Source: Chrysophaeum taylorii (Eukaryota > Sar > Pelagophyceae > Pelagomonadales > Pelagomonadaceae). From it: 64,000 nucleotides of DNA. The notes below the pieces were generated by a model, which worked only from the letters and a program-made list of their open reading frames with translations, did not search any database and was not told the DNA's origin. A program made the position numbers and the translations under genes. Location: contig JAQMWT010000188.1 of the NCBI GenBank assembly GCA_029834535.1, forward strand, positions 1-64,000, in the 5' to 3' direction. Below, piece by piece: positions 1-64,000 of this stretch; position 1 is the first letter of the stretch; each line of letters opens with the position of its first letter.

Positions 1-402
1 ACTTCGTTCAGTTACGTATTGCTCACCAGGACGATAATACGATAATCGCTGCGAGAGAAAGACTGGCGAGCATTATTAGAGTTACGCAAGCGTCGAGCAT
101 TAAACGTGGAGAGATGTACCAGGTTGGGACGAAGCGATGAAGGCGATTGTTAGCAGTTTGAGTCAGACTTTTGTCTGATAGTCCAAAGTACGTGTAAGTG
201 GTAACTTTGGCTTTGGTTGAGATGATAAACCTTCGACATAGGGTTGCCAAGAAACAGGGCGTTCGCGTCTTTTGTTCGACCAGATTACGACATTGTAGGT
301 CTAATGCGTTCTAAATGCGTCTAGGGTTGGTAGGGTGACACAATCGTTCAGCTTCTGGCACAGGTCGAGATGAAGATCGGGTTTCGTACATATAACACCA
401 AT
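1..402. other. No supported gene
   Basis: Only a 75-codon minus-strand frame is open here and it resembles nothing I recognise. The base composition is AT-richer than the gene islands further right, like the rest of the first 6 kb. Confidence 0.4.
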
Positions 403-1398
403 CTACCCAACCACGATCGTAACGGCAGTTGCTGGTTTTATGGGCATAATGCCGGTGTATCTTTCATAGATTTTCTGCAAGAGTGCCAAATCGAATTGAA
501 GGTCAGTCTCTTCCTGGTTAAGTTGGTAAGAGATTTGCCTAAATGCTAGGACAGCTTCGATAAATACATGGACATACCAGTTAGGATTATAAACAACAGA
601 GTTAAATTGCTGTTTCAAATAAGACACATCAGTAGTCGTAACAGACTCGTAGTGACTAAAGGCGATGAGCATAATAGCTCGAGCCTTGTTGGATAACTTT
701 TGTTGCCTCATTGATGGCGGGCCAGGCCGCAAGTGCCGGTTTTCCAACACTTTCAAGATTGAAGTAAGTATGCAAGAATGTAGCGTACGAGTTCTGGTAA
801 GTGTGCCAATCAGCAGCAGTTAACGAAAACATGGTAACCGGGGCACGAACACGGGTGTCGAAAGCTAGTGCCTTCGGGTGGGCGCGATTTAAGATTCGTT
901 CCTCTTCTAAGAAACGGGCATTGATTTCAGGGCGTGCGCTTGACTTCATATCGTAACAGACAGTAGCTAGCTGAGCTACTTGCATCAGGTAAGTGGGGAA
1001 AGCTTCGTTGGTGAAATGCCATTCCTGATACTCAGGGGTAATTCATCAACAGCTAAACGGAGATCAGCAGCCCTATCGGTCTTCCATTCCAGGAAAACGC
1101 GATCGAGAATTTGATTCCGGAGGATTTCGTAGTCCTTGCATGACGGAGTATATGCTTCGTACGAGTCGCACTCGAGGAAGGCATCGGCATGACTGGACCG
1201 TAACAATTGCTTAATGTGCTTGATTTGCAAGGATACCTTGCGAGTCTGAAGCAGAAACCGATTTCCTGTGATCGCCTTGGGTGCGGCTCGTGCTGCGTGT
1301 TCTGCCATAGCCGTTGACGGGGAACCTGTGGGTTCAGTCACGCAGTTGACACTGTCTAGACATTCTAAGGGGGTCTGTCTATCGGTGTCTATGTACAC
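403..1398 (-). pseudogene. Unrecognised broken minus-strand reading frame
   Basis: Three consecutive open stretches on the minus strand (1398-985, 985-656, 756-403) follow one another in different frames, as expected of one coding region with frameshifts. The translation is mixed hydrophilic sequence with predicted helical segments and no zinc knuckle, protease or polymerase motif that I can name. It lies downstream of the copia pol in the same orientation and shares its AT-richer composition, so it may belong to the same mobile region, for example a gag of another element. That is inference. Genuine short introns could also explain the frame changes. Confidence 0.3.
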
Positions 1399-1963
1399 TC
1401 ATCGTTTTCGATGGAAAGATGTGTCTATATGACGACTGTGCAAGCTGTGAGTCCAGAGTAGTGTCGCTAAGCGTAGTCACTCAGGCAGCTGGTTAGTTTT
1501 GGAGCTCTCAAGAAGCTTGTGAAGTGCATTGCCATGGAATGTACGAGTGGACGTACCCAAAATATTCCATAACATGTGTGCAAGAGTACAGGTTAGCCAA
1601 TTACACACACATCAACATTGACATGACAATACGATGCTATGAACAGGTGCACACAAGGTTACAAGATCACGTGTGCAAAAAAATATTATATACAGCCCAA
1701 TGTTAATGGCGATATATTGACAAGCGTGTCACATGGCGAGGCTGAACTCGCGCGGTAACAGTCCAATGCCCATGGGATACGTGCATGTTGACACATGGTT
1801 TCTCAGGGACCCGCCTGGGCCCATAACCTGCAGAGCATTTAGCAAGCAGTGGTAAGTCACCTGGGAAACCATCCCGTCTCATCGTGAACGTCTGGAAGGT
1901 TAATTGGGGGAATGAAAGGTTATGTTCCCTATATCCTCAGAACACGACAGGCGGCATCTAGAA
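1399..1963. other. No gene seen
   Basis: This AT-rich stretch has no convincing frame. Short GTGTGCA- and ACACA-rich words recur between 1570 and 1700. I looked for the missing 3' LTR of the copia element here and could not define one, because the other end of that element is absent from the window. Confidence 0.35.
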
Positions 1964-2941
1964 CTACACGAGAAAGGTTAAGTGTATAGTGCTACATACC
2001 TCGGGACGCGCTAGACCATGATGATGAGCGTAGGCACAAATCAGAGGACTATTAGATTGCGTGAAAAGGAAGAAGAAGGGCAAGGAAGAGATCATGTTCT
2101 CAACGGACGGATAAGGGTAAGAGGCAGCAGATTTCTCTGCACATGAGAGATGAAAGGATTGTTGATTATTGCGAATCAACGCTATTCCGTGATGGGATAG
2201 ATTGCACATGACGCAAATCAACAAAAAGAAGGGACGCGGTACGTCGAAACAATTCGATGCGTGTTGTTCTGACACGAGATAATCTTCTATGATTTGCCTT
2301 ATCTTGTCCGTTTTAAGCTCATCTTCAGTGCATATGACGAGTACAAGGGGTGTAACCGGCATGTTGGTTTTATTATAGCACCTGGTACACGCCACATGTA
2401 CTTTGACAACCCCTTTAATGGGTGGAAAACGATGATAGCGTATACCTTCATTGGGCGAGATATGAGGCGCGTTCCTGATGGGCTTTGCTTTTACACATAG
2501 CAACGAACTTAGATATTGGACATTATCCACAAAACTTGTTTGTTGTGCTTCCGTAAGCAGTTGCTGCAGGGATTTATGCCAACATTGAGGATCCTTAGGT
2601 GGTGGCAGTAGAAAGTTGGGTGGCTGGGAACCAAGAGCCATAACATTCCCTGACATCATCGCCATTACATCGAACTTACAGTGCTTGAGCAGGAAGTATT
2701 CAGACCTCGCTGCTTGCGGATTAGTTTGTTGTTGGACAGTTGCCTTGGGCGTCACGGGCATGGACTGATTTCCTTGAGCAACCGACAAATAGGTTTGATG
2801 CTTCCGATTAGGAGAACTAGTCGGAGCAACGCCTGGATTAAAAGCATTGAAAGGTGAGGATAGTGATGACACGCCACCGCGGCCACGGTTCAGTACAGAA
2901 TAACGACGGCTAGCAGCATCCTTATTCTTGGTTGGGTTCAT
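1964..2941 (-). CDS. Uncharacterised protein, possible accessory ORF of the copia element
   Basis: This is a 325-codon open frame starting about 110 bases downstream of the copia pol stop, on the same strand. The first 90 residues are basic and rich in Ser, Asn, Pro and Gln. The middle carries a CTRC cysteine pair near residue 187. The last third has several hydrophobic stretches (around FFLLICVMC and FFFLFTQS). I do not recognise the family. Its spacing and composition suggest an extra 3' ORF of the copia element or a neighbouring element's gag-like protein. No catalytic motif is visible. The C-terminal part after about residue 270 may be readthrough of an intron or non-coding sequence. Confidence 0.35.
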   Translation of the reverse strand: MNPTKNKDAASRRYSVLNRGRGGVSSLSSPFNAFNPGVAPTSSPNRKHQTYLSVAQGNQSMPVTPKATVQQQTNPQAARSEYFLLKHCKFDVMAMMSGNVMALGSQPPNFLLPPPKDPQCWHKSLQQLLTEAQQTSFVDNVQYLSSLLCVKAKPIRNAPHISPNEGIRYHRFPPIKGVVKVHVACTRCYNKTNMPVTPLVLVICTEDELKTDKIRQIIEDYLVSEQHASNCFDVPRPFFLLICVMCNLSHHGIALIRNNQQSFHLSCAEKSAASYPYPSVENMISSLPFFFLFTQSNSPLICAYAHHHGLARPEVCSTIHLTFLV

Positions 2942-3052
2942 CTTAGAAAGGTCCCCGGATTTCGTATTTCATTGCATTTCACATCTTAGCGAGTCAATGT
3001 TCCGTTGTGAGGGTTAGTTTAACGTCATTTCGGACTTGGTGAAGGGTAAGGG

Positions 3053-6000
3053 TCAGCCATCTTGTTGGACTATGGGTTGTTGTAAGCCAAGTAACGTGCG
3101 AAATCTGCTGAAGAGCGGAGCTCCGAAGGGTTTAGTAAATCCGTCAGCGATGTTTTGAGCACCGGAAACATGATGTAGGCGTATACGTTTTAGCTGTACG
3201 TAGTCTCGAATACGGAACCAGCGTGTGCGGATAGCTTTAGCCTTAGTCGCACTGTCGGGCTTATTTGATAGATGGATAGCAGAAGCAGAGTCTCCAAGTA
3301 TAGGACTGTTACGTATGAACGACATGTCCGATGGGAGGGGGTTGTCGTGAGCATCATAATCTAGTAACAAATCTTTCCCTGAAGGTTGGCGAAGATAGAA
3401 GTGAGGATTTATAGCGAATGCCATTTCCGTTAACAATTTACGTAACCAGACCACATCATCGGCACACATATTAAGGGCGATACGTTCACTCTCGTGCGTA
3501 GAAGTAGCCGTGATAAGCTGTAGCTTAGGCTTCCAAGTGATGAGAGAACCAAACAAAAAGATGGCGTAACCGGTTGTAGATTTGCGGTCTTGTTCATAAG
3601 AAGGTGCGTTATCAGCATCAACGAACGCGACCAATGGATCAAAGTTACCTGAATTGACTTGATCTTTAGTGTAATCCAACATGGTTGCCATGTCAGTGCG
3701 ATTGCCGATAAGAAGTCTAAGATGGTCCATTAGAGTGGAAGAGCCAGAGTAGTACCAGAGTCGAAGATTGCGATTTTCGGGCTTGCGCAAGTAGCGGAGC
3801 GTTCCTGTTAGTACTTGAACACGTAGAAATGCTGGATTATGCATTCCTCGGGAGCAACGACTAAGGCTTTGGGATAGACCAGGGCGACAGGCCAATTGTA
3901 CAAAAGTAAGCTTGCCGAGTAAAATGGAGAAGGTATGAAGAACAAACTTGTCCATATCAGAAGATGGCTCTCCAGTTTTATACGTGGCTGATGGTGACAT
4001 CGTTGTAGAAGTGGGACGTAACTGTATTGAAATGGGGTACTCTTCGAACAATGCATCAAGTTTAGCTTGACAGTCCAGTGAGATAGAACCGTCATTAGTA
4101 CGCGTGATGCGCATGCCTAAGAGAGTATGGACTTCTTCAAAGGTGTCGACTGAGTATTCCTTTTTCAGGGCTTGTTGGAATTCACGACGTAGAGTTTCCG
4201 AAGTACAAGTGATGACAACGTCATCTACTGAGAGCGTGCAAATTAAAAATGTAGCGTCAGCTTGGACTTTAGCGTAAATGCACGTATCAGTTCGGAAGCG
4301 TGTATAACCTAAGGAATCAAAGAAGCTATTTGTGGTTTGATTCCAAAGGGCAGGGCTCTGTCGTAATCCATAGAGAGAATTAAGTAGTTTTGGGAGACGA
4401 CGGCCGTGGTATTTGGTATCTTCAGGATCGAGAAGGTAAATGCCTTGTGGCAGTTTGACGTAGACATGAGAGTCGATGGGAGCTTGAACAAAAGCGTTAG
4501 GGACGTCGACGTGGTAGACGGGAAGTCGCAGATGAGCTGCTAGCGCCAGAACGCAACGGATGCCAGTAAGCTGTGCCATATGGCAGAGTGTGTTAAAGAA
4601 ATCGGTGCCCAGAGAGGCTAAGAATCCTCGTAGGACCAGGCGTGCTTTATGTTTTATACATTGACCAGCAGCATTGGTTTTTATACGTAGGACGAGGCGG
4701 GTGTCAATAGGCTTTGAGTTGCCCATTGGCAATGCGAGTTTAAAGCAGCCAAACTTAACAATATCAAAATTCTCTTTGGAGATAGCGGAGATGTAAGCTT
4801 TGCGATCAGCGTCTGAGAGACCTTTGAGGCAGTTCAACTCATATTCATCAATTTTGATATCTTTGGCTTGAATCTTGTATTCGTCCGGACCAACAGTGCT
4901 GGGGTCGTGAGCCGTCGTAAGATGGGTGATTGCGTAAGAGGCGACATTATCGTTAGTGTGAGCGTGATCGGGATCTTCGACAAGTTGAACAACTAGTAGA
5001 GGAGCATCGCCATGGTGGGCCTCAATGTTATGCGATTGCACGGTGATATAGTCTTCGATGGCGGAGAGGTGAGGCTCGGAGGCACCATAAGAAGCGCCAT
5101 TATGATCCAAAATGGAGTGGGGTGTGAGCAAAGCATAAGCATATTGAGCGGGTGGAACTTGAAAAGCTTGAGCATGTTCTGAAATGAGACGAACGAGAGC
5201 CTGAGGAAGGTGAAAGTCTGCAAGGCGGACGTCGTCGCAGAAATGAACGTGAGCGTGAGTGGCATCGTACAATGGATGGCTACGGCTCCTGTGACACATA
5301 AATGAAGAAGACTGTGAAAGCGCTTGGTGAACATGGTGATGAAGGGATGGTGTAAATTCCCTCTCTGGAGGTATAGCCGTCCAGTGGATGCCATGAGCAA
5401 TATGAAGGGAGTGGAGGGTGGGGTCGCAGAAAGTGATGTACTGCTTGGAGAGGTCATACTTGAAGTCGGCAAGCGCACCACCAGCTTGTTTATAAGCGGC
5501 AACAGTTGGCGAAGCGATACGAGTAAGAACGTCCTTGAGCTTAGTCTTGCGCCGAGGTTGAGGGTGATGAGGACCACGGGTGAGACAGAGGACATCCTGG
5601 GAATAGAGAGACCGATAAGATGGTAAAAGTGGCAAAGTGTTTGAAGACACTTCAGATGTAGGAGGTGTGGTGACAGGAACAGCGGGTGCAGAAGCTTCGG
5701 GAGCACGTGCGGGAACGGGAGAAGGAGCATGGGCAGGAGGAGAAGGAGTCCCCCTCTCCTGGTCAGTGTCGGTAGGCATAGCATTCCCCCTCTGCGCCGC
5801 ATCATTTGGGGTGCTGTGAACAGAGAAGGGAATGTCGGGTGAAGGTGCGGGAGGTGGATGTTGTTCATAATCAGGAGGTTTAGAAATAAAGTGAGGGAAG
5901 GTAAGTTTAGAAGAAACACGGACTTGGCCGTTTTCAGGCTTAAGGACAACATCGGCTAAATGATCAACATGGGGTGTTATTAATGGGTTTATGACATTAG

Positions 6001-6280
6001 CACCACATAAGTAGATGTAAGGACGACATCGAGGCTCATATTTATGAAATTCGTTAGGTTCCAAATGCAGATAACAAACAGAACCAAGAGGTTTGAGGTA
6101 GTCCTGTTGGGGAACATTACATTGATCCAATAAAACTTGTTGGGGGCTTAGGACTTTATTATAAATTCGTTCGAGGGAAACGTTAGGGAGGAGATTATAC
6201 GATTGGACAGCATGTATAACAGCCCACGGGTAGTGTGGTGCCGGATCTTTTAGGGGGTGACCTTTATAGGATACAAGTGC
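3053..6280 (-). mobile_element. Ty1/copia LTR retrotransposon, 5'-truncated
   Basis: The pol region of a Ty1/copia element reads on the minus strand. It keeps the C-terminal part of integrase, reverse transcriptase and RNase H in the Pseudoviridae order (integrase before RT). Everything upstream (gag, protease, integrase core and the 5' LTR) is missing: the open frame runs to about 6280, where the sequence changes abruptly into the terminal sequence shared by the Helitron-like repeats. The missing part does not reappear on the far side of that repeat at 7257. No 3' LTR could be defined. Confidence 0.85.
3053..6280 (-). CDS. copia pol polyprotein fragment: integrase C-terminus, RT, RNase H
   Basis: The frame is open upstream of 6130 without a Met, so it is the 3' part of a longer polyprotein. 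Near its start is the post-integrase region (LKPLGSVCYLHLEP and PRCRPYIYLCG). A Pro/Ala-rich linker follows. RT motifs include VYHVDVPNAF with the first catalytic Asp, LNSLYGLRQSPALW, and LSVDDVVI in place of the usual YVDD box. RNase H residues are in AFVDADNA, STHESER and LGDSASAIHLS, and the frame ends near ADGFTKP, the usual copia C-terminal motif. The frame has no internal stop over more than 1,000 codons, so the fragment is fairly young despite the 5' truncation. In stramenopile genomes related CoDi-type elements are common; subfamily assignment would need a tree. Confidence 0.88.
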   Translation of the reverse strand, partial: ALVSYKGHPLKDPAPHYPWAVIHAVQSYNLLPNVSLERIYNKVLSPQQVLLDQCNVPQQDYLKPLGSVCYLHLEPNEFHKYEPRCRPYIYLCGANVINPLITPHVDHLADVVLKPENGQVRVSSKLTFPHFISKPPDYEQHPPPAPSPDIPFSVHSTPNDAAQRGNAMPTDTDQERGTPSPPAHAPSPVPARAPEASAPAVPVTTPPTSEVSSNTLPLLPSYRSLYSQDVLCLTRGPHHPQPRRKTKLKDVLTRIASPTVAAYKQAGGALADFKYDLSKQYITFCDPTLHSLHIAHGIHWTAIPPEREFTPSLHHHVHQALSQSSSFMCHRSRSHPLYDATHAHVHFCDDVRLADFHLPQALVRLISEHAQAFQVPPAQYAYALLTPHSILDHNGASYGASEPHLSAIEDYITVQSHNIEAHHGDAPLLVVQLVEDPDHAHTNDNVASYAITHLTTAHDPSTVGPDEYKIQAKDIKIDEYELNCLKGLSDADRKAYISAISKENFDIVKFGCFKLALPMGNSKPIDTRLVLRIKTNAAGQCIKHKARLVLRGFLASLGTDFFNTLCHMAQLTGIRCVLALAAHLRLPVYHVDVPNAFVQAPIDSHVYVKLPQGIYLLDPEDTKYHGRRLPKLLNSLYGLRQSPALWNQTTNSFFDSLGYTRFRTDTCIYAKVQADATFLICTLSVDDVVITCTSETLRREFQQALKKEYSVDTFEEVHTLLGMRITRTNDGSISLDCQAKLDALFEEYPISIQLRPTSTTMSPSATYKTGEPSSDMDKFVLHTFSILLGKLTFVQLACRPGLSQSLSRCSRGMHNPAFLRVQVLTGTLRYLRKPENRNLRLWYYSGSSTLMDHLRLLIGNRTDMATMLDYTKDQVNSGNFDPLVAFVDADNAPSYEQDRKSTTGYAIFLFGSLITWKPKLQLITATSTHESERIALNMCADDVVWLRKLLTEMAFAINPHFYLRQPSGKDLLLDYDAHDNPLPSDMSFIRNSPILGDSASAIHLSNKPDSATKAKAIRTRWFRIRDYVQLKRIRLHHVSGAQNIADGFTKPFGAPLFSRFRTLLGLQQPIVQQDG

Positions 6281-7257
6281 CGGCCAGTAAGTTCACCTAG
6301 TCCCAATTTCTAACCCCAGCAAGTTCACCTGTTTCTGTTAAGTTCACCTAGTCCCAATCTCTAACCCCAGCAAATTCTGTGTAAACCCAATCTCTAACCC
6401 CAGTAAGTTCGGCGTAAACCCACACCCACTCTCCTTTGAGCTCGTCGCTCTCACCCCCGCCAATCTAATCTGCTTTGATCCGCACACGCCGCTAAGCTTT
6501 GAGTTTACTCTAAAAGCCCCAGTAAGTTCACACTTGGTCTCAGTAAGTTCACCTGGTCACTAAGTTCACCTAGTCCCAATCCCTAACCCCAGTAAGTTCA
6601 CCTGGTCCCAGTAAGTTAACCTATAGTGCGCGTGTAGACGCCGGGAGGGGGCTTGTCGGTATTGCGCAGCACGTGTGGGGTAGGGTGGAGTCGTCGACCC
6701 AGAAGAGGATATCCTCGGGGTTGCCGATCGACAGAGAGCCACGTAGACCTGGACGTGGCAGAAGACGGGCTTCGCCAAGAGGACGCCGACCTCGCGGGGC
6801 GTCTGGCCCTGGCTCTTGGTGATCGTTTGGCGTCGGCGGGCCTGAAGGGATACAGGTTGGAGGAGCCTCGGTGACAACGACACGATCGATCACGTATCTG
6901 GTACCGTTGCAGTGGCCGTGCGACGGGTCGAGGTTGCGAAGACTTTAAGCTCGCGATCAAAGTCAGCGTGCCGTTGGTTGTCAGGGAGTTGAAAACTCTA
7001 CTGTAAAGAGCGAGGTGTCGTCTTCGGACCCAGCCTAGTCAGCCGAAAAGAACTCCGACGCCTCGTCTCCGGGAAAAAAAGGCCGCGGTCATGCGCGCGT
7101 TGTCAGCATCGACAACATCGTTTCGACGGGACGTGAGAATGGCGCGCTGAAAGAGCCGCCGCGGGTCGTGGAAACAGTCTGCGAGGTCGCCGTCGACGGC
7201 TTGGAGGATCAATGCCTGCCTGGCTCGTGGGCCTACATGATCCTTACCCTAAATCGA
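6273..7257 (-). mobile_element. Helitron-like non-autonomous element, copy 1
   Basis: On the minus strand this repeat encodes, in broken frames, the end of a Pif1-type Helitron helicase. The helicase is recognised by a CNGTRYVIDRVVV-like stretch, the motif TITKSQGQTPREVGVLL followed by PVFCHVQVYVALCRS (helicase motif VI region), and a C-terminal VYTR. Its outer ends are shared with copies 2 and 3: one end reads TCGATTTAGGGTAAGG on the minus strand (7257 side) and the other reads CTGGCCGGCACTTGT (6273 side). The AGTAAGTTCACCT words near the low-coordinate end recur several times as subterminal repeats. The helicase is not functional: frames change inside motif VI and the N-terminal two thirds are absent. 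Confidence 0.72.
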
Positions 7258-7395
7258 GCAAACCCACCCACATCCTTCATGCTCCCCACACACACCCCCC
7301 TCTTAGCAGTCGACATTTAAAGACAAACAGCCCACATCCTTCATGCTCCCCACACACACCCCCCTCTTAGCAGTCGACATTTAAAGACAAACAGA
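7258..7395 (+). repeat. Two tandem LINE 3' tails
   Basis: Two nearly identical units of about 64 bases (7258-7331 and 7332-7395) each run from CCCACATCCTTCATGC through CTTAGCAGTCGACATTTAAAGACAAACAG. The same string ends the LINE copies at 8391-8540 and 14791-14945. They are therefore 3' ends of severely 5'-truncated LINE insertions, stacked head to tail directly before the longer LINE copy that starts at 7396. Confidence 0.8.
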
Positions 7396-8540
7396 CGAGT
7401 CATCAGCTCGTGGCCCAGCTCTGCCCTTCAAATCCCCAACCGCTGCTGGGCTGAGATGTGTGCCCAGTACTTTGGCTACCCCTCTCCAGCTTGTTTGGGC
7501 CTCGTGGGCACTCGCATTCTGGGCACTGACGTCGTTCTCGACGCTCACGGCAAGGTGCTTCTCACGCAGGCCGACCTTGTCAACCGCGGAGGAGCGCGGA
7601 CCACCTGGCACGACAGCTTGCTCCATCGCGCCCTCTCCACCACCAAAGAGGCCGGCATCCCAGCCCTGTCCGAGGTTTTCGGCATCTTTGCTGACGTCGT
7701 CGCCCCTACCATTCGCACGCGCCTCTACGGCCGGTACCGAGGCAATCTCGCCCGTCGCCGCGTCGTCCCAGACATCCTCACCACGCTCGACAACAAGGAG
7801 CAACTCTACGACATCAAAACCCTCGCTTGGGGTTCGTTATACACCGCCCACGCCCTCCATCCCTCCCACCCGTCGCCTATCGATCGGCGCGCAGCGCAAG
7901 TCCACTCCGAATACCTCGCTCACGCCCGCGGCATCGACGCCATCATCCCCCAGCCGGGTACAGCACCACCGCCTGGCTTCTTGGGCCCTGTCGAACAGCG
8001 GCTACGTAGCTACGGCACCGTCGCCGGCCTCGTCTTTGGTGCCTTCGGTGAGGCCAGCGCGGCGTGCCACGCTCTCGCCCAAACATGCGCAGAGCGCATC
8101 GCTGCGCGAACCTGGGTGGCAAGCGGCTGCGCCAACTTCACAGAGGCAAAGGCGGCCCAAACTCGCCGCATCTACCGTGAGTGGGGGATCGCCAACGCAT
8201 TAGGCCGGGCTCGCTGTGCCCTCACCGCCCTCACCCATGTCGCCGCATCGGGGAACCTCACCCAGGCCGCCCGATCCCAGCAGGACGTCACCCTTCGTCG
8301 CACATACGTCCGGCGGCAGCATGCGTACGACCTACGGGCGGGGCCCGTCCTTTCTTCGCCTGCCCCACGACTCGGCGATGACCCCGACTAGGTCCCGCGT
8401 ACTTATCTCCGCCCGTCAGGCACATCCCTCCTACCCCACAAACCCACCCACACCCTTCATGCCCCCCCCCCCACACCCCCCTTAGCAGTCGACATTTAGA
8501 GACAAACAGACAAACATCTGTCGATTAGTAGTAAGGAAAA
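7396..8540 (+). mobile_element. LINE with restriction-like endonuclease, 5'-truncated copy A
   Basis: This is the 3' part of a non-LTR retrotransposon with 5' truncation, recognised by its C-terminal nuclease domain and by near-identity to copies at 14408, 36652 and 54960. After the ORF stop at 8391 comes a C-rich untranslated tail with CTTAGCAGTCGACATTT, a short GACA/AACA microsatellite, and CATCTGTCGATTAGTAGT. Two other copies share that last stretch. The element class (R2/NeSL/Utopia-like early-branching LINEs with a restriction-like endonuclease) is inferred from the domain order only. Confidence 0.72.
7456..8391 (+). CDS. LINE ORF C-terminus, PD-(D/E)XK restriction-like endonuclease
   Basis: The frame is open upstream of the first Met at 7456, so the true start lies in the missing 5' part. 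The sequence contains VVPD, a 12-residue spacer, then YDIKT, which matches the PD...DXK active-site pattern of restriction-like endonucleases in early-branching LINEs. The following helix (RRAAQVHSEYLAHARGID) and the segment FLGPVEQRLRSYGTVAGLVFG correspond to the conserved region after the nuclease core in that family. Before the nuclease, LDAHGKVLL and RTTWHD fit the degenerate Cys/His region. The family normally nicks the insertion target. Two other copies (36652 and 54960) carry frameshifts in this region, so this is the best-preserved nuclease. Confidence 0.68.
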   Translation: MCAQYFGYPSPACLGLVGTRILGTDVVLDAHGKVLLTQADLVNRGGARTTWHDSLLHRALSTTKEAGIPALSEVFGIFADVVAPTIRTRLYGRYRGNLARRRVVPDILTTLDNKEQLYDIKTLAWGSLYTAHALHPSHPSPIDRRAAQVHSEYLAHARGIDAIIPQPGTAPPPGFLGPVEQRLRSYGTVAGLVFGAFGEASAACHALAQTCAERIAARTWVASGCANFTEAKAAQTRRIYREWGIANALGRARCALTALTHVAASGNLTQAARSQQDVTLRRTYVRRQHAYDLRAGPVLSSPAPRLGDDPD

Positions 8541-8654
8541 CCCTCTTGCGGAGATAGGTGTGAAAGGAGTGAAATGTTCCAGTGTCGTAAACATAAGAGT
8601 GTAGCTCTCTGGAACATTATAAACGTGGTCAAACTATAGAGACAGGGCTTTCCT

Positions 8655-8810
8655 TGTGTTGAACAGCGCAGTGGCGGTCCGTCATCAACGAGTCCTCGTC
8701 CTTCGCCTCTGCCCCAGCTGCGTGATTTTCCTCTGTGATTCCGGATCGGCTCCTGCCTGTCCGGCCTGGCTCCCATGCTCGGGAGAGGTCTGAAGTTAGT
8801 TAGTTAGTTA
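8655..8810 (+). repeat. Second dispersed repeat ending in (GTTA)n
   Basis: A block from GCAGTGGCGGTCC through GGCCTGGCTCCCATGC and GTCTGAAGTTAGTTAGTTAG also occurs at 36525-36652 and, inverted and shorter, at 49015-49060. One frame of the 36525 copy resembles the end of a non-LTR reverse transcriptase (DRAQWRST). With the simple GTTA tail, this suggests the 3' end of a second LINE family. Assignment is tentative. Confidence 0.5.
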
Positions 8811-8931
8811 GAACAGATAGAGTGTGCGATATCCAAGAAGAACAAAGCGAACAAGATGAAGCAGCCTGCTGAAAACGCGCAAGGCAGCAAACATGAAGCC
8901 GAGCAGCGGCAGCGGTCATCTTCTTATCAAT

Positions 8932-9095
8932 CCGGATCTTTACGGGCTGGACCCGTCCTCTCTTTGCCTGCCCCGCAGCTCGGCGATGACCCCGACTAGG
9001 CCCCGCATACCCATCTACCCCCTTCAGGCACATCCTTCGTGCCCCCACACAACGACCAAAACCTTCAAGCACTCACCCCCCTTAGCAGTCGACCT
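8932..9095 (+). repeat. LINE 3'-end fragment, diverged
   Basis: About 160 bases match the ORF end and 3' tail of the restriction-like-endonuclease LINE (GGGCTGGACCCGTCCTC, CGGCGATGACCCCGACTAG, CCCTTAGCAGTCGAC) but are more diverged than copy A, and the tail microsatellite is gone. It has no coding capacity of its own. Confidence 0.65.
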
Positions 9096-9479
9096 TGAAA
9101 ACCCGGATCTTTTCGTCTCGCGCAATGTCTTCTCTGCAATTGGATTGAACTAAATCTGCAACTAAAGGCTGAGTGGTGGATCATCCGGCACCCAGGGCGC
9201 GCAAAGGAAAATACACATATATGTAGGGTGGCAGCGGCGCGCTTTTTATTTTATGGTGGTGACTAGTACGTCGTGCGTTTTTGGCCGATCGACCTCTGCG
9301 CATGCATCGACACACATTAGTAAAACGGGACAAACGGGGTCTAGTTAGTACGAAGACGCGGGATAGCAACTGCGAAGAGTAGCGTTTCAGGCGCTACGGC
9401 CGGGCGATCCTGCCACAACCGACTAGACGTGCATGTTCGGCGCTGTTGCTTCGTGATCGCCAGCGATTCTAAAAAAATG
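9096..9479. other. Intergenic, no gene seen
   Basis: This lies between a LINE fragment and the 3' end of the dehydrogenase gene. It probably holds the 3' untranslated region of that gene. I see no other feature. Confidence 0.4.
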
Positions 9480-10553
9480 TCAGTAGCCGCGCGCAGGCTC
9501 GAAGGGAGTCGCCCAGTCGACGGTGGAGGAACTGGCCTCTTTCGCTCGGCGCCAGGCCAGAAAGTTGTCTTGCCAGACTTGCCAGCCCAAGTTGAAGTAG
9601 TCCTCGGTGAGGTCGGCGTTGTGAGCCGTCAACAAGAGCTTGTCGGGGCCGAAGTCCCAGAAGGGCGAGTCGCGCGGAAGCGGCTCGGTCTTGAAGACGT
9701 CCAAGGCGGCGCCGGCGATGCGGTCGTGACGCAGCGCGTCGCAAAGCGCGTCCTCGTCCACAGCAGCGCCGCGGCCGAGACTGATGAAAACGGCCGAAGG
9801 TTTCATCGCGGCGAATTCTGCGGCGCCGCAAAAGTTCAACGTGTCGCTCGTACCTGGAAGCGAACAGACGACGAAGTCGGCGTCGCGGAAGAGGCCGAGG
9901 CGGTCGTCCGGCGCATAAATCGTCTCGGCGATGTCGTCGGGCTCGGGGGAGCGGCGGCACGCGACCACGCGCATCCCAAAGGCGCGCGCCAGGCGTGCCG
10001 CGTGTTTGGCGATGTGACCGTACCCAACGAAGCCCATCGTCTTGCCCGCGAGGACATTCATGGTGAACTGCTCCCACGTCCCTTCTTTCGCGTTGCGTTG
10101 ACACCGTGGCACCTGCTTGTTGAAATAGAGCGCGCCGGTCATCACGTACTCCGCCAAGGACGACGAGAAAGCGCCGCGACCGTTGGTCGTCGCGACGGCC
10201 CGACTGGGATCGAGGAACGGCGCGAGACCGTCAACACCAGCTGAAAACGAATGGACCCACTCGATGCTCGGGTGCGCGGCGAGCACCGCCGCAGCCTCCG
10301 ACCCGGCCACGCCTGGGATCCACAGCAAGGCCGTCGGCTTTGATGAGGAACCCAGTTTGCTGGCGAGGTCGACGGCCGTCGACGCGGGCACAAACCGCGC
10401 GTCGCTTCCCACACCACTCGGTGAAGGCCACGCCCCGTGCTTTCCATCGAGCTTCACTAGGACTCCGACCACCGGTGCGTCGCCCGCCATAGTCGCGACG
10501 CGACGCACGAGCCGCAATCCAAAGAATACTACCATCGTTACCCTCATCATCAT
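9480..10553 (-). CDS. D-isomer-specific 2-hydroxyacid dehydrogenase
   Basis: This predicted NAD(P)-dependent oxidoreductase would interconvert a 2-oxoacid and a D-2-hydroxyacid. The whole 357-codon frame is one exon. The Rossmann nucleotide-binding loop is at residues 174-184 (GFVGYGHIAKH), a slightly variant GxGxxG. The family's catalytic triad is present: Arg261 in ISLGRGAAVDE, Glu290 in DVFKTEPLP, and His311 in LTAHNAD. Length matches the family if translation starts at the internal Met22 (MAGDAPVVG, position 10490). Starting at Met1 would add a hydrophobic and basic N-terminus (MVVFFGLRLVRRVA) that could be a targeting peptide or simply 5' leader. The gene sits 12 bases downstream of the next gene on the same strand. 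The substrate cannot be told from sequence alone; glyoxylate/hydroxypyruvate reductase-like is a reasonable guess. Confidence 0.88.
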   Translation of the reverse strand: MMMRVTMVVFFGLRLVRRVATMAGDAPVVGVLVKLDGKHGAWPSPSGVGSDARFVPASTAVDLASKLGSSSKPTALLWIPGVAGSEAAAVLAAHPSIEWVHSFSAGVDGLAPFLDPSRAVATTNGRGAFSSSLAEYVMTGALYFNKQVPRCQRNAKEGTWEQFTMNVLAGKTMGFVGYGHIAKHAARLARAFGMRVVACRRSPEPDDIAETIYAPDDRLGLFRDADFVVCSLPGTSDTLNFCGAAEFAAMKPSAVFISLGRGAAVDEDALCDALRHDRIAGAALDVFKTEPLPRDSPFWDFGPDKLLLTAHNADLTEDYFNLGWQVWQDNFLAWRRAKEASSSTVDWATPFEPARGY

Positions 10554-10565
10554 TCATCATCATCA

Positions 10566-11396
10566 TCACGAAGGCTGCTGGTGCATCACCCGGAGCTCGG
10601 CGTGCTGGTCGAGGACTTCCCCAATCGGGATGTCGACGCAGGGGGCGGTGGTCTCGAGTCTCGGCTTTCCGCCGCGCGTCTCGTAAACGCGGACGAAGTA
10701 GAACCCCGTCTCCTTGTCTTGGAGCAGGCGGCCGTAGTTGCAAAATCCAGTCAGCTTGTCGTGAAAGAGCTGGAGCAAATCGCCGTCGCGCGGCGTGGCC
10801 GAGGGCGTGGGCATGCGGAACCGCAACCGCAAGGGCGCGTTGATCTCGCACCGGCGCGTCAGCTCGTCGAGGCATTCCTTGTTTGACTTCTCCAGCCACG
10901 AGTCGTCGTCGTCGCCGCCATCGAAAATGCGCTCGAAAATTCCCGGTCTCTCCTGTTTCGATGCCGGCTCGCTGCGCTTTGTCGCGGTGGCGTGGTTGTT
11001 GATCCGAAGCTCGCGGTAGGAATCGAGAAGATCGCCGAGAGACGAGATGCGAGGCGGCGAGAGCTCGCCGTCGCGCTCGCGCCACTCGACGAGCTTGACT
11101 TTCCACTCGCCAATCTCGTCGCCCTGCCAAACCTGTGCCCAGTCGTGAAATCCCGTGCGCGAGTCGTGGAAGCACTGGATCCGGTCCCCGTCGTTGAGCC
11201 GCTCGCTCGGCGCGACGGGTAGCCGCATGCGATCGCCACGAAACGCGGAGAACAAATGATCGCGCCGAAGGAGCTCGGCCACGCACGCAGCCCCGGTTTG
11301 GTCGCTCCAGACCATGCGAGGCGGCGGGCTCATCACGTCACGCGATGATCCATTTTTAACCCCGCACGTGACGCAGCAGGACATGACCGGTGACAA
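10566..11396 (-). CDS. Duplicated-domain protein of unknown function
   Basis: This is a single-exon frame of 276 codons. It has an internal duplication of about 75 residues: unit 1 (around residues 57-134) contains LRLPVAPSERLNDGDRIQCF and FHDSRTGFHDWAQVW, and unit 2 (around 193-272) contains FRMPTPSATPRDGDLLQLFH and DKLTGFCNYGRLLQDKE. Each unit ends in a similar segment (LLDSYRELRI and VLDQHAELRV). The repeat is beta-rich with conserved Asp-Gly, Phe-His-Asp and Thr-Gly-Phe positions. I do not recognise the family. The first 25 residues contain several Cys, and the true start could be Met22 (MSPPPRMVW) or Met28. Its stop lies 12 bases upstream of the dehydrogenase frame on the same strand, unusually close for a eukaryote. 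Confidence 0.6.
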   Translation of the reverse strand: MSPVMSCCVTCGVKNGSSRDVMSPPPRMVWSDQTGAACVAELLRRDHLFSAFRGDRMRLPVAPSERLNDGDRIQCFHDSRTGFHDWAQVWQGDEIGEWKVKLVEWRERDGELSPPRISSLGDLLDSYRELRINNHATATKRSEPASKQERPGIFERIFDGGDDDDSWLEKSNKECLDELTRRCEINAPLRLRFRMPTPSATPRDGDLLQLFHDKLTGFCNYGRLLQDKETGFYFVRVYETRGGKPRLETTAPCVDIPIGEVLDQHAELRVMHQQPS

Positions 11397-12569
11397 CGCC
11401 GTACATGGCCACCTGCCGCCGGGGGTTTTGCTTTACATCTGACGCATCAGAAATGGGCAGGTTTATTGACCCTTACCCTCACCCGGATACATGCAAGCGC
11501 AGGGCAAGTAAGAAGTTCACTTCACCCCCACCCCTCAGGCCTTGCGCTCGTGCTGCGCGCTTCGCTCGAGGCGTCTGCTGCTGTTCGTTTGCTGTTTCTT
11601 TGTTGCAGCTCCCCTCCCACCAGCACTCCTGGTTTTGTTGATGACCGCATGCAGCGTGCAGCATGCAACCGCCGCGTCCGGCGGATGGGCGACGCTGGTT
11701 GTCTCCAAGCACTAATACGTTGTTGGTTCTATTGATGTCCCATTCGAATTATCTCGCAACCCTGCTGATAAACCCGCCATCCGCCATCCCACCGCGCCTA
11801 AGGAAGGCGTCGTAGCTGTATGTTGTTGGATGAGGGCAATCCAGTATCAGTGAGCTCAGTCTCGAGATCTGCCAAGGCGACGCGAGCCTCTTCGTAGCCG
11901 GCGATGATGCGAGGCGAGGCTCGGCCACCTGCGAGCGTCAGCGAGGTTGCGGGCACAGCCCGCATCCACAGGCCACTTGTGTGGCGTATGCTTGCGCAGC
12001 GCATTGCAGCCGAGTTCGTACCGTGCGAGCATGTGGTTTCCATACTTAGATGCGCGACACAAAAGCACCTTGTCGCTTCCTTCAAAAAACACAAAAGCAC
12101 CTTGTCGCTTCCTTCGAAAATGTCTTTTGGGACTCCTTAGTGAAAATAACAAAAGCCTCGACCGCCGATGCCGACTTCATAGAAAAGGGTGATACGATAC
12201 TGCGCTTCTTTGTGACCACCGCTGGCGGCTAGGCGGTAAGCGTCAGCAGAGGCAAGGGCGTCTTGTCGCTGTCCGCTCGTTTATCGCCACCTTGTCTGCA
12301 GCCGCAGCAAGTTTGCTCTGCTCGGCGCGTTTCCGTCGTTTTCTTTCTTTGTCTTTTTCCTGAGCGCGAGCCGCAGACCTCGCAGCGCGCACGTCGACAA
12401 CATCCATTCTCGACTCCGCCCGCCCACCGTCGGCGCTCGCTCGAGTGATAAATAAGCCCCTGGGAGATGACACGCTCGCAATACGAAGCTTGGAACCGTC
12501 GATGGGGGTTTCGAAGTTTTAGGATAACGTGTACGGATACCTCCGCATTCCTTTTAGAAGTAAGTAAGG
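11397..12569. other. Gene-poor stretch with a small tandem repeat
   Basis: No convincing gene is seen. A 32-base unit (ACAAAAGCACCTTGTCGC...) is repeated twice at 12059-12120. On the minus strand near 12243-12400 a short Lys/Arg/Glu-rich frame (AQEKDKERKRRKRAEQSK) could be a coiled-coil exon fragment, but nothing supports expression. Confidence 0.35.
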
Positions 12570-13388
12570 ACAAGTGCAGGCCAGTAAGTTCACCTAGTCC
12601 CAATCTCTAACCCCAGCATTTTCACCCCATTAAGTTCACCTAGTCCCAATCTCTAACCCCAGTAAATTCGGCGTAAACACAATCTCTATAGTTCGGCGTA
12701 AACCCACACCCACTCACCCCACTCTCCTTTGAGCTCGTCGCTCTCACCCCCGCCAATCTAAGCTGCTTTGATCCGCACACGCCGCTAAGCTTTGAGTTTA
12801 TTCTAAAAGCCCCAGTAACTTGCACTTGGTCTCAGTAAGTTCACCTGGCCACTAAGTTCACCTAATCCCAATCTCTAACCCCATTAAGTTCACCTGGTTC
12901 CAGTAAGTTCACCTGGTCCCAGTAAGTTCAACTACAGTGCGCGTGTAGACGCCGGGAGGGGGCTTATCGGTATTGCGCAGCACGTGTGGGGTAGGGTGGA
13001 GTCGTCGACCCAGAAGAGGATATCCTCGGGGTTGCCGATCGACAGAGAGCCACGTAGAGCTGGACGTGGCAGAAGACGGGCTTCGCCAAGAGGACGCCGA
13101 CCTCGCGGGGCGTCTGGCCCTGGCTCTTGGTGATCGTTTGGCGTCGGCGGGCCTTAAGGGATACAGGTTGGAGGAGCCTCGGTGACAACGACACGATCGA
13201 TCATGTATCTGGTACCGTCGCAGTGGCCGTGCGACGGGTCGAGGTTGCGAAGACTTTAAGCTCGCGATCAAAGTCAGCATGCCGTTGGTTGTCGGGGAGT
13301 TCAAAACTCGACTCTTGAGAGCGAGGCGTCGTCTTCCGACCCAACCTAGCCTGGCTCGCGGGCCTACCTGGTCCTTACCCTAAATCGA
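12570..13388 (-). mobile_element. Helitron-like non-autonomous element, copy 2
   Basis: It has the same two terminal sequences as copy 1: CTGGCCTGCACTTGT at the 12570 side and TCGATTTAGGGTAAGG at the 13388 side, both read on the minus strand. It shares the helicase C-terminal fragment (TITKSQGQTPREVGVLL). Compared with copies 1 and 3 it lacks about 150 bases between the GACCCAACCTAG and CCTGGCTCGCGG words (around 13350), so it is an internal-deletion derivative. The outside flank at 13389 is a LINE tail microsatellite. Confidence 0.7.
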
Positions 13389-13442
13389 GGGACAAACAGA
13401 CAAACAGACAGACAGACAAACACCTGTCGATTAGTAGTTAAG
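13389..13442 (+). repeat. LINE tail microsatellite between Helitron copies
   Basis: The block GGACAAACAGACAAACAG, further GACA units and CACCTGTCGATTAGTAGTTAAG match the end of the LINE tail at 14898-14945 and 8506-8535. It separates Helitron-like copies 2 and 3. Confidence 0.65.
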
Positions 13443-14407
13443 ACAAGTGCAGGCCAGTAAGTTCAAATAGTCCCAATCTCTAACCCCAGTAAGTTCACCT
13501 GGTCCCAGTATGTTCACCTAGTCCCAATCTCTAACCCCAGTAAATTCGGCGTAAGTCCACTCGTGCTCACACCCACTCACCCCACTCTCCTTCGAGCTCG
13601 TCGCTCTCACCTCCGCCAATATAAGCTGCTTCGATCCGTACACGCCGCTAGCCTTTGCGTTCACTCTAAAAACCCCAGTAAGTTCACTTGGTCCCAGTAA
13701 GTTCACCTGGTCACTAAGTTCACCTAGTCCCAATCTCAAACCCCAGTAAGTTCACCTGGTCCCAGTAAGTTCACCTACAGTGCGCGTGTAGACGCCGGGA
13801 GGGGGCTTATCGGTATTGCGCAGCACGTGTGGGGTAGGGTGGAGTCGTCGACTCAGAAGAGGATATCCTCGGGGTTGCCGATCGACAGAGAGCCACGTAG
13901 AGCTGGACGTGGCAGAAGACGGGCTTCGCCAAGAGGACGCCGACCTCGCGGGGCGTCTGGCCCTGGCTCTTGGTGATCGTTTGGCGTCGGCGGGCCTTAC
14001 GGGATACAGGTTGGAGGAGCCTCGGTGACAACGACACGATCGATCATGTATCTGGTACCGTTGCAGTGGCCGTGCGACGGGTCGAGGTTGCGAAGACTTT
14101 AAGCTCGCGATCAAAGTCAGCATGCCGTTGGTTGTCAGGGAGTTCAAAACTCGACTGTAAAGAGCGAGGCGTCGGCTTCCGACCCAACCTAGTCGGCCGA
14201 AAAGAACTCCGACGCCTCGTCTTCGGGAAAAAAAGGCCGCGGTCATGCGCGCGTTGTCAGCATCGACAACATCGTTTCGACGGGGCGTGAGAATGGCGCG
14301 CTGAAAGAGCCGCCGCGGGTCGTGGAAACAGTCTGCGAGGTCGCCGTAGACGGCTTGGAGGATCACTGCCTGGCTCGCGCGCCTACCTGATCCTTACCCT
14401 AAATCGA
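13443..14407 (-). mobile_element. Helitron-like non-autonomous element, copy 3
   Basis: This is the fullest of the three minus-strand copies. The upstream part of the helicase end is readable: FHDPRRLFQRAILTPRRNDV, then DADNARMTAAF, and NSLTTNGM, which match the helicase stretch preceding the CNGTR motif in Helitron Rep/helicase proteins. Termini are as in copies 1 and 2. On the 14407 side it abuts the middle of the LINE nuclease ORF (the TVAGLVFG segment), and on the 13443 side a LINE tail, so LINE sequence flanks both ends. Frameshifts rule out a working helicase. Confidence 0.72.
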
Positions 14408-14945
14408 CGGACACCGTCGCCGGCCTCGTCTTTGGTGCCTTCGGTGAGGCCAGCGCGGCGTGCCACGCTCTCGCCCAAACATGCGCAGAGCGCATCGCTG
14501 CGCGAACCTGGGTGACAAGCGGCTGCGCCAACTTCACAGAGGCAAAGGCGGCCCAAACTCGCCGCATCTACCGTGAGTGGGGGATCGCCAACGCATTAGG
14601 CCGGGCTCGCTGTGCCCTCACCGCCCTCACCCATGTCGCCGCCTCGGGGAACCCCGCCCAGGCCGCCCGATCCCAGCAGGACGTCACCCTTCGTCGCACA
14701 TATGTCCGGCGGCAGCATGCGTACGACCTACGGGCGGGGCCCGTCCTTTCTTCGCCTGCCCCACGCCTCGGCGATGACCCCGACTAGGTCCCGCGTACTT
14801 ATCTCCGCCCGTCAGGCACATCCCTCATACCCCACAAACCCACCCACATCCTTCATGCTCCCCACACGCACCCCCCCTTCCTAGCAGTCGACATTTAAAG
14901 ACAGACAGACAGACAAACAAACATCTGTCGATTAGTAGTTAAGAC
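14408..14945 (+). mobile_element. LINE copy C, 5'-truncated
   Basis: The sequence begins inside the LINE ORF at the codons for TVAGLVFGAFGEAS and continues in frame to a stop at 14787, then through the C-rich 3' tail, CCTAGCAGTCGACATTT, GACA repeats and CATCTGTCGATTAGTAGT. Identity to copy A at 8030-8535 is very high. Its 5' end coincides with the end of Helitron-like copy 3. There are no intact nuclease residues: the PD...DXK part lies upstream of the truncation. Confidence 0.75.
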
Positions 14946-15535
14946 ACTGTTTGTTTATCAGGTACCTGCGGAATCGCAGTGCCCAGAGGTGTGTAGGTAG
15001 GTCGGTGCGAAATTAAGCAGCAACGACGGGTTAGATAACGGGCGCCGCCTCTACACGAAAGGAAGGCCCCGGAATAAAAAGGCGGATTCTCCACCGCGCC
15101 CTAGATGGTACCTAGCATGCATTCCTAAGGCTCGACACGTTGCGAAGGAGGGGGGCGCAAGCTTAAGCTTTAGCCGTGGTATGACAGTAAAATGCGCGCG
15201 TTGTGCGTCAGGGGCTCGCGGTGGACAACACAAGCGCCGGGCTTTCGGTGGTATAGGTGAAAGACTGCCCGGGCGAGACCGTGGACGCCACGCTTGCTGC
15301 CGGACGTCCCGAGGGAACGCCCAGAGTGCGCGACGAGGATGACGAGGGGGACCACGCTGGCATCCTCAGAGGTTGGTTTCAAAAGTAGAGGAAGGTGACG
15401 ACGACGACGGGGTCCTCGAAACATTCAGGACAAAGACACACGAGGTCCGTCCCCCGGGAGGAGGGGCGACCAGACGGACGACGCCGAAAGATTAGCAGTC
15501 TGGAGACGGAAGAAGGGACCGCGTCTCTCGGAAAT
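14946..15535. other. Intergenic, no gene seen
   Basis: This lies between the LINE tail and the 3' end of the cyclin-like gene. The open frames on both strands are short and shadow each other. It probably contains the 3' untranslated region of the minus-strand cyclin gene. Confidence 0.4.
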
Positions 15536-17213
15536 TCAGGGCGATTCCTTGGTGGGGTGCATGTCGACGACTTGCTCGAGGATGGCGGGCCTGGACTTGG
15601 GAGCGTTGTATTTGCTGAGGTTTGCCTCGATGTGGCGCTCGACGCCGATGGACTGCGCGCGGCGGACGTGCGGAAGGTCGGCGGCGTCGGTCGCTTGTTC
15701 GCTCGCGGCGGCCGCCGCGGCGGCGAGCTCTTGCTTGCTGAATCGTCTTCGAGACCTCGCGGCGACAGCTCTTGCCGCAGATACATTGAGGGGCTGGGCG
15801 TTTTCGACGCCCGTGAGGCCGAGGCGGGCGGCCATCGAGCGCAGGTGAAAGTAATCTGAAACATCAGTCAAAAAACGTGATGAGATTGAGCAAATTTGGC
15901 ACACTCGAGAGCAAGCAAAACAGAAAAAAGGGACAGGTGCGCAAGGCCGACCGAAAGAGACAACAACAAAGAAACCGTCGCGCAAACAAGCAAACAAACA
16001 AACACGCAAAAAAAAAGACGCAGTTATTTTTCTCACACTTGGCGTATTCCGAGGCGGAGACGGTCGCGTTGAAGCCGTATGCCTTGAGGAGGGCCGCCTC
16101 GAGGGCGTTGATGCGCGCGAGGTCAAAGGCCCGACAAATGTGGGAGAAGTCGGCATTCCACATGGAAAGGTCGTCGCAGACTTTCGAGGCCATGATCATG
16201 CACGACAAGAGGACGGGGCGCCAGTTAGAGGGGCGGAGCCTAAACTTTCCGCGAGCCGCCTTGAGAAGCCGTTCGACGTAGATGAGGCTCGCGACGATGC
16301 ACTCGAGCTCCATCTGCCCGCGGGAGAAGACGTCGCGGTAGAAGGCGACGAGCTCGCGCGCCGAGGGCGGATCGGGCTTGGCGTCGGCATCGTGGAAAAC
16401 GGCAAAGTCGCCGGCGTCGGGGCGCAAAGCCCACGTTTCCTTGGGCGTGGAAGCGATGTGCGCGCGCACGACGTGGCAGACGCATCGGATGGTCGCCTCT
16501 TTGTCGGGGGCCTCGAGGGTGGTGTCGAGGAACATGGTCCCCGTCGAGTTGCGCGCCAGACGCTTAACCGGACCGTCGGACGACGAGCGATGCTTAGACG
16601 GCAAACCCGCCTCGGGGATGCGCGGCATGATGTTCTCGGCGTTGGAATCGCGGCGTCCCGAGGGCGACAGGGAGCGCTGCCTCCGTTCGGTAGACGATGG
16701 TCGCGCGAGCGACTGGGCGATGCGGAGGTACGAGTCGTCCATCGTAGAGAGCGTGCGCACCATGTAGCGGCTGTCCGAGAAGGATCCCGAAGAGGGCCGC
16801 GGCGGCCGCCACCCGATCCCGCGCGTCGTCTTGGGCATGTCGACCGACGTCAGGCCCTCGGCGAACCGGCGCTTCATGTTGGCCTCCATTTCCTCGAAAA
16901 AAGACTTCTTCTCCGCCTCCTGTCGTTCGAGCTCGGCGCGCTCTTTCGCGTCCAGGAGTTCCGAGGGCTTGGTCCACTGCGTCTCGCGCGTCACGACGTC
17001 GTAGTAGTAGATGCGCCCCGACTTTGGGTCCCGCGCCGTCCGCCAGATCCGTTCCTGCCGCCTCGGCTGAAATTTTTTGCTCTCCTCGTCCTCCGCGCTC
17101 GCCTGTTCCTCTTTGGCTTTTTCCTCGAAACTCACCGCGCCGCTTTTGGCGGCCTTCCCGCCGCCGCCGCCGCCGCCGAACCCGGTGCTCAGACGTCGCA
17201 GGTTCTTCAACAT
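15536..17213 (-). CDS. Cyclin Y-like protein with an N-terminal WW domain (2 exons)
   Basis: Exon 1 is 17213-16037 and exon 2 is 15855-15536. The 181-base intron (donor GTGAGA, acceptor TTTCAG) keeps the frame and rebuilds the cyclin motif SEYAKYYFHLRS across the junction, giving 498 residues. The order is a Gly-rich start, a WW domain at about 55-84 (Trp57 and Trp80, Tyr triplet in GRIYYYD), a Glu/Lys helix, a Ser/Arg-rich linker, then a cyclin fold at about 225-410. The cyclin box (NWRPVLLSCMIMASKVCDD, then MWNADFSHIC) is typical of the cyclin Y / PCL-like group, which activates CDK14/16/PHO85-type kinases. The C-terminal tail is Ala- and Arg-rich. A WW domain fused to a cyclin Y-type box is unusual and would add Pro-motif binding to the kinase complex. 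The partner kinase is inference. Confidence 0.82.
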
Positions 17214-17640
17214 TGTGGCCGCCCTCGTACAACAAAATTATAATTCGCAGCCCCAGACGACGACCGCGGCCAGAAAAGCCTTAACCTTATTAAGCAAGTT
17301 TCCACGCGCTTGCGTTTGTTATAATGAAGACGGTTCTTTGAAATTTTCATCTCTTCAACGGAAGGTATATTAAAAAATTACCCTCAACTACCTGTCCGCC
17401 TCGCCTTTTAAAAACCCGCAGGGTATTTGAGAAGAAGAAGAAGATGAGGACCATCATCACCCAGCGGCCAAATAAATTAATCAATATCAAAGGAGGTTTT
17501 TGAAAGACGGGTGGGAGAACAGACGTAGACGACAAAGGGGACGACGACGAGGGCGACACCGACGTGGGGGGCGCGAGCGACGAATCGGCTTCGGTATCAC
17601 ACCGTCGTCGGCAAGCAGAGTCAAGAGCACAAGCTATACC
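17214..17640. other. Intergenic between two minus-strand genes
   Basis: It holds the 5' side of the cyclin gene and the 3' side of the polyketide synthase gene. It is AT-richer, with GAAGAAGAAG and AAATTAAT runs. I see no gene. Confidence 0.4.
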
Positions 17641-18894
17641 TTACATGACCTTGATGAGAACGCCCTCAGCACCAACCCCCGGGGAAAAGGAGAAGGCGAG
17701 GCCCTGCTTTAGGCCGCGCTTTCCGGCGGCGAGTTCCTTCTTGTGGTCGTTGAGGATGAGCTCGAGGACAAACATGACCGAGGGGGAAAGCATGTTGCCG
17801 TACTGAGAGAGGACCTGCCACGAATACTTGGCCTGCTCCTCGGTGAGGCCGAGGCCATTCTGCGCCTCCTCGATAATTCGGCGGCCGCCGGGATGGATCG
17901 CCCAAAAGTCGAGGTCGGACTTCTGGAGCGCGTGCTTCGAGAGGAAGGAGTCGACGTAACCACCCATGTTCTTGGCTATGTACTGCGGGAGGTACTTGGA
18001 GAGGACGCAGGAGATGCCGTTCTCGTTGATGCTGAGCGTGATGCCATCGTCCGTGCCCTCCATTAGGCAGGCGTGCGTGTCGACCATCCCGAACTTGCCC
18101 TTGGCCGCCGCCGAGCCGGGGCGTTCGCCCGAGATGACGGCCGCGGCGCAGCCGTCGGCGAAGATAGCGTGGAGGATGGCGTCGTTGACGTTGTCGTCGA
18201 AGGTCGTGTGGACGGACGAGATTTCGACGCAACACATGAGCGCCATCTGGCCGGGGTGCGACGCCGCGTAGTCATTCGCAACGCGGAAGCCGTTCATCGC
18301 CGCCGCGCACCCCATGAAGCCGATGAGCGACCGGTCGACGCCGCGCGAGAGCCCGAGGGTCTTGATGAGCTCGCAGTCAAGCCCTGGCCCGAGGAAACCC
18401 GTCGAAGACACGACGACGAGCTTGCCGATTTGATCGAGGCTCACGCCCGCGTCAGCAATCGCCTCCTTGCAGACCTTGGTGACGAGCGGCACCGCCTTCT
18501 CCCGGAACATGTCGAGGCGCTTCTCGATGGGCATCTTAAACGACAAGTCCTTGGAGAAAAAATTCGTATCTCCCGAAACCTTTTGCTCGGGCGTGAAGTC
18601 GGGCACGGCCATGTACCGGTAGTCGATGCGGCTGTTCCCATAGATTCGTGCCAGCACGGGCCGGATCGTGTTGCATTCGGGGCACTTCTCAGCGATCGCG
18701 AGCGCCTGCTTCTGAGACACCCGGTAAAAGGGGTTCCCCGTCGCCATGCCCATGATCGTCGGGATTAGCTTGGTCTCCGACGGCTTCGAAACGAGGGACA
18801 CAACCAGAAGGGTCAAGAGGACTACGATCACGGCGACAGCATACTTGGTCTCCACCGGCAACGACGCCAAAACGGAATCCATGCTTTCCACCAC
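17641..18894 (-). CDS. Type III polyketide synthase (chalcone-synthase-like) with N-terminal membrane anchor
   Basis: The intronless frame has 417 residues, close to the 390-400 of type III polyketide synthases plus an N-terminal extension. The catalytic triad is intact: Cys196 in GFMGCAAAMNG, His334 in WAIHPGGRR, and Asn367 in SQYGNMLSPS. The C-terminal FSPGVGAEG segment matches the family's GFGPG loop. Enzymes of this family condense a CoA-activated starter with malonyl-CoA to make pyrones, resorcinols or related phenolic lipids. Residues 17-36 form one strongly hydrophobic helix, so the enzyme is probably tethered to a membrane, which would suit long-chain acyl starters. Alternatives such as a plant 3-ketoacyl-CoA synthase (also membrane-anchored with Cys-His-Asn) are less likely because of the YGNM context and length. 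Product specificity cannot be read from sequence. Confidence 0.82.
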   Translation of the reverse strand: MVESMDSVLASLPVETKYAVAVIVVLLTLLVVSLVSKPSETKLIPTIMGMATGNPFYRVSQKQALAIAEKCPECNTIRPVLARIYGNSRIDYRYMAVPDFTPEQKVSGDTNFFSKDLSFKMPIEKRLDMFREKAVPLVTKVCKEAIADAGVSLDQIGKLVVVSSTGFLGPGLDCELIKTLGLSRGVDRSLIGFMGCAAAMNGFRVANDYAASHPGQMALMCCVEISSVHTTFDDNVNDAILHAIFADGCAAAVISGERPGSAAAKGKFGMVDTHACLMEGTDDGITLSINENGISCVLSKYLPQYIAKNMGGYVDSFLSKHALQKSDLDFWAIHPGGRRIIEEAQNGLGLTEEQAKYSWQVLSQYGNMLSPSVMFVLELILNDHKKELAAGKRGLKQGLAFSFSPGVGAEGVLIKVM

Positions 18895-19370
18895 GCCCCG
18901 GCGGTCAGGAAGATTGCGATGGCGTGCGTATGCGAATTTGTGATCGCCACGTCACAACGGTTCCATGTTTTCTGTTGACGTCAACACTACGCACAGTTGA
19001 CTACGATCCGTTAAGTACTTAGAGGTACACTGACAAACACCCCACAACCCACCAAAGCTCGAGAAAGAGGGCTCTTTCAACGCGCGCGAGGGTCACCCTC
19101 CTTCCTTCCAGGCCATCACCACCATCATCATCATCATCACGCGAGTATAGGAGGAAAGGGGACGCGGGAACACGGGCCGGGGATAACAAACAGTAAGGAA
19201 GGCGCACGTCGGCAGCTGCTGCTGCCGCGGCGACGAACGACAAAGAAGAAGAAGAAGAAAAAGAGAAGGTAGATGTAGTAGACGGGGGCGAAAGAAGACG
19301 TGGGCCGACAGAGTGATGATATATATTTATTTAAGATCGGAGCCGAAAATCTCGTCGTCGGTGCTTAATA
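18895..19370. other. Intergenic with simple-sequence runs
   Basis: This lies upstream of the polyketide synthase start and downstream of the VAMP7-like stop. It contains a CATCATCATCAT triplet run at about 19108-19140 and AAGAAGAAG runs at 19240-19265. No gene is seen. Confidence 0.45.
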
Positions 19371-20132
19371 TTACTTCTTGCTCTTGCACTTGGAAAAGTC
19401 CGGCCCACACCTGCGCGGAAAGAAGTAGACAAAACACAGATCGCAGCAAAACGCACACGACGGCCAAGAAAATATAGAGGATAACGATGATGACGAAGAT
19501 GACGAGGAGGTAGATTTTGACCTTCTTCCAGAACATGGCTTGTCGCAGCTTCTTGGAGCTCTTCTGAAAGCGGAACGAGTCGAGCTGGAGCTGCTCGGAC
19601 TTGTCGACCAGAAGCTCGAGCTTCTCGCCGCGCTCGAGGACCATCTCAATGTTTTGCACCATAACGTTCTTGACGTCGTCGAGCTTCTTGTGGACTTGCG
19701 CGAACTGGTCGGCCTGCGGTCCGTTGTAGAACTCGAGCTGCTTTTGGATGGTCCGTCCGAAGTCCTCGTTCATCGAAAAGGCGATGGCCGTCAGGCCGCG
19801 GTCGCCGTATGTCGCAAAAAATCGGTTCTTGACGTCGTCGAGAAACGCGAAAGGCACTCGGCGTTTGAACGACCTGCGGCCGCCGAGGTGTTGAGGAATG
19901 TTTCGGGCTCGCGGCACAAATAAGCTCACTCATCCGCCATGCACAAGAACGTGATCTTGTTCTCGACGACGTAGTGAAAGACATACTGGTCGTAAACGTA
20001 CGACATCTTGCCATCTTCCTCTGGGATTTTGCCGAGAAGCACGCGCGTGATCGTCGGAAAGTTACCCGACGTGAACGTGTACTCGGCGAGCACGGTGCTC
20101 CCGCGCGCAACAAGCGCGTAAAGGATCGTCAT
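19371..20132 (-). CDS. VAMP7-like longin R-SNARE (3 exons)
   Basis: Exons are 20132-19930, 19873-19457 and 19410-19371. The introns of 56 and 46 bases have GTGAGC/CGGCCGCAG and GTGCGT/CCGCGCAG ends. Phases agree, giving 219 residues, the normal length of VAMP7. The longin domain fills about residues 1-120 (starting MTILYALVARGSTVLAEY). The SNARE coiled coil follows at about 130-185 with the zero-layer Arg in MVLERGEKLELL. A tail anchor starts at WKKVKIYLLVIF. After the second intron the protein ends in a short Lys/Cys tail (CGPDFSKCKSKK), as in VAMP7 orthologues. The protein should act in fusion with late endosomes, lysosome or vacuole, or the plasma membrane. Reading through the second intron would instead give a spurious longer tail. 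Start chosen at the Met that begins the longin domain. Confidence 0.9.
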
Positions 20133-20359
20133 CCCTCCAATAACAAGCCGGTGCCAGAGACCGGCGCCAGCGGCGAATGTCCGTACCTGACAAACCCAAG
20201 AGGTGGCCCGTTTCCGAAACCTAATAATACCTGACGTCACCTCAGGACGACGCAGTGAGAACCTTCCCCTGGCGGGCGGGCGGGCGATAAAAACGTCACT
20301 AGCCAATCAACATCGTCGTTGTTGATAATAAGTAACAACACACGTCCTTGGGGGGGTCT

Positions 20360-21359
20360 TTATTCATCTGCAGCGCGCGACTTTTTCGGCGGGCGACGTG
20401 CCTCGACCATGAGGTCCTCCTCGTACAGATCGTCGATGGCCAGCCAAACGCGCTCAAACCCTGCCCGGTCGACCTAAGATGGTGAAGGTGTGTGGCGCGA
20501 CCGGGGTGCGTGCAGAAAAAGGAAGACGCTTACCCGCGGGCCACCTCCGGCCTCCGCCGACCAGACCTCGGCAAGTTCGTCATCGCCTGCGAGATGGTGA
20601 TCGACATAGTGGTGGGCCCCATCAAAACGCACTGAGGTCGTCGGCACGGTCTCCCCGGAGCGCCGCAATCGGCGGGAGTTTCTTCAAGCTGTCAGAACGA
20701 CCGTACGAGCTGAAAGCGCAACCAGCTCGGACTCACGTGGGCAGGTCGACGCCACCAGACGGCGGATTCGCGGAGTACTCCGCCGTTGCGAACATGGCGT
20801 CGATTAGCTTGGGATCTCGCGCGGTAACCGCGACCGCGCTTGCCGCAGCGGGCGCCGCAGTAGGCGCTGCGGCGGGCGCCGCGGCAGGTGCCGGTCTCGT
20901 CGGGAAGGAGCTGACTTGCTGCTCCAACTGCTCGGCCATGCTGTCGAATTGCGTTGAGCTCATCCCCTGAAGCTTCTCTTGCGCAACTTTTGAGGCCTGC
21001 ATGAGCTGCTCCGGCGACATAGACTGCAGCGACTTGCGGTACATGTCCAGCATTGTCGGGTTGTTCTTCAGCATCCTCATCGAGGTTTTCATCATCCCAA
21101 TATCCACACCCATCTTCTTATATTGCTCCTGCTCGAACGGGCCCATGTTCTCGATTTGCTCGAGCATCATATCCAGCTGGTCGGCGTTGATGTTTTTAAA
21201 CATGTCGGCGGAGGCCTTCACTTGCTCCGGCGTCAGTCCGTCTGGCGACACTCGAGCGACAGTCACCTGCTGCTGCTGCTGCTGCTGCCACGGCGCGAAC
21301 GACAATACGCCGTCGAGTCGCAGCAACAACAATACGCCACACATCAATCGCCACGCCAT
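20360..21359 (-). CDS. Probable plastid-targeted STI1-domain-like protein (3 exons)
   Basis: Exons are 21359-20737, 20681-20534 and 20473-20360, 294 residues in all; phases match. The start gives a signal peptide (WRLMCGVLLLLRLDGVLS) ending in SFAPW. A Phe at +1 in an Ala/Ser-Phe-Ala-Pro context is the hallmark of bipartite plastid targeting in algae with secondary red plastids. Then come a Gln run and repeated helical segments with MSPEQLMQASKVAQEKLQGM and NNPTMLDMY, resembling STI1/Hop or Tic40/OEP61-type chaperone-binding repeats, followed by an Ala/Pro hinge. The last two exons (VDHHLAGDDELAEVW, then FERVWLAIDDLYEED) are supported by frame and splice sites only. The first acceptor (CTTGAAG) lacks a good pyrimidine tract, so exon 2 is less certain. 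The gene lies 35 bases downstream of its same-strand neighbour. Confidence 0.65.
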
Positions 21360-21393
21360 CGGTGCTTCTTCACTTTGGGGTCCGTTGTGAAGG

Positions 21394-22083
21394 CTAGGGG
21401 GCGACATGAGGTTCTTTCTTTTTTCGGGGAGTCCAAGAGGGGTCTTGCAAGTAGGCCGCAGCCCTGTCCATGGTGGAGTCGCCGCCTCGTGCCCGCGGAT
21501 ATTCCGCATCGTCGTCGCTAAAATGGCGCTCGATCGCGTCGACAAAGGCCTGTTCTTTGAGGACCCCTGATTGCGCGCTGAACCGCGCTCGCGCCGCCAC
21601 CACTTCGTCGGCTGCCAAGCCGCACTTGCCCATAATTGCGTCAAGCTGGGCCACGTCGCAGGCGCCACTTGAATGGGGGTCGAGAACGCGAAACATGTCC
21701 GCCGGCGACCAAGGCGAGCCCCTGGGGGGTCGTCGTTCGTGCAAGCTCAGCTGCGCCGTGGCACACGCGACGAGTCCGTCGATGAGCTTGTCCAACCCGC
21801 GCGAGGCGAGGGTATCGTCAGAGTTATCGGCAATCGAATCGATCCGACGCACGACGCTCGCCTCCTCGTCGGGCAGTCCAACCTCTAGCGCCGGCGTCTC
21901 GAGTAGTTCGTTGATCTTTTCGAGCGCCTGGAGCATTCCACCCTTCAAACTGTGCCGGCTCTCCCAGGTCTGCAGCAACTCAGCGGGGGGGTCGTCTTCG
22001 CCGCCTGCGGCACTCGATACCTTCTTCTTCTTATCGTTGGTAGGACGTGCCGACTTCTTCGGGATGCGTTCCACGTTCGTCAT
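21394..22083 (-). CDS. EF-hand-like protein, uncharacterised
   Basis: The frame runs from Met at 22083 (MTNVERIPKKSARP) for 229 residues. An upstream in-frame Met at 22152 exists, but the sequence between contains GTAAGTG at about 22142 and TTGTTGAG just before 22083. That looks like a 5'-untranslated intron, so the shorter start is preferred. The N-terminus is Lys-rich. The middle is helical. The C-terminal third has paired helix-loop-helix segments (FRVLDPHSSGACDVAQLDA) like calcium-dead EF-hands: the loop lacks the usual acidic spacing. No targeting signal is seen. It is transcribed divergently from the small secreted protein at 22237, with 153 bases between the two starts, so they probably share a promoter. 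Confidence 0.62.
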   Translation of the reverse strand: MTNVERIPKKSARPTNDKKKKVSSAAGGEDDPPAELLQTWESRHSLKGGMLQALEKINELLETPALEVGLPDEEASVVRRIDSIADNSDDTLASRGLDKLIDGLVACATAQLSLHERRPPRGSPWSPADMFRVLDPHSSGACDVAQLDAIMGKCGLAADEVVAARARFSAQSGVLKEQAFVDAIERHFSDDDAEYPRARGGDSTMDRAAAYLQDPSWTPRKKKEPHVAP

Positions 22084-22236
22084 CTCAACAAGGTAGGGCC
22101 AAGTTGCGACCGCGCGAAACATCGCGGAAAGGCCGTCGCGCAATACTAGCACTTACCCTCTTAACCGAGCGTTGTGTTGTGGGAATCTCGCGTCGGCGGC
22201 GTCGCAGACCAAGACGATGCCGAAACCGTTAATATT

Positions 22237-22644
22237 ATGATCGTTGTGTTGTTGCTGGTCGGCTTCGTCGTGGCGCGCGACGGTGACTCAATGCGAATAC
22301 GCGAGAAACGGCACAAGACACTTCTCGAGCAGCTCTCGGACGCTGACCGCAGCATGATCACCGAAATGAAAGCGCAAGGGATGAGCCCGTTGCACATCAA
22401 GGAGCAGCTCGGCTCGCAAAACGGTGAGGAGTACAGCGAAACGTACGTCCGTCACGTGCTTGAGGCCATAGAAAGCGCGACGCGAAGAGACACGTCGCGA
22501 CGCCTCGCGGCTACCCGGCAGTCTCCTAAGGCGCGTCAGGCCAGGCCCAGGTCAGATCCGCGCAGTCTGCCAGGCGAGCATCGAAAGCGAGTACGGGAAA
22601 GAAAAAAGAAGCAGCGCAAGAACACGGCTCGTACTGGCCTTTAA
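22237..22644 (+). CDS. Small basic protein with signal peptide
   Basis: I start this 135-residue frame at Met 22237 because the next residues (IVVLLLVGFVVARDG) form a good signal peptide. An earlier in-frame Met at 22174 would place this hydrophobic segment internally. After the signal, a helical region (LLEQLSDADRSMITEMKAQ) is followed by a very basic Arg/Lys-rich C-terminus ending RKKKQRKNTARTGL. The helical part, with MSPLHIKEQLG and ETYVRHVLEAI, has the look of a helix-turn-helix. If so, the hydrophobic N-terminus would be a puzzle. I do not recognise a family. Confidence 0.55.
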   Translation: MIVVLLLVGFVVARDGDSMRIREKRHKTLLEQLSDADRSMITEMKAQGMSPLHIKEQLGSQNGEEYSETYVRHVLEAIESATRRDTSRRLAATRQSPKARQARPRSDPRSLPGEHRKRVRERKKKQRKNTARTGL

Positions 22645-22914
22645 TCAGTCGTGAAGTGAGGAAGGGAGAATCTTGGCATTCCCAATTATCGACGCGGCGC
22701 TTCTTCCGCGGGACTGGGCTGCAAGCGCGCGCCTTATTGTCTGAAGCATATGTATCCTAAATAACAGGCTAACCCGGCGCTGCGCGGCTCATTGGGACAA
22801 ACGCACCCGCGCAGAGAGCTGGAGTAGAACCTCCTAAAGGAAACCGAAATACGTTACGCTAACTCAGGCGTTGCGCAAGTTCGTGCGCATTTGCACAGTC
22901 CGGATCGCCGGGCG
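22645..22914. other. Intergenic, no gene seen
   Basis: This follows the small basic protein. The only notable point is the nearby LINE relic that starts at about 22915. Confidence 0.35.
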
Positions 22915-23060
22915 GATTTAGGTCGACAGCGGCTGCGCCAACCTCACAGAGGCCACGGTGGTCCGGCTCCGCCGCATCTACTAAGAGTGGGGCCTAGCAG
23001 CTGCGTTGAGCTGGGCTCGCTGCCCTCACTGATCTCATCCGCTTCACCGCCTCGGGTAGC
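22915..23060 (+). repeat. Degenerate LINE ORF relic
   Basis: The stretch GCGGCTGCGCCAAC...CAGAGGCCACGG and CCGCATCTACTAAGAGTGGGG matches the LINE ORF near 8120-8190 (SGCANFTEAKAAQTRRIYREW), with many substitutions and an in-frame stop. It is an old fragment. Confidence 0.6.
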
Positions 23061-23534
23061 AAAACATGCTTGAATCTGCTTGGTGGTTCACATCTCACGA
23101 AACAAATGCCTTGTGAGTGAGTCGCCGCGCCGAGGTTGCGGAGATTCGAAGGAGAAAACAACACGTAACTATCTTTGCTCTTTCTTGCTTTCTTCTTTAC
23201 CATCCTCCCTGGTCTTTTCTTCTATGTTCCTCTTCCTCTGCAATCATCCATTCTGCATCAGATCTGACTCTTTGAGCCTGGAGGAGACTTTCTATATTAA
23301 TAAGGTAAATGGCCCACCCCAAACCGCCCGCGCACAGAGGTGCGAGACGCCGCACTCTGTCGTATGTATTTCCGGCGGCGGAACGCGTACGCCATGCGGA
23401 ATGGTCCTCTCAACTCATCGCCTGTTCCCCGGCCCGGCAGCATTTTCACCTTATATCTCTCATGGCGTGACAGCCTCAGATGCCCTCTCGCGCGACGCCA
23501 CCCCGCGACCCCCCCCCCCCTTTCCCACCTCAGT
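23061..23534. other. Intergenic, no gene supported
   Basis: A long plus-strand frame (23080-23553) has no recognisable protein features and is rich in Ser, Leu and Pro. I treat it as non-coding. A C-rich run at 23510-23525 precedes the LINE tail. Confidence 0.35.
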
Positions 23535-23632
23535 TGCAGTTGTTTGTCTTTAAAAGGTCGACTGCGAAGAGCGGGGGGGGGGTGTTTAGTGCATGAAGGA
23601 TGTGCGTGCGCTTATTTGTTTGTCGCACGAAA
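23535..23632 (-). repeat. LINE 3' tail next to Helitron fragment
   Basis: In inverted orientation it reads TTGTCTTTAAAAGGTCGACT, then GCGAAGAGCGGGGG and GCATGAAGGATGTG, the same tail as the LINE copies. It ends where the plus-strand Helitron-like fragment begins. Confidence 0.65.
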
Positions 23633-24316
23633 CAGGGTTTAGGCTCATGTAGGCGCGAGCCAGACCTCGACGGCGACGATTTCCACGACCCGCCGTGTCT
23701 CTTCCAGCGCGCCACTCTAAACGATTTTGTCGATTCTGTCAACGCGCGCATGATCCCGGCCTTTCCCGGAGACGAGGCGACGGAGTTCTTTTCGGCCGAA
23801 GAGGTTGGGTCGGAAGACGACGTCTCGCTCGTTCCAGTCGAGTTTCTCAACTCCCTAACATTCAACGGCATTCCGACTTTGAGCGCGAGCTTGGAGTCTT
23901 CGCATTCTCGACCCGTCGCGCAGCCACTGCAACGGCACCCGATACATCATAGATCGTATCGTCTCGCCGAGGCTCCTCCAACTCGCCTATTGGGTGAACG
24001 ATGAGAAAAAAAAAACCTCATGGTCCCGCGTGTCACCCTCACCACGAAGTAGGGCGAGCGCCCCTTTGAGCTGCGTCGACGCCAGTTTCCTTTGCGACTC
24101 GCCTCGCCACGACGATCAAGAAGAGGCAGGACCTGACGCTCCGCAAGGTCGGCGTCCTCTTACCCAGGCCCGTCTTCAGCCACGTCCAGCTCTACGTGGT
24201 TTTCAACCAATTCGGCAAGCCCGCGAACATCGTCTTCTGGGTCGACGACTCCACACAACACCACACGCAACACCGACAACGGCCCCCCGTCGTCTACACG
24301 CGCAATGTCGGCTAAC
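23633..24316 (+). mobile_element. Helitron-like fragment, copy 4, helicase C-terminus
   Basis: This older, plus-strand copy preserves more protein signal in its pieces. One frame gives FHDPPCLFQRATL, DSVNARMIPAFPGDEATEFF and PVEFLNSLTFNGIP. Another gives CNGTRYIIDRIVSPRLLQ, and a third gives QLYVVFNQFGKPANIVFWVD and VVYTRNVG at the end. This order (NxR/PGxxxxxxS, EFLNSLTPNG, CNGTRxIV, QLYVAxSR, NVVY) is the conserved end of Pif1-like helicases of Helitrons. At least three frame changes make it a pseudogene. The 5' boundary near 23633 resembles the TCGATTTAGGG end of the other copies but is degraded; the 3' terminus was not found. Confidence 0.7.
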
Positions 24317-24580
24317 GCGAGGTCCTCGGGGAGCCGCCCTCTCTCCCGCTGGAGAGTCGTCGAGCGCAGAGCCCATGGACGCAGCACCGACTCGTACAAG
24401 TAGGACGGGCTCGAAGATTTGGGACCAAGTTTTCGAAAAGTTCGAGGCACTCACTCGTACGTAGTGATATTCCAAACCCTCCTTTCAAACCCTTGGAAAG
24501 CTCGTCGGTCCTGTTGGCATCGGCGTGCCTGTCGTCCTCTAGACGCGCTCTGTGATCCGCGTGCAAGCCAACGAAGCAGG

Positions 24581-25775
24581 ATGGACGGATACATCCTCTC
24601 GGACGAAGATGCGTCGAAATCTGTTGGATCGCGTTTTCGCAACACGATCGGCACGTCGATCGCGTCGTTATCGAGTTCTGCGCGGCGAGCTGCGACCAAC
24701 GCTGCGGAGACGTTTGGCAGCAACGAAAGCGGTTACCGAGACCTCGACGGTGACGCGACGCCGGCCTCGCGCGTCGAGGCGATCGAGGCGGCTGAGAAGG
24801 CGGGAAGCGAGAGCGCATACGCTCGCGCGGCGCGGCTGCTGCGGGGAAGCGACAAAAAGGCCGAGGACAAGAAGGCCGACGACGAGAGCGAGGAGCCTTC
24901 GCCGGCGTTAGCGGTGTCCGCGCTGCCCGACGCGTACGTGCAGATGGATGACGACGGGCCACGTACGAAGCACAGTAGTTTGGTGCGTCGCTGTGTCTTC
25001 GCTCAACACGCGCGTTGTCGTTCCGCACCCGTGCGTCAGGCCACGACCCTATCCCGGGCCTCGGCGGCCGTCATCGCCAGCTTCAAGACCAAGCCGGCGA
25101 GCAAGGACAAGGACGGTGGTGCACGCCTCAGCGTGAGTCATCTGTCCGCGTCCCTCGCGCCGACGGCTCGCAGGCGAAACCATATATTGCGGAGTTTGCC
25201 GAGCCAATGGCGCGCCACGAGGCGCCAACCTCGACGCCCGCTCTCGTCGCGGCCCATATGAGTGCGGCCGCCACGCTCGACGGCGTCTCGGTGCGTTGAG
25301 ATTGCCTCAAGCGTGACCGAGTGACAGGCACATTCGGGCGGTCTGTGGTCGCTCAAGGCCAAGCTTGTCGTGCTTGAGAAAGAACGAGAAGAAGCGCAAG
25401 GTACATTTTTGTTTATCCACGCGTTAGTTTTTTTTCGCAGCCGCGTGCGACGAAGCGCAACGCCGAGCCCGTGATCGCCACGAGACATTAGAGGAGGCAA
25501 CGAGCCGCTGCTGCCCGCCTGTACTTGGCGCCGTCTCTCTCTCCCTCTCTCTCTCTCTCTCCATCTCTCTCTCTCTCCTGTTTCTCGGTAAACACACGCA
25601 TATTCGTAGGCAACGCCGCGAGCTCTTCTTGCGCGAGTTGCTGCGACACGCTTCTGAAATCGAAGGAACTTCTTCAGATAACAGGCGTGAAAAGCGACGG
25701 CACTCTCACCCCCAGGTTCGCGCCGCGTACACCGCAGAACCGACGATGAGCCTAAAGCGGGGAACTCCGCCTTAA
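24581..25775 (+). CDS. Multi-exon protein with coiled-coil C-terminus, unknown
   Basis: Exons supported by phase and GT-AG ends are 24581-24982, 25040-25132, 25174-25290, 25328-25400 and one starting at 25441; introns are 37-57 bases. The translation starts MDGYILSDEDASKSVGS, continues with an acidic/Lys linker, a conserved-looking PYIAEFAEPMARHEAP segment, and a coiled coil (LKAKLVVLEKEREEAQ, then CDEAQRRARDRHETLEE). A final exon after 25610 would encode RRELFLRELLRHASEIE and end at 25775. The last intron contains a CT-dinucleotide run (25536-25578), and its donor is unclear: only a GC donor keeps the frame. I do not recognise the family. The gene could be a small golgin- or tether-like protein, but that is a guess. 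Confidence 0.55.
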
Positions 25776-25956
25776 CTGTTTTTTTTAAGGTTTTTTTTTT
25801 CACTGAGAAGGTGCAGCCATGAGTGGGCGGGGCCAGGGACTCGTGGTGTGGCAGGGGGGGAGCACCCAAGGACACTAGATAGTGGGAGGGGAGAAACGCG
25901 GCGTGCTTTGTGACACACACACTAGTTTGCTGACGAGAGTTGTCGGTGTGTGTGGG

Positions 25957-28900
25957 CTACCCAATGACGATCGTCGATTTGTGACAGTTGCGGGTAACAC
26001 GCTCTCGCTGCAAGTGGTGCTGGTCACCAAAAGCGGCTGGGCACAGCAGCCCAGTGTCACCTGTTGCTGTGACAGGCAAACGCGAGGATGTTGCTCGATC
26101 GGGGTTGCTCGTCGCGACGTGCGGCTTAGCGATGGAATCGGAAATGGCATCTGCGATCGGGCGAAGTTGCTCTCGTCGGAGGCCAAGTAACACATCGTCG
26201 GCAGCCCGAAGCTGGACGTCGATCCGACCGTTCGGCCTGACTTTGATCACCTTACCCGCGACTCGTGTGCCGTTGTCCTGGCAGAACTGCACATTGGCCC
26301 CTTCGGCGATGGAACTGGGTGTCTTCTTCGGCACCTGACGCGACGACGACGTTCGAGCAAGGCGCTTAGAGATAGGGTCAGACTCCGCGAGCTCAATCAA
26401 CGCGCGCAGGTCAACCTCATCGCGGCCTGCTGTGTCGCTCGATACGCTTACCAGGAGCTTTGAAATCAATGAATCTGCAATCGCTGCATCGCGAAGCAGC
26501 GGCTCGACGTAAGCGTGCCACGTACAAGCCGTAACACGCCTGCCACGAGATAAACCACGCAGTTCGCGTCGCTTCGCGGCTGTCAGGGATTCGAAGCTAT
26601 TCACTAAGGCTGCAATCGAGCACGCGCGCCCCAATGGCTTCCAACGGTCGTTGAGATGCTCCCTGAAGTGGCGGAACATCTCGTTTACTAAGGCTAGGAC
26701 GGCGGTCCCAGGCGTCGACGCAAAGCAGGAAGCGAGGACCTTTAGGTCTCGATCGTCAAAACCCAAGTTGAGCTCCTGGAGGGTTCGTGCGGCAGCATGG
26801 ACAGGGTCGCCATTCGTATGGCCGCTCGAGAAGGACCTGAGCTCACTTGCAGACAACGGAGAGTCAAACCATGCAGCAAGTTTGGCACGAAAACGGCGCA
26901 ATAAGTCGGCTTCCTCGGCACAGCTGACGCCACACCGTGAGACAAAGTTGCTTAATTCTTCCCCGTCAAGATTCCCATCCTTGTTGACATCGAGCGCCTC
27001 CACGACGTCACGAGCACGAATCGCGGATGCTCGACCATCGATCAGTTCGCCCCAGCCTGCGGCCGCCAGAGCCTGCTCCAATTCCCGAGCGCTCACTTGA
27101 GCATCTCCATCTGTGTCGAGCTCCTCGATAAGACTATGTTTCGCTGTGGTACCCATTTTCAGACGTCTCAATTCGTCCGCAACCCCCGCTAGCAGCGCAT
27201 TCGAATTTTTGCGCTTGATATGACCTTCGTGATCGCACATAGCCAGCGATGTGAAGCCCAAGTAGATAAACGTTCTGAACCTGCGTGCGAAAATCGTTTT
27301 CGAGAGTAGCGTAAGGAGTTATGAGACGCCGGCTTGAGACTCGTTGGCGTCGACAAAGCCGTCCCCATCTCGATCCAGCAACCGAAATAGATCGGCACGA
27401 GTCGCCTGCGGCAGTCGAGCACCCACCGTAGTGAGCAGACGGTCAAATTCCTCTTTGTCGAGAAGACCATTGGCATCCATATCCAATTCCCTGAAGCATT
27501 CAAGCGCGCTTGGCGGCCGACCGCTGCGATGCATACAACGCAACAGTTCGCGTCGAAGTGCGACGGCGGCGTGACTCGTCAGGTAGTCGACAATGGAACT
27601 CACGGCAATAGTGCGCCTTTGACCAGTGACGAAATCACACAGCGCGTCAAAATCAATATGTCCCTCCGAAGAAGATCGCTTCAGGGCATGCTCGTTGATT
27701 TGCTTTGTGACAAAACCTGCCTCGTCGTCCGACAAGCACACCCCCCGCGTGGCAAGGAAGTTCCATAGCTCTGTAACAGGCACAACACGAATGCTCTGCT
27801 TTGTGGCCGAGGCATTTAAGGGTGTCGTCAAAGGCAAAAGTGCCTGATGTACGCGTTTCGGAGCGTCCCCTGCGAGTTGCTGGAGAACGGCCCTGACGCG
27901 GTCGAGAATGGCATACTGCCATCGTCTTTCTGATGGCGACGGTGACGTTGCACTCCGACGAATGGCACTTTCTATTGATGGCTTTCTAAACATGGCACTT
28001 GGACGTGCTTGGAGTTGAGATCGGCGAAATTTGCCCACGGCTCCGGTCTCAAGCTTGACCGTGTACATCCCGTTTGCATGGCACCGGATAACTTGAGCTC
28101 GTTCTCGAGAAGCACCGTCCTGCCGGTGTACACGCTGATTCACTGTGTGCAAACAAGTCACGAAAATTATTACCTTAGTCACATTCACCGAGTTGCCCAC
28201 GCGCAAGCGCCAGCTATCTTCATCATCGTCATCATCTGCGACCGCTTTCTGCGAATTGCACAGCCTTGTCGCCCAAGCGCTGTCGTCAACCACCAGAAGA
28301 GCGCTTGGCACGACTCTTGGTAGCGGTTCACCTCCCTGAGGGACATTCTTTTCTGTTTGGCTTTTACCATCTGAAGGTAGAAATTCGAGGTCAAGCGTGC
28401 CGTCGAGATTGCAGCGAGTCACTCGCGCTGGAAATCTGCGAAGCTTGGGTGTTTTGGAGGTTCTTTGCGCGGCCCTCGACGCACCACCCCACACAGCCAA
28501 TACTACCGAGTCAACACCGAGCTCGGTCGAATGGGGAACGCGAACATTTTCGTGCGGTTTATCGGTCTTGGGTCCTGCCATGGCGCAGACCTTAGCAGCG
28601 GGCGTTACCCCGTGCTGACACCACCAGTCGTCAAAGGGCCGTTCACGACACTCTTCCTGTTTTCTTCTCTTGACTGTGACATCAAAACGGCGCAGACGAG
28701 ATCGAGACACGCGACGCACACGGCCAGTTTCGTCCTCGAGCCTGCGAATGATCATACCAACGTCACTTGGGATGTTGTTACGCACGCCACATCGACCAAG
28801 TCGCTTAGCGGATCGTGACGCACGACTCGAGCGGCATGCCATACATCGTTACCATTGTCCTCGACCCGAGCTCGAACACGATCGCCTCGGAGAAGTGAAT

Positions 28901-29648
28901 TTGTCGAATCAACGTCGGTCGGCATCTGGAGCGTGCGCCGGGCGCACCACCGAGCGCGCAACGCGTCCGGCGACGGGTTGTCGTCGGCTTCAAGAGGATC
29001 GGAATCGGGAGGAAGCCGGCGGAGTCGCCACGCCTCCACACGATGTTCGATTCCGCCTTCGTCAAATGACACATCGTAAGTTGGTGGCTCGTCGCGCGCC
29101 AATGTGTAGTGTGTTTGCTCGCCAGGGGTCCCGGCTCCAGATATGACAGGCCGGCACTTTGGTCGATGGCATCGAACGACCGTACCCAGGTACTCTTGGG
29201 TGTCCGCGTACTTGACGGCAACTCTTTCATCGATCCAAGTGTCCTCGTCGGTGTCTTCTTCTTCTTCTTCTTCTTCTCCTTCTTGGACAACCAGTGCTCT
29301 CGGCGTGATTGCCACGTCGCACGCGCCACCCTTCCAGCGAACGTCCACTGAGCCGTCCTCGCGGACCTTGACAACCCGCCCAGTAACATCGTCGTCTGCC
29401 ACTACTTTCATTCCGACCATGAGCGTTTGGCGATGTTTATGGTTTTGCGGCTTGTGGGTTGCGTGCAGAAGGCGCAGGCGAGCTCGTTGGACGCAGTAGA
29501 AGCGTTCGTTCGTAGTGCGGCACACGACGTCGTAACGATCGCTCGGACGCGCGCGCTCGACAGTGCATCTTAAGTAGCCTTGGCATCCTTCTTTCTCGTA
29601 AAACTCGACCGCGTCTCCGCAATTCAGGAGTTCGGCGCACGCCATCAT
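25957..29648 (-). CDS. EF-hand protein with Tudor-like repeats, ~1,195 residues (3 exons)
   Basis: Exons are 29648-28786, 28741-27341 and 27280-25957, with introns of 44 and 60 bases; phases fit exactly. The N-terminal exons hold several beta-barrel Tudor/SH3-like units (GMKVVADDDVTGRVVKVRED, LLRGDRVRARVEDNGNDVW, FPARVTRCNLDGTLDLEF), and another sits near the C-terminus (GKVIKVRPNGRIDVQL). Between them are EF-hands with canonical loops: DMDANGLLDKEE, DRDGDGFVDANE, DTDGDAQVSARE and DVNKDGNLDGEE. The second intron falls at the last residue of the second loop, and splicing restores the Glu-Phe that ends it, which strongly supports the model. An optional in-frame intron of 54 bases (28188-28135) would remove an out-of-place hydrophobic stretch. 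The product is probably a calcium-responsive scaffold; location and partners are unknown. Confidence 0.78.
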
Positions 29649-29832
29649 CGAAGATGTGAAACCACTTCAACTTGAACCTCACATTTAACTGCAAGCCGCC
29701 GTTTGGAACGGACCGGCGTCTGCCCTCCTTCGGCAAGGAGGCCGACTGCGAAAAACAAGAGGGGAGGACGGGAAGCACGGCGGGATCAGGAGGAGACCGC
29801 GAAGAAGGCGAGCCAAGGCAAGAAGGGAAGTC

Positions 29833-32154
29833 ATGATGGAGCAGCAGCAATTGCGCGTGGTGCGACTGCGGTTCGGGGGCAGGACGAGGTTCGTCAACCT
29901 CTGGTCCGGATGCAATCCGTCCGAGCTGCGCGAGCTGATTGGCGCGGCCCTGGGCTTGCCTATCGACGGCGACAAGGCGCCGGTCGCTATCATAGCCGAC
30001 GGGAGCGGACTCATCGTACCGCTCTCGGTGGCTTGCTCGTACCCGCAGACGTTGGACGAGTCGTCCTACTCGGTGCTCCGGGCGGATGGCACGGGCGCGG
30101 AGATGTCGGTGACGCTCGACGACGACGACGACCGAGTTGCGCCCGCGACGCAGGCTGAGGTGTCCACGGGGGACGACGAGGCTAAGGTCAAGAAACTGAC
30201 CGACCTGATTTGCAAGTTCGCACGCCTCATGGAGTCGCACGGTCGGCTTACGAGGCTCGAGGCCGACACGGTCGAGGCGCTTGCGTCGAAGCGCGACACC
30301 GTCGTTCTCGCCGCTTACGCCGTCGCCGCCGCCGACCAGGACGCCGACTATCTCCTGGCGCTTGTGCGGAATGTACGTCCTTCGGTCTCCTTGGCTTTCT
30401 CATGGTGCAACAGGTGGCGCGCGACTATCTGCGAGAAAGGAGCGGCGACGATCCGTCAAGCTTCGACGGGCCCGCCGAGCATGCTGTTGCCGAACAGTTG
30501 CTGCGCGTGATCGACGAGCTCTTCGTCTCCAAGCGCTTCCAAGGCCTCATCGACATGCCCAAATGCCGCTACCTTCAGAAGCTGGTGCTAGAGAAGGACC
30601 CCGCCATCTTTGCTGCCTTTGATGTCTACGCCGAGGACGGCGACCTCGACGAGTGAGCTGCGGCGCCCGCTGCACATGGGGTTTGACACAACTGTGCAGG
30701 CTCTTCGATACCCTCGTCCGCATCTCGTTGCGGGGGCCCGTGACGGAGGAGAGGACAGCGCCGGCACAAGCTCCAGGGTGAGTCCCGCGTGCGGTAGTTC
30801 TTACCGGACGATGGCACCAGGCCGCTGGTTGCGACACAAGCGGAGGAGGATGAGAAGGGCGAGGATGCCAAGGAGCCCGACGACTTCGCCGGCGACCGAA
30901 AGCTCATGGAAGAACGCAGGCTTGCCGTGTTCCGAGAGTGCATGGTCTGGCTTGTCGACAAGAACATCGTAGACAGTCCGAGCGCCAACGCGCTTCTGGT
31001 AATAACACCGTAACTCCTTTTGCGAGCATGCTTGTTGATGCGCAGGCGAATGCGGCGATGGGGAACGAAAGACTGCGGGAAGCGCTGGATGCCTATGGAA
31101 CTTCTGGAGACCTGGAGAAGTTTCTTGAGACGCTCGCTGTGGTCGCCAAGGACTTGGGGAACGCGGCGAGGGCACCTACACCGGCTGCAGCAACCATGGA
31201 CGACCGCCAGCTGGTAGTCTTCCGCGAGTGCGTGACCTGGCTCCTCGAGAAAGACATCATCGAGGCATCTCACGCGGAGACGCTGATCCGGGCCGCGGCG
31301 GCCGGCGACCCAAGACTCCGCGCTGCCCTGGACGCATACGCGGCGTCGACCGATTTAGGCAAGTTTCTTGAAACGCTCTCGGTCATGGCACGCGTCATGC
31401 GTACCTCGGACGTCAAGCAAACCATCGACACCGCCGGTCCCGCTGCCGACGTCCGAGACGATGATGACGACGGAAAGAAAGACGACGACGACGACGACGA
31501 TGATGCCCGTATCGTAGACAAGGGCATCGATGCGGCGGCCAAGGGCTCAAAGGCGACAGACGATGTCGCGCTCAAAGAACTCATTGATCTCATCTCCTGC
31601 CTCGTTGACGAGGGCAAGCTCACCGACGACGAGCACCGATACCTTTCACAGCTCCTTGTCAATTGCGACGCGCGCCTCCTCGCCGCCTACGACGTCTACG
31701 TTGAGTCGCAAGATGTGGACGATCTCGTAGATACCATCGTGCGTATCGCCAAGCGCCACGTCCACCTAGGCACCAACGGTGGCGGCAGTGCATGGGCGCC
31801 TGCCGACGATGACGACGACGACGACGGCAATGGCAACGGCGAGACCATGGCTGCAGCCCCAGCCCCGTCGGACATGCACGATATCTTTGCCGAGCTTTCT
31901 CGTTCCAACCTCACTGAAGTTGAGGTGATCCCTTTTCTTGCGGCACGCTTGTGACCCAGTGCCCTCAGGTTGCCGCTCTCCAGTTGTGTGCCGCACGTAA
32001 CGATACCGATCTCGCGGCTGTGCTCCAGGTCTTTCGCGTCGAGGGCGACCAATCAGACCTTGAAGACTCGCTCAAGCGCATTGCTCGAAAAACGATTGAA
32101 GAGGCTATCAGCTCGAGCGAGATTGAAAAACTCGAGAAGCTCGCCGAGTCGTGA
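29833..32154 (+). CDS. Six-repeat helical protein with N-terminal ubiquitin/PB1-like domain (6 exons)
   Basis: Exons are 29833-30372, 30414-30652, 30700-30777, 30821-30998, 31046-31924 and 31969-32154; all introns are 41-47 bases with GT-AG ends. The product is 699 residues. The first 100 residues look like a ubiquitin-fold or PB1-like domain (RFVNLWSGCNPSELRELIG, IIADGSGLIVPLS). Then come six helical modules of about 70 residues, each shaped like an N-terminal helix pair, a short loop, and a closing motif such as LREALDAYGTSGDLEKFLET or LLAAYDVYVESQDVDDLVDT. Asp-rich linkers separate modules 4-6. Several introns fall inside modules. I do not recognise a named family. The start lies 184 bases from the divergently transcribed EF-hand gene. 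Confidence 0.72.
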
Positions 32155-33538
32155 CAAAAGATCTCTTGGTGCAATTACAAAACTGAATCGGGCGAACGAT
32201 CCTCCACTTGTCGCCCACGATTTTTTTGCTTTTCTAGACGCTCGCCTCACGTCCGTACCCTCTGATAATGCACGTTTCCCAGCACGCACATGAAATCGAT
32301 CTGCTTCATGATGCAGCACCTTGTCTAGGTTCATCCCTGTCACTCTCGAGCCCGATCGTCATCCGTTTTTTGCATCAACCGGATTCACTGTACGCACCTC
32401 AAATATTATCAATCACATCCTCGACTGAATGCGGATGTGTAGACTGGCATCGAATGACGGCAGTAAATCGGCCGCAGTCAGCACTGCGATCTTTGAATCC
32501 ACCCCTGCGACGTGCGAGTGGGCGATCATCTGGAGATCATCTGGAAATTGCCTTCTTCGTGATTCCTTCGTTTTCTCTGCTCCATATCTTGTGTTCTATT
32601 TCCGCTTGCGAATATTCGTTGATCGGTATTCTGGTGGGTACGAATTTGATTCTGCAGAAATTTGCTCGGCGACACAACATCGGCCGAAGACGCAGTAGTC
32701 GTAGTGAGACGTCACAAGCGTTCAAGTAATTGGGGATACCTACGTATCGCAATAGCGTAGTGAGAATTTCCAGCAATCTCCCAGGACGGAGGACGGATGA
32801 CGGAAACCACTTCTGAAGGGATAGTGGGCCTTGCATGCTTGTTGTCCTAGTTGTCCCTTTTCGCTTATCTGGCCATATGTCTGCTGCGTGTTGGGGCTTA
32901 TTATATCCGTTTTCCCACGCTTTTCCCACAGTCTGCGTTCCGGATTTCGGGTCGCGTCTGGGAAAGAGGCGTGGGCGTCCTATGGAATATATAAGGACAA
33001 CAAACATATATATCCCTCGTTAGTGATTCGGTTTTGGCGTTTTTGACATCGATCTCGGCGCATGGCCATACAGCAAACCAACAAACGCACGAACATATTA
33101 TTGTTATTGTCGCTTGCAACTCCATTACGCCGAGGACAGAAGGGAAAAAATAGGAAGACAAACCAAGGCAGGGGAGACGCGGGGATAATTTCACCTCCAA
33201 ATATAGCATCAGCTGCTTATCTCAGTGCCGGCCATGGTGCCAGCTTAGGCGATGGCGTGAAAATGCTACCTCGGGCTGTTGGTTGTTTTGCTGACGACAA
33301 AATGCGCAATTTCAATATGATACTTATAAAGCCAGATAAATGCGTCCCATGATGCAGAATCACGGCACACAGTTAGCCCAAATTCAGAGGCACGGACTGC
33401 CTGATCCGAGCGCGATGCAAGAGTGTGTAGTGGGATGAATGGAGCATGCAACATGTAACCCAATTCCAGCTATCTGAGATCCACTTAGGTAGCAGCGGGG
33501 CAACCGCGATCAGGCAGCAGCAGGCTAATCAGGCAAGG
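32155..33538. other. Gene-poor AT-richer stretch
   Basis: No recognisable gene. A minus-strand frame (33007-32537) and a plus-strand frame (32268-32729) overlap, and neither looks like a conserved protein. The composition is more AT-rich than the neighbouring genes. Confidence 0.35.
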
Positions 33539-34108
33539 TCAAGCAAAGGTGGGGTGGGGACTTCTGGGTCGATCTAGCACGAAGTGCAAAAAACGGAGTG
33601 GTACGAGGGGGCAGGCAATTGGCCGTGAAACAGCCCGTGCGGTGTTGCGTGCGGGAAGCTCGTGGTCAATCGTGGGAAGCACGTTGTCGCCGACGTTGTC
33701 ACCGACGTTGTCGCCGACGTTGTCGCCGACGTTGTCGCCGACTTGTAGCGGAGGTTTGGGGGCCAAAGGAAGTTGGAGTGCGAGGAGAGGAGAGGATGCT
33801 GTATTCACAGCGACGTGAACCAGGAACGTTTTGTTTGTGTTTTTGTTGAGTTCCGATGTCGTCAAGCCGGCATCCATTAGTTGACGCTGAATTTGTTGAC
33901 GATGGTGGTTATTGTAGTGATTGACGTTGACGTTGGTCATAACTGGTGGCTGGTGAGTGACGTTGTTGTTCTTGTTCTTGCTGTAGTTTTTCTTCTTCGT
34001 CTTTTTGCGTTGTCGTCGTTGTCTTTTTCGTATTAAAGCGGTCAGCACTCCCCTCGAAGTAACACATCGACAACAGGGGCGCACTTGGCCGTAAATGACG
34101 AGTATCAT
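33539..34108 (-). CDS. Low-complexity hypothetical frame with VGDN repeats
   Basis: The 189-codon frame is rich in Asn, Gln, Lys and Arg in its first half and holds five tandem VGDN tetrapeptides, encoded by a 12-base DNA repeat. It overlaps the stop of the beta-helix gene. No domain is recognisable, and it may simply be the open complement of a repeat. Low confidence. Confidence 0.2.
   Translation of the reverse strand: MILVIYGQVRPCCRCVTSRGVLTALIRKRQRRQRKKTKKKNYSKNKNNNVTHQPPVMTNVNVNHYNNHHRQQIQRQLMDAGLTTSELNKNTNKTFLVHVAVNTASSPLLALQLPLAPKPPLQVGDNVGDNVGDNVGDNVGDNVLPTIDHELPARNTARAVSRPIACPLVPLRFLHFVLDRPRSPHPTFA
33681..33745. repeat. 12-base tandem repeat
   Basis: About five copies of GACGTTGTCGCC in a row, with one A substitution in an early unit. 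The period is a multiple of three and the run stays in frame in the minus-strand hypothetical ORF. Confidence 0.85.
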
Positions 34109-35628
34109 TAGAAGAGGCTGGAGGCTTGTGTCGGGATCGGAGTGGCATAAATAGGCGAAGGGGATGGAAAGTCATTGGTTTTCGGGCCATTTCCAGTGCT
34201 GCTGTCGACAGTTGAAGGTTGAAGGGTGGCGTAACTCGGCGCAGCCGATAGATAGTTGTCAGTATCAGGTCCTCCGTTGAGTCTATCATCGATGGGCGAA
34301 GGTTGTGGGGTGTTATAGCTAGGCGCCTCCGATTGACTATTGACGGTATCCGTGCCATCGCTGGGGTCAAGTCCAACGGGCGCAATGGTCGTCGACGGCA
34401 CAGGCGATTCGGGCGTCGGAGATTGGCTAAGGTTGGCTAGACGCAATTGTCGCTGTCGGGGCGCCGACTCGTCGATGGTCGGGATGTCGTTCCATTGATA
34501 CGACGAGGTTTCCGACACATTCACGTCATCAGGCACGTTGTCTCTTACGCGACCTCGCGCCGTCGTGATCGACCCGTGGCTCACAACGTATACACCGCCG
34601 CCCATATCATTTGCGACATTTTCGCGGACGTCGCTGCCGGTGTCAGTAAAACGGCTTTCGTCAACAGCAATGGCACCACCGCGTTGTGCAGCATTGTGGC
34701 GCAGCGCGTTGGTCGTCATGGTGATGACGGAAGAAAAGAAGAGGGCGATCGCACCGCCTTCGTCGGCGTTATTAGATGCAAATTCAGTGCTTGAGACGGT
34801 CGCGGCACTGTCCGAAAGGTAGATTGCACCACCACGAGACACCGTCTCGTTTCGAGCGCTCGACCTGGCTTCGTTGTCGGCGAAGTGGCAGCTGGTCGCG
34901 ACGAGCCGGCTCCGCAATCCGATAGAAATTGCTCCCCCAAGCGCTTCGGCGGTGTTTTTAACAAACGCGCTTCCAACAACGTCGAGCGTGCTTGCCCGCG
35001 CAACGATAGCGCCACCGATAATCGCGCTGTTGTTCCGTAGAGTGCACCCCGACATAGTCATGGCGCTGTTGTCGAGGGAGATAACGCCACCCGTCGAGGC
35101 GGAGTTGTCATAGAATGTGCTGTCGATTACATGAAGCGTCCCCTGAGCCACGTAGATCGCGCCGCCACCGCCTTGACGCACGGCCGAGTTGAAGACGCCA
35201 CATCGAAACAGTTCGAGGGTCCCTCCGAGTACGGCAACGGCCCCGCCCATCGTCTCCGAGCGGCCGTACTTGATGGCAACGTTATCCAAGGAAAGATCGC
35301 CGTCATCCTCCACGACGATCACCTGGACTGCCTGCTGTCCGTCCAGCGCCGCTCCAGTTTCGCTCGAAATGCTCAAGTGTTTAGAGACCGTGAGTGCGCT
35401 GCGCATCGGAATGTCACTCGCGAGCGATACCACATCCTCAACCTCCATGAAATGTCGCAACTGCTCGAACGTCGACGCTGTGCGCGTCAGGAGGCGGCGC
35501 CGGCCTGCTATGTCTGGGACATGCCGATGTTCACCACGAAGGCCTTGTCGGGCAGAGCCCTCGTCCACACCAGGGTGGAGGACGGTCGAAGAGACACAAC
35601 ATGGCAAGAGCCAAAAGAGCGCGCGCAT
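34108..35628 (-). CDS. Secreted right-handed beta-helix protein with GGAI repeats
   Basis: I start at Met 35628 because the next residues (RALFWLLPCCVSSTVL) make a signal peptide. The frame is open to a Met at 35730, which would bury it. The mature part has about eight turns of a parallel beta-helix, each marked by a Gly-Gly-Ala-Ile/Val motif with an Asn ladder (MGGAVAVLGGTLELFRCG, GGGGAIYVAQGTLHVID, ALGGAISIGLRSRLVATS, EGGAIALFFSS, RGGAIAVDES). Such turns resemble chlamydial Pmp and other extracellular beta-helices. The last 120 residues are a Ser/Pro/Thr-rich stalk with imperfect repeats of APSYxTPQPS. There is no membrane segment at the C-terminus. It is probably a cell-surface or extracellular protein; the ligand is unknown. 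Confidence 0.75.
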   Translation of the reverse strand: MRALFWLLPCCVSSTVLHPGVDEGSARQGLRGEHRHVPDIAGRRRLLTRTASTFEQLRHFMEVEDVVSLASDIPMRSALTVSKHLSISSETGAALDGQQAVQVIVVEDDGDLSLDNVAIKYGRSETMGGAVAVLGGTLELFRCGVFNSAVRQGGGGAIYVAQGTLHVIDSTFYDNSASTGGVISLDNSAMTMSGCTLRNNSAIIGGAIVARASTLDVVGSAFVKNTAEALGGAISIGLRSRLVATSCHFADNEARSSARNETVSRGGAIYLSDSAATVSSTEFASNNADEGGAIALFFSSVITMTTNALRHNAAQRGGAIAVDESRFTDTGSDVRENVANDMGGGVYVVSHGSITTARGRVRDNVPDDVNVSETSSYQWNDIPTIDESAPRQRQLRLANLSQSPTPESPVPSTTIAPVGLDPSDGTDTVNSQSEAPSYNTPQPSPIDDRLNGGPDTDNYLSAAPSYATLQPSTVDSSTGNGPKTNDFPSPSPIYATPIPTQASSLF

Positions 35629-35929
35629 CGTGATGGTCGCCGACGTCACGACGTAGACCCTCAGGCTTGCAATTTCGGAGAACGCGAAGGTGACTAAATG
35701 AAAGTAGAGAAGGGCACAACAACCACACAAAAGTTAGCGCAGTGATGTCGTAATCAACCATGCCAACTTGAACATTGCCGGTACACGCGGACACTTAGTC
35801 ATCGAGAGATACCGCCCGACTACAGACGCCATATGGGCAGTTACTGAATCTGCGCCGCGTAAAGACTTTTCTAGTGAATTCGATAGTTCGCGCAATTTCG
35901 TAGCAATCAACGGTACTGTTCTGTGACGT
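35629..35929. other. Upstream region of beta-helix gene
   Basis: This is the 5' flank of the minus-strand beta-helix gene. No further gene is visible. Confidence 0.35.
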
Positions 35930-35981
35930 AAGACCTTCGTCGCCCCCCTCTTAGCAGTCGACATTTAAAGACCTTCGTCGC
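35930..35981 (+). mobile_element. 24-base LINE insertion flanked by a 14-base target duplication
   Basis: The 14-base word AAGACCTTCGTCGC occurs at 35930-35943 and again at 35968-35981. Between them lies CCCCCTCTTAGCAGTCGACA TTTA (24 bases), which is the extreme 3' end of the restriction-like-endonuclease LINE. This is an almost complete 5' truncation with its target-site duplication still perfect. Confidence 0.85.
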
Positions 35982-36524
35982 TCTTTTTTTGGTCCGTTTC
36001 AATTTTTTTTTGTAACAGACAGCTAAATTGAGCGGTGAGTACGGAGGTGCGAAGTGTGCCGTATGCGGGAGAGGTGTCAGAGGCGGGCGATCGGAATACA
36101 TCAGAGGCTGGCACTCCGCGAGGGCTTTGGCGGAGTCGCCATCGACCGAGGCGAAGCTACTTTCAATGCCGATGGTATTCGAAAGGCGACCCCTCACAAG
36201 AAAGGGATTTGCGAAGGTAGGCTGCTAAAGATTGGGGGTAAAACAAACGGTGGGTTTGTAGAGGGCGACTCCTAATATGCGATCGCTAACCGTTGGTTGC
36301 GATGGAGGACGGCGCCTAACACGCTTGTTCCCTGCGGCGGCCCCGGCCGTCCCGGAGTGAGACGGAGCCTGCTCGCCTCCCGGGCTGGCCGGTTAGCACC
36401 CGGAAAGTCCGCGCTGGGATGGGGTTCGTTCGGTTGGGCAGAACGCGACGGACAGGTCGATTGTTCGTGGACCAACAAGTCCGCGGCCTGCGACGCTTTT
36501 GCACGACCTCGCACAAGACCGCGC
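35982..36524. other. Intergenic, no gene seen
   Basis: Frames on both strands are short and overlapping. A GC-rich block at 36330-36500 may be more of the second LINE family that ends at 36652, because its repeat partner at 8655 begins at the corresponding place. Confidence 0.3.
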
Positions 36525-36652
36525 GCAGTGGCGGTCCACCATCAACAAGTCCGTCCTCGTCCCTCGCCTCAGCCCCAACTGCGTGATTTTCCTCTGTGAT
36601 TCCGTACCAGCTCCTGGTCCGGCCTGGCTCCCATGTCTGAAGTTAGTTAGTT
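36525..36652 (+). repeat. Second dispersed repeat, ends in GTTAGTTAG
   Basis: Same family as 8655-8810, including the TGCGTGATTTTCCTCTG word and the GGCCTGGCTCCCATG block. One frame reads DRAQWRSTINKS, reminiscent of the C-terminus of a non-LTR reverse transcriptase. It ends at a GTTAGTTAG tail that joins the inverted LINE tail. Confidence 0.5.
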
Positions 36653-37510
36653 TTTAAATGTCGAGTGCTAAGAGGGGGTGTGTGGGGGGGGCATGAAGGA
36701 TGTGGGTGGGTTTGTGGGGTATGAGGGATGTGCCTGACGGGCGGAGATAAGTACGCGGGACCTAGTCGGGGTCATCGCCGAGGCGTGGGGCAGGCGAAGA
36801 GAGGACGGGCCCCGCCCGTAGGTCGTACGCATGCTGCCGCCGGACGTATGTGCGACGAAGGGTGACGTCCTGCTGGGATCGGGCGGCCTGGGCGGGGTTC
36901 CCCGAGGCGGCGACATGGGTGAGGGCGGTGAGGGCACAGCGAGCCCGGCCTAATGCGTTGGCGATCCCCCACTCACGGTAGATGCGGCGAGTTTGGGCCG
37001 CCTTTGCCTCTGTGAAGTTGGCGCAGCCGCTTGTCACCCAGGTTCGCGCAGCGATGCGCTCTGCGCATGTTTGGGCGAGAGCGTGGCACGCCGCGCTGGC
37101 CTCACCGAAGGCACCAAAGACGAGGCCGGCGACGGTGCCGTAGCTACGTAGCCGCTGTTCGACAGGGCCCAAGAAGCCAGGCGGTGGTGCTGTACCCGGC
37201 TGGGGGATGATGGCGTCGATGCCGCGGGCGTGAGCGAGGTATTCGGAGTGGACTTGCGCTGCGCGCCGATCGACAGGCGACGGGTGGGAGGGATGGAGGG
37301 CGTGGGCGGTGTACAACGAACCCCAAGCGAGGGTTTTGATGTCGTAGAGTTGCTCCTTGTTGTCGAGCGTGGTGAGGATGTCTGGGACGACTTGACGTCG
37401 GGCGAGATTGCCTCGGTACCGGCCGTAGAGGCGCGTGCGAATGGTAGGGGCGACGACGTCAGCAAAGATGCCGAAAACCTCGGACAGGGCTGGGATGCCG
37501 GCCTCTTTGA
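36653..37510 (-). mobile_element. LINE copy F, 5'-truncated
   Basis: On the minus strand this copy runs from the codons for GIPALSEVFGIFADVV through the nuclease region to the tail AGCACTCGACATTT. The PD...DXK segment is present but one frame change separates it (37525-37034 in one frame, 37316-36762 in another). It is nearly identical to copy G at 54960-56758 over the shared part. Its 5' end abuts another LINE tail. Confidence 0.75.
36762..37316 (-). pseudogene. LINE ORF C-terminus, copy F
   Basis: This 184-codon frame corresponds to the post-nuclease region (starting in YTAHALHPSHPS, through FLGPVEQRLRSYG and YREWGIANALGRARC) and shares the C-terminal RLGDDPD with copy A. The catalytic YDIKT lies just upstream in a different frame, so no intact nuclease is made. 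Confidence 0.6.
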
Positions 37511-37565
37511 GTGTGGGGGGGGCATGAAGGATGTGGGTGGGTTTGTGGGGGTTTGTGGGGTAGTT
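37511..37565 (-). repeat. LINE tail abutting copy F
   Basis: TGTGGGGGGGGCATGAAGGA and TGTGGGTGGGTTTGTGGGG repeat the inverted LINE tail. This places the truncated 5' end of copy F immediately beside the 3' tail of another copy in the same orientation. Confidence 0.6.
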
Positions 37566-38723
37566 AGTTTGTTAGACTGCTAAATATAGGGTAGGGGCAT
37601 TACACTACAGTAGGCATGGGATTTTAGATAATAAACTTTTCAAGTATGACCCTTTTAGAACTCGACCTTTAAAAACCCGACATCAGACTTTTACCCTACA
37701 CGGTGCGGAGCGTTCCGAAAAAACCGACACGTACCTCACCCTCTGCAAAACGCTCCATCAGAGACTAAACCTTCAGGATGCTTAAGGTCAGCACCCCGTG
37801 AGAATTCTTTCGACTCCGTGGCTGAACTCGCAGCTGCGGAACTTCACGTCGCACTGGGCGGCACCCGTCGGTCTAGTAAGGAAAGAGTATATTACGGTTT
37901 GTCCTCCTCGAGAGCGGGGTGTGCGCAGGGAGGGCATGAAGGAGACGCAGGTCGTTCGTAGAATGCGGCAGGGGCAGCAGCATGGGGGGATAAGAGCGCT
38001 TAAAACTAGGCCCTAGACTTAATCTTCGGACGCTGAACGAGAAACCCTCGTTCTAAAGCACATTTGTCGGCTTACTACTTGTATAACATTGAAATAATGT
38101 CGATATAAAACGGTTTTGCTGATTGATACAATGATAGTCCAAACGCACCCGGCTTCAAGTTAGGGCGCAAACGGCGTCCAAGTCATGGCGCATATGTTTT
38201 GTAATCTTCGAACTTCACCAAGCAAACTTTTCCTACACTTGTACCATGGCCAGCTGTGTCGCGGCGACTGGCCGCCGGACTTCTCGGACGCGTTGCGTGA
38301 AGCAACCAACGACTCCGCGCGCTTCTTCTCGGAGCTCACACGACTAGAACGCAACACTTTATGATGGCGTCGAGGCCCGCGCTTAGCTCCGCAATGCCAC
38401 CCTCAACCAAACCACTCATGACTCCACCTAGCTCGACGACCAAGGTGGCAAGGACCACCTCGACGACGACGACAGAGCGGCGAGTCCCGGTGCCGAAATA
38501 TGCGGGGCTGTGCCGCGGCGCTGGTTGCTCATGTGCGCTTCCCGCCTCGGGATGGACGGGTTGAGCCGGATGTCTAGACCTTCCGTGCAAAATGCATGAA
38601 CGCGTCAGATTGAGAGAACGATGTCATCTTCGTTGTAGGATATAGACACAGGGAACAATCGCGATCGCAATCGAGGGGACCGACTTTCGACACAGACAGA
38701 CAGGCAGACAGACAAATTGAGCG
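37566..38723. other. Gene-poor stretch
   Basis: No gene is supported. A GACA microsatellite (GACAGACAGACAGGCAGACA) sits at about 38693-38715, immediately before the ADP/ATP carrier pseudogene. Confidence 0.35.
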
Positions 38724-38993
38724 ATGGAGAAGCCAAATTACGTCATGTACTTCTTTGCGGGCGGCATCAGCAGGGCGATTACCAAGACGTGCACCGCGCC
38801 GATCCAGCGCGTCAAGTTGATCATCTAGACCCAGGACGCCAACCCGAAGATCATCTCGCGGGGTACACTGGGATATTGAAAACGTTCTCGCGCGTCGCGT
38901 CCGAGCAGGGCAGACTGGCGGGCAAACTCGTCAGCGTGCTGCGATGCTTTCTGACGCAGGCACCCATTTTGCTTAAAAGGATTCGATCATAAG
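38724..38993 (+). pseudogene. ADP/ATP carrier pseudogene fragment
   Basis: The translation begins at an ATG with MEKPNYVMYFFAGGISRAIT and continues KTCTAPIQRVKLII, then a stop, then TQDANPKIISRG. This matches the first helix and PxxxxR motif (TAPIERVKLLIQTQ) of mitochondrial ADP/ATP carriers, with CAG changed to TAG at the conserved Gln. After at least one frame change, FSRVASEQG and RCFLTQAP match the carrier stretch between helices 1 and 2. The rest of the about 300-residue protein is absent. It starts cleanly at the coding start, next to a GACA microsatellite of the kind at the LINE ends, so it may be a retrocopy. That is inference. Confidence 0.75.
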
Positions 38994-39155
38994 AAGCTGT
39001 GCTCGCACATTCTGGCCTCTCGAAGCGTAAGCCAGTCACATGCAGCGATATTTGGGATTTTCTTCACTCCACGCCTATCGGCACATTCTGGTTCATTTGA
39101 CCTCGAGTGGGTGCGTGGCCACCCTGAACGCCGCAAATACCCTTCCCGGCTCACC
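38994..39155. other. Spacer between pseudogene and LTR
   Basis: This short sequence has no feature other than the TCACC at 39151-39155, the left member of the putative target duplication of the gypsy element. Confidence 0.4.
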
Positions 39156-39477
39156 TGTGCCGGCAAAAACCTTTCCGACCTCTAGGGACACTGGGGGCAA
39201 CTCACCAACACGTCGGAGCTCTCTACACTCGCGGTAGGCTCGGGCTTGGGGGCCGGCTACGCGTCGCCACACACTTGTTCTCGCTCGCCTAGCCTCTCAA
39301 CTTGAGGCTGGCAGTTGCTTTATGATAAACAAGATACTCTTGACAGAGAAATCAGGGGGAAGTCAGGGGAGTGACATCACTTGACACCATGGGGAAAATA
39401 GGAAAAGGCATCCCGTTGAACGGGTGCAAAACCTTGAGGAGCGGGGTAAGCCTCAGCGAGCAGGAGTTGCCGCCACA
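39156..39477 (-). repeat. gypsy 3' LTR (left, 322 bases)
   Basis: Begins TGTGCCGGCA and ends TGCCGCCACA on the plus strand. It aligns along its length with the right LTR: both hold GAGCTCTCTACACTC, GGGGGCCGGCTACGCG, TTATGATAAACAAGATAC and GGCATCCCGTTGAACGGGT. The LTRs differ by scattered substitutions and a few indels, including one of about 6 bases near 39360. Confidence 0.88.
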
Positions 39478-39507
39478 GGACTCCCCGGGTAAGAAAACGA
39501 GCTGCCC

Positions 39508-40320
39508 TCAGCGAGAGGTCCGACGAGAATCACGAGCCTTGGCCGATTGAGCGTCTCGCGAATGAATTTTCCTGTAAACGCGCACGATGATGGGCTCGGG
39601 AACGCGTCCACTGCGCAAAGTAAACTTGGGGATTAACTCATCGATCTCGTGCGGAGCGAAGTCGGTGACACAGGGAGTGGTGCTGCTGATGATCTTAGAC
39701 TTGTCGGTGAAACTGCGACCGTCCACGTCCTTGTACTCCGGCTTGAGCTTGCGAGTAGAGAGATGTGAGGTGGATTTGTAGTAAGAAACCTTGTCTTGCG
39801 GACCGAGATCAGAGTAGAAATGCAGAGCTACTCGATCGTTCGCGTAATCATAAGGTTCATAAACTTTGGCGATGTAAATCTTCTTGCGCCAATCGGACCG
39901 TCCACGATCGGAGATCCGAAAGACAGCGAACTTACCGTGCTTAAAATCGTCCCCGAAATATTCCGTGGGCTTAGGCACGGCTTGATCGACCACCGGAGAA
40001 ACCATCACAGGGGCGATCTGACTGACATGAACGCAACAACGTTCGGGCGGAGAGTCGAGAGACTCAATCCTGTAGGTGACAGGAGACAGGCGCTCCACGA
40101 TAAGGAACGGGCCGTGCCATTCTGGTCGGAGTTTATTCTGAAGAAAAGGAATGTAAAGCAAAAGATGCGATCCCTCTTCGTACTCAACATCGATTTGGTC
40201 CGCATTGTAAGCGAGACGTTGTTTCTGGAGAGCTTTCTTGCGAGCTTCATTCACCGTGGCGGCGTAGAACTTCAATTTCTCGCGGGTCTCTGACACAACA
40301 TCAGAGCGAGTTTTCGGCAA
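39508..40320 (-). CDS. gypsy integrase C-terminal region
   Basis: This 270-codon frame carries on from the integrase core after a frame change around 40345. The GPY/F module is visible (WHGPFLIVERLSPVTYRI), preceded by the typical YEEGSHLLLYIPF segment. The C-terminal half has an extra beta-rich stretch (IYIAKVYEPYDYANDRVALH) and a basic end (RDSRRTSR), possibly a chromodomain-like or targeting module, though no aromatic cage can be named. Confidence 0.75.
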   Translation of the reverse strand: MPKTRSDVVSETREKLKFYAATVNEARKKALQKQRLAYNADQIDVEYEEGSHLLLYIPFLQNKLRPEWHGPFLIVERLSPVTYRIESLDSPPERCCVHVSQIAPVMVSPVVDQAVPKPTEYFGDDFKHGKFAVFRISDRGRSDWRKKIYIAKVYEPYDYANDRVALHFYSDLGPQDKVSYYKSTSHLSTRKLKPEYKDVDGRSFTDKSKIISSTTPCVTDFAPHEIDELIPKFTLRSGRVPEPIIVRVYRKIHSRDAQSAKARDSRRTSR

Positions 40321-40371
40321 GCGTCGGGCGTCGAGATCGATGATCGTGTAATCAGTCGGCTGCAGCGGCTG

Positions 40372-42111
40372 TCAATTGAGACGAAGCGTGAACGGGGATA
40401 TCTGCGTACCCGGAATGAACTTGCGATTGTAGCAGAAAGCGAAGCACTCTGCAAAGTCAGGCAAGTCCGTGATGTTCCGGTCTTGATGACATGCACGGAG
40501 AAAAGAATTAATAAAGCGGTTGACTCGTTCAGCTGGATTTGCCTGAGCATGATACGGAGTCGTAGTGCTACACCGCATGTTGAAGAGCTGACGAAACTGT
40601 TCCATCAATTTGTTGACGAACTCTTTATCATTATCGGTACGAATAAACAGATGCAAGTACCCCTTGAGGAAGATATTCGCGAGGAAAGACTCGAGGATGG
40701 CCTCAGCAGTCATGTTGTGCAGCACGTCGAGAATCAGGAATTGAGAAAACGGAGCGAAAAACACGAGGTGATACGTCTCGGGACCAACACTGGGTAAAGG
40801 TCCAAACAAGCCCATGCAGAGGACGGCGCAATCGCCGCCATACACAGGCTGCTGAAGAAGACCAGTTCTCTTGGGTTCTGGCGAGCGGGACCTCTTACAC
40901 ACCAAACAACCAGCGATGTATCTGCCCACTTCATTAGACATGTGGGGCCACCAAAAACGTTCAAGTATCGATTGCACGGTACTGTCACGACCCATGTGAC
41001 CACCATTGAGAGGGGTATCATGGTAAAGTCGAATGGTGCGCTTCTGTAAGGTGCGGGGGGCGACTACCATCGGATGTACATCAGTTGCAGCATGGTAGAG
41101 GACACCCCTCACAACTTGATAGCGAATGTTAGCTTCTTGTCGGCTAATAGTATGTCCCTGAGCCATGCGATTACGAATGTCTTCGCAAGTAGCATCAGTG
41201 ATCTGTTCTTTGGCTATCTCTTCAAAAGTCAAATTATCCGGGATCTCGTCGATGTACTCTTGGTAATCATCGGCATCACAAAAAATGTTCGGTGGGGATC
41301 GCAGACGATTCTTCTGACGTTGTCTCGTGGCGTGAGACGTGGCCAGCTGCATCGGGTCGTCGCGATCATCTTCTTTTTCCTCCTCAGGCAACTCAGTCGT
41401 GATAAACGACAAAATGACATGACATCCAGCCAGTGGTACTCCTTTGTCATCAATGGGCCGAGGAAGCTCTTGGCACACCAAATAAGCGTGATTCAAGGGT
41501 TCACCAAACTCATCCGTCTCGATGACGTGATCGATAGGATTGCGAGAGAGGCAGCCAGGGATACTCATTCCCGGTGACTTCCCTGGTTTGTAGCCCAGTT
41601 CGGGATCAAAGTTGGCCAGGCGCATCGCCCATCGAGCCAATTGTCCTGACGAGTGCGTCGCCTTCCGCAAAAACGTCAGATTGCGGTGATCCGTCTCGAG
41701 GACAGTTTTGTGCCCTTCAATGTAAGAGCGAAAATGTTCGAGATAAAGAATAACTGCCAGTAGCTCTAAACGGCGGGGCTCATAGTTCCGCGTCTCTTTC
41801 GGCACAGCTCGGCTCCAGTACTCAACCACTCGTTCCTCTTGTGTCACCTTTCCGGTGTCGTCTGTGACTTCCACGAGTTGGAAAAGATACGCGCCCAGGC
41901 CGTCCTTGGGGGCATCCGAGCGGATCTGAAAGGGAAGATCGTAGTCAGGGTGATAGACTCCGCGAGAGTCCACCAAGGCTTCGATGATCGTGCCCCACGC
42001 CTTTTGGCACTCGGGCGTCCACTTGAACGGAACGCCTTCGAGACACAATCGCCTCAACAGCTCCACAATCTTCGAATAATTATTCACATATCTGCGGCAG
42101 TAGTTGCTCAT
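40372..42111 (-). CDS. gypsy RNase H and integrase core
   Basis: A 579-codon frame. RNase H residues are visible in FQIRSDAPKDGLGAYLF, PRRLELLAVI and LETDHRNLTFL. Then an acidic linker, and the integrase zinc finger LYHDTPLNGGHMGRDST with the CLVCKRS pair (HHCC). In the catalytic core the first Asp of the DDE triad, expected in a DFxGPLP context, is replaced (CMGLFGPLP). The second Asp (RTDNDKEF) and the Glu (AERVNRF) remain. Integration by this copy is therefore doubtful. The start overlaps the RT frame by 4 bases in another phase, reflecting a frameshift near 42150. Confidence 0.8.
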   Translation of the reverse strand: MSNYCRRYVNNYSKIVELLRRLCLEGVPFKWTPECQKAWGTIIEALVDSRGVYHPDYDLPFQIRSDAPKDGLGAYLFQLVEVTDDTGKVTQEERVVEYWSRAVPKETRNYEPRRLELLAVILYLEHFRSYIEGHKTVLETDHRNLTFLRKATHSSGQLARWAMRLANFDPELGYKPGKSPGMSIPGCLSRNPIDHVIETDEFGEPLNHAYLVCQELPRPIDDKGVPLAGCHVILSFITTELPEEEKEDDRDDPMQLATSHATRQRQKNRLRSPPNIFCDADDYQEYIDEIPDNLTFEEIAKEQITDATCEDIRNRMAQGHTISRQEANIRYQVVRGVLYHAATDVHPMVVAPRTLQKRTIRLYHDTPLNGGHMGRDSTVQSILERFWWPHMSNEVGRYIAGCLVCKRSRSPEPKRTGLLQQPVYGGDCAVLCMGLFGPLPSVGPETYHLVFFAPFSQFLILDVLHNMTAEAILESFLANIFLKGYLHLFIRTDNDKEFVNKLMEQFRQLFNMRCSTTTPYHAQANPAERVNRFINSFLRACHQDRNITDLPDFAECFAFCYNRKFIPGTQISPFTLRLN

Positions 42112-42962
42112 GCCAATAAAGATCGAATCTGGGTCTTCGGAGACGTATTCGGCAGCGTCCCGGGAATCGGCATTCGCTGCAACGCTTCCAACGTCTTAGG
42201 ATTCGGCTTCAGGCCTTCCGGAGTCGAAATATGTCCCAGAAACTCGACATCATCTTTGAGAAGGTGAAACTTTGCTGTTCGTCCACTATATCCTCTCTGT
42301 GCTAAGTGGAACAATACTTCAATCAAGACTTGCAAGTGACTGTGGAGGTCGTCCGATCCCATCATAATGTCGTCGACAAACGCGACCAAGTCCTTATACA
42401 TCCATTCCGATAAATCGCTGGCCATCTGCTTGCAGAAGAGGGCACCTGCTGTTTTCACTCCCAGAGGCAAGCGCAAGAAACTGCGTGCTCCGAGTGGGCT
42501 AACCATCGTGACAGCGTCCTGAGCAGCGGTGTCTAAACGCAGGTTGTGGTATCCCCATCGAGTATCAATGCACGTCCGCCAACGGCGCATGGCAAGGAAA
42601 GCCAGAGCATCATCTTGCCGAATATTTGGCCAACTATCATTGACCAGCTGATCGTTGAGCTGACGTAAGTCAACTGCAGCACGAAAAGCGTTCGACGTCC
42701 CGATCTCTGCTCCCTTCTTAGGCAGCATCAGCACAGGAAATCCCCACGGAGATTTCGCCGGTCGGATGACTCCATCGCGACACCACTCGGTGATCTGCTT
42801 CCTAAGACAATCTAGTTTTGCTGGCGTCAACCGATAAGGCGTCATCTTGATCGGTCGTGGGTTTGCGTCTTTTAATCGTAGGGAAACCGGCGGCGAGTCC
42901 ACTGGTCTCATAATCGGGTCAAAAATGGCCCACGCGTATTGCATGCAGTGGCGCAACATCAT
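42108..42962 (-). CDS. gypsy reverse transcriptase
   Basis: RT motifs in order are PYRLTPAKLDCLRKQI, SPWGFPVLMLPKK, FRAAVDLRQLND, the first catalytic Asp in CIDTRWGYHNL, LPLGVKTAGALFCKQM and the FVDD box in LVAFVDDIMMG, followed by VEFLGHISTPEG. FVDD is a common variant of YVDD in gypsy elements. The end after ALQRMPIPGTLP is out of frame with the rest, so the polyprotein is split by a frameshift here. Confidence 0.85.
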   Translation of the reverse strand: MMLRHCMQYAWAIFDPIMRPVDSPPVSLRLKDANPRPIKMTPYRLTPAKLDCLRKQITEWCRDGVIRPAKSPWGFPVLMLPKKGAEIGTSNAFRAAVDLRQLNDQLVNDSWPNIRQDDALAFLAMRRWRTCIDTRWGYHNLRLDTAAQDAVTMVSPLGARSFLRLPLGVKTAGALFCKQMASDLSEWMYKDLVAFVDDIMMGSDDLHSHLQVLIEVLFHLAQRGYSGRTAKFHLLKDDVEFLGHISTPEGLKPNPKTLEALQRMPIPGTLPNTSPKTQIRSLLA

Positions 42963-42987
42963 CTTCGCATCTTCATCTAAATGCCGA

Positions 42988-43320
42988 TTATCGGGAATTC
43001 CCAGTTCTAAAACAACTCTCGACTTCTTCTTTCGTCGGAATTTCGACTTTCATCGCTTCGTTGGCCTTGACGTGCTCCGGAGTCTGCGGCAGCGGCGCTC
43101 CGTCCGCATCGCGCGGTGCATCCTTCCACGGCACATCGAACTTTTCTTCATATTTAAACCTCACTTTAGGATGGCTCTTATTGACCTTTTCACCTTTGAC
43201 GCGCACACTTGGTTCGCTCCTCACTTTCGGCTCCCGATCAGGTTCAGGATCCGGCGGAACGTCCAGTTTTGGTTGTCGGGGGGGGGGCAGCAGAGGAAGT
43301 ATGAGCCGTCCCCGGCGCAT
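42988..43320 (-). CDS. gypsy pol linker between methyltransferase-like domain and RT
   Basis: Pro- and charge-rich 110-codon segment (QPKLDVPPDPEPDREPKV, FDVPWKDAPRDADG) with no enzyme motif. It bridges the methyltransferase-like region and the RT frame. Part of it may be the variable linker upstream of RT. Confidence 0.4.
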   Translation of the reverse strand: MRRGRLILPLLPPPRQPKLDVPPDPEPDREPKVRSEPSVRVKGEKVNKSHPKVRFKYEEKFDVPWKDAPRDADGAPLPQTPEHVKANEAMKVEIPTKEEVESCFRTGNSR

Positions 43321-43559
43321 CTATTGGAAGCGGATGTAAAGGTGCTTCTGGCGGTTTCCATTTGGTGCGATCCAGGAGATCTTCTTTGACACCCACTCAA
43401 CGACACGAGTACGCGCATTCAACAGCAGGACCTGTACGTGACAAAGGGTGGTGTCGGTAATTCGCAGATATTGCTCAGAGGGTCGATCTGTAGGGCTCAG
43501 CGCGGTATCAAGGACCTCGCCACTTTGGCGGAAACCTCGGGTCACGGAGTTGTGCAGAT

Positions 43560-44448
43560 CGAGTGCTAAAATCGCAAAAGTGTCTGGGGGCACGACGGAC
43601 GCCAAGTGCCTGAACGAGTCTGTCTTAGATAAGCCAACCCAATCAAAATCCAGCGGCATCGTGAGCAACTCTGCGGTCATTTTGAGAGTCAAAGGCTGAG
43701 TGTCCGAACGGTGCGGTCCTAGTCGAGAGGAACTCGCGTAACGGTGTAAGCCGTATCCGTGGCTTCTCGGGACGAGCCTAAATTGTTCAGCTGGAGCAGG
43801 TTTCGTTGTCTTCGTAACCTAAAGCTGCAGCGAATTTGTGTTGCATATTTGCACAAGTTTTTGGAGCTTCTCGCAGGTGCAGCGGTTGACTGGAGACCAA
43901 CAACCGCACGCGACAGCTCATCAAATTGGGCGTAATGTCGTGAACATTGACGACGTACACATAAGGGTGTAAACGCGCAATGTAAGAAATAATCGAAGCT
44001 TCTTGTTCAATCAGCCACATCATGAAGCCAGCCATTTTGCACAGCTTCATCTTCCCGTGAGTGGTCGTAACTCCTTCGGGACATCTCTGGAAGTCAAATT
44101 GCAGAGTGCTGAATGAACGCAGGGCGGGGACGCGATGCACATCGACGATGACCATTCCGCTTCGGGCAATTAGGCCTTTATCAATCGAAGGGTCGTTATG
44201 TAGCGTCCGCAGAGCGTGTGCTGAACCACAGGTACCTTCGGAAAATTCTTCTGATGGATCTTGTTGGCAGCTGCTGAAGAGTCAAGAGCAAGGACGACTC
44301 GAAGCGACGTCCCGCACAACTCGTTCGCTCGTTGCAACCCTAAAGTACTGCCTCCGGCGCCGCTGAATAGCATCACGACTTTGCGATACGTGATCGGCAG
44401 CCATTGGACGTTTTCAAAATCTTCGGCGAATCTCGCCTTCTGTAGCAT
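43560..44448 (-). pseudogene. Cytosine-C5 DNA methyltransferase-like domain inside gypsy pol, decayed
   Basis: Read on the minus strand, three short frames give the C5-methyltransferase motifs in order. Motif I is VMLFSGAGGSTLGLQ (44350-44367 core, SAM-binding). An acidic-end strand follows (VVLALDSSAAANKIHQKNFP). The motif IV position reads VPALRSFS (44108-44131), so the catalytic Cys of PCQ is gone. The motif VI position reads YVYVVNVHDI (43943-43951), where the ENV Glu is lost. Motif VIII is CRVRLLVSSQPL (from 43915), motif IX is AYTVTR (about 43740), and motif X is FRHLASVVPP (about 43600). The SAM site thus remains, but both catalytic residues are absent and frames are broken. The domain lies between the protease region and RT. 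C5-methyltransferase capture by retrotransposons is known in some algae and dinoflagellates. Confidence 0.72.
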
Positions 44449-45373
44449 CTCGGCACTTCTTTTCCTCTTCGTCGGATCGTCGGTCGAAATCGTCGTTGCG
44501 AAGCGATCTTTGACGGGAGGTCACGTCCTTTTCGGCGGAGTGGGCCGTAGTTTGTACCGAGCTCAAAAGCATCGGCGAGGGGACTGAGTCGCATTGCGTC
44601 TTATGGCTTGCGACCGAAACAGTGTACGACAGGCTTGCCTTATCATAGGTTGCTTCACAGTCCTTCGTTAATTCTTCAACCGTAGAGACGTTCAACTCGT
44701 CCTCGTAACGAACAATATCCCCGAGGGCGAGCATTTTGCCTTGAGTAATCACGGTCGGCACATCTTGGGTGGATGAAATCGCGACGCGAGCGGCGGACTT
44801 GTCGTGATCTTCGGAAGAGGAACACATTCCATCGACTATCCCGAGTTGCTTGTATCCAGCGGATGTAGCAACGAAAACTTGCCCGTTTCCAAAAATCTCG
44901 GAAAGGGTAACTGGTACGCTGTAAGTGCGTCCAGGTTCGACCTTCATCGTGCGCGCAGCGTAGGCAACCACTTCATGGGCAGCGCTGCTCGAAACTTGAG
45001 AAGGCGTAACGGTCGAGACTCCCCAATTCGTCGAAGCTACCGCTCGTTCCGGCGGTGGACGCTGGAGGTCTCTAATCGTGCACAAGCGAGCGTAGACTCG
45101 ATCCTCGACCGTGCTCATGCTCTGCTCCATTGCGGGGTGCTGGTGACCGTAAATCGGTACTACCACAGGGTTGCGCTCATAAGTTGATCTGAACGTCAAG
45201 ACTGGGGAATCGACTCGTCGATCCTGCACCTTTGACCACTTGCGCCCGTATGCTATTTGTGTGCGGTGAAACGTAGTGCGATCCTGCGGGTAATCCACTA
45301 CGGCTCCCAGCATTCGAATATCGCGCGCTCCCACTAAAAATAAATTGTTCGTATCAGCCACGATGGCAACCAC
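44414..45373 (-). CDS. gypsy post-protease region
   Basis: The frame starts with NNLFLVGARDIRMLGAVVDY, which matches the LLGxDWLxxxGAxID segment immediately after retroviral-type proteases in gypsy elements. The remaining 250 residues are without a recognisable enzyme motif (TYSVPVTLSEIFGNGQVFVA) and run into the frame change before the methyltransferase-like domain. Confidence 0.55.
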   Translation of the reverse strand: MVAIVADTNNLFLVGARDIRMLGAVVDYPQDRTTFHRTQIAYGRKWSKVQDRRVDSPVLTFRSTYERNPVVVPIYGHQHPAMEQSMSTVEDRVYARLCTIRDLQRPPPERAVASTNWGVSTVTPSQVSSSAAHEVVAYAARTMKVEPGRTYSVPVTLSEIFGNGQVFVATSAGYKQLGIVDGMCSSSEDHDKSAARVAISSTQDVPTVITQGKMLALGDIVRYEDELNVSTVEELTKDCEATYDKASLSYTVSVASHKTQCDSVPSPMLLSSVQTTAHSAEKDVTSRQRSLRNDDFDRRSDEEEKKCRDATEGEIRRRF

Positions 45374-46152
45374 CGGGACTGCATCGTCGTCCGCAAGAGC
45401 GATTCGTAACGCGGCCCATCTGTGGATGGTCGTCTGGTTAAACCCGACCCATACAGGGTGCGCTCGACTGGAAGTTCGCCTTGGTCAAAGATAATCTTGT
45501 CCTTCGCCAGCTTGGCGACCATCTCGCGGCAAATGTAGGAGACATCAGCCATCCCATCAACACCAATGGTCGTTGCAAACTTCGGCCCGTCTCGTCTTTT
45601 ATAAATATATCCAACCATGAACGTCAGTGTGCCAGTGTCCAGACAACCGATGGTAACGAGGTCTTCCTCGATCGTTTCCCCGTCGCGCGGCGACAGAGCG
45701 GTATGATAGCATCGCCCCTTCGGATCCGCGTCGCCCGGCATCTGCATCGTCACAGCTGCCGTCTTGTGCATCGCGCGTCCCACCTCTGAATCTTCAGCGG
45801 CTCTTGCAGCAGCATCTTTGTCTGGTGGCTCTCGCTCTTTTTCGGTCGCGACCTCGGGTGGGCTCGGCACTTCGGCGGCTTCCTCATATCCAAGTTTCGC
45901 TGATGCCTCGGAGTTCTCCCATATGGCGCTCATTTCATCTTCCCACGACACTTCCATCGAATCGTCCTCGGGTCGTCGATCTCCACTTCCGATTTCAATC
46001 TGGTCTCGGCTCTTCGCGGCATCTTCGCTGCAACTCAGCGATCGACTCCTTCTTTGCTCGGGCGGTTTCTTCGGCAGGATGCTCTGAACCTTCGTCCGCG
46101 CTTGCTGAAAGCTCCACGTCGTCTTACTTCCGCAAACACTGTTTGACTTCAT
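45334..46152 (-). CDS. gypsy aspartic protease region
   Basis: The N-terminal two thirds are acidic and low-complexity. Near the C-terminus, ATTIGVDGMADVSYICREM matches the retropepsin active-site region, with DGMAD where DTGAD is usual. The exact Asp-Thr/Ser-Gly triad is therefore altered. It is followed in the next frame by the FLVGARDIRMLG segment. Upstream, the sequence resembles the gag-protease junction. Confidence 0.55.
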   Translation of the reverse strand: MKSNSVCGSKTTWSFQQARTKVQSILPKKPPEQRRSRSLSCSEDAAKSRDQIEIGSGDRRPEDDSMEVSWEDEMSAIWENSEASAKLGYEEAAEVPSPPEVATEKEREPPDKDAAARAAEDSEVGRAMHKTAAVTMQMPGDADPKGRCYHTALSPRDGETIEEDLVTIGCLDTGTLTFMVGYIYKRRDGPKFATTIGVDGMADVSYICREMVAKLAKDKIIFDQGELPVERTLYGSGLTRRPSTDGPRYESLLRTTMQSRWLPSWLIRTIYF

Positions 46153-46544
46153 CCAGCTCGCGTATCCATCATTCGTGCCCTTCTCAGCTTAATCGGCGCT
46201 TCGACGGTCCTCATCGGTCACCGGCAGCGAGTTCTGACACTTCTCAATCGGAGGTACATTCGCTTCCTCCTTCGTTTCATCGGGCGTTTCTTGCAATCGC
46301 TCGTCCGTCAAGTTGGGCGTATCTGCCCACTTCTCCTCCATCGGCGCCTCTGTGGTCTGATCGGCCGTGACCAAAATCGTTTCGGGGGGGGGGGGCAAGC
46401 AGAAAAAGAAGACGTCGTCCCCGACGTCAATTCGGTTGACATGACGTCGTCAGCGTGATCGTCCCTGAACGACGCACACAGTGACGAACTAGGGGACACT
46501 GGATCCTGAAGCGCTGGGTCGTCATCCTCTGAATCTGAGTCTTC

Positions 46545-47237
46545 CTAGTAGCGTGCAGATTCCAAATCTTTGAGTGATATTCCTTCCAGAACCTGTGTGG
46601 AAGGACACCGAACGATCCGAGCGTCGGTGGTCGTTTCCTCCGGTTGCGAACGATAGCTGCTCGTCGCTGCGGCCTCGGCAACATCATCGGAGTGTCTGGC
46701 GGAGCGTGTCTTCGGGTAAATAACAATTCCCAATGGCAACTGCGCTTCGCCCGGGGCTTGGAACGCAAAGGTGGCGCTCGAATACCCGGAACTATCTTGG
46801 TATCGGCCTCCGTCGTATTCGTCGTCGCGCGGGCGACATCGTCTGCGCCGGCGCGAAATTCGACCGGGGCTCCGGCTATCTTGGCGACGGCGGGGGCTCG
46901 GACTTGGTGTCCGGCTGTTGAGCCGATGGTCGGGGCTCTTACTTCGGCGTCGGCGTGATGATCGTGTAGAAAACGATCGACCGTCTCTCGGCCGTGTAGA
47001 CGACGACTTGTCGTCCCTCATACTTTTGAATTCATCCCTCATCGACGCCATAGCGGATCCGATCTCGAAGAGCGCCATCTTGAGGTCATGAGTGGATTCC
47101 GATCCGCGAGTAGCATTCGAACTAGCTGCATCTCGTCGCTTCTGCCACTCGCCGCGGGGTATCGGTCGTTTCTTATCCTTCGTAATGCGCTTAAACATGA
47201 CGCAATTGTAGGGACTCGGTTCTCTATTGCAAATCAC
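46545..47237 (-). CDS. gypsy gag C-terminal, Ser/Arg-rich
   Basis: A 230-codon frame rich in Arg, Ser and Asp (SFSTRSSRRRRSKSPDHR) that follows the capsid-like frame. A Cys pair (ICNREPSPYNCV) at its start may be the remnant of a zinc knuckle, but the CCHC spacing is not intact. Placed as nucleocapsid-like by order and composition. Confidence 0.4.
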   Translation of the reverse strand: MICNREPSPYNCVMFKRITKDKKRPIPRGEWQKRRDAASSNATRGSESTHDLKMALFEIGSAMASMRDEFKSMRDDKSSSTRPRDGRSFSTRSSRRRRSKSPDHRLNSRTPSPSPRRRQDSRSPGRISRRRRRCRPRDDEYDGGRYQDSSGYSSATFAFQAPGEAQLPLGIVIYPKTRSARHSDDVAEAAATSSYRSQPEETTTDARIVRCPSTQVLEGISLKDLESARY

Positions 47238-47501
47238 GCGACCCCCATACTCATCTTTATCGTATGTAGACCAGAAAAAAAAAGGGAAAAAAAATCCACA
47301 GTCCTTGCACGAAAACCGGCACCATTCCTTGGGGTCGTTTTGGATTCGTTCGGTCTTCGCTGGCGGTTTTCCGGATTAACTTTCGTCTGCTGATCTGAGG
47401 TCATAGCCCGACCTCCCCGCCCTCGAGGCGGTTTATTGGATTTCTGATTCGAGGGCGTCCGTTGACCTTGGTCATTTTCTTCCTCGATCATTTTCCGGAA
47501 A

Positions 47502-48105
47502 TCATTTTCTAAGCGCCACCGTCGATGTGAACGTAAGATGACTATCGGGATGGCCGCTCCTCATAGTCCGCACGCGGGTTCGTAAATCCTGGGACTCTAG
47601 CCCACTGACCAAATAGTCGATGATGTCGACATCATCCATCGTGCGCGTGGAAGCGGAACAAAAAGCCAACGCTTTCGTCTGAAACTTCGTGCAATACGTC
47701 TGCACGTGTCGTTCCCCGCTCTTCTTGGGGACCGAAGCTTGGGTGACCGTACCGAACTTGTCGAGGAGCTCTTGCGGCGTGCTCGGCGGCCGGCAGGTCG
47801 ATCTGAAATATTCTTAAATGCGTTCGCAGTATTGTTTTTTTCAGGCGGCGGATTCGACGTACCGGAGATCCGTGGTCCTTGTCGTCCGTATCCAACCTGA
47901 GGTAAAAGGACAGAGTGTGCTCTAAGTCTTCGCACAACTGCTCGTATTTATTCAAATGCTCTTCGAAAATCGGGGCGACCGTGTCACGCAGGTGCACCGG
48001 TAGTAAATATCGAAGCTTTTCCACCGAGTAGTGGTCTTCCGACAACGAGCCCATCACTGCGGCAGAGTTCAGGTTGAATTGTCGCTGATCGCGACCGTCA
48101 ATCAC
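47502..48105 (-). pseudogene. gypsy gag capsid-like region, frameshifted
   Basis: Two frames join to a retrotransposon gag-like profile: KLRYLLPVHLRDTVAPIFEE in the first (48105-47632), and YCTKFQTKALAFC and DVDIIDYLVSGLESQDLRTR in the second (47705-47502). The latter matches the conserved stretch of Ty3 gag before the nucleocapsid. Frame changes make it non-functional in this copy. Confidence 0.6.
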
Positions 48106-48265
48106 TAATTTAAAACTGTGGGCTTTAAGTCCGGAATTGGGGCGGCGGGTTCTGTGCCGGTCGACTCTTTCGAATGCACTCGCAAAGGTTTCCGATAGAT
48201 CCTTGAAAAATTCTTTCGCCCCGTGCTCTTTCTCTTCTTGTTCCGATCTGGGACGGGTTTCTTCC

Positions 48266-48816
48266 CTAGTTCCTTGGTCGGTTCTCGATTCGGTCCGCCT
48301 CGCGGGAGATTGACTCCCCCGCCCCGTACTCCTCGATCGTCTCGCAGGCCGATCGTAGCTGCTGGATTGTTGGGTGGCTCGTTGTTCTTCTCGCTCTACC
48401 CTCCATGCTTCTTGCTTGCGTCGAAACTCGTCGATCTGCGCGCAATGCCTTGGGATTGGCTCGTTGTTGCCGCAGCGCTTCCTTCAACTCAAAAAATTCT
48501 TGTTGGCGCTCTTGTTCCATCTTCGCCTCGGATTCTGCTCGTTCGCGATCGAATCTTGCGGTTAACTCTTCGTTTTCGCGTCGTATACGCTCGAGACTTT
48601 CCCGAATTTGCACTCGGTGGCCCGTTTCCGTCTCGCCCGTGTCGCGTTCGCCGCGCTCGGGGTCCCCGTACTCAATGGTGAGAATATGCCGGGCTCTACC
48701 GGTACTTCTTTCGCGTCGACGTTTTCGTCGCCGCTAGCGCCTATCTCCACGCGGTTTGCCTCTGCGGCCGCGGGAATGGGAGGTTGTTCTTCTTCATGCT
48801 CGTCAGCGTCCTCCAT
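48266..48816 (-). CDS. gypsy gag N-terminal coiled coil
   Basis: Two overlapping frames: an acidic start (EDADEHEEEQPPIPAAAEAN) and a heptad-like coiled coil (SLERIRRENEELTARFDRE, then FFELKEALRQQRANPK). It sits at the 5' side of the interior, where gag begins. The acidic segment lies in the 145-base tandem duplication. Confidence 0.45.
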
Positions 48817-48990
48817 TCTGTCGATGATGCTGAATCTCCAGGTTCTGCACTTCTTTCGCGTCGACGTTTTCGTCGCCGCTAGCGCCTATCTCCACGCGGT
48901 TTGCCTCTGCGGCCGCGGGAATGGGAGGTTGTTCTTCTTCACGATCGTCAGCGTCCTCCATTCTTCGATGATGCTGAATTTCCAGGTTCT
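48705..48990. repeat. 145-base tandem duplication in gypsy 5' region
   Basis: CTTCTTTCGCGTCGACGTTTTCGTCGCC recurs with a 145-base period, and the following TCTCCACGCGGTTTGCC and GGGAGGTTGTTCTTCTTC words repeat with it. It is a nearly perfect doublet with a few substitutions. Confidence 0.85.
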
Positions 48991-49014
48991 GCTGGGATCC
49001 GTCACTCCTCGTAG

Positions 49015-49060
49015 TAACTAACTAACTTCAGACCTCTCCCGAGCATGGGAGCCAGGCCGT
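49015..49060 (-). repeat. Fragment of (GTTA)n dispersed repeat
   Basis: CTAACTAACTTCAGACCTCTCCC and GAGCATGGGAGCCAGGCC are the inverse complement of the block at 8755-8810. It lies inside the gypsy interior near the 5' LTR, so a fragment of the second repeat family was inserted or captured there. Confidence 0.6.
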
Positions 49061-49413
49061 AGCACGCGTCTTAAATCTCAACGCGGTCCTTCACTGCCCA
49101 ATCCAAATCTGGGAACAGTTGTTGCGAACTCCTCGCCCGCTCAGCACTCTCTTGGTGCTTCTGTGAGTAGCTAACTCACGCGCTCGACAGCTTCCGCCGT
49201 CCTCGCGACTTCCCGGGGTTCGCGCGTCGGTATGTTCCGAATCGCGCGTTCGTCGTCCTCTCGACGTACGAAACAAACAAATTTCGCGTAGAACTCTCCA
49301 CGTCAATCGACCCTCTGAACTCGGCACGCTTGATCAGGGCGTGCACGCGGATCCGCACCGTATCTCGTAGTGCGTGCGGGCACTCGTTCGTCGGCGACCG
49401 ATGTACCCGCCGA

Positions 49414-49431
49414 TCTCGTACTCCTCCACCA
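49414..49431 (-). promoter_or_regulatory. Possible gypsy primer-binding site
   Basis: Two bases after the 5' LTR on the minus strand the sequence reads TGGTGGAGGAGTACGAGA. It begins with the TGG complementary to a tRNA CCA end. The donor tRNA was not identified. Confidence 0.45.
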
Positions 49432-49433
49432 CG

Positions 49434-49758
49434 TGTGGCGGCACAAACGTTTCCGACCTCTAGGGACGGGGGGGCACTCACCAACACGGCGGAGCTCTCT
49501 ACACTCACGGTAGGCTCGGGCTTGGGGGCCGGCTACGCGTCGCCACACACGTGTTCTCGCTCGCCTAGCCTCTCAACTTGAGGCTGGCAATTGCTTTATG
49601 ATAAACAAGATACTCTTGACAGAGAAATCAGGATGACGTCAGGGGAGTGACGTGACATCACTTGACATCAAGGGGGAAATAGGAAAAGGCATCCCGTTGA
49701 ACGGGTACAAAATCTTGAGGAGCGGGGTAAGGCTCAGCGAGCATGAGTTGCCGCCACA
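49434..49758 (-). repeat. gypsy 5' LTR (right, 325 bases)
   Basis: Begins TGTGGCGGCA and ends TGCCGCCACA on the plus strand, a perfect terminal inverted repeat of 10 bases. It matches the left LTR across its length with scattered differences. Confidence 0.88.
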
Positions 49759-50048
49759 TCACTTAAAAAAAAAAAATTGTCAAGTCTTTCCAGCATCTTG
49801 CTGATGGCCTTGCATTGCGTGGACGGTGTGAAGCGTGTGCGGATGACCCTTCTTGGACGCATTTCTGCTTTGGCCGGCGTTGGTTTTCCACCTTCCAGCG
49901 GCGCCGTCGAGTACCGTCTGTTTGATGGGGCTCGCTCCACTTTGCTGACGCAGCTTGGCCTTGCGGGCCTTCGTGCATAATAGCCTGCGGATGTCGACCT
50001 CTCACTTTTCTCGTCCGGACATCTTTTATTGGCCCGTGCAAGTCATTC
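49759..50048. other. Spacer upstream of the C2/coiled-coil gene
   Basis: It holds the TCACT target duplicate, an A-rich run at 49765-49777, and the probable promoter of the gene that starts at 50049. No gene is supported. Confidence 0.4.
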
Positions 50049-52748
50049 ATGACGCGCACCATGCAGGTTAAGTTCCTCGTGGAGCAACAACGAGCCACCG
50101 GCGCGATGAAGCACGAGGGGAGCCGTTGGAGCTTCGAGGGTAAGGCTTCCTATCAGTCCTTTTGAAACCGCTCAACTTCTCTGCTGATGAAGGATGCCAT
50201 TTGCAGTCGTCCTCCACGACTGCATTTTCGCCAAACCATGCCCGTACTTCATCTCGCTGCAGCTCGACAAGTCGAAACGATTACGAACAGAAGTATGTCC
50301 ATCTTCGTCGCGGGTGGCAAAGCTGAACTGTCAAACTCAGGTGTCGTCTGCAACAACCACTCCGTCGTTCGCAAAAGTGTTCCGCGACGTCGACTTCGAT
50401 TGCGCTTCCGAGGAGGAAGAGCATCGGTTGATTCTCGAGGCGTTTGTGGTGTTGGGAATAGGCGGACAGTACGAAGCTCCGCAGCTGCTTGGCACGGCGC
50501 AGGTGTCTTTCCCAAAGCGCATTGTCGAGAGCCTCTCGCAGCACGTGACGCTGATTCGACGACGCACGGACACCGAAATTGTTGTCGGCAAGCTTCGCGT
50601 CGAGATCCGCGTCGAACGTGCGCCGGGCGAGCTAGTCGTGTTGGTGCGGCATGCCACCGCGCCGTTCAGTTGCTCTGTTTGTGTTGACGGCGTCTTGTTC
50701 AGCGCTGCGCAATCTACGCCGCCTTGGAACGAGCGTTTGACGTTGGCAATACCTCCATCAAAGGAACGGAGCTCGCTGCGCGTCGAATTCGACAAGTCAC
50801 GGGATGTCTTGGACCTGCCGCTGAAACGACTGGCTCCGTTCTACACTCACACCTTGGAGCTCGAGTGGCCATCCAAGGAGGCAGCACTCTTGTCGTTGAC
50901 CGCGATCGATCCTGCCCTGCCGCTGGTCACCAAAGTTATGGTGAACCGAATCACATTCAAGCTCGCCCACGAAACGGCTGGCGGAGAGGCAGGGAGATGC
51001 GAGAAGTTGGTTGCGGTGCTGCAGGTTGTAGACAGCGCCGCCATCGGGCCGACGACGAGTGCATGGCTCCTCCGCGAACACGCTTTCCCTCGGGATCACT
51101 GCGTTTTACATGACGGCAATGATGAACCCGCGGTACCATTGAACGAAGGCGGTGAATGGATGCGATCGCATCGCCAGCCTACGCTCGAGGCGAAGGCGGA
51201 AGACGGGGTCTATGCTTGGCAGGATGCTGCAGTCTTCGCTCTCGGGTCACTCGACTTGTCCTTGGAAGGCAAGGCTGCCATGGTCGTAGTGGAATTTCTC
51301 CGCGCCGACGGTTTATTGTGTGGTAACGAGAAAGATCTTGAGCGCATCGGATACGCTGTATGTCGCGTACCGAGCGTCGCGTGTGTTGACGTGCGCGTGC
51401 CCGTGCGCGCATACGTCGACGACGCCTTGGTCGGCGACTGCAATCTCGCTCTCGCTGTCGAGAAGATGGATAGAGTGTTTTCGCAGCAGCCAACGCCCAA
51501 CATCTACGCTGGCTTGCGGTATCCGGAGTTGGCCACTCGAACTGATTGGGAACCCTCGACGAAATACAACACGGATTATCGGACACAGTTCGCAGCATTG
51601 ACCGAAGAACTGGCGGAAAAAGAGGCGCGTACTGTATAGCCACAACGCGGTGGAAAAGAAAGATAGCGCAGGTGGCCATTCAGCGCCTGGTTGCCGACGT
51701 CGAAGAGCGCAACGAGGCACTGCGCAAGTGCGGCGAGAAGATACGTCGTCTGCAGAGTGCGGCCAAAAGAGCCGAGCAGACGAACCAAGGGCTCGAAAAA
51801 AGGATTCAGGAGGAGGAGGAGGAACGGTGCCGCGAATACGAGGTCGGTCTTGGTTCATTTGCGCGCGCAACAGAGCTTCATTTGCGCTGCTCTCACACAG
51901 ACCATCGAGGGCGAGCTTGACACGATGATCTCGGGTGACCCTGACCAGAAGCTGCGCACCCTTGGGCGCATGTATCGAAAACTTCAACGCGAGCATACGG
52001 CACTTCTCGCCGCGAGCGATTGGCAAAAGTCCATGGAAAAGGAATTTAGCAAGCTCAAGGTAGTGTTCATACGTTGGGCTCGCGTGGATTACACGACGCG
52101 TGTAGGTCGCACACCATCGCCTTCAGCAAGCGCACGCAGCGCAGGCTGCTTTCATCCAAAGCTTCCAAAGCGACAAATCCAAGATCGACACGTACAAGAC
52201 GACCATCACCATGCAAGAGAAGATTATCCATAAACTGGAGAACATTATCGACGCCAAGTTACAAGTGCTCTGCCGCCAGCGTGCCGCGGAAGCCAAGGCG
52301 ACCCGCGATGAGATCGAGAGGATCAAGACCGAGGGCACGCGCGCTGTTGAATCCCTTGCTGCAGACTTGAGAACACAGGAGACGCAGCTCAAGGTGGAAC
52401 AGGCCAGGCAACGCGAAGTGCAGTTGACAAAGGAGGCCGAGCTCAAGGAGAAAGAAGCCAGATTGCGAGACGCCGAGGTACGACGCTCCTACCCTTGCTG
52501 AACATGTTGTGCTGGGGCAAAAAAGAGCGTCTTCGTAGGTTGCCAAGGAGGCTGTCAATAGCGCCTTTGTGCTTGACGCTAAGGACCAAAAAATCCACAT
52601 GCTCGAGGAGCAGCTCGTGTCAAACGCGACCGAGTCCGGTCGCGAGATTGCGCGGCTAAATTTGAAAATCTTTGAACTCGAAATGCTTAGGAACGAGGAA
52701 CCGCCGAGCGAGCAAGCACCCAACGTGGACCTTCCTGCACACTACTAG
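50049..52748 (+). CDS. C2-domain and coiled-coil protein, CCDC33-like (7 exons)
   Basis: Exons are 50049-50139, 50207-50292, 50341-51633, 51672-51842, 51901-52059, 52127-52477 and 52539-52748; every junction is GT-AG and phases agree, giving 786 residues. One intron (50293-50340) is 48 bases and would stay in frame if retained. The N-terminus (VVLHDCIFAKPCPYFISLQL) and the following beta-rich 430 residues look like tandem C2-type domains. The C-terminal 300 residues are a coiled coil with TYKTTITMQEKIIHKLENII, a pattern seen at the coiled-coil end of CCDC33 proteins. CCDC33 is tied to sperm and cilia in animals, so a flagellar role is plausible. The identity rests on architecture and one motif. 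It converges with the next gene, with 83 bases between the stops. Confidence 0.62.
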
Positions 52749-52831
52749 TGAGTGGCAGCAATCTGTATGTAAAGAAACTGAGGTCCTCGCTCGCATACAT
52801 TATGCATATTCGTAAATCTCGTTGGTCATGG

Positions 52832-54904
52832 CTAGAACGAAGGAGGACCAATGCTCATGTGCACACTTTCGCTGCGGTTCGCTGTAGCGCGTGATGGCAA
52901 GTCGTGCACAAGGTGTTCAAACTCCGCTAACACCTTGGCACGGAGAGTGGCATTTTCATCGGAAGAAAGGAGGCCGAGCTCGTTGACCTGGACAAGCCAC
53001 ATAAGCTTGCGTTTGAGTGTCTCGAGGCGCGAGTCAGCACTGCCCTGGACAGAAGGAGGCTCGGGTTTGTGTGCCGCCGCCGCCGCCGCCGCCGCCGTCT
53101 CTTGGTTGATAGCATCGGCCACTTGCTCGGGAGTGGCTAGCGAAAGGTCGTCGTCGTCGTCTGAAGTCTTTTCTTCGTGGCGGTGTTGTGACTCTTGTCG
53201 AGAATGAGTTTCATCGACGACGGGTGGTTGTCGACGGTCGGCAGACATTCGCGAGCTGGGGCAACAGTCTTCTCGATTGTCAGCGGCCAGCCCCCTCCAC
53301 CAGCGAGCGGTTGCCTGTTTAAGGACGAGCGCTAGGCGCTTCTTCTCTTGGGTCTTGAGGGTCCAGGAAGTGAAATTTTCGTTTCGTCGTTTGGTCGAGT
53401 GCATGGCGAGGTCGACAAAAACGACGTCTGCGCGCGGAACGATCGCTGTGGCATTGGATTCGAAGAAGCGTTCGCCGAGCATCGACTCGTTGAGGGGCGA
53501 GGCGACTACGGGGTCGAGAGGCGTGGCGAGAACGTTGTTCTCTTCGTCGGGTGCGGCGGTCGCGATGCCCAGGACAAAGTCGAGGCCCTCAGCTTCTTCG
53601 CGTTGCCACACGACGTTGGACCGAGGAGCGATGTCGCGCGTTTCGTGCACCACGAGACGATCGCGCGATTCCCAGCGCAGCTCGTCGCGGTCGAGGCGCG
53701 CGAGAAGGCCGCGCTTGGCCATCTCGCTGATTTTCACACCATACCGCTTTTTCGGCGCGGCACTTTTTTTTCTTTTGTGCGACGACGATGTTCGTCGTTT
53801 CCATTTGTTGTTGTTGTTGTCTTGGTCGTCGTCTTCGTCGTCTTCGCCGCCATAACGTGGCGAGGAGGACGACGCGGTGGAAGAAAAGGAGGGTCCGCGC
53901 GGGTCCCCAGCACCGTCGAGCTCAAGATCAAGGTAGGCCAGAGTGTCGCGGCGGACCAACTCGGGCGCCCTCGAGAAGTCGCGCTCGAAGGTCGCGTCGA
54001 GCGCGAACTTGGAGGAGGACTTGATGTCGTCCCGAAAGAAACGAACCTTGACGAGGCTGTCCGGCTCGGTGCCGTCGCCTTCGACGAGCTCGAGAATCTC
54101 TACCAGCGCCCACCACAAATCGCCCTCGTGCTTGGGGGGATCGTAGACGCGCGCGACGGCGAGCGATCCTACGCGCGGGACTAAGTGGTCGTGGTCCGTG
54201 GCAACGTCGCACTCGAACGCCGCGCGACGCCCGAGCTCCTCGACCTGTTTGGCCAGGTGGGATTTCTCGGCGTCCAGCCGCGCCCGTTCCTCGTTCCGTC
54301 GCTTGTCGGCTTCCCGCAGCCTTTTCTGCTCGCGCTCGAGCTGTTCGATCTCTCGCGACAGCCGGTACGTTTCGTCGTCGCGTTGTTCGTCGACTACCGA
54401 TCGTCCGCGCAACGCCGTCGTGATCGACCCCCGCAGTTCCAAGTTCTCGGCCTCGAGTTCCTCGAGGCGCCGAGCGACCAACCCCGAGTGTTCGGCCGTC
54501 GTCGCCTCGAATAGCCTTTGGATTTCTGACGTCGCGTTCGCGTCGTCCTCGTCCAGGCACGCGCCGTCGTCGCATCGACGCATGAAAACCACCAGGCGGC
54601 TCGAAGCCGCCACGCTCGCCGCCGCCGCCGCCACGCCGGCATCGATCTCGCTCGCGAGCAAGTCGAGCCCTAGACTGTCGCCGTCGAGCGCGGCCACGAG
54701 CGACGCAATCTCGCTCGCCGTCGCCTCCTGCGTCTTGCGCAGCTTGTCCAGCTCGCGCTTCGCCCCCTTGGCCTCCTCGATGAGCTCGTGCGCGCTCCTC
54801 AGCAGTGCATCGCTCGATTCGCTCGACACCCTCTTTGGGTATCGACACAGCCCGAACACCACAGCGACAAATAAGCGCCGCCGACTCATCATGGGCGTTG
54901 CCAC
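52832..54904 (-). CDS. Intronless coiled-coil protein with a Tudor-like middle domain
   Basis: The single frame is 690 residues. Several in-frame Met codons at the start are close together; MMSRRRLFVAVVFGL may include a signal peptide. Residues 30-215 form a long coiled coil (LIEEAKGAKRELDKLRKTQE, YRLSREIEQLEREQKRLRE). A globular part follows (HLVPRVGSLAVARVYDPPKH, EGDLWWALVEIL, LVKVRFFRDD) that looks like a Tudor/PWWP-type barrel. Then a Ser/Asp/Lys linker, a conserved-looking block (GVKISEMAKRGLLARLDRDE), and a C-terminal helix (LETLKRKLMWLVQVNELGLL). No enzyme motif is present and I do not recognise the family. A poly-Ala run encodes a GCC repeat at 53081-53098. Confidence 0.62.
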   Translation of the reverse strand: MATPMMSRRRLFVAVVFGLCRYPKRVSSESSDALLRSAHELIEEAKGAKRELDKLRKTQEATASEIASLVAALDGDSLGLDLLASEIDAGVAAAAASVAASSRLVVFMRRCDDGACLDEDDANATSEIQRLFEATTAEHSGLVARRLEELEAENLELRGSITTALRGRSVVDEQRDDETYRLSREIEQLEREQKRLREADKRRNEERARLDAEKSHLAKQVEELGRRAAFECDVATDHDHLVPRVGSLAVARVYDPPKHEGDLWWALVEILELVEGDGTEPDSLVKVRFFRDDIKSSSKFALDATFERDFSRAPELVRRDTLAYLDLELDGAGDPRGPSFSSTASSSSPRYGGEDDEDDDQDNNNNKWKRRTSSSHKRKKSAAPKKRYGVKISEMAKRGLLARLDRDELRWESRDRLVVHETRDIAPRSNVVWQREEAEGLDFVLGIATAAPDEENNVLATPLDPVVASPLNESMLGERFFESNATAIVPRADVVFVDLAMHSTKRRNENFTSWTLKTQEKKRLALVLKQATARWWRGLAADNREDCCPSSRMSADRRQPPVVDETHSRQESQHRHEEKTSDDDDDLSLATPEQVADAINQETAAAAAAAAHKPEPPSVQGSADSRLETLKRKLMWLVQVNELGLLSSDENATLRAKVLAEFEHLVHDLPSRATANRSESVHMSIGPPSF

Positions 54905-55091
54905 CTAGGTTTTTCTAGGGTTTTTGAAGATCGACTGGTAGTAAGTAGGGGGGTGTGTGTGTGGGTCTGTCTGTTTGTCTTTAAATGTCGACTGCTAAGA
55001 GGGGGGGGTGCGTGTGGGGAGCATGAAGGATGTGGGTGGGTTTGTGGGGTATGAGGGATGTGCCTGACGGGCGGAGATAAGTACGCGGGAC

Positions 55092-55637
55092 CTAGTCGGG
55101 GTCATCGCCGAGGCGTGGGGCAGGCGAAGAAAGGACGGGCCCCGCCCGTAGGTCGCGCATGCTGCCGCCGGACGTGTGCGACGGGTGACGTCCTGCTGGG
55201 ATCGGGCGGCCTGGGCGGGGTTCCCGAGGCGGCGACATGGGTGGGGCGGTGAGGGCACAGCGAGCCCGGCCTAATGCGTTGGCGATCCCCCACTCACGGT
55301 AGATGCGGCGAGTTTGGGCCGCCTTTGCCTCTGTGAAGTTGGCGCAGCCGCTTGTCACCCAGGTTCGCGCAGCGATGCGCTCTGCGCATGTTTGGGCGAG
55401 AGCGTGGCACGCCGCGCTGGCCTCACCGAAGGCACCAAAGACGAGGCCGGCGACGGTGCCGTAGCTACGTAGCCGCTGTTCGACAGGGCCCAAGAAGCCA
55501 GGCGGTGGTGCTGTACCCGGCTGGGGGATGATGGCGTCGATGCCGCGGGCGTGAGCGAGGTATTCGGAGTGGACTTGCGCTGCGCGCCGATCGACAGGCG
55601 ACGGGTGGGAGGGATGGAGGGCGTGGGCGGTGTACAA
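55092..55637 (-). pseudogene. LINE ORF C-terminus, copy G
   Basis: 181-codon frame equal to copy F in the post-nuclease region, with small deletions near the C-terminus. YDIKT is in another frame, preceded by a frameshift and a TAG at about 55658, so no full nuclease is encoded. Confidence 0.6.
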
Positions 55638-56742
55638 CGAACCCCAAGCGAGGGTTTAGATGTCGTAGAGTTGCTCCTTGTTGTCGAGCGTGGTGAGGAT
55701 GTCTGGGACGACTTGACGTCGGGCGAGATTGCCTCGGTACCGGCCGTAGAGGCGCGTGCGAATGGTAGGGCGACGACGTCAGCAAAGATGCCGAAAACCT
55801 CGGACAGGGCTGGGATGCCGGCCTCTTTGACGCTGCCGTGGACGCAGTCGAGCTGGCCGTCATGCCAGGTGGTCCGCGCTCCTCCGCGGTTGACAAGGTT
55901 GGCCTGCGTGAGAAGCACCTTGCCGTGAGCGTCGAGAACGACGTCAGTGCCCAGAATGCGAGTGCCCACGAGGCCCAAACAAGCTGGAGAGGGTAGCCAA
56001 AGTACTGGGCACACATCTCAGCCCAGCAGCGGTTGGGGATTTGAAGGCCAGAGCTGGGCCACGAGCTGATGAACGTGGTCGAGAAGCGATCCCATGAGGA
56101 CGCCGCTACTCGAAGTGCTTCGGTGATGGGAAGGGTGGCCGCAAGGCGCTGGAGTGCAGTGGCCCGAGCTGTCTCGCGCTGGGAGGTTAGAGCACGCTGG
56201 AGTTGGGGTATGAGCACGGGTGTCGAGATGGTGGGGTCGACGAGGACGCCCATGGAGACGAATTCGTGGGAGAGAGGACCGTCGACGAGATGAACGTTGG
56301 CGGGGTCGCCGGAACCAGCGCCGCCGTGGGAAGCCAGCGTGGTACGGAGATCATCCCGAAGTCCGTCCCACGCAGTCTCGAGTGCCCGCCCCAGGCGGCA
56401 ACCGGATGCGAGGAGGTGGTGCCAACGGTGCAACTCGTTACCTGTGCGAAAAGAAGTGGCACCCAGGACCGAGGCGAGGCGGGGGAGGTAGCCAGGGACC
56501 TCCAAGGCACCCGTAGGATCGCGAAGGTCGACGAGGTGTGGGAGGGCCTGGGCCGCCGTGCCAACAAAGGCGGCGGGGCTGAGGTCGGCGCAGGAGCGAA
56601 TGCCGCCACCCCCACTTCGAGCAGGAAGACGGAGGCGTTGGAGGACGATGCCGTTGGAGTCAAAAACCTGACGCGGATCTGCGCCAAGTGCTGTGGCGAC
56701 GAAGCTGAGGGCGGCAACGTCGAAGCGGCGGAGCGCGCTCAA
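55465..56742 (-). pseudogene. LINE ORF, thumb to nuclease region
   Basis: This 425-codon frame covers the conserved region after RT: RLPARSGGGGIRSCADL, then helical sequence and CWAEMCAQYFGYP. It goes out of frame relative to copy A at about 56010 (compare LQLVWASWALAFW here with PACLGLVGTRILG in copy A). This shows the family's upstream domains, absent in the other copies. Confidence 0.6.
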
Positions 56743-56758
56743 GGCATTGGTGGGGTAG

Positions 56759-56860
56759 CAGTGTTTGTCTTTAAAGGTCGACTGTTAAGAGCTGTGTGTG
56801 TGGGGGGGGCACGAAGGATGTGGGTGGTTAGGGGGGGGTGCTTGAGGGTTTCGAGGTTTC
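56759..56860 (-). repeat. LINE tail upstream of copy G
   Basis: GTTTGTCTTTAAAGGTCGAC, TGTTAAGAG and GCACGAAGGATGTGGGTG are the inverted LINE tail with substitutions. It abuts the 5' end of copy G in the same orientation. Confidence 0.7.
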
Positions 56861-56948
56861 GGTGCGTACCGGTGCGTAGTAGGATGCATTCGAAATGTAC
56901 CTGTACTTCTTTTCAAGTTCTTGAAGGCTCTAAATTCTGAAGGAACAG

Positions 56949-58117
56949 TTGCGGCCGGCAGGCGTCGACGGGGTGGAGTCGCAGGCAGTGCCTATGGCCT
57001 GCCGCGACAAGGCCAAGCTCGTCCGTGAGGCGGCGATGCGTGTCGTGGCCATCGGGGGGCCTGTCGCGAGCGCTTTGAAGAAGGCGCAGGCCGAGACTGC
57101 GGCCTGGGCGAGCGTCAGCTACAGGACGGTCGCAGTTCGCGTTGCGACGATAAAGGAGGCCGGGCTTGCGGCGATCATTAAAGAAAACGTGCCGCCGCCG
57201 CCGCCACCGCCCCCGCCGCCGCCGACGACGGAGCTGCCACTCGAGGAGCGCCGGGAGCTCTGGATCAAAAGGCGAGTGCGGACTCGGGGGGCGTCTTGGC
57301 TGACGGTCAGTCTCGCGGCCTCAAGAAGATCATTGACAGCTGCAGCGCGCTCTACGGCGAGGACGCGAAGTGGTCGGGGAACTCGGTGAGGATCTACGCC
57401 GCGTCGCCTTGAATCTTCAAGAGACGCTCGAGCGCTTAAGCCAAGCTTTGTGGGCTGCGCTCCAGCCCGAGGTCAACCGCGAGGCCTGGTCCAAGTCCGG
57501 CCTCTCCCCCTTCAACTAGGCCCCCTATTGGATCCAGCTCTACCAGGAGCAGCAGCAGGACGCCGCCCGCGCGGCGCCGGCGGACGAACTCTCCACGGTT
57601 AAGAACACATCTGCGCTGACGCAGTTCCCGTCTTCTCGGAAACGCGCCACCCCAGCCGCCAACGCCAGCCCGGATGCTGACCCAGAATCCGAAGCTCCCA
57701 ACGGCGGCGGCGCTCGCCTGACATCTGCTGACCTCCAACGCTGTCCTGGCACCGCCAACTCCGCGGAGAAACGCCGGCTCTCGTACCTCAAGGGCCATCA
57801 AGGAGCAGCTTGGCAAGCACAACCTCGGAGCCTACACCACCCAGGACGCCGGCAAGGTCGCTCTCCTTCGCCACCTCGAAGGCCAGTTTGGCAATCCTCC
57901 TCTCCTGGCTCCCCGAGAGCCTTCGTGCAAGGTTGCCATCGGCAGCGAGAGCGCGTGCGAGGCGCCGCCCAAGAAAAGAAAGAAGCCCGACGACATAGAC
58001 GCCTTCCAACTCAAAGCCAAGGCCGAGGAGTGCATAGCCAAGTCCATACGCGCCTCGAACACTCATCGGGTGCCGCTTTCCCCCATTCAAGCTTCCAACA
58101 CCACCTCAAGTGTCTGA
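56949..58117 (+). pseudogene. Transposase-like gene, internally deleted, possibly pogo/psq-type
   Basis: The start (56949-57389) holds KAKLVREAAMRVVAIGG and VSYRTVAVRVATIKEAG, which resemble a Pipsqueak/CENPB-type helix-turn-helix, and a poly-Pro run at 57191-57222. A second frame (57361-57793) contains ALQPEVNREAWSKSGLSPFN, a stop, and APYWIQLYQE; AWxKxGLxPFN is like the end of DDE transposases of the pogo/jerky type. A third frame, open without any Met (57722-58117), carries AIKEQLGKHNLGAYTT and the nuclear-localisation-like PPKKRKKPD. The frame changes once near 57790, and there is no room for the DDE catalytic core, so it is a deleted derivative. The family assignment is tentative. Confidence 0.4.
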
Positions 58118-58487
58118 GTCGCCCTCAGGCTCTCAGACACCCCGCTAACATTCGCTTATAAGTTTTTTGGGCGCCCAGACGGACCATCCGGAAGCATAGC
58201 AGAGCTCCCCAGAAGTCCCGGTGTCGGGGTGTCCGTGGGGACTCATAGGAGTCCGCTCGCAACTTCCTTCAGAAACCAGCGTACCCCCCCCGAAAACCAC
58301 CGTCGGAGTGACCATTGTCGTGCCCGATTACTCGGATGACCGTCCATGCCGTTTGACCCCAGCTTCTCAGGATTCCGAAAGGGCTCGACGAGTCGTGGTT
58401 TTGAGCCGTTTGCGGGTCGGGTGGCCGAGCACATCGCTCGCCAGCCGCCCGGACGTATGTACATATGTGCGACAAATTCCAGGGGTT
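58118..58487. other. Spacer, no gene seen
   Basis: It continues the probable mobile-element flank of the transposase-like relic. No gene or clear repeat. Confidence 0.35.
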
Positions 58488-58615
58488 TAAAAGTCGACTT
58501 CTAAGAGTGGAGGTACGAGCGGGGGCACGGGCGATGAGGGGCGTTTGTGGGTTGTGTGTTGGAAGGTGAGGGATGCCGGAAAGGCGGGGGTATCCCGCCC
58601 GCTCGCTCATAAATT
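58488..58615 (-). repeat. Diverged LINE tail
   Basis: TTTAAAAGTCGACTTCTAAGAG, GATGAGGGGC and GGTGAGGGATGCCGG are related to the inverted LINE tail but the most diverged of the set, perhaps from a sister family. Confidence 0.5.
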
Positions 58616-59612
58616 CTAGAATTTTTTTTGAAGAGACGGGCTGCAGGAAGCACGCAACGGAAGAGTTTTTAAACTAGCCGACCTCGAAATGGAAGCGCGG
58701 ATACCAGGTTCAGTGGTAGAGTTTTTGAGAAAACGCATGGTTCGTCGTCGTTCGACGTTATCCATCGCGCAGAAAGCATGTTGTGGATATATTAGTAAAG
58801 GGCGAGCGATGAAAATCAACGAAGAGAAGCAACGTCGAGACTAACTCGAACTCCCTTGTCCGGTGTGGGTCTTTTTCTTGTTTCCTGCCTGGTTCGTCCT
58901 CATGCTAAAACCCTCTCGAAAGGAAAATAAATCCATGCACACTCACGTCGCATCGCGTCCGCAAAAAACCAAGCTTCAGACTCCCAATATGTATGCTCAC
59001 AAAGCGAGCTAAACCTCTCGTTCACCATGCCGCAGAAGCAATCCCGTGAGACTTCCACCAGAAGCCATGAGACTTCCACCCGCGATGCCACAGACGTGAG
59101 CTCGAAAACTCGTTCACGAAGCCGCAGCAGCGAGCCCATCAGACTCCCGCGAGCGAGTCAGCTCATAACGGAAGATCCAAGCGCACTCACCGCCGCCACA
59201 GACCCATCAGTGCACGGTTAAGGGACGCCACCGCCACCCCGGCAAACAAGTTTCGAGCGACTGCTCGATCGTGACCATCAGCTTTATATCTTGGAAGACG
59301 CGTCACAACCAACGCAAACCATGACCATTTCATATTCGTGGAGCCGACAGTGATTGAATGCATAGTGTGCAGGAGGAAACGCGCATGGGTCTGTCACAGA
59401 CACATCCTCCAATGCCCGGAACATCCACCTAACAGGAGACGATGACACGCGTGCTGCGTCACAAAATAAGAAAGAAAACCCAAAACAATCAGAGTTTCGC
59501 CACAGCCATGACTTTTGACTCGGGGATCACATTACCTAGGTACCTGAAAAAAGGGGAACGGGTGTCGAAGCGCCCTCCCGGCGCTCTCCACCCGCCCAGA
59601 GCATGCTGAATT
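58616..59612. other. Upstream region of the PDZ gene
   Basis: No gene is supported. Near 59030-59100 two short words (GAGACTTCCACC) repeat. The stretch directly before 59613 has an in-frame stop (TGA at 59607), which defines the start of the next gene. Confidence 0.4.
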
Positions 59613-62600
59613 ATGAGCCGCGCTGGCACCGAGAGACGGCCGACAAACAGCACTCCCAGGAGAACCCGTGAGCCGACCAACGTCAGGGCGGCGTCGCACG
59701 ACCAGCGATCACGGCGGAACAGCGAACCCATCGGGGAACCTAGAGCGTCGTCGATTTCAACGTCGAGTGACCCCAGCAAGGGGCCGAAGATCAAGTACCA
59801 CATCCACCGCGCCGGCGAGGACCTTTTGTCGGCGACGATGACGCAGGCGCGCGCGGTTTACAAGCAGTCGCTCAAGCCCAAGTTGTTGGCGGTGCGCGTG
59901 TCGAGCGCGCGGCGCGAGGTCAAAGCCAAGTCGAAGATGCGAGAGTGCCTCATCGAGTCGGTTGGGAAGCTGCGGGCGCAGAACATGGCCTTCGAGCACA
60001 CCTTCGAGACCCCCAATCTGGGTTTCACCATCGCGCTCGCGCGCCACGGCGCGGAAGGGAGGGCGTTTGTGATCGTGAGAGAAACGTCGCCGGCGTGCGC
60101 GTTGTACCCTGATGGACTTAAGCCAAGCGACGAGTTGCTGTCGGTCAACTCGGAGATCATCGTCGATCCGGACCCCGAAGCGTTCGAGCGCGTCCAGACC
60201 CTTATCACCAAAGCCGAGCGCCCCATCACGCTTTTGTTTGTCAAAGGGACGCTCCGTGACGTCGTGTTCCAAGAACAAGAGGAGCGTCGAAGGATGTTTG
60301 GGGAGGACCGCAAGCGCGCCGGGTCGGACGCGCGCAGCGCGTCCAAGGCGCGGTTCTGCGAGGCCCAGGCGTCTTCGGCCGCTGAGATGGCGGCCAAGCG
60401 CGTCTGCAAGCCCGAGGCGCGGCTCGAGGCTGTCGCGCGTGCCTTCATCGCCGCGCGCGCCACCGCTTCCGCCGCAAACCTCGCACGGGCAGATCCCGGC
60501 GACCCGCGCGACGCTGCGTCGGAACGGCGTGCCGCCGAGACGGCGCGCGTATGCTACGAATGCGCAATTAGCGCGCACCGCCATGCCGACGCTGCGCTGC
60601 GAGGCGCGCTCGAGATCGTGTGCGACGTCCTACTGAAGCGAAGCGTTCTCGCCAGCAAGTGCGCGCGCGCGGCACGCATTGAGGCACAGCTTGCCCTCGC
60701 GCGCAAGTCCCAAGTCGTACGCGCTCATACCCCCTCAACCACAACGGCGACACCAGGGGCGATGCCACCGCCTGTGCCAGAAGGAGGAAAAGAAGAAGAC
60801 AAGTTCGGGCCGCCGGCGACTTCGCCAGAGAAGTCGGTTGAGGCAGCGAGCATCATAGGAGATGAAAACGAGGAAAAGGACCCATCGACGCTCGCGCGCG
60901 TCCCGCCGTCGATCTTACTCGGCCCCGGCATGCACGTGCGCGTCCATGGCGTTAAGAAGGCGGCCTCTTTCAACGGCCGCGTCGGCGTCATCCAGTCTTA
61001 TGATTCGACGTCGAATCGCTTTCTCGTCAAATTCGATGACGGCGCGCTCGTCGACATCAAGGACTCTAATTTGTGCCCAGCAGAGGAGTTCGCGCCGATT
61101 GTCGGTGTTGGTTCGCGTGTGGCTATTACCGGTCTCCGCTCGCAGCTCAATTTCAACGGTATCCAAGGCACGGTCGAGAAATGGGACGACGAAAACAAAC
61201 GCTTTTGCATACGCATCGATGGCGGAGAGAAGTGCGCGCTGAAGCCTGTAAACGTCGAACCCCTCGCGAACCAGCTTGCTTCGCCGGCCGCGTTCGTCGC
61301 CAGCATAAATTCGAAGGTGCAGCGAGCACAGCTTGCTCTTCGGGATGCGGTTGAAGCCAAGCACGAGCTCTGCAAGTGGATAGCCGCGCTATCGCTCGCC
61401 GCTGCCTCCGGTAGCATTGATGACGATGACGACGACACCACTAAGGGAGACGACTTTGACCCGGACGATTTCGTCGACAGGCCGATGGCGTTGATCGGGG
61501 TCACCGACTGGCCCGAACTCAACGGCGTGCGGGGCGTCGTCGAAGCCTTCAACTCTCAAACAAGGCGATTCCTCGTCCGAGTCGACGACGGTTCCATCTT
61601 CTCGGTGACCCACAACAAGCTGGCTCCGCTCGACCGGGGAGGCGGTGCCGCTGTGAAGAGCCACGACCTCATGGCAGAAACAAAGAAGGATGTCAAGCTC
61701 GCCAGGGAAGCGGCCAGCGCGGCCATTGCATCGTTCCCCGAGCACAACCTCAACCACCAGCCCGAGCATCAGCTCCTCGACAATAACGTGATTCCGACTG
61801 ATGTCGCCGCAAGCATTTCCGATGATCATGATGACGATCATGGAGTTGATGATGTTGACGATGGTGCCTCGATAGGCGCCCAGGGCGAACATGACTTCAC
61901 GAGTAGTGCAGCGGCAGACGCTTTCGATCGTGTGAATCGCGAGGGTCCCGAGCCGGGCGACGTGTTTGTGGACGACGCAGACACTGTGAGTGAAGACGGC
62001 AACTTGAGCGAAGCTGTGACGGCCACGACGAGTCCGTCGCCGCGATCACCCCCTAGCCAATATGCTGAATCGGAGAGCGCAGGTGGCCCACTTGTTGGGT
62101 CGCTTACTGGTACCTTGGACAAGGACGAACTCGTTGCCTTCGACGCATATGACGATTCGAGGTCGCTGCCTGAGAAGCGAAATGCGGATGATCGCGACGA
62201 CGACAGTTTTGGTGATGGCCAACTTGGGGAGGTGGTGCCTGTAAAAGCCTTGGCCGAAGTTATCGAGCACGCGGCGACCAGTACAGATGAATCAAATGCA
62301 CAGGCTTTCCACGATGGCATGGGAGCGTGGCAAGATGCCGATGACCGACAGGACGTTTTGAGAGAGCTCGACGAATACCCGGCCTCTAAACCGCCTCTTG
62401 ATTGTGACGAAAATGCACAATCAGACGAACTTAAAGCAGTTATGCTTGCTGACGACAACGACGCCAACTACGAAACATTGGACCCCCTGATAAGCTGCGT
62501 TGGACCTCAGGTCGGCGCAATTGATGAATCGCGGGACATCTCAGATGAACCGTGGCTGCCCGTTCTTTCGGAGCAAAGCAAAGACGAGACCGGCTACGCG

Positions 62601-64000
62601 GTAGAACCAGTAAACTCGAAGAGCGTCGAAGAGCCGAACCACCCGAAGAATATCCCGGCGTCAGACGAGCAGTCTGGGGAGATTGATCTTGACGACGAGG
62701 TATCCAACGATTTCTCAGATGAACCGCGTCTGCCCGTTCTTTCGGAGCAAAGCAAAGACGAGACCGGCTACGCGGTAGAACCAGTAGCATCGAAGAGCGT
62801 CGAAGAGCCGAACCACCCGAATAATATCCCGGCGTCAAACGAGAAGTCTGGGGAGGTTGATCTGTATGACGAGGCATCTAATGAATTCTCAAATGAAGCT
62901 TGTCTACCCGTTCTTTCGGAACAAAGCAAAGACGAGACCGGCTACGCGGTCGAACCGGTACCATCGAAGAGCGTCGATGAGCGCAACCATCTGAATAGTC
63001 CGGCGTCAAACGAGAAGTCTGGGGAGGTTGATCTGTATGACGAGGCATCTAATGAATTCTCAAATGAAGCGTGTCTACCCGTTCTTTCGGAACAAAGCAA
63101 AGACGAGACCGGCTACGCGGTCGAACCGGTACCATCGAAGAGCGTCGATGAGCGCAACCATCTGAATAGTCCGGCGTCAAACGAGAAGTCTGGGGAGGTT
63201 GATCTTTATGACGTGGCATCTAATGAATTCTCAAATGAAGCTTGTCTACCCGTTCTTTCGGAGCAAAGCAAAGACGAGACCGGCTACGCGGTAGAACCAG
63301 TAGCATCGAAGAGCGTCGAAGAGCCGAACCACCCGAATAATATTCCGGCGTCAAACGACAAGTCTGGGGAGGTTGATCTGTATGACGAGGCATCTAATGA
63401 ATTCTCAAATGAAGCGTGTCTACCCGTTCTTTCGGAACAAAGCAAAGACGAGACCGGCTACGCGGTCGAACCGGTACCATCGAAGAGCGTCGATGAGCGC
63501 AACCATCTGAATAGTCCGGCGTCAAACGAGAAGTCTGGGGAGGTTGATCTGTATGACGTGGCATCTAATGAATTATCAAATGAAGCTTGTCTACCCGTTC
63601 TTTCGGAACAAAGCAAAGACGAGACCGGCTACGCGGTCGAACCGGTACCATCGAAGAGCGTTGATGAGCGCAACCATCTGAATATCCCGGCGTCAAACGA
63701 CAAGTGTGGGGAGGTTGATCTTTATGACGAGGCATCTAATGAATTCTCAAATGAAGCGTGTCTACCCGTTCTTTCGGAACAAAGCAAAGACGAGACCGGC
63801 TACGCGGTCGAACCAGTACCATCGAAGAGCGTCGATGAGCGCAACCATCTGAATAGTCCGGCGTCAAACGACAAGTCTGGGGAGGTTGATCTTTATGACG
63901 AGGCATCTAATGAATTCTCAAATGAAGCGCGTCTACCCGTTCTTTCGGAACAAAGCAAGGACGAGACCGGCTATGCGGTCGAACTGGTACCATCGAAGAG
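59613..64000 (+). CDS. Large PDZ protein with three Tudor-like repeats and 57-residue tandem repeats, runs off the window
   Basis: The frame is open from ATG 59613 (an in-frame stop lies 6 bases upstream) to the end of the window, over 1,460 codons without a stop. Domains: a basic Ser/Arg-rich start, then a PDZ domain at about 128-210 (LGFTIALARHG as the carboxylate loop, GLKPSDELLSVNSEII). An Ala/Arg helical region follows, then three Tudor/KOW-like units at about 438, 496 and 623 (FNGRVGVIQSYDSTSNRFLV, FNGIQGTVEKWDDENKRF, LNGVRGVVEAFNSQTRRFLV). An Asp-rich acidic region precedes at least nine 57-58 residue repeats (LPVLSEQSKDETGYAVEPV). There is no signal peptide. The PDZ and Tudor-like units suggest a scaffold that binds C-termini and modified or basic ligands. 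Opposite-strand frames here are antisense artefacts. Confidence 0.82.
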   Translation, partial: MSRAGTERRPTNSTPRRTREPTNVRAASHDQRSRRNSEPIGEPRASSISTSSDPSKGPKIKYHIHRAGEDLLSATMTQARAVYKQSLKPKLLAVRVSSARREVKAKSKMRECLIESVGKLRAQNMAFEHTFETPNLGFTIALARHGAEGRAFVIVRETSPACALYPDGLKPSDELLSVNSEIIVDPDPEAFERVQTLITKAERPITLLFVKGTLRDVVFQEQEERRRMFGEDRKRAGSDARSASKARFCEAQASSAAEMAAKRVCKPEARLEAVARAFIAARATASAANLARADPGDPRDAASERRAAETARVCYECAISAHRHADAALRGALEIVCDVLLKRSVLASKCARAARIEAQLALARKSQVVRAHTPSTTTATPGAMPPPVPEGGKEEDKFGPPATSPEKSVEAASIIGDENEEKDPSTLARVPPSILLGPGMHVRVHGVKKAASFNGRVGVIQSYDSTSNRFLVKFDDGALVDIKDSNLCPAEEFAPIVGVGSRVAITGLRSQLNFNGIQGTVEKWDDENKRFCIRIDGGEKCALKPVNVEPLANQLASPAAFVASINSKVQRAQLALRDAVEAKHELCKWIAALSLAAASGSIDDDDDDTTKGDDFDPDDFVDRPMALIGVTDWPELNGVRGVVEAFNSQTRRFLVRVDDGSIFSVTHNKLAPLDRGGGAAVKSHDLMAETKKDVKLAREAASAAIASFPEHNLNHQPEHQLLDNNVIPTDVAASISDDHDDDHGVDDVDDGASIGAQGEHDFTSSAAADAFDRVNREGPEPGDVFVDDADTVSEDGNLSEAVTATTSPSPRSPPSQYAESESAGGPLVGSLTGTLDKDELVAFDAYDDSRSLPEKRNADDRDDDSFGDGQLGEVVPVKALAEVIEHAATSTDESNAQAFHDGMGAWQDADDRQDVLRELDEYPASKPPLDCDENAQSDELKAVMLADDNDANYETLDPLISCVGPQVGAIDESRDISDEPWLPVLSEQSKDETGYAVEPVNSKSVEEPNHPKNIPASDEQSGEIDLDDEVSNDFSDEPRLPVLSEQSKDETGYAVEPVASKSVEEPNHPNNIPASNEKSGEVDLYDEASNEFSNEACLPVLSEQSKDETGYAVEPVPSKSVDERNHLNSPASNEKSGEVDLYDEASNEFSNEACLPVLSEQSKDETGYAVEPVPSKSVDERNHLNSPASNEKSGEVDLYDVASNEFSNEACLPVLSEQSKDETGYAVEPVASKSVEEPNHPNNIPASNDKSGEVDLYDEASNEFSNEACLPVLSEQSKDETGYAVEPVPSKSVDERNHLNSPASNEKSGEVDLYDVASNELSNEACLPVLSEQSKDETGYAVEPVPSKSVDERNHLNIPASNDKCGEVDLYDEASNEFSNEACLPVLSEQSKDETGYAVEPVPSKSVDERNHLNSPASNDKSGEVDLYDEASNEFSNEARLPVLSEQSKDETGYAVELVPSK
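62559..64000 (+). repeat. 171/174-base coding tandem repeat, at least 9 units
   Basis: The word CCCGTTCTTTCGG starts units at 62559, 62733, 62907, 63078, 63249, 63423, 63594, 63765 and 63936. The periods are 174, 174, 171, 171, 174, 171, 171 and 171 bases, all multiples of three. Later units are nearly identical at the DNA level, while the first two are more diverged, as expected from recent expansion by unequal exchange. The array continues past the end of the window. Confidence 0.95.

Follow-up and report, generated by a model that had tools for sequence, protein, structure and literature searches.

Cytosine methylation often silences retrotransposons, and elements that carry a methyltransferase of their own turn this relation round. 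In Klebsormidium nitens, KnitGypsy-Dnmt3 carries a Dnmt3 in its Gypsy Pol with key residues conserved and a Ka/Ks below 0.2, and LINE and DIRS elements of Symbiodinium also carry DNMTs (de Mendoza et al., 2018; PMC5890265, in excerpt). SymbioDIRS-Dnmt3 was active in yeast and the test of KnitGypsy inconclusive; methylation of the cDNA by the element-borne enzyme was suggested for these elements (PMC5890265, in excerpt). Excerpts of other texts describe orphan DNMTs, some of them in SymbioLINEs, together with DNMT3 in LTR Copia and DIRS elements (PMC12344493), Ty3/Gypsy- and DIRS-clade elements that encode Dam and Dcm in stramenopiles and in red, green and charophyte algae (PMC6338049), and algal DNA transposons with N4/N6-type methylases (PMC12477816). 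DNMT-bearing gypsy elements are already known, and what is new in the element described here is a divergent C5-cytosine methyltransferase (C5-MTase, or MTase) with an unusual Glu-Gln-Glu (EQE) motif VI; among the papers listed in searches of open-licence PMC texts, no report was seen of an EQE C5-MTase, or of a catalytically dead one, in a Ty3/gypsy element.

The element lies in the window, the whole stretch of 64,000 nucleotides that was analysed, which is part of contig C188. It resembles KnitGypsy-Dnmt3 in that a Gypsy LTR element encodes a C5-MTase within its Pol frame, with many copies, retained key residues and purifying selection; it differs in that KnitGypsy-Dnmt3 is reported to have a Dnmt3 domain and DIRS-like repeats (PMC5890265, in excerpt), whereas here ordinary direct LTRs flank an element with a divergent EQE C5-MTase, and the genome also holds a second, unrelated MTase family. 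SymbioLINE-Dnmt and SymbioDIRS-Dnmt3 offer a parallel, with C5-MTases on retrotransposons numbering in the hundreds per genome and an orphan lineage on the LINEs, but the carriers are LINE and DIRS elements, not Ty3/gypsy, and SymbioLINEs are CpG-depleted while the window element is not (same excerpts). DIRS elements with Dam-like adenine methyltransferases (cited in the available part of PMC5890265) share the union of a retroelement with a DNA methyltransferase and differ in enzyme family and element class.

The element is a Ty3/gypsy LTR retrotransposon: both the LTRs and the pol order reverse transcriptase (RT)-RNase H-integrase are present (Table 1). Read 5' to 3', it consists of a gag-like region, a protease-like segment, the methyltransferase, RT, RNase H/integrase and an integrase C-terminal part; Pfam gave no match for gag, and the gag-like region is named from position alone. 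A first-pass annotation of this DNA had described a gypsy pol bounded by LTRs, which the LTR pair (92% identical by BLASTN) and the Pfam pol domains confirm on the minus strand, and had set the methyltransferase domain between protease and RT, which stands on the RT side (PF00078), while the protease is an Asp-Thr-Gly read by eye in a segment where a Pfam scan matched no protease family. The gag-side part of the element also contains a 116-nt duplication (48704-48819 and 48849-48964, 98% identical, 145 nt apart).

Table 1. Features of the Ty3/gypsy element and its methyltransferase domain, in window coordinates
Feature	Position	Strand	Evidence or remark
5' LTR	49430..49758	-	BLASTN pair with 39152-39477
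Protease-like segment, Asp-Thr-Gly	45631..45639	-	By eye, open frame 45334-46188
C5-cytosine methyltransferase domain, interrupted by a stop codon and by frame changes	43585..44484	-	tblastn with intact L081:3000-3950
Motif I region (LFSGAGGSTLG) matched by PF00145	44215..44382	-	hmmscan, residues 47-102 of open frame 44170-44520
In-frame stop between motifs I and IV	44170..44172	-	Ends open frame 44170-44520
Motif IV, Ser-Pro-Pro-Cys	44119..44130	-	Cys codon 44119-44121; same frame as motif I
'PAL' of the first-pass annotation	44120..44128	-	Neighbouring-frame reading of the motif IV bases
Motif VI, Glu-Gln-Glu	44000..44008	-	Catalytic Glu codon 44006-44008; MAFFT and profile-profile alignment
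'VNV' of the first-pass annotation (VNF in most sister copies)	43943..43951	-	Strand before motif VIII
Motif VIII, Arg-Val-Arg	43904..43912	-	Both Arg invariant in alignments A2 and A6; found in window piece
Motif X, Val-Val-Pro-Pro	43585..43596	-	Open frame 43321-43818; aligned by MAFFT and profile-profile comparison
Reverse transcriptase	42108..43049	-	PF00078, E 1.4e-12
RNase H and integrase	40372..42195	-	PF17917, 5e-25; PF17921, 1.1e-16; rve 0.001, below its cut-off
Integrase C-terminal part	39508..40371	-	PF22938 Integrase_p58_C, 1.2e-8
3' LTR	39152..39477	-	BLASTN pair with 49430-49758, 304/331 identical, 7 gaps

With the intact sister domain as tblastn query, the methyltransferase domain of the window is recovered in five pieces spread over three frames: motifs I to IV in frame -2, interrupted by one stop, motifs VI to VIII in frame -1, a short stretch in frame -3, and motifs IX and X in frame -2 again. 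The in-domain frame changes lie near 44077, 43806 and 43725, and upstream there is one further change between 44411 and 44484. Against PF00145 the motif I piece (44170-44520) scores E 4.1e-4 and 20.3 bits, just below the 22-bit cut-off, and the remaining window pieces scanned have no match. Motifs I, VIII, IX and X, recognised at first pass, are found in this copy, and motif IV reads SSMCIASPPCVHSALC in frame -2. The two supposed losses of catalytic residues have another origin: PAL, taken as the replacement of the catalytic Cys, is an out-of-frame reading, with Ser-Pro-Pro-Cys standing in the frame of motif I and one stop between the two, and VNV, taken as the altered Glu-Asn-Val (ENV), belongs to the strand before motif VIII, motif VI aligning instead to EQE. 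The window copy is a pseudogene in which the Cys and Glu codons of the active site are still encoded.

This copy is one of many in a genome, probably an alga's, of 70.8 Mb and 697 contigs. At least 150 matches to the window motif I piece were found (150 scored of 760 candidates), and at least 125 to the intact domain L081:3000-3950 (317 aa; 125 of 125 scored, 1031 candidates), down to 77% identity; about 97 of these 125, by hand count among the matches listed, have no stop. A second subfamily, 1B (L085), is 41% identical to the first, 1A, over 273 residues (E 2e-69) and has at least 138 matches (130 scored of 902 candidates). All these counts are slightly inflated because contigs such as C25 and C521, which give near-identical matches at near-identical coordinates, are redundant. 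Of 62 1A loci, a set that includes the window, 16 carry the domain as a single stop-free piece, although in one of the 16 (L073) the PPC is lost through a local frame change. In L081 it sits within a 3067-aa frame, a 1999-aa part of which matches, in order, PF00145 (19.8 bits, below cut-off), RVT_1, RNase H, H2C2 and rve (31.2 bits, below cut-off). From 152 RT matches, 69 were picked by profile range and score, and 52 of them have an MTase within 4 kb upstream among the matches listed, the other 17 not being evidence of MTase-free elements. The first-pass annotation had proposed looking for PF00145 domains in several sister copies, and the profile matches nine of nine sister-copy domains in alignment A2 (best E 1.4e-9). 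Capture of a C5-MTase by a Ty3/gypsy pol, as then suggested, is supported by the sister copies, the profile matches and the predicted fold.

The relatives of the domain are remote. The intact ORF region, searched against proteins, matched none of 6012 candidates at E 1e-3; with the A2 profile, eight PF00145 proteins emerged at E 0.01 (E 2.8e-4 to 7.7e-3) from 7996 scored, and L081 is 19-22% identical to the eight nearest found. No relative was found in the viral and prokaryote collections, a PDB sequence search with A2 gave four matches, all C5-MTases, at E 0.16-0.76, and NCBIfam gave dcm (TIGR00675) alone, below cut-off for member 1. AF2 predicts a C5-MTase fold from an alignment including distant homologues (family members alone gave a poor model, pLDDT 41); in the predicted model Glu139 is part of strand 135-141, and the strand that follows, 155-159, is made by the VNF segment. 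Foldseek and VIA-align rank DNMT1, DNMT2, DNMT3 and bacterial enzymes close together, and neither singles out DNMT3. Set beside bacterial-type and DNMT1/DNMT2/DNMT3-type C5-MTases (PF00145), the family is alike in the order of motifs I, II, IV, VI, VIII, IX and X and in the predicted fold, and differs in having EQE for ENV and AS or GS for the GN of motif X. Elsewhere in the genome, L001:1498-2577 matches PF00145 along the whole of the profile (69.6 bits) and is, from motifs read by eye, DNMT2-like; another PF00145 protein, L002:1006-3537 (65.4 bits, in a long frame), is perhaps a host DNMT of another class.

Which residues form the active site can be read across the family. Among 62 loci of this genome (window included; a non-random set, being the best matches to window pieces apart from the window and one set of sister copies), the motif IV Cys is retained by 60 of 61 readable ones, the alignment of L025 being poor at motif IV, and the motif VI Glu of EQE likewise by 60 of 61; these counts, like those of Glu at the VNF site and of one-piece domains, leave out rows L021, L051 (the window itself) and L084 (the same locus as L080) and include both L054 and L055, on the near-identical contigs C25 and C521. 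MAFFT alignment of the family with the eight remote PF00145 proteins pairs the ENV Glu with the first Glu of EQE (Glu139 in L081:2880-3827), and so does hhalign (probability 99.3, E 9.4e-21, 280 columns). This Glu stands 38 residues after the Cys in 1A, the window copy too, and 40 in 1B, and the spacing is also 40 in the second, ENV-bearing MTase family (family 2); the VNF site stands 57 after the Cys. Within 1B, L085, L087 and L088 keep PPC and the Glu of EQE, L086 is decayed in that stretch, and the VNF site reads IVDF in L085 and VVDF in L087 and L088. VVNF was also tried as motif VI, which, with Glu in 0 of 60 readable loci, would have amounted to a family-wide Glu-to-Val change; it was dropped because the remote PF00145 alignment, the profile-profile comparison and the Cys-Glu spacing point to EQE. 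Since Cys and Glu are so widely kept and the window codons are present, the family has lost neither catalytic residue and the window copy neither of the two codons. The loss of both that marks catalytically dead C5-MTase-like proteins, of which we take DNMT3L to be an example, is not seen here. The unusual feature of the domain is E-Q-E where E-N-V would be expected, and with Asn and Val of ENV replaced, the activity of the putative enzyme may therefore be lower.

Nine other loci (L052-L056, L058, L059, L061 and L063) change frame at the site of the window's change near 44077, at query residue 157 between motifs IV and VI, in a sample that is biased because the search query itself spans the change. 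In all nine the frame of motif IV still encodes the Cys, and uninterrupted copies exist without need of a frame change. As to whether the PAL and VNV changes might be common to several copies, the frame change recurs in this biased sample, but a loss of the Cys does not. A homopolymer indel, real or assembly-made, is our guess at the cause; a shared lesion is another candidate, and a programmed frameshift would be conceivable.

Selection on the domain was gauged from dN/dS by the Nei-Gojobori method. The MTase ratio is 0.131 for L081-L082, 0.149 for L081-L083, 0.084 for L027-L036 and 0.115 for L027-L041, and it is lowest for L081-L027 (0.047), L081-L036 (0.046) and L085-L087 (0.055), where dS is near saturation (1.7-2.5); three 1A-1B pairs, in which dS is saturated, stand outside these seven. 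Flanking polyprotein segments are less constrained than the MTase (0.13-0.62) in the six pairs measured. Compared with a 350-codon stretch of linker+RT, the MTase gave 0.142 versus 0.159 for L083, 0.131 versus 0.122 for L082, and 0.094 versus 0.053 for the window against L081, the last pooling pieces across frame changes; in the L084 pair, constraint was weaker on the MTase (0.263) than on linker+RT (0.108). Other L027 pairs span 0.084 to 0.555, with the high values (0.307, 0.555) in pairs with decayed loci. Set aside were the window-L027 ratio of 0.41, unreliable because pieces were pooled across frame changes, and an 'RT+' ratio of 0.633 for L082, which was aligned across a rearranged frame and replaced by the linker+RT comparison. 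Judged by these substitution ratios, the MTase domain is under purifying selection, about as strong as that on RT in the cleanest pairs.

We consider it probable that the interval holds a decayed version of the C5-MTase domain that a large Ty3/gypsy family carries between its protease-like segment and RT, with catalytic residues kept, and that this domain methylates the element's own nucleic acid in replication; the predicted enzyme of the family is likely still active. The Gag-Pol polyprotein would be cut by the protease to free the MTase, which could be packaged with RT and would methylate newly made cDNA, either inside the particle or before or at integration, and cDNA so methylated might resemble host-modified DNA or escape a host nuclease. 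The CpG ratio is 1.24 in the window element, 1.23 and 1.26 in the adjoining sequence and 1.19 (median) in 30 subfamily 1A loci; with the window element equal to its surroundings and the 1A median at this level, there is therefore no mark of CpG self-methylation there. The ratio is lower in the 1B copy L085 (1.01, with TpG/CpA at 1.20) and in 18 family 2 loci (median 1.06).

The first-pass annotation had raised another reading, a lineage that kept a SAM-binding, non-catalytic reader without the Cys and Glu. A one-frame reading through motif IV of the window does give PAL, the VNV/VNF site (VDF in 1B) is without Glu in all 60 readable loci, and nine further loci share the position of the frame change after motif IV. 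Yet the Cys lies in the frame of motif I, the EQE Glu is the residue that two methods align to ENV, EQE lies 38-40 residues from the Cys and the VNF site 57, some copies lack the frame change, and with Cys and Glu each retained at 60 of 61 readable loci we hold such a reader to be very unlikely; the 'dead reader' would have been a false lead, born of a frame error and a motif misassignment. Simple decay, the other suggestion then made, is right for the window copy, with its stop, its several frame changes and its LTRs diverged to 92% identity. Extended to the family, as a chance insertion in a single dying copy, it becomes barely credible and is refuted by the matches in both subfamilies (at least 125 and at least 138), by the 41% identity between them, by purifying selection and by the 16 one-piece loci.

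The remaining alternatives accept the domain as a conserved one and concern what it does. It could be folded yet weakly active or inactive through the change from ENV to EQE, and serve as a covalent trap or as a module that binds nucleic acid: all nine A2 members have EQE where all eight remote homologues have ENV, and the lack of CpG depletion in the window element would suit such a role. We find this unlikely, as the other catalytic motifs are all kept, including the two Arg of motif VIII, and constraint on the MTase is like that on linker+RT in the L082 and L083 pairs. An active enzyme with RNA, such as the genomic RNA or the tRNA primer, in place of DNA as its substrate seems rather unlikely; DNMT2 chains do stand among the top Foldseek rows (ranks 2, 5 and 10) and 1A is likewise without CpG depletion, but in VIA-align DNA enzymes score a similar or higher Z, and the fold is silent on substrate. 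For self-methylation by an active family enzyme, the reading that we favour, a compact genome, many copies and two separate LTR groups make a direct test of the enzyme's use to the element possible.

The other of these groups, family 2, accounts for 18 (L003-L020) of the best 20 of 57 genome matches to PF00145. It has the motifs AGGLHQEGF (motif I-like), LPCQ and ENV (e.g. L017:487-3423), a protease-like DGGAS segment upstream in its frame, by eye, and downstream a weak integrase match (rve, E 0.0016, 19.1 bits, below cut-off; L089). The order protease-MTase-integrase would be Ty1/copia-like; no RT was seen in the family. Profile comparison finds family 2 similar to the PF00145 set (probability 68, E 4.8e-5), and the captures by families 1 and 2 look independent because their own profiles show no similarity (probability 0.2); of 7994 candidates scored in a search with a family 2 region, none was a homologue at E 1e-3. 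The family 2 MTase has an insert of about 370 residues between motifs VIII and IX (L017:1927-2841, L012:1945-2862), a 305-aa stretch of which has no match in Pfam or PDB, and in which an HxD...G...H pattern, seen by eye, is reminiscent of a 2OG-Fe(II) dioxygenase (TET/JBP-like). We tentatively raise the possibility that two LTR superfamilies (Ty3/gypsy and one of Ty1/copia-like order) of one plastid-bearing genome may have captured unrelated C5-methyltransferases in the same position, directly downstream of the protease, and retained them by selection, in which case self-methylation of nucleic acid might be a convergent, selected replication step.

A few observations bear on the assembly itself. 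Contig C697 holds a RuBisCO large-subunit match in a 488-aa frame, which implies a plastid; this length is, we assume, the usual one of the red-type large subunit. Eight RVT_1 matches in about 45 kb of contig C696 suggest an organelle genome rich in group II introns. Within the window, positions 1-6000 differ from 8001-38000 and 50001-64000 in GC content (46-48%), in a positive GC skew (0.12-0.29) and in a CpG ratio of 0.96, and are perhaps another repeat.
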